From a virus: a stretch of DNA of 20,960 bases. A model generated the notes under the pieces. The model did no database searches. It was not told the DNA's origin and worked only from the letters and a program-made list of their open reading frames with translations. The translations under genes and the position numbers were made by a program. The DNA lies in the IMG/VR virus record IMGVR_UViG_3300013093_001662, positions 1 to 20,960 of that record. One strand, written 5' to 3'. This document shows, in pieces, positions 1 through 20,960 of the stretch (the stretch's first letter is position 1; every line of letters starts with the position of its first letter).

Positions 1-2115
1 CGCTTGGCCACTTGTAGCCCAACGTGCATCTGCAAACAACCAACCATTTGGTGTTGTTTGATCTGCTGGATCTTGTTTGATCCATTTTAATGTAGTAGCA
101 TTCCAAACGTAGATGTTTTGGCCATATGTTTCTGTATCAGCTGTGCTAATCCAGATATCGCCGTCTACTAGGTCTGTGCCATCGCTTTGTGTAGTTGGTG
201 CTAGCGCAACAACTTGTGGACCCATTGGATCACTTGTTGGGAACGCTGTAGCATCTTGGTAACCTACCCATGTTGTACCATTGTGGTATAATACGTCAAC
301 TTCGTCAACGATTGAACTGTACCATAATTGGCCATCTGCTGGATTAGTGTACGGAGCAGTTGATTTTGATTCGTATGCTAATGGTTTCCAGTTACTTGCT
401 TTGAATGTAAATGTATCAAACGCAGCAGGACCATAAAGATTAGCAGTACCTGTACGTGTGGTTAAATCATACGCAGTAAACCCTAATGTTGTTGCCAATG
501 GAGTATGTGTGCCATCTACTAATTTAAAGTCACCGCCTAATTTATGGCTTAAACTTACTGTGCCTGATAGTGCGTTGTATGAAGCCGAAACGTTTACTAA
601 TCCTGCTGCACTAACCGCAGTAACAAAATCTGCTAAACTTGCGCCAGCAGCAATATGTACAGTAGCAGCATTAGAATATGTTGCACTACCTGCTAGTGTT
701 TCTTGAATTGTAAATGTTGATGTGCTACCAAATGTTGAAGTAGTTGCCACAGTGCTTACAGTTGTAGGACTAACTGCTGAACGACGATACACTTTGAATT
801 CTGCTAGTTTAGGAGAATCAACAGTAGAACCATCACCGTGATCATAATTGCTTTCAATAAACAATGTACCTGTAGCAATATTTTTGCCACCTGCTTGATC
901 GATACCGTAGATTGCTGCTTCTGATGATGCGTAAATTGGAGCACTTACTGTACCCCATGTTTGTGTAGCACCATTGTAATACTTGATTGCCCAGTTAGCA
1001 CCTAGATTAGGACTTGTTGTTTTAACGTAAACACTTCCTGAAGGATTATTACCTGTACCGTATTGTGGAACTTGTGTGTGCGAAGCTACAGTTAATGTAA
1101 CAGCACCGTATGTTGTAGTTGCTAGTCCAAGTTTGGTAATATCTGTTAATGTACCAGGTGTTAATAAGATTTTACCATCTACTGCTGTGCCATTTGATTT
1201 AGCAGTAGCATCTGCATATAAAGCTAAGTATCCTGATGAATTTACTCTTGCGCCAACTCCGTATGTGTGCATTGCAGCATTAATACTTGCTGCTACTCCT
1301 GTTGGAGTTACATCGCCACCTAGTGTTACAAGAATACTGTTTACATAGAATGTTGTAGCTGTAGTAACAGCACCGAATCCTGAGCTTGTAGCAACAGGCC
1401 AGCTGGTTTGCCAGCAAGCACTTGTAAAGCCACTTGAAGAGAAATTAGTTTCTTCGTTAGAACCAACTACTACCCAAACGTTATCGCTATTTTTAAACCA
1501 AATTTGGTTAGTGTCTTGTTTAGTAACTACGGCTGCGTAATCGCCTTTAACACCAAAACTTGCTTTAGGGAAATATGTTTCGCTAACTAAATCAGCTGCG
1601 GTACTAGCATTGCTGTCGTCAATAACTAATGGAGTTTTAGTAACAAATACTTTGTTAACTGCATCCCACTCGTTAACACCGTATAATGTGTTGCTGGTAT
1701 CTACCCAATATGTACCACTTACTGCTGAACCTTCCGGAACACTAGCCTGTGGAACTAATTGACCTAGATCTAAATCAGCACGAACAACATAGGCTTTTGA
1801 GCTTACACCTAACAAACTGTAAGCAGCTTGTAGACCGTACTCGTTTAGCTCGTCACCGTTAAGTGGATTGCTGTTTGAATCTGTGTAGAAAATTGGGGTA
1901 CCGAATGTATCTGTTAAATCACGTTGACTTGTAATTGTCCAAACTTGACCAGCGTTAGCTGCTAATGTACCAGCTGCTGTACCTGTGCCGCTAGCATTTT
2001 CTTTATTTGAAGCACTTGCCACAAATATTAGAGGAACTGTTCCTGGAGCAGCAGGGGTGTAGAAACTTTCGTCAATAACTTGAACCTGTACGCCTGGTGA
2101 TTGTAATGTTGCCAT
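1..2115 (-). CDS. 18: Contractile tail sheath protein (gp18-like), C-terminus outside the window
   Basis: The frame is open for 705 codons from the ATG at 2113-2115 to the left edge, so the end of the gene is missing. The start MATLQSPGVQVQVIDESFY has the SPGV-x-V-x-x-x-D signature that opens T4-type tail sheath proteins. These polymerise around the tail tube and contract to drive it through the host envelope. A strong Shine-Dalgarno (TAAGGAG, 2124-2130) fixes the start, and a late-promoter motif lies at 2155-2162. The protein is already longer than T4 gp18 (about 660 residues) before its end is reached. The excess includes Ser/Thr/Gly/Ala-rich stretches and Trp-rich hairpin-like repeats, such as LYHNGTTWVGYQD and IYVWNATTLKWIKQD in the part encoded by about 70-345. 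Related motifs occur in the gp14- and gp15-like proteins here. The family call is firm; the role of the inserts is unknown. Confidence 0.88.
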   Translation of the reverse strand, partial: MATLQSPGVQVQVIDESFYTPAAPGTVPLIFVASASNKENASGTGTAAGTLAANAGQVWTITSQRDLTDTFGTPIFYTDSNSNPLNGDELNEYGLQAAYSLLGVSSKAYVVRADLDLGQLVPQASVPEGSAVSGTYWVDTSNTLYGVNEWDAVNKVFVTKTPLVIDDSNASTAADLVSETYFPKASFGVKGDYAAVVTKQDTNQIWFKNSDNVWVVVGSNEETNFSSSGFTSACWQTSWPVATSSGFGAVTTATTFYVNSILVTLGGDVTPTGVAASINAAMHTYGVGARVNSSGYLALYADATAKSNGTAVDGKILLTPGTLTDITKLGLATTTYGAVTLTVASHTQVPQYGTGNNPSGSVYVKTTSPNLGANWAIKYYNGATQTWGTVSAPIYASSEAAIYGIDQAGGKNIATGTLFIESNYDHGDGSTVDSPKLAEFKVYRRSAVSPTTVSTVATTSTFGSTSTFTIQETLAGSATYSNAATVHIAAGASLADFVTAVSAAGLVNVSASYNALSGTVSLSHKLGGDFKLVDGTHTPLATTLGFTAYDLTTRTGTANLYGPAAFDTFTFKASNWKPLAYESKSTAPYTNPADGQLWYSSIVDEVDVLYHNGTTWVGYQDATAFPTSDPMGPQVVALAPTTQSDGTDLVDGDIWISTADTETYGQNIYVWNATTLKWIKQDPADQTTPNGWLFADARWATSGQA

Positions 2116-2154
2116 TTCTTGATCTCCTTAATGGATTACTATATTACTTTGTTA

Positions 2155-2162
2155 TATTTAGT
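2155..2162 (-). promoter_or_regulatory. Putative late promoter of the tail sheath gene
   Basis: On the minus strand the sequence reads ACTAAATA followed by TAAC, close to the T4-type late element TATAAATA. It lies 39 bases upstream of the sheath ATG, leaving room for a short leader with the TAAGGAG ribosome site at 2124-2130. The same TAAATA core precedes three other genes in this window, all structural or of unknown late type, which supports its use. Confidence 0.6.
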
Positions 2163-2188
2163 GGCAAGTGGAAAAAATACACGGTTAA

Positions 2189-2566
2189 ATGCATGATCAA
2201 AGGGCGCGACAAAGGGCGTGTAAATACAATATGCGAAAATTATGTAAGACCTGCGGGCAAAGACCAGTGGCAATTAACTACCATAAAGAGGGTAAACCAC
2301 ATTATAGGTCACAGTGTGACCATTGTGCTCGAGTATCTAAGGAAGGGATGCCTAGTTGGTTTAAGGCAGGATATAGGAAAAAACTTAAATGTGATCGCTG
2401 TGGATATATTAGTAAATTTCCACAACAGTTTAATGTCTATCATGTTGATGGCAATTTACGTAACTGCCGATATGATAATCTAAAGACAGTCTGCGCAAAT
2501 TGCCAGCGAGTACTACATTCTACTAATGTTTCTTGGAGACAGGGAGATCTAACTCCTGATCATTAA
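2189..2566 (+). CDS. Small HNH-type endonuclease
   Basis: A 125-residue Cys-rich protein with several CxxC zinc-knuckle pairs (C19/C22, C43/C46, C68/C71, C102/C105). Its core YHVDGNLRNCRYDNL (84-98) matches the H-x-D-G-N...N-L core of HNH nucleases, which cut DNA and often behave as free-standing homing genes in T4-like phages. The first His of the usual HH pair is Tyr84 and the usual final His after the last CxxC is Gln106, so activity may be altered. No good ribosome site fits the ATG at 2189; the in-frame ATG at 2231 (MRKLCKTCGQ) is an equally good start. It is the only plus-strand gene between the sheath and the gp13-like gene, and its 3' end overlaps the convergent kinase gene by 44 bases, as expected for an insertion. 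Confidence 0.72.
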   Translation: MHDQRARQRACKYNMRKLCKTCGQRPVAINYHKEGKPHYRSQCDHCARVSKEGMPSWFKAGYRKKLKCDRCGYISKFPQQFNVYHVDGNLRNCRYDNLKTVCANCQRVLHSTNVSWRQGDLTPDH

Positions 2567-3191
2567 TAATCTCTTGTAACTGATCATACAGGTCTTGAAT
2601 GCTGCCATCGTTGTCGATTACCGCATCAAATTTAGTACCAACCCACGCAGTTTCACTGGCATGAATACCTAACTGTTCAATCTTATGAGTGCTAATAGCC
2701 CAACTCATATTGCGTTTTGGCCCTAGGTTCATACTAACAGCAGCATCGTACCATTCAGGTAACGGCCCTCTAGTAACCCAAATAATCTTACCACCTGCAC
2801 GTTTGATTGCGTTAATCTCATTTGGAAAACGGCAGTCACTGATGACCACATTATCTTTACTATTGCGAAGTTTGTTTTCTAAGCTAGAGATCCAAATGTC
2901 ATCATGGAATCCTCGACGGCACACTTCAGTGCCCCAGTATTGTAATACCCAACGTGGGGTAAGATCTGGCATACCTAAGCGTTCGGCCCACCACGGATCT
3001 ACCTGTTCTCGCCATTCGCGAGCTTCTTTTGTCCGCCCTTCAAGCAAGGTTCGATCCCAACCGAACACAGCCGCAACTGCATCTTTGAGTGTGCAGGCAA
3101 ATGATTCGCGTCTAAATTCGTGGAAGTTTTGTAAGTAGTCGGCGGCAGTGTCTTTTCCCGCGCCAATGAAACCGCAAATACCAATGATCAT
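2523..3191 (-). CDS. 1: Deoxynucleoside monophosphate kinase (T4 gp1-like)
   Basis: A 222-residue P-loop kinase. The Walker A loop GFIGAGKDT is at residues 7-15 and is followed by a helix, as in T4 gp1, which phosphorylates dNMPs (including modified ones) to dNDPs for phage DNA synthesis. The middle holds WVLQYWGTEVCRR and VVISDCRFPNE, segments typical of this kinase family (substrate-binding region and Walker-B-like strand). The start ATG at 3189-3191 follows AGGAGAC at 3195-3201. The gene has its own near-perfect sigma70 promoter about 20 bases upstream, consistent with early expression for nucleotide metabolism. Its 3' end overlaps the convergent HNH gene. It sits between virion genes rather than in a replication block. 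Confidence 0.87.
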   Translation of the reverse strand: MIIGICGFIGAGKDTAADYLQNFHEFRRESFACTLKDAVAAVFGWDRTLLEGRTKEAREWREQVDPWWAERLGMPDLTPRWVLQYWGTEVCRRGFHDDIWISSLENKLRNSKDNVVISDCRFPNEINAIKRAGGKIIWVTRGPLPEWYDAAVSMNLGPKRNMSWAISTHKIEQLGIHASETAWVGTKFDAVIDNDGSIQDLYDQLQEIINDQELDLPVSKKH

Positions 3192-3209
3192 AATTGTCTC
3201 CTATGCACA

Positions 3210-3238
3210 ATTATAATACAATTAGATTACAATGTCAA
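3210..3238 (-). promoter_or_regulatory. Consensus sigma70 promoter for the dNMP kinase
   Basis: On the minus strand TTGACA (3233-3238) is separated by exactly 17 bases from TATAAT (3210-3215), a perfect bacterial sigma70 promoter. Transcription should start near 3203, giving a leader of only about a dozen bases that contains the ribosome site. The -35 box starts 7 bases beyond the stop codon of the gp13-like gene. This implies transcription by unmodified host RNA polymerase, hence early. Confidence 0.85.
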
Positions 3239-3244
3239 ATAATT

Positions 3245-4003
3245 TTAGCCAATAACAAATGTCATTGGTTTTTGTCCGTCAAAGTTATTGGTTAATTCTA
3301 GGTCAAGTTTTTCAATCATTGCAGTACCTTCTGCTTTAATTGCCGCACCATTTAGGCTAGTACCACCCTGTGGACCTGCAATAGTTGCGAATTTTTCACG
3401 TGCTTCGCCTAGCATAATCTTGGCATTGGCCAGTGCATAATCCTTGATCCAAATACCTGCGTAGTTGTCTTGGAATAAATTGAAATCTGGACGATAGTTA
3501 TACATCCACATGAGCACGCTTTCTTCTGTTCTAGGACGTTGTGCTATACGTAGTTTCTTTGTTGTTGGATTGAAATCAAAGTTAATAAAGCTACCAAACA
3601 TTTTGCCCACTAGGTTTTGATAACTAGCAAAAGCAAAATATGTGCCTAATCCGCCCATATTTGAGCTAGATAGTAAGTAAGTATTTGAATAAGCTAGGTT
3701 AAACGGTTCAAACAAGCTACCGCCATCGCCACCTCCGCTACGACTACCAATACTACGACGGAATAACTGACGAACTTCCATAACTTCTTTAGGAAGGAAA
3801 TATTCATTTTGGTCTACCTGTAGGGTTATAAATCCAAAACTTTCTTCGGTTGAGTTTTGGCTGCGCTGGCGATAGCGCATAAGAGCTCGATCAATGGCAG
3901 TATTATAGTGGATAGGATCTAATTCTACGTCTACGATTCCGTCACCTAAGAAGGTTTTGATATAATCGATTACTATCTGGCGTTCGTTTTCTAATTCAGT
4001 CAT
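3245..4003 (-). CDS. 13: Neck / head-completion protein (gp13-like)
   Basis: A 252-residue protein resembling T4 gp13, which with gp14 forms the neck that closes the packaged head and accepts the tail. The diagnostic part is the C-terminal third: IKDYALANAKIMLGEAREKF (about 186-205), then GPQGGTSLNGAAIKAEG, which matches the conserved 'AK-x-LG-x-x-R-x-K...G-x-x-SL-x-G' stretch of this family as I recall it. The N-terminus is helical and acidic (TELENERQIVIDYIK). A Gly/Ser-rich loop (SRSGGGDGG) lies near residue 88-96. T4 gp13 is about 309 residues, so this is a compact version. There is no Shine-Dalgarno upstream of the ATG (4001-4003). The gene diverges from the gp14-like gene across a 29-base gap, unlike T4, where both lie in one operon. 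Confidence 0.72.
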   Translation of the reverse strand: MTELENERQIVIDYIKTFLGDGIVDVELDPIHYNTAIDRALMRYRQRSQNSTEESFGFITLQVDQNEYFLPKEVMEVRQLFRRSIGSRSGGGDGGSLFEPFNLAYSNTYLLSSSNMGGLGTYFAFASYQNLVGKMFGSFINFDFNPTTKKLRIAQRPRTEESVLMWMYNYRPDFNLFQDNYAGIWIKDYALANAKIMLGEAREKFATIAGPQGGTSLNGAAIKAEGTAMIEKLDLELTNNFDGQKPMTFVIG

Positions 4004-4007
4004 ACAG

Positions 4008-4015
4008 ATATTTAG
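4008..4015 (-). promoter_or_regulatory. Putative late promoter of the gp13-like gene, almost touching the start codon
   Basis: Minus strand reads CTAAATAT, the same core as before the sheath gene, but ends only 4 bases before the ATG at 4003. If a late transcript starts 5-7 bases downstream of the element, as in T4, it would begin at or near the A of the start codon. No ribosome-binding site is present, so a leaderless mRNA is possible. Confidence 0.45.
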
Positions 4016-4016
4016 C

Positions 4017-4024
4017 CATAAATA
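4017..4024 (+). promoter_or_regulatory. Putative late promoter of the gp14-like gene
   Basis: Plus strand reads CATAAATA, one base off the T4 late consensus TATAAATA, and ends 8 bases before the ATG at 4033. No Shine-Dalgarno lies between. It is back-to-back with the minus-strand element at 4008-4015, so the 29-base gap carries two divergent late elements side by side. Confidence 0.55.
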
Positions 4025-4032
4025 ACATTACT

Positions 4033-5232
4033 ATGCCAAGACTTTCCTTATATCGCCCGGAGAAGGGCAACGACTTTAAATTATTAGACCGTGTGATCAA
4101 CGAGCAGTTTCAAGTTGGCGGTACTGACTGTATGATACACAAATATTTAGGTCCCGTAAATCCAGACGAAGTGGGTGGAACTGCTACACCAAGTATTCCA
4201 AATAATACCAATCCTATCCCAGAATTAGGCATACAAGATCTAGTGTTTATGGAAAACCGTGATCGCCATTATGATCCAGATGTCTACAGACTACGCGGTA
4301 TTTACACAATGATGGACAGCGTGTTTAATCTAGCACAGTTTGGTCTATTCTTAAGTAATGATGAGATCCTAGTACACTTTCATTTACGCAGCACATTTGA
4401 AGCCTTGGGACGTAAGGTAATGGCAGGTGATGTTATCGAATTGCCGCATCAAAAGGATGAATATGCATTAGATGATGCCATGGTTGCCCTGCGCAGATAC
4501 TATGTGATCACAGAAGTAACCCGTCCTAGTACAGGCTACAGTCAAACTTGGTATCCACATCTCTTACGTGCTAAATGTCAACCACTCGTTGATAGCCAAG
4601 AGTTTGCTGAGATTCTTAATGCTCCGGCAGGAGATGGCAACAAAACTCTACGTGATATCATCAGTACATACAATCAAAATATTGCTATCAATGATGCTAT
4701 TATTGCCCAAGCAGAAGCAGATGCTCCGTTAAGTGGCTACGACACAAATCAATTCTATGTTATTCCTACCCGTGACAACGGAATTGTTAACACAGCAGAT
4801 GCCAGCGATGACACTGATACTGTAGACAGCGAAACTGCTGCACTTGATGCTAGCATGGTATTACGCAGTCCAGATAAGGATTTCTACGTTGGATATTTAA
4901 CTGGTGATAATAAAACACCTAACGGTGCTCCATATACATTTGGTGCTAGTTTTCCAGATGGCGTGGTAGATGGTCAATTCCATCTACGCACTGATTATTT
5001 CCCTAACAGACTGTTCCGTTGGAATGGTAGAAATTGGATTAAATTTGAAGATAATGTGCGCATGACAATGACTAATAAACCAGTCGACGGATTGCCGGCA
5101 GACAATAGCCTAACACGTCAAACACAAAAAACTAGCTTTATCAATAATAATAATACTGCTACAATCGCTGGCGAGGTTGTACCGGAACGTCAAGCATTGA
5201 GTCAAGTATTGAAACCTAAGGCAGACAATTAA
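4033..5232 (+). CDS. 14: Neck protein (gp14-like) with long C-terminal extension
   Basis: The 399-residue product has an N-terminal half that resembles T4 gp14, the neck protein partner of gp13. FGLFLSNDEILVHFHL and KVMAGDVIELPH (about 105-145) parallel the 'FGM-x-x-x-DE' and 'EGDLIYFP' segments of gp14. The start MPRLSLYRPEKGNDF is followed by HKYLGPVNPDE. T4 gp14 is about 256 residues; the extra part from about residue 235 is polar, acidic, and ends with DGQFHLRTDYFPNRLFRW and NGRNWIKFED (encoded by about 4957-5052), a Trp-rich module also found in the sheath and gp15-like proteins of this window. The ATG has no ribosome site but lies just behind a late element. The gp15-like gene follows after about 50-100 bases, so 14-15-Nudix probably form one late unit. 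Confidence 0.75.
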   Translation: MPRLSLYRPEKGNDFKLLDRVINEQFQVGGTDCMIHKYLGPVNPDEVGGTATPSIPNNTNPIPELGIQDLVFMENRDRHYDPDVYRLRGIYTMMDSVFNLAQFGLFLSNDEILVHFHLRSTFEALGRKVMAGDVIELPHQKDEYALDDAMVALRRYYVITEVTRPSTGYSQTWYPHLLRAKCQPLVDSQEFAEILNAPAGDGNKTLRDIISTYNQNIAINDAIIAQAEADAPLSGYDTNQFYVIPTRDNGIVNTADASDDTDTVDSETAALDASMVLRSPDKDFYVGYLTGDNKTPNGAPYTFGASFPDGVVDGQFHLRTDYFPNRLFRWNGRNWIKFEDNVRMTMTNKPVDGLPADNSLTRQTQKTSFINNNNTATIAGEVVPERQALSQVLKPKADN

Positions 5233-5252
5233 GATGCGTATACAGAAAACAC

Positions 5253-5332
5253 AAGGAGCTTCGGTTTAACGCCGATGTACTATTATCGAATGGTTCTATG
5301 ATGGTCAAATAAGACGTTATCTAACGCAGTTT
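5253..5332 (+). promoter_or_regulatory. Start region of the gp15-like gene with strong SD and an apparent extra base
   Basis: AAGGAG at 5253-5258 is the only strong ribosome site upstream of the gp15-like gene, yet the first in-frame ATG is at 5333. An ATG at 5275 lies in another frame and reads MYYY-R-M-V-L-stop. The gp15 frame between 5288 and 5332 already encodes EWFYDGQIRRYLTQF, which resembles the N-terminus of gp15 proteins. Removing one base (for example C5287) would join MYYY to EWFYDGQIRRYLTQF. Between the SD and that ATG is a small hairpin, TCGGT (5261-5265) pairing with GCCGA (5271-5275), which would shorten the effective SD-to-ATG spacing. Confidence 0.5.
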
Positions 5333-6772
5333 ATGCGATTAATGAGTAATTTTTCCTATAAAGACGCAAGCGGCAATGTAATTCGAGTGCCTGTGCGCTA
5401 CGGCGATGCTTCTAGACAAGCTAGTGCTATCTTAAACAAAAATACTGAAAACGTAATGCCCAGCGCACCGTTTATTGCCTGCTATATTAAAGAACTAAAA
5501 TTTGATCGCGAGCGCATGCAGGATCCTACTTATATAAGCAAACTTAATATACGTGAAAGACAGTACGGATACGAAGATGAAGATCCTAATAGTCCAACAT
5601 ACGGACAAACTATCAATGAATACGCAAACATACAAGGCGGCAATTATACCATTGAAAGATTGATGCCAACTCCTTATATGATATCGTTTACGGCTGATAT
5701 ATGGACATCAAATTTTGATCAAAAATTACAACTATGGGAACAAATTACTGTATTGTTTAATCCAGCAATTGAATTACAGACCACAGACAACTATGTTGAC
5801 TGGACAAGTCTGAGCTATCTTGAACTGATGGACACATCTACATTTGAATCACGTGCAATTCCTCAGGGCCTTAATAATGATCTTAGCATTGCTTCTTTAC
5901 AATTTACAGCACCTGCGTGGATCAGTCCACCGGCCAAGGTAAAGAAACTCGGTATCATTACTAAAATTATTTCAAATGTATTTGCTGAACCAACCGGCAC
6001 AGGCGATGCAGGCGGATACGATGATGCGTTCTATGGTGGAAATATATTTGGCGGACTAACTCCGGATAGTAAGATTGTTGTTACATCAGGTGATTACGGA
6101 TTATTAGTATTAAACAATACCGCGGTATTAGTTCCGCACGATTATATGAATGTCAGCGAGGGCTGGATTGATCCTAATCTAGTGCCAGATCGTCCAAGTT
6201 GGATGAATTTATTGGATCTATATCCTGGTAAATTTAATGCGGGGCTAAGTCAAATACGCTTGACCAAACCAGACGGTAATGAGATAGTTGCTTACATTAG
6301 TCTTAATCCAACCAATGAAGCATTGATGGCACTGAACTTTGATCAAGATACTGTACCTGCTAACACAATCTTAACTGATCACATTCACTTGGTAAGCCGA
6401 GGCACCATTGATGCTATTATTAATCCTCAGACATTTAATCCTCACACTACAGAAGGCGAAAACGTCGATCTTAGATATCTTATCTTAGAAGATGTTGTGC
6501 TTAATCAAGGCGAGGGTGTTACCGAAGCGTGGACTGGAGTAGGAACACCTCCACCTAATGATAATTCAGTGGTTGCAACCATAGCTCACGCAAATGATAT
6601 CATACAATGGGATGGTTTCCGTTGGTGGGTATTATTCGATTCTGCTAATGTTACCACAACTACTTACATAACTAATGCTTATACCAACATCCAATACAAG
6701 TGGGATGGATCACAGTGGTCTAAATCCTACGAGGGGGTTTACACAAATGAGAATTGGCGATTAATACTGTAA
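5333..6772 (+). CDS. 15: Tail terminator / tail completion protein (gp15-like), extended C-terminus
   Basis: T4 gp15 forms a ring on the tail top, stabilises the sheath and joins tail to neck. Here the matching elements are VIRVPVRYGD (near residue 16), PTPYMISFTADIWTSNFDQ (near 111), the following LWEQITVLFNPAIEL, and LSIASLQFTAPAWISPPA (near 183), paralleling 'FIRVPITY', 'PSPIKMIYELSIFTRYEDD', 'IVEQILPYFQPHF' and 'IEWSLTFEVNGWMYPPV'. The intact frame starts at ATG 5333, but similarity continues upstream to about 5288, so the N-terminus is probably longer (see the start-region entry). T4 gp15 is 272 residues; this protein has about 250 further residues ending in two Trp-rich copies, IQWDGFRWWVLFDS and YKWDGSQWSKSYEG. 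Its 3' end overlaps the Nudix frame by 19 bases. Confidence 0.75.
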   Translation: MRLMSNFSYKDASGNVIRVPVRYGDASRQASAILNKNTENVMPSAPFIACYIKELKFDRERMQDPTYISKLNIRERQYGYEDEDPNSPTYGQTINEYANIQGGNYTIERLMPTPYMISFTADIWTSNFDQKLQLWEQITVLFNPAIELQTTDNYVDWTSLSYLELMDTSTFESRAIPQGLNNDLSIASLQFTAPAWISPPAKVKKLGIITKIISNVFAEPTGTGDAGGYDDAFYGGNIFGGLTPDSKIVVTSGDYGLLVLNNTAVLVPHDYMNVSEGWIDPNLVPDRPSWMNLLDLYPGKFNAGLSQIRLTKPDGNEIVAYISLNPTNEALMALNFDQDTVPANTILTDHIHLVSRGTIDAIINPQTFNPHTTEGENVDLRYLILEDVVLNQGEGVTEAWTGVGTPPPNDNSVVATIAHANDIIQWDGFRWWVLFDSANVTTTTYITNAYTNIQYKWDGSQWSKSYEGVYTNENWRLIL

Positions 6773-7194
6773 AAGAAATAGTGTGTTCAGGCGGATTGTT
6801 TATAGCACGCGACACAAAAAGATTTTTGTTCTTACTTAGAACACAAGGCAAAACAGCCAACACCTGGGGACTTGTAGGTGGCAAGCGTGAGCCTAGTGAT
6901 CAAACTCCGCACGATACTCTAATGAGAGAAATTGAAGAAGAAGTAGGAACAACTCCTACTATCCACAAGGTAGTTCCATTAGAGTTATTCACCAGTAATG
7001 ATCAATTATTTCAATACAACACTTATGTTCTAATCGTAGATAATGAATTTATTCCAACCCTTAATGAAGAACATAGCGGGTATGCGTGGTGTGATCTAGG
7101 TGCATGGCCAAAGCCATTACATCGCGGAGTGCGTACCAGTCTTGGCAATCGCATTATTAAAACTAAACTTGAATTATTACGTGAATTAATTTAA
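6754..7194 (+). CDS. Nudix hydrolase
   Basis: Small (146-residue) Nudix-fold protein. GLVGGKREPSD followed by LMREIEEEVG forms the Nudix box; the catalytic helix REIEEEVG with its Glu residues (metal binding) is intact, while the loop before it is one residue longer than the canonical G-x5-E-x7-REUxEExG spacing and has Asp-Gln where Glu is usual. Nudix enzymes hydrolyse nucleoside diphosphates linked to another group X (nucleotide sugars, dNTPs, cofactors, capped RNA); the substrate cannot be read here. The frame opens with TTG at 6754, overlapping the gp15-like gene; GTG at 6781 is the alternative. A G-rich SD-like run at 6731-6737 instead faces an out-of-frame ATG at 6747. The stop meets the APS kinase stop tail-to-tail. 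Confidence 0.83.
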   Translation: MAINTVKEIVCSGGLFIARDTKRFLFLLRTQGKTANTWGLVGGKREPSDQTPHDTLMREIEEEVGTTPTIHKVVPLELFTSNDQLFQYNTYVLIVDNEFIPTLNEEHSGYAWCDLGAWPKPLHRGVRTSLGNRIIKTKLELLRELI

Positions 7195-7628
7195 CTACGG
7201 ACTGCGTGTGTTGCTAGTCGGTACATGATTAGTTTGCTCCAACGAGCCGCATCTTGACTGGTTACATGTACATCATAATGATCAGGTGCTTCGAACATTT
7301 TGTTAGTATCTGCAAACCGACCTTCACTAATAGTATCAACCCATACAGTAAGATCAGCACGAAAATGTTCACGCATCACTGCAAGAGGTGCCACAAAATC
7401 CGCTATCACATAGTCATCAGTTGACCTATCGGCAATAGCACTCATTCGAGTAGATTGACGAATTCGACCGTCTAGACTAAAATCCCAATCGTCGAACTTT
7501 TTTCTAATAGCATCGGCATTGAGCCAGGTTACGGTTTGACCCGCATTTTGTAGAGATTTTTGTAATTCTTCTGCCAGGGTAGTTTTGCCTGCGCCAGGTA
7601 ATCCCATGATCAAAATGCGGTGTGCCAT
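7191..7628 (-). CDS. cysC: Adenylylsulfate (APS) kinase-like P-loop kinase
   Basis: APS kinase converts adenylylsulfate plus ATP to PAPS, the sulfate donor of sulfotransferases. The 145-residue protein has Walker A GLPGAGKTT (9-17), LNADAIRKKF (36-45) matching the 'LDGDNVR' substrate segment of CysC, DGRIRQSTRMSAIAD (53-67) like 'DRxENIRRVxEVA', DFVAPLAVMREHFR (77-90) like 'FISPxRxxRE', and a late FADTNKMFEAP (105-115) resembling the 'G-x-DxPYEAP' tail of the family. It is shorter than typical CysC (about 200 residues) and some hallmark residues differ, so another small AAA_33-type kinase cannot be excluded. It begins 2 bases after the unknown 98-residue gene and shares its late promoter. Two sulfotransferase genes nearby (10337-11161, 15162-15950) give it an obvious customer. 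Confidence 0.72.
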   Translation of the reverse strand: MAHRILIMGLPGAGKTTLAEELQKSLQNAGQTVTWLNADAIRKKFDDWDFSLDGRIRQSTRMSAIADRSTDDYVIADFVAPLAVMREHFRADLTVWVDTISEGRFADTNKMFEAPDHYDVHVTSQDAARWSKLIMYRLATHAVRS

Positions 7629-7630
7629 TA

Positions 7631-7927
7631 TTAACCGTTTAAGATTGTAGTAACTTGAGCAATAAGATCTAGGTTATTCCAAGTATCGCGCACCGCATCA
7701 TACGCATCATTTTGCCATACTATAACACCACGACGACTAGCACCGCGTGTGTAAGTAGATCCGTCTGGATTAGTTTCTGTAGTAAATGGGCCTAATTCTA
7801 CTTCAGCACGTACTTCGCGATTAGCCACATTCTCGTGCATTTCTGTAACCTTAAATTCTGTTGTAACAATACGTTCTGTTAATACCACTTCGTTGGTTAG
7901 TGTACCAATATCTAAAATTCCTGCCAT
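7631..7927 (-). CDS. Unknown 98-residue late protein
   Basis: I do not recognise a family. The protein is soluble-looking, beta-rich and acidic, with Val/Thr/Glu alternation (EVVLTERIVTTEFKVTEMHE, then REVRAEVELGPF), a central NPDGSTYTRGASRRGVIVW turn region and a helical end (YDAVRDTWNNLDLIAQVTTI). There is no signal peptide or membrane segment. It has the best translation signals in its neighbourhood: AGGAGAAC at 7932-7939 before the ATG, and a late element AATAAATA at 7949-7956. High late expression suggests a minor virion or assembly protein. The APS kinase follows after 2 bases and should be co-transcribed. Confidence 0.7.
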   Translation of the reverse strand: MAGILDIGTLTNEVVLTERIVTTEFKVTEMHENVANREVRAEVELGPFTTETNPDGSTYTRGASRRGVIVWQNDAYDAVRDTWNNLDLIAQVTTILNG

Positions 7928-7948
7928 GATAGTTCTCCTGTTATCCTA

Positions 7949-7956
7949 TATTTATT
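7949..7956 (-). promoter_or_regulatory. Putative late promoter for the 98-residue protein and APS kinase
   Basis: Minus strand reads AATAAATATAGG, 21 bases before the ATG at 7927, with AGGAGAAC (7932-7939) between. Spacing fits a T4-type late promoter followed by a short leader. It lies in the 32-base gap after the stop of the glycosyltransferase gene at 7960, so it would re-initiate transcription inside a long minus-strand stretch. Confidence 0.6.
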
Positions 7957-7959
7957 GGG

Positions 7960-8682
7960 TTATGAGTACAATGATTTAATTTCGTCTGGAACTGCTGGTG
8001 CCTGCGGTGCAGGTTGCGGAGTTAGACTAGCGGCAAAATCTGCTGCGTAGATATTACCCGCAATGTTTGCACAGGTTGATGCAGGATTTAACCAAATTTC
8101 AAATCCAAGATCGCGTATCTTATTTGCCAATACGATGCCTTCACTAAAGAATCTACCGTATTGTGTATTGGTGTCAAATACATTCTTTACTTCATTGCCT
8201 GTGGGATTTGTAATAGATAGATTAGAATCATTTAGAGCATCTACTAGTTTCTTACTAAGTTTAATCATCGAAGTACTGGCATAGTTTACTTTAATATAGC
8301 CGTTGGCATCTTGCTGAATCTCAGTGCCAATCTCTAGATCAAATACTGCGTTTGTTCCTGATTTCTTAACGCAGGGCAAGGCCGCAGCATCATACGGTGA
8401 ATTGATAATATCTAATAATGCGTTTGCATCCCAGGCCATATTGTGATCAACGAATACTATACTTTCGTATTCTTGTCCAGATACGATTGCCAGTAATTCA
8501 TTCTTGGCCACAACTGCTGACGAAATATCATTGATAAACAAAGGTATAAGTCTAATGTTACTCAGTGGACTCTGTTTGATTGTATCTGATAGACTGTGTA
8601 CATAGAATGATTCTAGTGTGTTGTTAGGACAATGTGTGCCTATGAACACAGTTCTTAGTGTTGGTTGTTGTACTGCTTCCAT
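7960..8682 (-). CDS. Glycosyltransferase-fold paralogue with degenerate active site
   Basis: This 240-residue protein is a diverged tandem copy of its upstream neighbour (8684-9439). Aligned segments include FIGTHCPNNTLESFYVHSL versus MIGSPSYDGKLDVWYVNSL, and IVFVDHNMAW versus LIWIDTDIEW. The metal-binding DxD (D78-T-D80 in the neighbour) is D79-H-N81 here; the neighbour's SED (182-184) is SEG (180-182), and its C-G-H near the end is C-A-N. Loss of several likely metal and catalytic positions suggests a pseudo-enzyme, a partner subunit, or a changed reaction. The C-terminus adds a Pro/Ala-rich tail (TPQPAPQAPAVPDE). The ATG lies 1 base after the neighbour's stop, with AAGGGAAGA as ribosome site, so the pair is translationally coupled. 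Confidence 0.65.
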   Translation of the reverse strand: MEAVQQPTLRTVFIGTHCPNNTLESFYVHSLSDTIKQSPLSNIRLIPLFINDISSAVVAKNELLAIVSGQEYESIVFVDHNMAWDANALLDIINSPYDAAALPCVKKSGTNAVFDLEIGTEIQQDANGYIKVNYASTSMIKLSKKLVDALNDSNLSITNPTGNEVKNVFDTNTQYGRFFSEGIVLANKIRDLGFEIWLNPASTCANIAGNIYAADFAASLTPQPAPQAPAVPDEIKSLYS

Positions 8683-8683
8683 A

Positions 8684-9439
8684 TTATCTTCCCTTTAAAT
8701 ATCTGTTTAAGTAACTAATACCATTAGTTGTAGGTGGTGGCGGAGTAATCGATGGTTTGAATTTAGTATTAAACCATTGTAAGAAATTACCTGTATATTT
8801 CTTACCACCTACATGTCCGCAGGTCATTGTCGAATCTAGGTAAATGTCAAATCCACCTTCATTTATTAATCTCTTACATACCCATATATCTTCGCTGATC
8901 AAATCATTGTTGCGAATAGCAACATCAAATGCCCATCGTTTTTCTAATCCACCTTTTTCAGTTTCAATATATGGTGGGCTATTGTCCCATAACCATTGAC
9001 ATGCTCGACGACTAAATCTTAAGAATCCTGTGCCAAGGCCGCCGACCTTCATTAGGCCATTAGCATCAATCTCACCAGTGTTATTACCTAAGTTTAACAC
9101 ATATTGTTCTACTGTGTCACCTTTTTTTGGATAAGTTCCGCCAACGATATCAACAGGGTGATCTAGTAAACGATAAAACCATTCTGGCTCCCATTCTATA
9201 TCAGTGTCAATCCATATTAAATCATCGCAGTCCTGTGCTAGAGCCATTGCTAGTGTATCATTGCGGCAGCGTTGTATCAGTGCATCAAAGCTGACCCAGA
9301 TTGGTATTACTTCAACGTTGTGTCGATCTGCTAGTTTCATAGTTTGTATTAGACTGTTTACATACCAAACATCAAGTTTGCCATCGTAGCTAGGCGATCC
9401 GATCATAACTCTACGTTTTTTGTTTACTGATTCTGTCAA
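8684..9439 (-). CDS. GT-A fold glycosyltransferase
   Basis: A 251-residue glycosyltransferase with a GT-A architecture: N-terminal strand VMIGSPSYDG (11-20), then CRNDTLAMALAQDCDDLIWI, then the metal/nucleotide-sugar DxD motif IDTDIEW (77-83). ISEDIWVCKRLINEGG (181-196) resembles the acidic acceptor-site helix, and CGHVGG (207-212) carries a His typical of the third metal ligand. Such enzymes transfer sugar from a nucleotide sugar to a glycan or protein; donor and acceptor are not predictable. The start ATG overlaps the end of the GT4 gene by 29 bases. It is the apparently active member of a tandem pair with the gene immediately downstream. Confidence 0.78.
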   Translation of the reverse strand: MTESVNKKRRVMIGSPSYDGKLDVWYVNSLIQTMKLADRHNVEVIPIWVSFDALIQRCRNDTLAMALAQDCDDLIWIDTDIEWEPEWFYRLLDHPVDIVGGTYPKKGDTVEQYVLNLGNNTGEIDANGLMKVGGLGTGFLRFSRRACQWLWDNSPPYIETEKGGLEKRWAFDVAIRNNDLISEDIWVCKRLINEGGFDIYLDSTMTCGHVGGKKYTGNFLQWFNTKFKPSITPPPPTTNGISYLNRYLKGR

Positions 9440-10337
9440 AGAAATCTCTCCATTCTATCATTCTATAATCCCAGGTCCAAAACCTGTTGTAATAATTCAC
9501 CTGTGCTACTAGTTTAGATTGGTTAGCGGTTGACCAATATTCATCTATTGCCCGATTTAACACAGGTGCGTAATCTCGTGCCATTTGTTTACGGTCTGGA
9601 TTGTAGGGAACAAATGTAGCCCACTGTGCGCAGGTTTCATAAAGTGCGCCGTAATCACTGACTACCATTTGACAGCCCGATGCACCTGCTTCGATTGCTG
9701 ATATACAACTAGTTTCTTCAAACATACTAGGATAGGCAAATATGTGTGCATTTTGTAAGGCTTTGCGCACTCCAGCGTTACTAGCATATCCCATATAATT
9801 TACATTTGGCATGGCCTTGGCACGATCAAATATCCATGTAAATTGACTGCCATAACTGGTATGAAAGAAATCACCATAGATTGTAGTAGACGAAAAAACA
9901 TCTAACTCTACATCATCTCTACCTAACATTTCAAATGCATCTAATAATACATCTAATCCACGCCATGGTGTTGATGTATAGATTAATTTAAGTTTTTCTG
10001 TACGAACTTTTGGTTTATGTTCAAACGGATACACGGCATTTTTGACCACATGCGACTTATGTTGATGCGGTATGTTAAATTTATTACGAAACTTATCATA
10101 ACACCAATGCGAAACATACACAAAATGATCAATACTATCTACGAACTGTTGATCTGCCATTAGAGCAACATTTTCTTCATTCCAATTTAACTGTTGCCAA
10201 AGTACATTAATTTTATTTGGATCAACCGAAGATGGATCACAGGTACTTAATATGAAATTAATATTAGAAGGCCACGATCCTCCTAGATTAGCCAATAATG
10301 CTTGATATGCTAATTCACTTCCGCCTGCTGGTTTCAT
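9411..10337 (-). CDS. GT4-type (GT-B fold) glycosyltransferase
   Basis: A 308-residue retaining-type glycosyltransferase. The nucleotide-sugar half is clear: KLKLIYTSTPWRGLDVLLDAF (near 116-135), NVNYMGYASNAGVRKALQ, then AHIFAYPSMFEETSCISAIE, in which E208 and E216 form the E-x7-E signature of GT4. The protein begins directly at the Gly-rich acceptor loop (KPAGGSELAYQALL), so the usual first beta strand is absent; that is seen in other short phage and metagenomic members as far as I know. The ATG overlaps the sulfotransferase stop (TAATG). It sits in a four-gene overlapping unit: sulfotransferase, this gene and the two GT-A paralogues. Confidence 0.85.
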   Translation of the reverse strand: MKPAGGSELAYQALLANLGGSWPSNINFILSTCDPSSVDPNKINVLWQQLNWNEENVALMADQQFVDSIDHFVYVSHWCYDKFRNKFNIPHQHKSHVVKNAVYPFEHKPKVRTEKLKLIYTSTPWRGLDVLLDAFEMLGRDDVELDVFSSTTIYGDFFHTSYGSQFTWIFDRAKAMPNVNYMGYASNAGVRKALQNAHIFAYPSMFEETSCISAIEAGASGCQMVVSDYGALYETCAQWATFVPYNPDRKQMARDYAPVLNRAIDEYWSTANQSKLVAQVNYYNRFWTWDYRMIEWRDFFDRISKQKT

Positions 10338-11161
10338 TAACCAATCCAGTTAATTTGACGTTTGATATGATCAAAATTATATTTCCAAAACGAACTCTGC
10401 GAATATTGTAACCATAAATCTTCAGGTAATATCGGTTTACGTAGGGTAAATTCTACTCGACGTTTGACTGTATGCAGTCCTGAAATTTTAGCCTGTTCGT
10501 CAAACTCGTCATAGCTATCTTCTACGTTTTCAAAATCGTGTTCGTACCAAGGTTCGCCAAGAAATTCATAAATTCGTTTCATTGTGTCTAGAGGATTCTT
10601 AGCCAGTGCTTCGTAATCAACTACACAGATCATATCCCTGTCATCTGAGTAGACCACTTGTTTAACATTGGCCAACGGTCCAAGCACATATCCTGCTTGG
10701 TTTTGATATTCGCCCATTAACATTCGAGTACGTTCGTACACTGTGCCAAGGTCTTGGTGATTATAAAGTGGTTTGATTGTGAATGGATTCTTTGAATTAA
10801 GTTTTTCAAAACTATCAAGTATCCAAGGAATATCACGCACACATACAATAACTTTAGAGTCTGGATATAATGCACGAACTAACGATGTATTAGCAGACCA
10901 TCCTCTATTGGTATTGAAACAAACTTCGTTGCTATCTTTATAATATGTATCAACAATACCTCGCATGATTTCTTGTTGCTTTTCTTCATTACATTGTGCT
11001 GCCATTCCAACAGATTGGCTCACTGTTGAGGTGATACTTTTAATGAAATCTAACAGTGGATCAGAAATATCTGCTGTAAATCTTGGATTTTGTTTTAGTA
11101 TTGCTGACAGTAATGTTGAGCCTGCTCGAGGTAGGCCTGATATAAAGTGATATTTTTTCAT
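10337..11161 (-). CDS. PAPS-dependent sulfotransferase (first copy)
   Basis: Transfers sulfate from PAPS to a hydroxyl or amine of a glycan, peptide or small molecule. The 5'-phosphosulfate loop SGLPRAGST is at residues 8-16. The 3'-phosphate-binding segment KVIVCVRDIPWILDSFEK (103-120) has R109 and S117 with the expected 7-residue gap. MICVVDYEALAKNP and the following YEFLGEPWYEHDF are typical of the C-terminal region of the Sulfotransfer families, and the 274-residue length is normal. There is no signal peptide or membrane segment, so it is cytoplasmic. It is the first gene of a unit with three glycosyltransferase-type genes. No convincing sigma70 promoter was found in the 60 bases upstream; the divergent HAD gene shares that gap. 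It is paralogous to 15162-15950. Confidence 0.9.
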   Translation of the reverse strand: MKKYHFISGLPRAGSTLLSAILKQNPRFTADISDPLLDFIKSITSTVSQSVGMAAQCNEEKQQEIMRGIVDTYYKDSNEVCFNTNRGWSANTSLVRALYPDSKVIVCVRDIPWILDSFEKLNSKNPFTIKPLYNHQDLGTVYERTRMLMGEYQNQAGYVLGPLANVKQVVYSDDRDMICVVDYEALAKNPLDTMKRIYEFLGEPWYEHDFENVEDSYDEFDEQAKISGLHTVKRRVEFTLRKPILPEDLWLQYSQSSFWKYNFDHIKRQINWIG

Positions 11162-11164
11162 CGG

Positions 11165-11193
11165 TTGTAGTTTCTATTAAATACCTATATAAT
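11165..11193 (+). promoter_or_regulatory. Possible sigma70 promoter for the HAD gene
   Basis: TATAAT at 11188-11193 is a perfect -10 box; TTGTAG at 11165-11170 is a weak -35 (3 of 6), with a 17-base spacer. The HAD gene starts 28 bases downstream with AGAGGA (11212-11217) as ribosome site. The gap is AT-rich, so the -10 could be fortuitous. Confidence 0.45.
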
Positions 11194-11221
11194 TACTACT
11201 AATTATCAATTAGAGGATGCT

Positions 11222-11899
11222 ATGGCAAGATTTAGTGTAGAACGTAATATGGTTCCTGCTCAGGAGCAACAATTAAGTGTAGCATCAAATGATCAACTGA
11301 TCAATGGTCAATTGAATTTTCCTGCTACTTTTGACAAATTTACTATCGGGTTAGATCGCGATGGAGTATTAAACGAACTAGGTGGTATTATTGACACCCC
11401 CGATAAGTATGTGCCTATTGCTAATTCTGCTCGCGCAGTGGCTATCATGCGTTCATTAGGACATAAGATTTGTGTATTGCACGATCAGCCACTGATATCA
11501 CAAAAGAAAATTACCATTCCTCAGGTAGAAACACTTAATCAAGTGATGCTGAACACGTTTGGTGCTGCTGGATGTATCAGCATTGACGGCATTTACTACA
11601 ATACATCAAATAAGAAAGAAGATGATTACGCCAAACCCAAGACCGGGTTAATTAAGCATGCAGAAGGCACATTGCCCGGTGTTAATTTCAAAGGTGGTGT
11701 GTATGTTGGTGATTCTATTGAAGATTTGATCATGGCTGACAAAGCCGGCGCAACACCCGTGTTAGTGCTTACTGGTAATGGTCAAAAAACACTAGCAAAA
11801 TTAGATAGCTTAATTTATAAGATGCTTAAGCCAAAGGTTCAAATATTTGATAACCTTATGGCCTACGCTCTTAACCTTGCTTCACTAACAACTTCTTAA
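11222..11899 (+). CDS. HAD-superfamily phosphatase, GmhB/HisB-like, with altered motifs
   Basis: A 225-residue protein whose core fits the HAD fold. Motif I is GLDRDGVLN (43-51; D45 nucleophile, D47 acid/base), motif III Lys lies in AKPKTGL (137-143), and motif IV is VGDSIEDLIMADKAG (162-176). The DRDGVLN form and the later KP resemble GmhB (heptose bisphosphate phosphatase) and HisB-N, suggesting a sugar-phosphate substrate. However, motif II, normally V-V-T-N-Q, reads V-L-H-D-Q (85-89), and the zinc-binding Cys cluster of GmhB is absent. About 40 extra residues precede the domain. It is the only plus-strand gene within the glycan region; its 3' end overlaps the convergent carbamoyltransferase by 29 bases. 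Role in heptose or other sugar-nucleotide supply is inference. Confidence 0.72.
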   Translation: MARFSVERNMVPAQEQQLSVASNDQLINGQLNFPATFDKFTIGLDRDGVLNELGGIIDTPDKYVPIANSARAVAIMRSLGHKICVLHDQPLISQKKITIPQVETLNQVMLNTFGAAGCISIDGIYYNTSNKKEDDYAKPKTGLIKHAEGTLPGVNFKGGVYVGDSIEDLIMADKAGATPVLVLTGNGQKTLAKLDSLIYKMLKPKVQIFDNLMAYALNLASLTTS

Positions 11900-13559
11900 T
11901 ATCAGGCATATACATATAACTGATATCGCAGTTTGTCAGTGTATGTATAGCATCCTGTACAGTTTCAACCAACGGTTCTCCTGCTAGATTAAAGCTAGTA
12001 TTAAACACCACAGGCACTCCTGTCATCTCAAAAAACTCATTAATCACTGCATAGTACGCAGGGTTATCAGTTTGCTTAACAGTTTGTACACGACAAGTTC
12101 CATCAACGTGCGTAATTGCAGGTAGTTGTCCTACTTTAGCCGCAGTTAAATTTACAGCATACATCATAAATGGGCTTTCGGACATGCCCCGTAGGTCAAA
12201 CCATTCTGCTGCATGTTCTGCTAGTGCTGATCCGGCAAATGGACGGAACCATTCGCGACCTTTGACCTTGTTCACATAGTCTTTACCATCACTTCTACGT
12301 GGATCAAACATGATTGAGCGATTACCTAATGCTCTAGGACCTGCTTCTGCTGCTCCTTGGAACATGGCCACAATGTTGCCTCTAAACAGCAATTCTGCTA
12401 CATCTGCGGCAGTAGCATCTATCAATGAGAAATTACTTGGTAAATTCATACCTTCGTATACTGGTTGTGCGCCAAGATATAAGGTAGTAAGTGGTTCTTT
12501 CACGGTACTCTTGCTGTGTTCGTACCAAGCAAGTTTAGCCAACCCAACACTTGTGCCTCCGTCGTGGCTAATCGGATCAACATAGATGTTAAGATTAGGA
12601 AAGCGACTTAGATAGTAGTAGTTTGCTACACAATTTAACCCATATCCGCCAGCAATAACAATATTAGTTTCACCTGTGGCTGCTGCGGCACGCTCAATTA
12701 GGTCACCAATTAACCTTTGTGTTTCGTCTTGTACTCGCCATGCAAGATTTTTTTCAGTATCAGTGACTTTAGTAAAGTCGCAATGCCACTCTTTTGGATC
12801 ACGGGTTTGTTGTAGATTAGGATATCGATTGACATCAATAAACGCACCTGCTGGATAGCGAGGAATTAATGCGTTCTTATTACCTTTTCCATTGACAAAT
12901 AATTCAGGAATAGCACTATCTGATTTGCCGTAAGGTGCTAGGCCCATGGTCTTGCCAGCTTCAATAAAGCCAAACCCGAGGTATTGACTGACTGCTTCGT
13001 AGGCCTTGGTAATGGTTACACTGTTATCAAATTCTTGTACACCGTTACTATAGTAGAATGTATTACCATCAGCATAGCGTTTATACAATGGTTGTAAGGG
13101 TTCAGTGTAGGAACATTTGTAAACACTTTCTGTTTCATATCCACTGACTGTATTACCTTGCTCGTCTACTGAGGCTGTGTGTTTACTGCCAGCACCATCA
13201 ACAATAATAGCAATAGCTGTGTCAAATCCTGAATTGTAGAACGCACCTGCGGCATGACCAAGATGATGCTGGTGGCCTAAATTAGTTGATTTAATCTTAG
13301 GATTATATTTGCGTGCTAGAGCAGTGTAGGGATCTTCCATGGTCCATGGCAAGATAGGTAATTCAGCAGTAGTACCACCGATGATGATCTCATCTACTGG
13401 ATAACGTTCTAGGATGTACAACATAGCCCTGAAAGGATTTCCGTCATATTTCATGCGAGAAAGACGTTCTTCTTCGCAATAATAGACTATTTTTCCGTCA
13501 ATTATGAGTGCTGCTGAGCCATTATGGCCTGGTGAAACTCCAAGGACTGAATATGACAT
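11871..13559 (-). CDS. Carbamoyltransferase (NodU/CmcH/TobZ family)
   Basis: A 562-residue enzyme predicted to transfer a carbamoyl group from carbamoyl phosphate, through carbamoyl-adenylate, to a hydroxyl of a sugar. The Kae1-like N-terminal domain shows VLGVSPGHNGSAALI (5-19), EEERLSR (29-35), the His-rich metal site HQHHLGHAAG (96-105), IIVDGAGS (118-125) and AGGYGLNCVAN (303-313). The YrdC-like C-terminal domain shows QGAAEAGPRALGNRSI (401-416) and GREWFRPFA (434-442), with VVFNTSFNLAGEPLV near the end. Domain order and length are normal for the family, with no damage seen. The ATG overlaps the GT9 stop by 1 base (TAATG), so both share the promoter at 14515-14543. Members occur in other T4-like phages. 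Confidence 0.92.
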   Translation of the reverse strand: MSYSVLGVSPGHNGSAALIIDGKIVYYCEEERLSRMKYDGNPFRAMLYILERYPVDEIIIGGTTAELPILPWTMEDPYTALARKYNPKIKSTNLGHQHHLGHAAGAFYNSGFDTAIAIIVDGAGSKHTASVDEQGNTVSGYETESVYKCSYTEPLQPLYKRYADGNTFYYSNGVQEFDNSVTITKAYEAVSQYLGFGFIEAGKTMGLAPYGKSDSAIPELFVNGKGNKNALIPRYPAGAFIDVNRYPNLQQTRDPKEWHCDFTKVTDTEKNLAWRVQDETQRLIGDLIERAAAATGETNIVIAGGYGLNCVANYYYLSRFPNLNIYVDPISHDGGTSVGLAKLAWYEHSKSTVKEPLTTLYLGAQPVYEGMNLPSNFSLIDATAADVAELLFRGNIVAMFQGAAEAGPRALGNRSIMFDPRRSDGKDYVNKVKGREWFRPFAGSALAEHAAEWFDLRGMSESPFMMYAVNLTAAKVGQLPAITHVDGTCRVQTVKQTDNPAYYAVINEFFEMTGVPVVFNTSFNLAGEPLVETVQDAIHTLTNCDISYMYMPDIKKLLVKQG

Positions 13560-14497
13560 TAAGGTACCTTACGTTCAATATCTGCTACAATTTCATTGTA
13601 GATTGTTTGCAGTTCTTGTTCGCTAAAGTCAGCCATGCGATCGTTACTGCGATCTGCTAGTATGCTGTCAAGTCCTGTGATACGAATAGGACTGTATTTC
13701 TTAGCGCCTGGTTTTTCTATAATTTGGAAGAAATCCGGATAGCTGGTATTAATTGGGAATGTACTACCAAAGATAACAGTACCTGGTGTGTTAGTTGCTC
13801 GAGCCATATGTTGCCCCACGCTGTCTACTCCAACAAAATAATCAGCTGCGTCAATAAGTGCAGCCCACATACGTAGGTCAGTGGTGTTTGGCAGTTTAAC
13901 TGTGTAGGTATCTGTTACAATTTGGAACTGTGGTTCACCAAAAAATACTAGATTGTAACGTGCTGATAGTTTTTGTACTAGACTAATGTAAGCATCTGGA
14001 CTTAGACTGCGACTGGCTGTGTCAACAATGTCTACACGATCTAACGTAGCACCACGACCAAATGGTTGAATAACCACGGTCTTGGATTTTTGTTGTTGCG
14101 TCTTAACATCAGCAATGGTGTTTACTGCCCACTTTTCTTCAGCTTTGTTAAACAGCATAATTGGTGCGCCTAGATCACTATGATCTGTAGTATTGTTAAT
14201 CTCACAATCAAAACCTTCTACTAGACTAATTTCCTGGCGGAAGTATGCTGGAAGTTTATATGGCTCCGGAGTAATCAACTCGTCGCACAGGGAAATAACA
14301 TTATCCCAAACGCCCTTGGTGTCGGCACCGTAGGTACGATCTTGTAGTTCTGGAATACTCCATAGTAAGTTATCCCATGCTGGGATAATCACTGCCCAAT
14401 CTTTGCTGGGATTTAGTCTACCGTATTTGAGTAATGCTGGAATTGCTGCGATAACACGACCTGCTCCGCCGTCGATATAGAAAACTGTACTAGCCAT
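13559..14497 (-). CDS. GT9-like (heptosyltransferase-type) glycosyltransferase
   Basis: A 312-residue GT-B protein. The N-terminal loop GGAGRVIAAIPAL (10-22) corresponds to the 'G-x-GD-x-x-x-x-x-P' acceptor loop of GT9, with Arg instead of Asp. KTVVIQPFGRGA (139-150) opens the nucleotide-sugar domain. DYFVGVDSVGQHMARATNTP (219-238), followed by GTVIFGSTFP, is the classic GT9 'D-x-x-x-x-x-D-S-x-x-x-H-x-A' site, in the ADP-heptose:LPS heptosyltransferase superfamily. The specific donor is unknown. The start follows AAAGGATC at 14502-14509 and a near-perfect sigma70 promoter. It is the first gene of a two-gene unit with the carbamoyltransferase. Confidence 0.82.
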   Translation of the reverse strand: MASTVFYIDGGAGRVIAAIPALLKYGRLNPSKDWAVIIPAWDNLLWSIPELQDRTYGADTKGVWDNVISLCDELITPEPYKLPAYFRQEISLVEGFDCEINNTTDHSDLGAPIMLFNKAEEKWAVNTIADVKTQQQKSKTVVIQPFGRGATLDRVDIVDTASRSLSPDAYISLVQKLSARYNLVFFGEPQFQIVTDTYTVKLPNTTDLRMWAALIDAADYFVGVDSVGQHMARATNTPGTVIFGSTFPINTSYPDFFQIIEKPGAKKYSPIRITGLDSILADRSNDRMADFSEQELQTIYNEIVADIERKVP

Positions 14498-14514
14498 AAT
14501 GATCCTTTTTTCTT

Positions 14515-14543
14515 AGTATACAACTAATTTATCACTGTGTCAA
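14515..14543 (-). promoter_or_regulatory. Near-consensus sigma70 promoter for the GT9-carbamoyltransferase unit
   Basis: Minus strand has TTGACA (14538-14543), a 17-base spacer and TATACT (14515-14520, 5 of 6). The transcript would start near 14508, about ten bases before the ATG at 14497 with its AAGGA ribosome site. It lies in the 74-base gap after the six-gene unit upstream. Confidence 0.82.
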
Positions 14544-14571
14544 GTGGTGGTGCTAGGATTTAGATATTTGT

Positions 14572-15165
14572 TTATTTCTTCATTATACCGATTTGATTTG
14601 TCAGCAGAGTCTGTTCAAATTTATCATTGAAAGATTGACCAAATGAATCTATTCCAATCTTGGGACATTTTAATGGATCGTCTTTAATATAAGGTTTATC
14701 TCCCAGATTCCATCCCCAGGTATAGTCATCAAAAATCATTATGCCACCGGAATTTAATAACGGAAATGACATAACAGCATCGGATAACACATCAGCCGCT
14801 TGATGGCTACCGTCGATATAGATAAAGTCGAATCGTTCGTTATTAACAATTAGCTTTGCAATTGCATTATAGGAAATATCTTTATAAACCTCATACTTTT
14901 GATTTTGCCCAATCACTTCTTCTATGTTTGAAATACAAGTATCATATAAAGAATTAGATACATAATCTTTGTGTTCTTCTCCACCTTCGAATGTATCAAT
15001 TACTGTGATAGATCCAGCTTCGTTGAGATAATTCTTTATAAACCAAGTAGTAGATAGTCCTTCGTAGCAGCCAATTTCAAGAAATTTAGTTCTAGTTTGG
15101 AGTGTATCTAAACATCTAGTTACTCCTGGAATATTATAACTAAACCAATCTGCACTAAATTTCAT
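14572..15165 (-). CDS. Class I SAM-dependent methyltransferase (Methyltransf_24 type)
   Basis: A 197-residue single-domain protein. Motif I KFLEIGCYEGLST (27-39) is the SAM-binding loop, VIDTFEGG (55-62) ends strand 2 with the acidic residue for the ribose, FDFIYIDGSHQAADVLSDA (112-130) is the conserved strand-4 region, and GGIMIFDDYTW (140-150) the strand-5 region typical of Methyltransf_24, many of which methylate sugars. The acceptor is unknown. It is the last gene of the six-gene unit, overlapping the sulfotransferase stop by 4 bases (ATGA). Methylation would be a further tailoring step beside sulfation and carbamoylation. Confidence 0.85.
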   Translation of the reverse strand: MKFSADWFSYNIPGVTRCLDTLQTRTKFLEIGCYEGLSTTWFIKNYLNEAGSITVIDTFEGGEEHKDYVSNSLYDTCISNIEEVIGQNQKYEVYKDISYNAIAKLIVNNERFDFIYIDGSHQAADVLSDAVMSFPLLNSGGIMIFDDYTWGWNLGDKPYIKDDPLKCPKIGIDSFGQSFNDKFEQTLLTNQIGIMKK

Positions 15166-15950
15166 TTATATTCCTTTTCTATTGCAACAAATCTATTATA
15201 CAATTCTTCGCCTAATACTTCCTTAGGGTCTTTTGATGTTTTTTCCAATTTGGGTCTAATGGTATGAAGTCCTTCAAATCCCCAAGCTACTAGATCGTCA
15301 TCTGTTGTGTCGCTTTGTATGTTATCAAAGTCGTATGCGTGCGTGGGCAAATCTAAGAATTGTTCAATTCTTAGAATTTCGTGCCGGGGATTACTTACAA
15401 TATCGTCATAATTGACTACCATTATTTGATCAGGAACATCCTTCTTAATCTGTTGAGTTCCTTCCATACAGTCTTTAACCATATTAAACCACATTTCTCC
15501 CATACGATTTTCATCATTAATCATCATTCCATTTTTTAATAATATATTATCAAAATTAGAGTTAGTTTGATTCCTGATAATAGTTAGCCACGACGCCATA
15601 ATACTAGGAAGGTCTCGCTCAACAACTACTACTTTAATTTTCTCACCAAATAAGGCATTAACTGTTGGCATATTTTTTGCCCAGCCCCTGCCTTTGTCAA
15701 TGATAATAGGTTCGGGTCTATGTTGCCAAAATGCAGGTAATATTGCCTTGGTTAGATTTCGTGCTTGCTCTTCAAAGTAGTTGGCCTTGACCGTTGGGTC
15801 TTCTCGCCACGCTTCTTGCATTTTAACCGCAACATTCAACATCGGACTAGTAGGAGTAACATATACACTAGGATTTTGATTAAGTATAGATGCTAGTACA
15901 GTAGATCCTGAACGAGGTAGTCCTGATAGAAAGTGTAGGGTTTGTTTCAT
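15162..15950 (-). CDS. PAPS-dependent sulfotransferase (second copy)
   Basis: The 262-residue product has the 5'-phosphosulfate loop SGLPRSGST (9-17) and the 3'-phosphate segment VVVERDLPSIMASWL (108-122), with R112 and S120 correctly spaced. It shares with the first copy the pattern SILNQNPSV...SPML after the loop, a conserved RGW (88-90), IMVVNYDDIVSNPR and a GLHTIRP segment near the end, so the two are paralogues, but they are widely diverged and probably use different acceptors. It is cytoplasmic by sequence. It overlaps its neighbours by 4 bases on both sides (ATGA), between a GT2 glycosyltransferase and a methyltransferase, in the unit driven by the promoter at 18997-19025. Confidence 0.9.
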   Translation of the reverse strand: MKQTLHFLSGLPRSGSTVLASILNQNPSVYVTPTSPMLNVAVKMQEAWREDPTVKANYFEEQARNLTKAILPAFWQHRPEPIIIDKGRGWAKNMPTVNALFGEKIKVVVVERDLPSIMASWLTIIRNQTNSNFDNILLKNGMMINDENRMGEMWFNMVKDCMEGTQQIKKDVPDQIMVVNYDDIVSNPRHEILRIEQFLDLPTHAYDFDNIQSDTTDDDLVAWGFEGLHTIRPKLEKTSKDPKEVLGEELYNRFVAIEKEYK

Positions 15951-16756
15951 AAAACTCCTATAATCATTTCACGTTGCTCTTTTGTAATTGGTGCTTGCTT
16001 TAGTATCTCAGTAAGTTGCTCAGTTATTTTATTAAACCAATCATCTTTTTTATTATGGTGTGCAATAAACAAACAGGCCCCTAAAATAAACTTATCTAAT
16101 TGCTGACTATTTCTGTAATGATATAATAGATACCATAAGTTCCAAGTATTAGTTGGATTTTCTTGATATTCATCTTCCATCATTTTAATGTACAGTTCGG
16201 GTCTTTCTTTCTTTCGAAAATCTTGGTCGTGAATTAGAAATATTTCATCGGAATATAATTCAAGTTCTTCTCGGTCTTTATGAATCCAACTTAGGTGCTC
16301 ATATATCGGTTGGTTCCACGTATAGTCTGCTCTAAGATGTATCTTATTAGTGGCAATGAAATTAGGTGGACCTACCCTAACCGTTTTAGAATATAGGTCT
16401 AGTCTATCACAGGCAATATTTGTAATCTTTGGCACTGCCTTAATGATAATTTCCATCTGTTCTCTGGTATTGATAGAGAAGTATTCATCTAGGTCTGGTG
16501 ATAAACACCAAGTGACTTCTTCCGGCACCATTGCTAGATTATATCTGCGAGCAATATGGAATTTCCAAGGAGTAAATATTTTTTGTTCTATAATTAGATT
16601 AACATCATCTTTGGCATATTCTTGTAACATCTCCCAAGAACCGTCAGTAGATCCAGTATCTAATAGAACTCTATAATCGAAAGGTTGAGTATAATATAAC
16701 CACTTCTCAATGTACTTCTTTTCATTCTTTAATATCGTGTAGGCTGCTGTTTTCAT
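15947..16756 (-). CDS. GT2-type glycosyltransferase (GT-A fold)
   Basis: A 269-residue protein that opens with the glycosyl_transferase family 2 pattern AAYTILKNEKKYIEKWLYY (4-22), followed by VLLDTGSTDGSW (30-41), in which D33 would bind the nucleotide, and SPDLDEYF (86-93), whose D88-x-D90 is the metal site. It resembles the short Glyco_tranf_2_4 type, where 'E-x-x-x-I-x-E-W' precedes 'D-x-x-S-x-D-x-S'. The C-terminal third is helical with many Trp/Tyr (NTWNLWYLLYHYRNS). Donor and acceptor are unknown. It overlaps the CxxCxxCC gene upstream and the sulfotransferase downstream by 4 bases each. Confidence 0.85.
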   Translation of the reverse strand: MKTAAYTILKNEKKYIEKWLYYTQPFDYRVLLDTGSTDGSWEMLQEYAKDDVNLIIEQKIFTPWKFHIARRYNLAMVPEEVTWCLSPDLDEYFSINTREQMEIIIKAVPKITNIACDRLDLYSKTVRVGPPNFIATNKIHLRADYTWNQPIYEHLSWIHKDREELELYSDEIFLIHDQDFRKKERPELYIKMMEDEYQENPTNTWNLWYLLYHYRNSQQLDKFILGACLFIAHHNKKDDWFNKITEQLTEILKQAPITKEQREMIIGVL

Positions 16757-17127
16757 TTTTCACCTTTGAAATACTCTTTTGCAAATTCAGTTAATGCGGG
16801 ATGATGACCTTTTCTGCAATCAAACTGTCTGCAGGCTCTTGGTCTATAATTATATATGCTGCATTTTCCATCAACTAACATTCCACATCCTCCCTCTTTT
16901 TTTCTATAAAGAGTCACAATGGGTCCAATATCAGGATTAGCTTGTATTTGTTCTTGACTCGGTTGTATTAAACTTAATGGATATAATCCTGATGTTACTT
17001 CTTCAGGAGATAAGAAAGGTGCTAGTGTTTCACAACAGAGTACACAGGAACCGCAGGGCACATCTTCGATGGGGTCATCACTGCCGATAGAAGTTAGATT
17101 AATATTAATTATTTTATAATCAATCAT
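16753..17127 (-). CDS. YkgJ-type CxxCxxCC metal-cluster protein
   Basis: A 124-residue protein with PCGSCVLCC (24-32), the C-x-x-C-x-x-C-C signature of the YkgJ family, plus C81, C89, C99 and C104 in GGCGMLVDGKCSIYNYRPRA and CRQFDC. The second half C...G-x-C-x-I-Y-x-x-R-P-x-x-C is also characteristic. The eight Cys probably bind zinc or an iron-sulfur cluster; the biochemical role of the family is not established. It is embedded with 4-base overlaps between two glycosyltransferase genes, so it is co-translated with glycan enzymes and may act on or with one of them (inference). Confidence 0.85.
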   Translation of the reverse strand: MIDYKIININLTSIGSDDPIEDVPCGSCVLCCETLAPFLSPEEVTSGLYPLSLIQPSQEQIQANPDIGPIVTLYRKKEGGCGMLVDGKCSIYNYRPRACRQFDCRKGHHPALTEFAKEYFKGEK

Positions 17128-18422
17128 AGTAAAGAAGTTAATTCAGTCAATGGAGCATTCCAGTTATCATATTCAGTTTGCCGCAGTACCGTTAGATTAT
17201 CACCATACCATTTTGAATGATAGTCGGGTTTGGCCCAAGTGTAGTACGTTAGAATAGGAATAATGACTATAGAATTTTTTCCTATTGCGCCTGCGGCGTG
17301 AATTAAAGATGTACAGCTTGATACCACAATGTCCATTTGATCCAAATAGTCTAATGTATCGTCCCAGGTTTTAATTTTATCCTTCAGTGGAATTACTCTA
17401 GGGTGAGCAAAGTCCTCATCGATATGAAATGAATATATTTCATAATCATCTGGAATATGAGAAATCAGTTGTTCAAATGGAATAGTTCTATGAAGGTCTT
17501 GGTCATATTTTGGATTACCCATACACTTAATACCAATCTTTTTCTTACTAGTGCTGGGCAATTTAGCTGCATTGTTGATAGGAGTTAAATATGTACCATA
17601 CCATAAATCATCTTCATTTAAGTCTAGATAAGTTGGCGATGGCATCGAATAAGTCCATAACCAATCTTTTGGAATTTCTTTTAGATCAGATATTGTTTTA
17701 AATCCATTACGTTCAAATATAGCACATATATCTTTACGGTCACTATACCAAATTGGCGTCATTCCGAGGTCTCGAAAATGTTTCATAAACCTTACTGAAA
17801 TTATTTCATCACCGATTCCACCCTCCGCACAAAGAACAATAGTCTTACCTGGTTGTGGATTGCCTTCCCATAATTGCTCTTGTGGATACTTAAACTCGTG
17901 CCAAATGTTTAATTTACGACCATCCAGTAAGACTCGTCGCAATCCTTCTTTGAAATTACCATTGCGCAAATCGTAGGTGCCAAGATTAAAGTTTACTCTA
18001 AAATTAACGTCTTCTGTGTGTGGTTCCAATAGAATATTTCTTAGTATTGCTTCACCTTGAGCTTTTTGGTCAAGCAAGAAGTAACACATTGCCTTGTCCA
18101 TTTGATTTGGATGATCTTTTGGTCTCTCTCGTTCGTTAATACTGATATAGGTAAGTGCTTCTTTAGGTTTATTAAGATTAAGATAAGCTCGAATGATATT
18201 AACTCTAGCATCAAACCTAGCATCAGGAGTATTCACCAAAGAATAAATTCTTTCTGCTAATTCCAAAGTATCATTAAATTCCCTAATATCAGCATAGAGT
18301 TTACCAATTTGGTCGATTTCTTCAATTCTTTGGGCAAAGGGTTTTAATAAATCTAATACTATTTTTGCCTTATCGAATTGTTTTAAGAATATAAAGAACT
18401 CAGCGGTTGCTAGAGGGTTCAT
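17124..18422 (-). CDS. TPR-like repeat protein fused to a GT9/GT41-like glycosyltransferase domain
   Basis: A 432-residue two-part protein. Residues about 1-180 are helical repeats with TPR-like spacing (AEFFIFLKQFDKAKIVLDLL, AERIYSLVNTPDARFDARV, AYLNLNKPKEALTYI, FNLGTYDLRNGNFKEGLRR). Residues 190-430 form a GT-B glycosyltransferase: KTIVLCAEGGIGDEIISVRF (193-212) is the acceptor loop of the GT9-like group and DIVVSSCTSLIHAAGAIGK (364-382) its nucleotide-sugar motif, with the His-Ala-Ala pattern kept. TPR-glycosyltransferase fusions are known to glycosylate proteins, so a protein (perhaps virion or surface) acceptor is conceivable. It overlaps the methyltransferase upstream by 23 bases and the CxxCxxCC gene by 4. 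Confidence 0.82.
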   Translation of the reverse strand: MNPLATAEFFIFLKQFDKAKIVLDLLKPFAQRIEEIDQIGKLYADIREFNDTLELAERIYSLVNTPDARFDARVNIIRAYLNLNKPKEALTYISINERERPKDHPNQMDKAMCYFLLDQKAQGEAILRNILLEPHTEDVNFRVNFNLGTYDLRNGNFKEGLRRVLLDGRKLNIWHEFKYPQEQLWEGNPQPGKTIVLCAEGGIGDEIISVRFMKHFRDLGMTPIWYSDRKDICAIFERNGFKTISDLKEIPKDWLWTYSMPSPTYLDLNEDDLWYGTYLTPINNAAKLPSTSKKKIGIKCMGNPKYDQDLHRTIPFEQLISHIPDDYEIYSFHIDEDFAHPRVIPLKDKIKTWDDTLDYLDQMDIVVSSCTSLIHAAGAIGKNSIVIIPILTYYTWAKPDYHSKWYGDNLTVLRQTEYDNWNAPLTELTSLL

Positions 18423-18963
18423 CTTTTTTCACCATTAATTTAATACCAATCTCGAGAATCACATTGTTAAAAGTTCTTGCGGTGTGTTCACATTGTTCAT
18501 CGGAGAAGTTTTTGAATTGCTCTCGCCAATATTCATCGAGCACAAATGTATGGTCTGCTACATATAGGTCTACATCATATATAAAACCTAATGGGGTTTC
18601 GCACCCATTGGCATCTAAATCTCGTTTATTACGGGTCTTTGAAAACATATCCAACGTGTGTGGATATATAGGTCTTTTGTGAGTAGGGTCAATCAGAAAT
18701 GTATCGTGACGTGGATGTGGTACTCGGACATCAATAATAGTATCGTGTTTACATACACGGTATAATTCTTGAATACAGTTAAAGAATCCATCGCCTAGGT
18801 GTTCTAAGATATGGTGGGCGATTACTCCGTCAACTGAATTATCATCGAATGGTAGTTTTTCTGTTTCTAAATCAACCACAAAGTCTGGATTAGAACCCAC
18901 ATCTGCGTCAATGTTTAAGAAACCTGGATATCGTTTAGCCCCCGAACCAATATTAATTCGCAT
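18400..18963 (-). CDS. SAM-dependent methyltransferase (Methyltransf_11-like)
   Basis: A 187-residue protein. The N-terminus RINIGSGAKRYPGFLNIDAD (2-21) contains a SAM-binding motif I in the short 'L-x-x-G-x-G-x-x-x-x-x-G-x-x-N-x-D' form. DLETEKLPFDDNSVDGVIA (31-49), followed by HHILEHL, is the usual strand-4 and post-motif region of Methyltransf_11. Such proteins are frequent in surface-polysaccharide clusters. The middle (PHPRHDTFLIDPTHKRPIYP) is His/Pro-rich. The substrate is unknown. It is the first gene of the six-gene unit; the ATG lies 34 bases after the -10 box, and only a weak GAGA ribosome site precedes it. Confidence 0.82.
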   Translation of the reverse strand: MRINIGSGAKRYPGFLNIDADVGSNPDFVVDLETEKLPFDDNSVDGVIAHHILEHLGDGFFNCIQELYRVCKHDTIIDVRVPHPRHDTFLIDPTHKRPIYPHTLDMFSKTRNKRDLDANGCETPLGFIYDVDLYVADHTFVLDEYWREQFKNFSDEQCEHTARTFNNVILEIGIKLMVKKDEPSSNR

Positions 18964-18996
18964 AGTATCTCAATATATTATAATTATATACTATAT

Positions 18997-19025
18997 ATTA
19001 TACCACAAAATTAATATATTGTCAA
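18997..19025 (-). promoter_or_regulatory. Perfect consensus sigma70 promoter for the six-gene glycan unit
   Basis: Minus strand has TTGACA (19020-19025), exactly 17 bases, and TATAAT (18997-19002). The downstream leader to the ATG at 18963 is almost entirely A/T. The -35 box starts 5 bases beyond the stop codon of the RCC1 gene, so the promoter sits in a 67-base gap and is clearly placed to start the unit ending at 14572. Confidence 0.87.
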
Positions 19026-19030
19026 CTATT

Positions 19031-20120
19031 TTAATAGTAATCTTCACGGATGGCTGCGGTATGATACCCTCCACAGGCCACTTGTTTCCAGTTAGTACCA
19101 GCACTAATGGTCTGTACTGGACTGCTTCTATGGGTAATAGTATTATCACCTAGTCCGCCGTAGGTGTTGCGTCCCCAGGTCCATAGGGTACCATCAGTTT
19201 TGATGGCTACGGTATGGAATCTTCCACAGGCCACCGATTTCCAATTAGTACCAGCAGCAATCGTCTGTACTGGACTGCTTTTAGCAGCTACAGTATTATC
19301 ACCTAGATTGCCAAATACTGCATTCCATCCCCAAAGCCATAGTGTACCATCAGTCTTGATGGCTGCGGTATGATAGTATCCACAGGAGACTAACTTCCAG
19401 TTGGTGCCGCCACTAATGGTCTGGACTGGACTTGATTTAGAATTTCCTGAAGTATTGTTACCTAGTTGACCATAGTTATTACGTCCCCAAAGCCATAGTG
19501 TACCATCAGTCTTGATAGCTGCTGTATGATAGCCTCCACCAGCCACCGATTTCCAGTTAGTACCACCTGCAACAGTTTGGATAGGACTGGATCTATGTAC
19601 TACACTAGAACCATCACCTAGTTGGCCATAGGTGTTACGACCCCAAAGCCATAGGGTACCATCAGTTTTGATGGCTGCGGTATGATACCCACCAGATGCC
19701 ACTGACTTCCAATTAGTACCACCAGCAACAGTCTGTACTGGACTGCTTCTATGGGTAATAGTATTATCACCTAGCTGACCATAGGTGTTACGACCCCAGA
19801 GCCATAAAGTGCCATCAGTCTTGATGGCTGCTGTATGATAGTATCCACTTGCGACCAGTTTCCAATTAGTACCACCTGCAACAGTCTGGACCGGACTGCT
19901 TTTGCTGACAGTAGTATTATCACCTAGAGCGCCATAGGTGTTATATCCCCAAAGCCATAGGGTACCATCAGTTTTGATGGCTGCTGTATGATTGGGTCCA
20001 CCCGAGACTAACTTCCAATTAGTACCACCAGCAACAGTCTGGACAGGACTGGATTTATTGACTACAGTATTGTCACCTAGTTGTCCGATAGTATTAATTC
20101 CCCAAAGCCACAATCCACCA
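19031..20120 (-). repeat. Seven tandem 153-156-base coding repeats (RCC1 blades)
   Basis: The block around 'ggtaccatcagt' recurs at about 19190, 19346, 19502, 19658, 19811 and 19964, spaced 153 or 156 bases, with a more diverged copy near 20105. Copies are very similar at DNA level, and the same unit continues in the next gene (for example at 20864), offering many sites for unequal recombination. Confidence 0.85.
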
Positions 20121-20206
20121 GTGGTAAAATAATCTCTGCGGATGAACATATCATCAAAGTCACTGTAATAACCCGGGGCTGTATTAAATTGAAAATTAAC
20201 TGCCAT
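19031..20206 (-). CDS. RCC1-repeat beta-propeller protein, seven blades
   Basis: A 391-residue protein. After an N-terminal segment of about 30 residues (MAVNFQFNTAPGYYSDFDD) come seven near-identical repeats of 51-52 residues with the pattern LWLWG-x-NTYGQLGDN, then SSPVQTVAGGTNWK, then VASGxYHTAAIKTDGT. Seven copies make a complete RCC1-type beta propeller. There is no signal peptide. In phages such propellers are plausible tail-fibre tips, virion decorations or adhesins; here that is inference, because no fibre or assembly domain is seen. The repeats differ mainly at the residues before YHT and in the loop after GDN, likely exposed surfaces. It overlaps the oxygenase-like gene by 11 bases, and a second RCC1 gene lies just upstream. 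Confidence 0.87.
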   Translation of the reverse strand: MAVNFQFNTAPGYYSDFDDMFIRRDYFTTGGLWLWGINTIGQLGDNTVVNKSSPVQTVAGGTNWKLVSGGPNHTAAIKTDGTLWLWGYNTYGALGDNTTVSKSSPVQTVAGGTNWKLVASGYYHTAAIKTDGTLWLWGRNTYGQLGDNTITHRSSPVQTVAGGTNWKSVASGGYHTAAIKTDGTLWLWGRNTYGQLGDGSSVVHRSSPIQTVAGGTNWKSVAGGGYHTAAIKTDGTLWLWGRNNYGQLGNNTSGNSKSSPVQTISGGTNWKLVSCGYYHTAAIKTDGTLWLWGWNAVFGNLGDNTVAAKSSPVQTIAAGTNWKSVACGRFHTVAIKTDGTLWTWGRNTYGGLGDNTITHRSSPVQTISAGTNWKQVACGGYHTAAIREDYY

Positions 20207-20699
20207 TTTCTGTTAACCTAAATATTTGTATTAATCCAGAATCAAATGAGTGAAACAACCACGGTCTAAACAGTATACCCTGACCTGGTTGCAGTAGATA
20301 ATTTGTAGTCACGTCCCATTGAAACATATCCCTGTACCCCAATTGATATCCGTCTAGTGCTGACTTTGGTCCATTAAGATTTTCGTATATGTTAAATGTA
20401 GACGGTTGTAGTGCTACAGCAAACACCCATTCATTCATACCATCAAATTCTTCAAAATGAACAAATAGTTGGGGAAATCTGAAAATTCCTGATCTATCCT
20501 CATCTACTTTTATGTTAGTATTTATAATAGTGGAGAATAACTGATCCGCATCAGGAGAAACAAGATTAAAGTTTTCTATCTCTTTGCCAAAATCTTTTTC
20601 AATATACTGTAGATTTTTTACTGTGTTTGATAGATTGATTGCCTGTTCTGAAGTCATAAATCCATCAACGGTGATTAGTTTAACTAAAGGATGTATCAA
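20196..20699 (-). CDS. Putative 2OG-Fe(II) oxygenase / cupin-like protein
   Basis: A 167-residue protein. The second half looks like a double-stranded beta-helix: LFVHFEEFDG gives an H81-x-E83 pair, then WVFAVALQPS, YLLQPGQGILFRPWLFHSF with H150, and FRL with R161. This order H-x-E/D ... H ... R (11 residues after the distal His) fits the iron and 2-oxoglutarate ligands of small phage 2OG-Fe(II) oxygenases, and PGQGILF-x-P-W-x-x-H is also cupin-like. A simple structural protein with this fold remains possible. The start is TTG at 20697-20699, overlapping the upstream RCC1 stop (TTGA), and the end overlaps the next RCC1 gene. The sandwich between two propeller genes suggests it acts on, or is carried with, them. 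Confidence 0.45.
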   Translation of the reverse strand: MIHPLVKLITVDGFMTSEQAINLSNTVKNLQYIEKDFGKEIENFNLVSPDADQLFSTIINTNIKVDEDRSGIFRFPQLFVHFEEFDGMNEWVFAVALQPSTFNIYENLNGPKSALDGYQLGYRDMFQWDVTTNYLLQPGQGILFRPWLFHSFDSGLIQIFRLTENGS

Positions 20700-20960
20700 A
20701 GTAGGTCACCTGAATCATCACGGATGGCTGCTGTATGATAGTATCCACTTGCGACCATTATCCAGTTAGTACCACCTGAAACAGTCTGGACAGGACTGGA
20801 TTTATTGACTACAGTATTATCACCTAGCTGACCATAGGTGTTATGTCCCCAGAGCCATAGTGTACCATCAGTCTTGATGGCTGCGGTATGGTATTCGCCA
20901 CCAGATGCCACTGACTTCCAATTAGTACCACCTGCAACAGTCTGGACTGGACTTGATTTA
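20696..20960 (-). CDS. Second RCC1-repeat protein, N-terminus outside the window
   Basis: The frame is open to the right edge, so only the last 87 codons are seen. They encode the end of one RCC1 blade and one full further blade: KSSPVQTVAGGTNWKSVASG, then HTAAIKTDGTLWLWGHNTYG, ending HTAAIRDDSGDLL. Repeats are nearly identical to those in 19031-20206, including the change of the final 'AAIKTDG' to 'AAIRDD' as the propeller ends (AAIREDYY in the other gene). It is therefore a paralogue, not a fragment of the same gene: each has its own terminal blade. The number of blades is unknown. Confidence 0.85.
   Translation of the reverse strand, partial: KSSPVQTVAGGTNWKSVASGGEYHTAAIKTDGTLWLWGHNTYGQLGDNTVVNKSSPVQTVSGGTNWIMVASGYYHTAAIRDDSGDLL

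Follow-up and report, generated by a model that had tools for sequence, protein, structure and literature searches.

Proteobacteria and their phages are usually considered to have few leaderless mRNAs. In the bacterial cases, and in the cI gene of phage lambda, the 5' end lies at the AUG, no Shine-Dalgarno (SD) sequence precedes the ATG start codon, and a -10 element sits about 12 bp upstream (PMC9031893, PMC3160421). In sequence analyses, a -10 signal at that distance from the start codon is the accepted criterion for a bacterial leaderless gene (PMC3160421), and leaderless initiation prefers AUG (PMC9031893). These are isolated genes served by sigma70 promoters, and initiation on their mRNAs is of the 70S type. 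The late promoters of phage T4, which use the gp55 sigma with gp33 and gp45 as co-activators, have no -35 element. Their box, TATAAATA, occupies positions -13 to -6 (PMC1524935); the T4 box lies at least 9 nt from the ATG, with an SD, and none of the T4 ORFs that we scanned has a box at 4-8 nt. The nearest discussions in the literature concern AR9, with leaders of at least 26 nt, and phiKZ, with a TATG motif at +1. In the open-access literature we came across no account of T4-like phages with leaderless late genes.

Here we set beside these systems a locus from an IMG/VR virus record (IMGVR_UViG_3300013093_001662). We define "the window" as the whole stretch that was analysed, a 21-kb fragment of 20,960 nt. 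We consider it about 85% probable that a gap between two divergent genes in the window consists of two opposed T4-type, gp55-dependent late promoters, with transcription predicted to begin on the AUG or no more than 3 nt before it, which would yield (near-)leaderless late mRNAs. The locus shares with T4 the core box and its association with late and structural genes, and a gp55 homologue is encoded in related contigs. With bacterial and lambda cI leaderless genes it shares the predicted 5' end, the missing SD, the ATG and the -10 distance, but the box is that of a phage late sigma and is found at tens of virion genes.

The gap between the neck genes

The gap spans positions 4004-4032 (29 bp). 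The gp13-like gene on one side (3245-4003, minus strand) encodes a neck protein of 252 aa (head-tail adaptor Ad2; phrog_211, E = 3e-31), and its family profile matches solved T4-type neck gp13 chains (E = 9e-14). The gene on the other side (4033-5232, plus strand) encodes a 399-aa protein related to phrog_11591, "virion structural protein" (E = 3.5e-74). A PDB sequence search gave no match for this protein, and AlphaFold modelled it with low confidence (pLDDT 56); the best structural matches of the model are T4 gp13/gp14 neck complexes, and on this fold match the product is likely to be gp14-like. The label "neck genes" is correct for the divergent pair.

Two late-promoter-like boxes lie back to back in the gap, 4 bp apart. 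On the minus strand the gap reads CTAAATA-TCTGT-ATG; the box occupies 4009-4015, and its TAAATA core (4009-4014) ends 5 nt (N5) from the gp13-like ATG at 4003. On the plus strand it reads CATAAATA-ACATTACT-ATG; the box ATAAATA occupies 4018-4024, and its core (4019-4024) ends 8 nt (N8) from the gp14-like ATG at 4033. An SD is absent before both ATGs. An earlier note on this DNA had described a 29-base gap between divergent neck genes, with opposed elements ending 4-8 bases from each ATG and no SD at either gene, and its coordinates and sequence proved correct. It had also named the sheath and 98-residue genes as having the same element at normal distances with ribosome sites, which we found as described: the sheath box (2155-2160, minus strand; sheath phrog_10581) lies 39 nt from the ATG with the SD AAGGAG, and the box of the 98-aa gene (7949-7954, minus strand) lies 21 nt from the ATG with AGGAG. 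Both genes thus serve as leadered contrasts.

The HNH endonuclease gene (2221-2566, plus strand) probably starts at 2231 rather than at 2189. From this likely true ATG the box at 2221-2226 (plus strand) is 4 nt away, and related HNH genes start at the corresponding methionine with TAAATA-N5-ATG, so that the window has a third candidate for a (near-)leaderless gene. Elsewhere in the window, RCC1-like repeat units (WLWGxNxYGQLGDNT...) form two genes, at 19031-20206 and 20696-20959 (minus strand), around a 167-aa gene.

The motif is not enriched by count in the window, where CTAAATA was observed 4 times against 5.4 expected and TAAATA 14 times against 31 expected. Its significance was therefore sought in the position of the box and in relatives. 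The feature that exceeds chance is this position, which is kept in homologues and genome-wide in relatives.

Box position in homologues and related contigs

The gp13 comparison comprised 80 close homologues from IMG/VR, 80 more distant ones retrieved with a family alignment, isolates and small sets. When the start was chosen to favour a leaderless ATG where present, 110 of the 177 starts were of leaderless type, and 105 of these had the box exactly 5 nt from the ATG. Another 61 were SD-led, with the box at 15-34 nt in all except one; no gp13 homologue among the 177 had a box-to-ATG distance of 9-14 nt. Among leaderless pairs the two boxes lie 0 to 27 bp apart and the gap measures 24 to 51 bp (mostly 24-33 bp), while the box-to-ATG distance is constant at 5. 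Because N5 stays fixed as the other two distances vary, selection appears to act on the register between box and start. Spacings of N7, N8 and N5 are kept on the divergent side. The comparison of this gap in related phages that the earlier note had suggested thus found both elements conserved, including the exact 5-nt register, and no conserved upstream start appeared in the homologues. Where homologues have longer N-termini (L010, L012, L038, L039), TAAATA-N5 precedes the extended ATG.

On the gp13 tree (149 rows) the leader state switches at most five times, and two odd rows, L243 and L244, look like mis-assigned starts. The gp13 gene is leadered in the outgroups Phosso, Atu_ph07, 121Q and PA5oct. 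A mainly SD-led gp13 subclade (43 rows, L203-L280) is nested inside the leaderless group, but its divergent gp14-like gene is still leaderless, indicating that leader state changes gene by gene.

These data bear on the possibility that the promoters work as proposed but that the layout is functionless in itself, the leaders having been lost through neutral genome compaction. In its favour, the gaps are very short, mostly 24-33 bp, and both gp13 and a 205-aa family (below) have changed leader state without visible loss. Compaction fits less well with the retention of N5 in gaps of 40-51 bp and with its deep conservation on the gp13 tree. We do not favour this explanation, though it has a real chance of being right; the fixed register may instead have adaptive value.

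The pattern extends well beyond gp13. We scanned 11 related contigs (925 ORFs, first ATG only) and found that the TAAATA-to-ATG distance is bimodal, with 100 genes at 4-8 nt and 120 at 16-45 nt, although the contigs are akin and gene counts among them are not independent. Peaks occur at 5 nt (58 genes) and 7 nt (25 genes), with a trough at 9-16 nt. SD-like sequences accompany 2 of the 100 genes with a near box, compared to 92 of the 120 with a distant one. In the same scan, other permutations of the TAAATA letters gave about 2 matches at 5 nt. Controls run through the same pipeline (T4 whole, 215 kb of Atu_ph07, 235 kb of Phosso, 59 kb of 121Q and 98 kb of PA5oct) had a box at 4-8 nt in 1 of 995 ORFs. 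The count of TAAATA-N5-ATG in 8 related contigs was 65, versus 12 for the reversed pattern. It was near or below the reversed control in 121Q, PA5oct, Phosso, XaC1, P-SSM2, S-PM2, Syn9, Aeh1, KVP40 and RaK2, and modestly above it in T4 (10 vs 5) and Atu_ph07 (15 vs 9).

One might suppose that these genes have ordinary leaders, transcribed from promoters further upstream within the opposing gene, and that TAAATA is an AU-rich translation enhancer or an unstructured landing site for ribosomes; AU-rich starts without an SD are known in other bacteria (PMC3160421). Mere AU-richness would not need an exact box, however, and no comparable peak is seen with the permuted letters. Upstream promoters also fit poorly with the exact 5-nt register, with the near-empty zone at 9-15 nt and with the occurrence of this box at genes that have an SD leader, as well as with the persistence of the pattern in a genome of 55% GC (G013, below). 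We consider this explanation improbable.

Leaderless-type members were found in 35 families, including the tail tube, terminase large subunit, gp25-like baseplate wedge, gp13 and gp14; twelve of the families have such members in three or more genomes each. This breadth is difficult to reconcile with the suggestion that start codons were mis-called and that the true starts, with ordinary leaders, lie downstream. Automated start calls are often wrong, but the homologues align from residue 1, the gp13-like gene of the window has no in-frame ATG between the proposed start and the conserved core, and the starts of phage HTVC008M (below) were called independently by its depositors. Mis-called starts are, in our judgement, a very improbable source of the pattern.

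The 205-aa family is of leaderless type (N6/N7) in five genomes; in five others the box is followed by about 10 additional nt that include AGGA or AGGG. It offers a natural leader swap, for example between L139:16346-16963 (minus strand) and L147:18346-18924 (plus strand).

Predicted transcript starts and initiation

A TAAATA core box, in the form (T/C/N)ATAAATA or CTAAATA, lies upstream of late and structural families, as expected of T4-type late promoters. A gp55-like late sigma is encoded in four long relatives (G001, G002, G004 and G005); the gp55 locus falls outside the span of the window. Given the T4 box position of -13 to -6, N5 spacing sets the predicted +1 on the A of the AUG, and for the gp13-like gene this is position 4003. 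The N5 register also coincides with the -10 distance of about 12 bp that is used to recognize bacterial leaderless genes (PMC3160421).

Sequence logos, which reached about 10 bp upstream of the box, are consistent with this assignment. The base preceding the ATG is a pyrimidine in 96% of N5 sites and 86% of N4 sites, whereas in 84% of N7 sites position +5 is A, usually with CT next, i.e. 5'-ACUAUG. A pyrimidine-A initiator thus appears 5-6 nt past the box in every spacing class; the T4 expectation is 6 nt after the last A. Spacings other than N5 give predicted leaders of 0-3 nt. Start codons are almost exclusively ATG: N5 sites have 71 ATG, 1 TTG and no GTG, in agreement with the AUG preference of leaderless initiation, and N7 sites have 27 ATG and no GTG or TTG.

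The earlier note had expected late transcripts to begin at or almost at the start codon, and the comparative tests favour that prediction. For the gp14-like gene, the homologue spacings and the logos place the predicted +1 at 4030, so that its mRNA most likely has a leader of 3 nt (5'-ACUAUG), not zero.

In the mechanism that we propose, late RNA polymerase with gp55 would begin transcription at the AUG or 3 nt upstream, so that the gp13-like mRNA would begin on the A of the AUG and the gp14-like mRNA with 5'-ACUAUG. Ribosomes would then initiate, independently of an SD, at the 5'-terminal AUG of these (near-)leaderless late mRNAs. A single late regulon could in this way feed two modes of initiation, one with the box abutting the AUG and the other with the box 16-45 nt upstream together with an SD. 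Boxes 4 bp apart suggest that both promoters of the window could hardly be occupied simultaneously, and the two might share initiation between the neck proteins. Phage-encoded factors that could promote leaderless initiation were sought as signs of an altered translation apparatus; neither bS21 nor IF3 was found in the 11 related contigs, and there were no tRNA genes in the scanned pieces (L098-L144) of 8 related contigs, two of about 200 kb and six others.

Recurrence in other phages and its implications

The earlier note understated the scope of the layout: many late genes of a large clade have it, and it reappears in two or more further phage lineages. The first of these is a 415-kb jumbo-phage contig (G013, the record of L267; pieces L297-L308) with a GC content of 55%, in which 27 genes have TAAATA 4-8 nt before the ATG and 2 of these have an SD. 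A search of G013 with two gp55 families found no gp55.

The second is HTVC008M, a cultured pelagiphage that infects SAR11. Of its 14 N5 sites, 12 coincide exactly with starts that the depositors annotated, and the phage encodes gp55 (E = 3.5e-66). Its divergent genes gp025 (DNA end protector) and gp026 (head closure) are separated by a 26-bp gap (L309:18917-18942; NC_020484) that holds two back-to-back TAAATA-N5-ATG arrangements. Despite this likeness, HTVC008M belongs to another phage family (it is filed under Kyanoviridae) and the gene pair is a different one, so the layout probably arose independently. We found no description of the HTVC008M layout as leaderless in the open-access literature. 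Published late-promoter detection failed in pelagimyophages (PMC7029224), perhaps in part because the boxes abut the ATG.

The jumbo phages Atu_ph07 and Phosso also have a divergent gp13/gp14-like pair with TAAATA boxes, but theirs is leadered with an SD, and the 4-8 nt class is missing from the scanned parts of both genomes. Matches to the gp55 family with in-frame stops, inside long open stretches, were observed in Phosso (W05, 222719-223072) and Atu_ph07 (W04, 474414-474824).

A broader proposal, which we offer with considerable doubt, is that several T4-like lineages have independently split the gp55 late regulon into leaderless and SD-led branches, and that the late phase is a programmed switch in initiation mode that sets the ratios of virion parts as initiation factors or 70S pools change.

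In a large environmental clade of uncultured T4-like phages, the late-sigma box appears to be locked in place relative to the start codons of tens of structural genes. This gives a simple sequence-based way to recognize late promoters that may escape scans, and the same box-to-ATG rule could aid the placement of start codons in environmental phage genomes. The natural swaps between leadered and leaderless states, at gp13 and in the 205-aa family, offer material for asking why leaders come and go.

Follow-up and report, generated by a model that had tools for sequence, protein, structure and literature searches.

A predicted phage glycan-tailoring cassette combining two PAPS-type sulfotransferases with a divergent, lid-less APS-kinase-like protein

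The sequence examined here, hereafter the window, is a 20,960-nucleotide stretch of viral DNA (IMG/VR record IMGVR_UViG_3300013093_001662, positions 1 to 20,960) in which a dNMP kinase, a head-tail adaptor and a tail sheath stabilizer were identified, in agreement with an earlier sequence-only reading that had placed it in a T4-like genome. Every ORF named in Table 1 is open at its coordinates, and all lie on the minus strand except those encoding the HAD phosphatase and the NUDIX hydrolase; by synteny, the latter gene is part of a conserved neck/sheath block and not of the cassette. Pfam matches confirmed most of the gene content proposed earlier, namely two sulfotransferases, an APS kinase-like protein, a carbamoyltransferase, two methyltransferases and a HAD protein. 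The accompanying count of six glycosyltransferases was generous, in that three (GT4-, GT9- and GT2-type) exceed curated cut-offs and three others fall below them. Among the latter, two neighboring ORFs match a single library family, phrog_1574, which has no assigned function (the 7960..8682 product weakly), while the second half of the TPR protein reads as glycosyltransferase-like but has no library or PDB match. Comparison with L005 revealed purifying selection, with dN/dS values of 0.13 for the kinase, 0.06 for sulfotransferase 1 and 0.07 for the carbamoyltransferase.

Table 1. Features of the cassette and its flanks, with the evidence for each assignment.
Position	Strand	Feature	Evidence
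6754..7194	+	NUDIX hydrolase, opposite strand	PF00293 51.1 bits; synteny
7191..7628	-	APS-kinase-like protein, 145 aa, lid deleted; final minus-strand enzyme gene of the cassette	PF01583 (APS_kinase) 50.1 bits, cut-off 21.1; fold and profile; CysC alignment
7631..7927	-	98-aa protein without family match; frequent neighbor of the kinase in relatives	Synteny
7960..8682	-	Possible glycosyltransferase, weak	phrog_1574 E 6e-4 only
8684..9439	-	Possible GT2-like glycosyltransferase	phrog_1574 75.9 bits; weak glycosyltransferase matches
9411..10337	-	GT4-type glycosyltransferase (Glycos_transf_1)	PF00534 39.2 bits, above cut-off
10337..11161	-	Sulfotransferase 1	PF13469 (Sulfotransfer_3) 64.9 bits, cut-off 27; PAPS motifs PRAGSTLL and RD...S
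11222..11899	+	HAD phosphatase, GmhB-like	PF13242 above cut-off; NCBIfam GmhB-like 86.7 bits, below cut-off 178
11871..13559	-	NodU-type carbamoyltransferase	PF16861 202 bits; PF02543 81 bits; phrog_1601 501 bits
13559..14497	-	GT9-type glycosyltransferase	PF01075 28.5 bits, above cut-off
14572..15165	-	Methyltransferase (Methyltransf_24)	PF13578 65.7 bits
15162..15950	-	Sulfotransferase 2; homologs immediately precede the kinase in other phages	PF13469 65.1 bits, cut-off 27; motif PRSGSTVL; adjacency
15947..16756	-	GT2-type glycosyltransferase	PF13704 37 bits, above cut-off
16753..17127	-	CxxCxxCC metal-binding protein, recurrent cassette member	PF03692 32.2 bits; synteny
17124..18422	-	TPR protein, possible glycosyltransferase half	Weak TPR matches only; glycosyltransferase reading by eye
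18400..18963	-	Methyltransferase (Methyltransf_11)	PF08241 32.1 bits
19031..20206	-	RCC1-repeat protein, possible fibre/adhesin, possible acceptor (role inferred)	RCC1 256 bits; flanks relatives' cassettes

Both sulfotransferases retain the two PAPS-binding motifs (PRxG and R...S), and their nearest structures are PAPS-dependent tyrosylprotein sulfotransferases (TPST; E 6e-12), with which they align; a failure to align, which would have counted against the earlier proposal, was not observed. At the position following the 5' PAPS motif, presumably the site of the TPST catalytic Glu, neither protein carries a Glu. The carbamoyltransferase contains both the N- and C-terminal domains of the NodU/CmcH type (PF02543 and PF16861) above cut-off.

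Judged by its sequence, the 145-aa protein is a member of a divergent, lid-less APS-kinase (CysC) family. In a PDB profile search with this family the best matches were almost all APS kinases (E 4e-15 to 6e-7), the next kinase family appearing only at 3.5e-5, and APS kinases were likewise the top matches in a Foldseek fold search. KTI12, Zeta toxin, PSTK and NadR, considered as alternative homes for the protein, were rejected because APS kinases outscored them in both profile and fold, and a grouping with non-CysC kinases, named beforehand as fatal to the proposal, was not observed. The model of the fused protein found in many relatives is weak in its nucleotidyltransferase half (pLDDT <50 at residues 227-251), and its fold search is therefore informative for the kinase domain alone. 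Like CysC (PF01583) in its fold, the kinase retains, in an alignment to the E. coli enzyme, the P-loop, the R of DGDxxR (NADxxR in the kinase), the F of LGF and the R of ADR, and across 27 sequences of the family the G9-K15 motif, R42, F50 and R55 are invariant; the conserved Arg, Phe and Arg are positions that we take to be the APS-contact residues of CysC. Unlike CysC, the kinase lacks the lid (RDPKGLYKKARAGEL in E. coli), and of two CysC features compared, the APS-site Asn and the lid RDPKGLYKKARAGE, the former is replaced by Gln and the latter is gone; its score of 43.5 bits lies below the NCBIfam apsK equivalog cut-off of 138.7 bits.

Members of the kinase family neighbor sulfotransferases of the PAPS type in several phage settings that are unrelated to one another. 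Within the window the kinase lies 2.7 kb from the nearer sulfotransferase. A kinase of the family follows a sulfotransferase directly on the same strand, overlapping it or separated by at most 10 bp, in L035, L037, the L042 group, L046, L049, L050, L066 and L069/L070, and 22 of the 30 records fetched for the sulfotransferases contain it. In the other direction, just 5 of 40 kinase-bearing viral records, many of them short fragments, include a recognised sulfotransferase, which suggests that the kinase family may have another use. Among carbamoyltransferase loci, 23 carry both sulfotransferase and kinase, 55 carry neither and none carries either alone; since this all-or-none pairing reflects only three changes on the tree, we discounted it as independent evidence. 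Furthermore, DUF2061 is fused to some phage kinases and lies next to kinases in about ten phages.

Relatives of the kinase in bacteria occupy similar neighborhoods. A Rhodoferax plasmid has the gene order tail fiber assembly, sulfotransferase, kinase, and a Microvirga nod-type cluster reads nodABCIJ, NodH-like sulfotransferase, kinase plus nucleotidyltransferase (NTase), CysD, CysN::DUF2061. The CysN of this cluster is without a CysC (kinase) domain, the kinase relative being encoded just before cysD-cysN, and the NTase domain shows apparent decay (GR..GY to GL..GY and ISATxIR to VSPTAVQ), with CysD-CysN encoded just downstream. In nod islands of Mesorhizobium, DUF2061 is flanked by sulfotransferase on one side and cysD-cysN on the other. 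Taken from sequence and gene context, the kinase family is tied to sulfotransferases and sulfate-activation operons, and these operons support a role as an APS kinase that would convert APS to PAPS.

The absence of ATP sulfurylase (PF01747) from the window, as originally stated, extends to a 259-kb sister record (G001) that is 100% identical to the window over the 17.6 kb compared: neither PF01747 nor PF01507 was found in this record, which may not be quite complete. A kinase-linked NTase is absent from both the window and G001, and DUF2061 from G001, and APS would thus have to come from the host. The sequence-only reading of a sulfation and glycan-tailoring system with its own PAPS-forming kinase is supported by sequence and context, but its description as near self-sufficient is not.

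Many relatives encode, as a fusion partner or a separate companion of the kinase, an NTase that is closest by sequence to NadM (E 2e-9) and is not PF01747, the fusion spanning ~265-285 aa. The pair is also present in SAR11 genomes, which have sulfotransferases, and PF01747 was not found in 18 of the 19 SAR11 genomes searched; PF01507 matches in SAR11 were rejected as CysD, being weak, partial and mostly in 506-529-aa frames that we read as GMP synthase. We regard it as plausible, if not quite probable, that the kinase-linked NadM-like NTase represents an unrecognised type of ATP sulfurylase, and the fusion a compact PAPS synthase of phages and SAR11. Such an enzyme would feed sulfotransferases where CysD/CysN or PF01747 is missing, and the window phage would have a pared-down form of it that retains the APS kinase alone. 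The degraded Microvirga NTase beside CysD-CysN is consistent with the NTase acting as an ATP sulfurylase. The relatives may therefore hold an unrecognised one-piece PAPS synthase, similar to the animal bifunctional enzyme in its order of kinase followed by HIGH-type nucleotidyltransferase, but differing in its shorter length, in an NTase that is NadM-like rather than PF01747, and in its absence from the window phage.

Together these genes probably form a phage cassette for glycan building and tailoring, in which two PAPS-dependent sulfotransferases are accompanied by an APS kinase making PAPS from host-made APS. Catalysis, reliance on APS from the host, the acceptor and a benefit to the phage are what we infer: an oligosaccharide would be built by the glycosyltransferases and then modified by the carbamoyl-, methyl- and sulfotransferases, with sulfate a probable substituent, and the kinase would form PAPS by phosphorylating the 3'-OH of APS supplied by the host. 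As acceptor, a glycan carried by fibre or repeat proteins of the phage itself is the most likely. It is unlikely, in our assessment, that the same cassette and PAPS supply instead act on a host surface glycan, with the altered envelope blocking adsorption of further phages (superinfection exclusion). GT4-, GT9- and GT2-type glycosyltransferases and GmhB-like HAD proteins do belong to families common in envelope polysaccharide synthesis, but related cassettes in many phages adjoin fibre or RCC1/repeat genes, in Rhodoferax a tail fiber assembly gene immediately precedes the sulfotransferase-kinase pair, and in the window we noticed neither an O-antigen polymerase nor a flippase nor any obvious membrane acetylase. 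Conservation of the neighboring genes favors fibre or repeat proteins of the phage over the host envelope as the target, and the context is better matched by virion fibres or by a glycan that the cassette itself makes.

A different activity of the kinase has also to be weighed. Were it to phosphorylate nicotinamide riboside, as the kinase member of a NadR-like pair for NAD salvage, its proximity to sulfotransferases would be a chance clustering of accessory genes. NadR, NadM and NadV are known in phages (PMC9503650), the partner NTase of the relatives is nearest NadM, and a NADAR gene adjoins the kinase-NTase fusion in L002 and L003. However, the kinase is nearest APS kinases by both fold and sequence, with NadR not among the top matches; NadV is rare (3 of 39 records); G085 encodes NadV and a separate NadM-like protein besides its kinase-linked NTase; the kinase occurs in operons with sulfotransferase and CysD-CysN; and the window phage has the kinase with no NTase, all of which render this role improbable. 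Less probable still is that the kinase phosphorylates a different nucleotide-linked group at its 3'-OH. A precedent is the APS-kinase-like protein that modifies a CDP-linked intermediate in the methyl phosphoramidate capsule pathway of Campylobacter. While the divergent, lid-less kinase with its Asn to Gln change and its glycan-tailoring surroundings would suit such a role, it leaves the linkage to sulfotransferases, CysD-CysN and DUF2061 unexplained, and no further gene of that pathway was recognised in the annotation of the window.

The predicted sulfation cassette most resembles rhizobial Nod-factor tailoring (NodH, NodPQ, NodU and Nod methyltransferase) in clustering sulfotransferase and PAPS-forming enzyme with NodU-type carbamoyltransferase, methyltransferases and glycosyltransferases, and a member of the kinase family occurs in the Microvirga nod-type cluster. 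Unlike the rhizobial system, it is carried by a phage, has two sulfotransferases and lacks CysD/CysN, and none of its genes was recognised as a chitin synthase, a deacetylase or an acyltransferase. If our interpretation is correct, phages carry a donor-making enzyme besides borrowed sulfotransferases, which would make the sulfation of phage-encoded structures or glycans a real, selected function; it would also link phage cassettes to rhizobial Nod-factor sulfation, tie DUF2061 to sulfate activation and suggest a PAPS route for SAR11, which has sulfotransferases and mostly no known ATP sulfurylase. A literature search for a phage APS kinase together with a sulfotransferase returned nothing relevant. 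Viral cysC, annotated as APS kinase, has been reported as an auxiliary metabolic gene in Lake Baikal viromes, where it was filed under energy metabolism in the sulfur pathway and the main text never mentions sulfotransferase (PMC8066274). The function of phage sulfotransferases has been called unclear (PMC10580990). No kinase of the window family is present in the 10-13 kb stretches read from cyanophages S-SRM01 and S-SKS1, whose sulfotransferases, like those of OM43 phages, are of the Sulfotransfer_3 type and share ~29-38% identity with the two in the window.

In this analysis we describe a kinase family that, judged from its sequences, is a distinct lid-less branch of the APS kinases. When a profile built from 27 relatives of the window kinase was searched against the PDB, APS kinases were the first matches (E 4e-15) and PSTK the next kinase family (E 3.5e-5). 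Almost all of the top 50 fold matches of its AlphaFold model (pLDDT 92.6) are likewise APS kinases, and the TM-score against the APS-bound A. fulgidus enzyme is 0.85. In the alignment to E. coli CysC, the P-loop is conserved, as are Arg in DGDxxR, Phe in LGF and Arg in ADR; the APS-site Asn is replaced by Gln, and the segment RDPKGLYKKARAGEL is absent. The score of 43.5 bits lies below the apsK cut-off of 138.7. Sequence and model thus point to the fold and family of APS kinases but not to full membership, and function is therefore argued from context.

The strongest evidence that this family performs the role of CysC in sulfation comes from bacterial operons. In Microvirga lotononidis, where the nod names are our reading of a record almost without annotation, nodABCIJ and a NodH-like sulfotransferase are followed by a phage-family fusion of kinase and NadM-like nucleotidyltransferase (NTase), CysD, and a CysN that lacks a kinase domain and is fused to DUF2061 (PF09834). 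Two conserved arginines are gone from the NTase domain of this fusion, as expected if it were redundant beside CysDN. DUF2061 also occurs in two Mesorhizobium nod islands, with a sulfotransferase on one side and cysD-cysN on the other. In phages it forms a fusion with the kinase at three loci (L176, L178 and L235), and about ten further phages encode it beside the kinase. A Rhodoferax plasmid carries a further arrangement (table).

Scans of IMG/VR yielded 37 kinase loci and 31 loci for the two window sulfotransferases. The kinase is present in 22 of 30 sulfotransferase records, while only 5 of 40 kinase records hold a Sulfotransfer_3 gene. At several loci (L035, L037, the L042 group, L046, L049, L050, L066 and L069/L070) the kinase gene directly follows the sulfotransferase gene in the same orientation, either overlapping it or lying within 10 bp of it. 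Among these loci are T4-like genomes as well as several other phage contexts in which fibre-like or repeat genes lie close by. Both genes occur at 23 of 78 carbamoyltransferase loci and both are missing from the other 55, a pattern given little weight because it represents only three changes on the tree. Phage sulfotransferases (PMC10580990) and viral cysC (PMC8066274) are already known, and no report linking them was found in the literature searched, mostly outside subscription journals. Fusions of kinase and NTase in phages DLP_6 (L001), Clavibacter phage 33 (L002) and Bhz60 (L003) are annotated merely as kinase or hypothetical; a NADAR-type gene adjoins the fusion in the latter two, and no sulfotransferase was found at these three loci.

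Most kinase relatives possess a HIGH-type NTase, either as a C-terminal fusion or as a nearby gene, with conserved motifs GRxQPxHxxH, GRxVGY and ISATxxR. In the proposed scheme, the NTase would form X-AMP, whose 3'-OH the kinase would then phosphorylate; sulfate is probably the best fit for X because sulfotransferases are present. That the NTase is a NadM-like ATP sulfurylase is a tentative proposal, which we place somewhat below even. By sequence it is closest to NadM (E 2e-9), and its PDB matches include no ATP sulfurylase. Few of the phages carry NadV (3/39), and one record, G085, encodes NadV and a second NadM-like gene, both separate from the kinase-linked NTase. Kinase and NTase occur together in 79 of 80 SAR11 loci (L094-L173). 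Among SAR11 genomes, which are incomplete and include many single-cell assemblies, a PF00685 search found a sulfotransferase in 10 of 11, PF01747 ATP sulfurylase was found in 1 of 19, and PF01507 gave weak partial matches only, mostly in 506-529-aa frames. At three SAR11 loci (L095, L104 and L127) the pair lies near genes reading as dmdA and MTHFR, with a methanethiol-oxidase-like gene, read by eye, also at L095.

The window, a complete 20,960-base IMG/VR record, is a fragment of a T4-like phage. A 259,419-base record (G001), showing 100% identity across the 17.6 kb compared, was used as its long sister. The sequence-only reading had proposed near self-sufficient sulfation, which finds no support here: G001 contains no PF01747 or PF01507 protein, kinase-linked NTase or DUF2061, and APS must therefore come from the host. 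The gene content it described is present. Alongside the APS-kinase-like protein, the window encodes two Sulfotransfer_3 proteins, two methyltransferases, a carbamoyltransferase of the NodU type and a GmhB-like HAD protein. Of the six glycosyltransferase-type proteins it listed, three are clear glycosyltransferases, two are weaker candidates, and the sixth is a TPR protein of uncertain function. Tested window genes are clearly under purifying selection.

The closest structures to the window sulfotransferases are tyrosylprotein sulfotransferases, but the catalytic Glu of those enzymes is not conserved at its expected position in the window proteins; tyrosine sulfation is therefore not indicated. 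The glycosyl-, methyl- and carbamoyltransferases of the cassette suggest a sugar acceptor. Many cassettes are flanked by RCC1-repeat or fibre-like genes; a glycan on virion proteins is our leading guess, with the host envelope as its rival. The RCC1 arrangement of the window (table) recurs at L042, L045, L049 and L067.

Positions of features in the window and in related loci
Record	Position	Feature	Remark
Window	2189-2566	HNH_3 endonuclease-like ORF	23.5 bits, slightly below Pfam cut-off 24.8
Window	7191-7628 (-)	APS-kinase-like protein	145 aa
Window	10337-11161 (-)	Sulfotransferase	
Window	15162-15950 (-)	Sulfotransferase	
Window	19031-20911	Two RCC1-repeat genes	Enclose the 167-aa gene
Window	20196-20699	Unassigned gene	167 aa
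L069	7372-8310	Kinase with fused C-terminal domain	Domain reads like 2OG-Fe(II) oxygenase; no Pfam match
L193	12987-14354	Tandem of two different kinase copies	One stand-alone, one NTase-fused
L279 (Microvirga lotononidis)	6676-16819	nod and sulfation cluster	
L282 (Rhodoferax plasmid)	4513-6576	Tail fiber assembly gene, sulfotransferase, APS kinase	Consecutive
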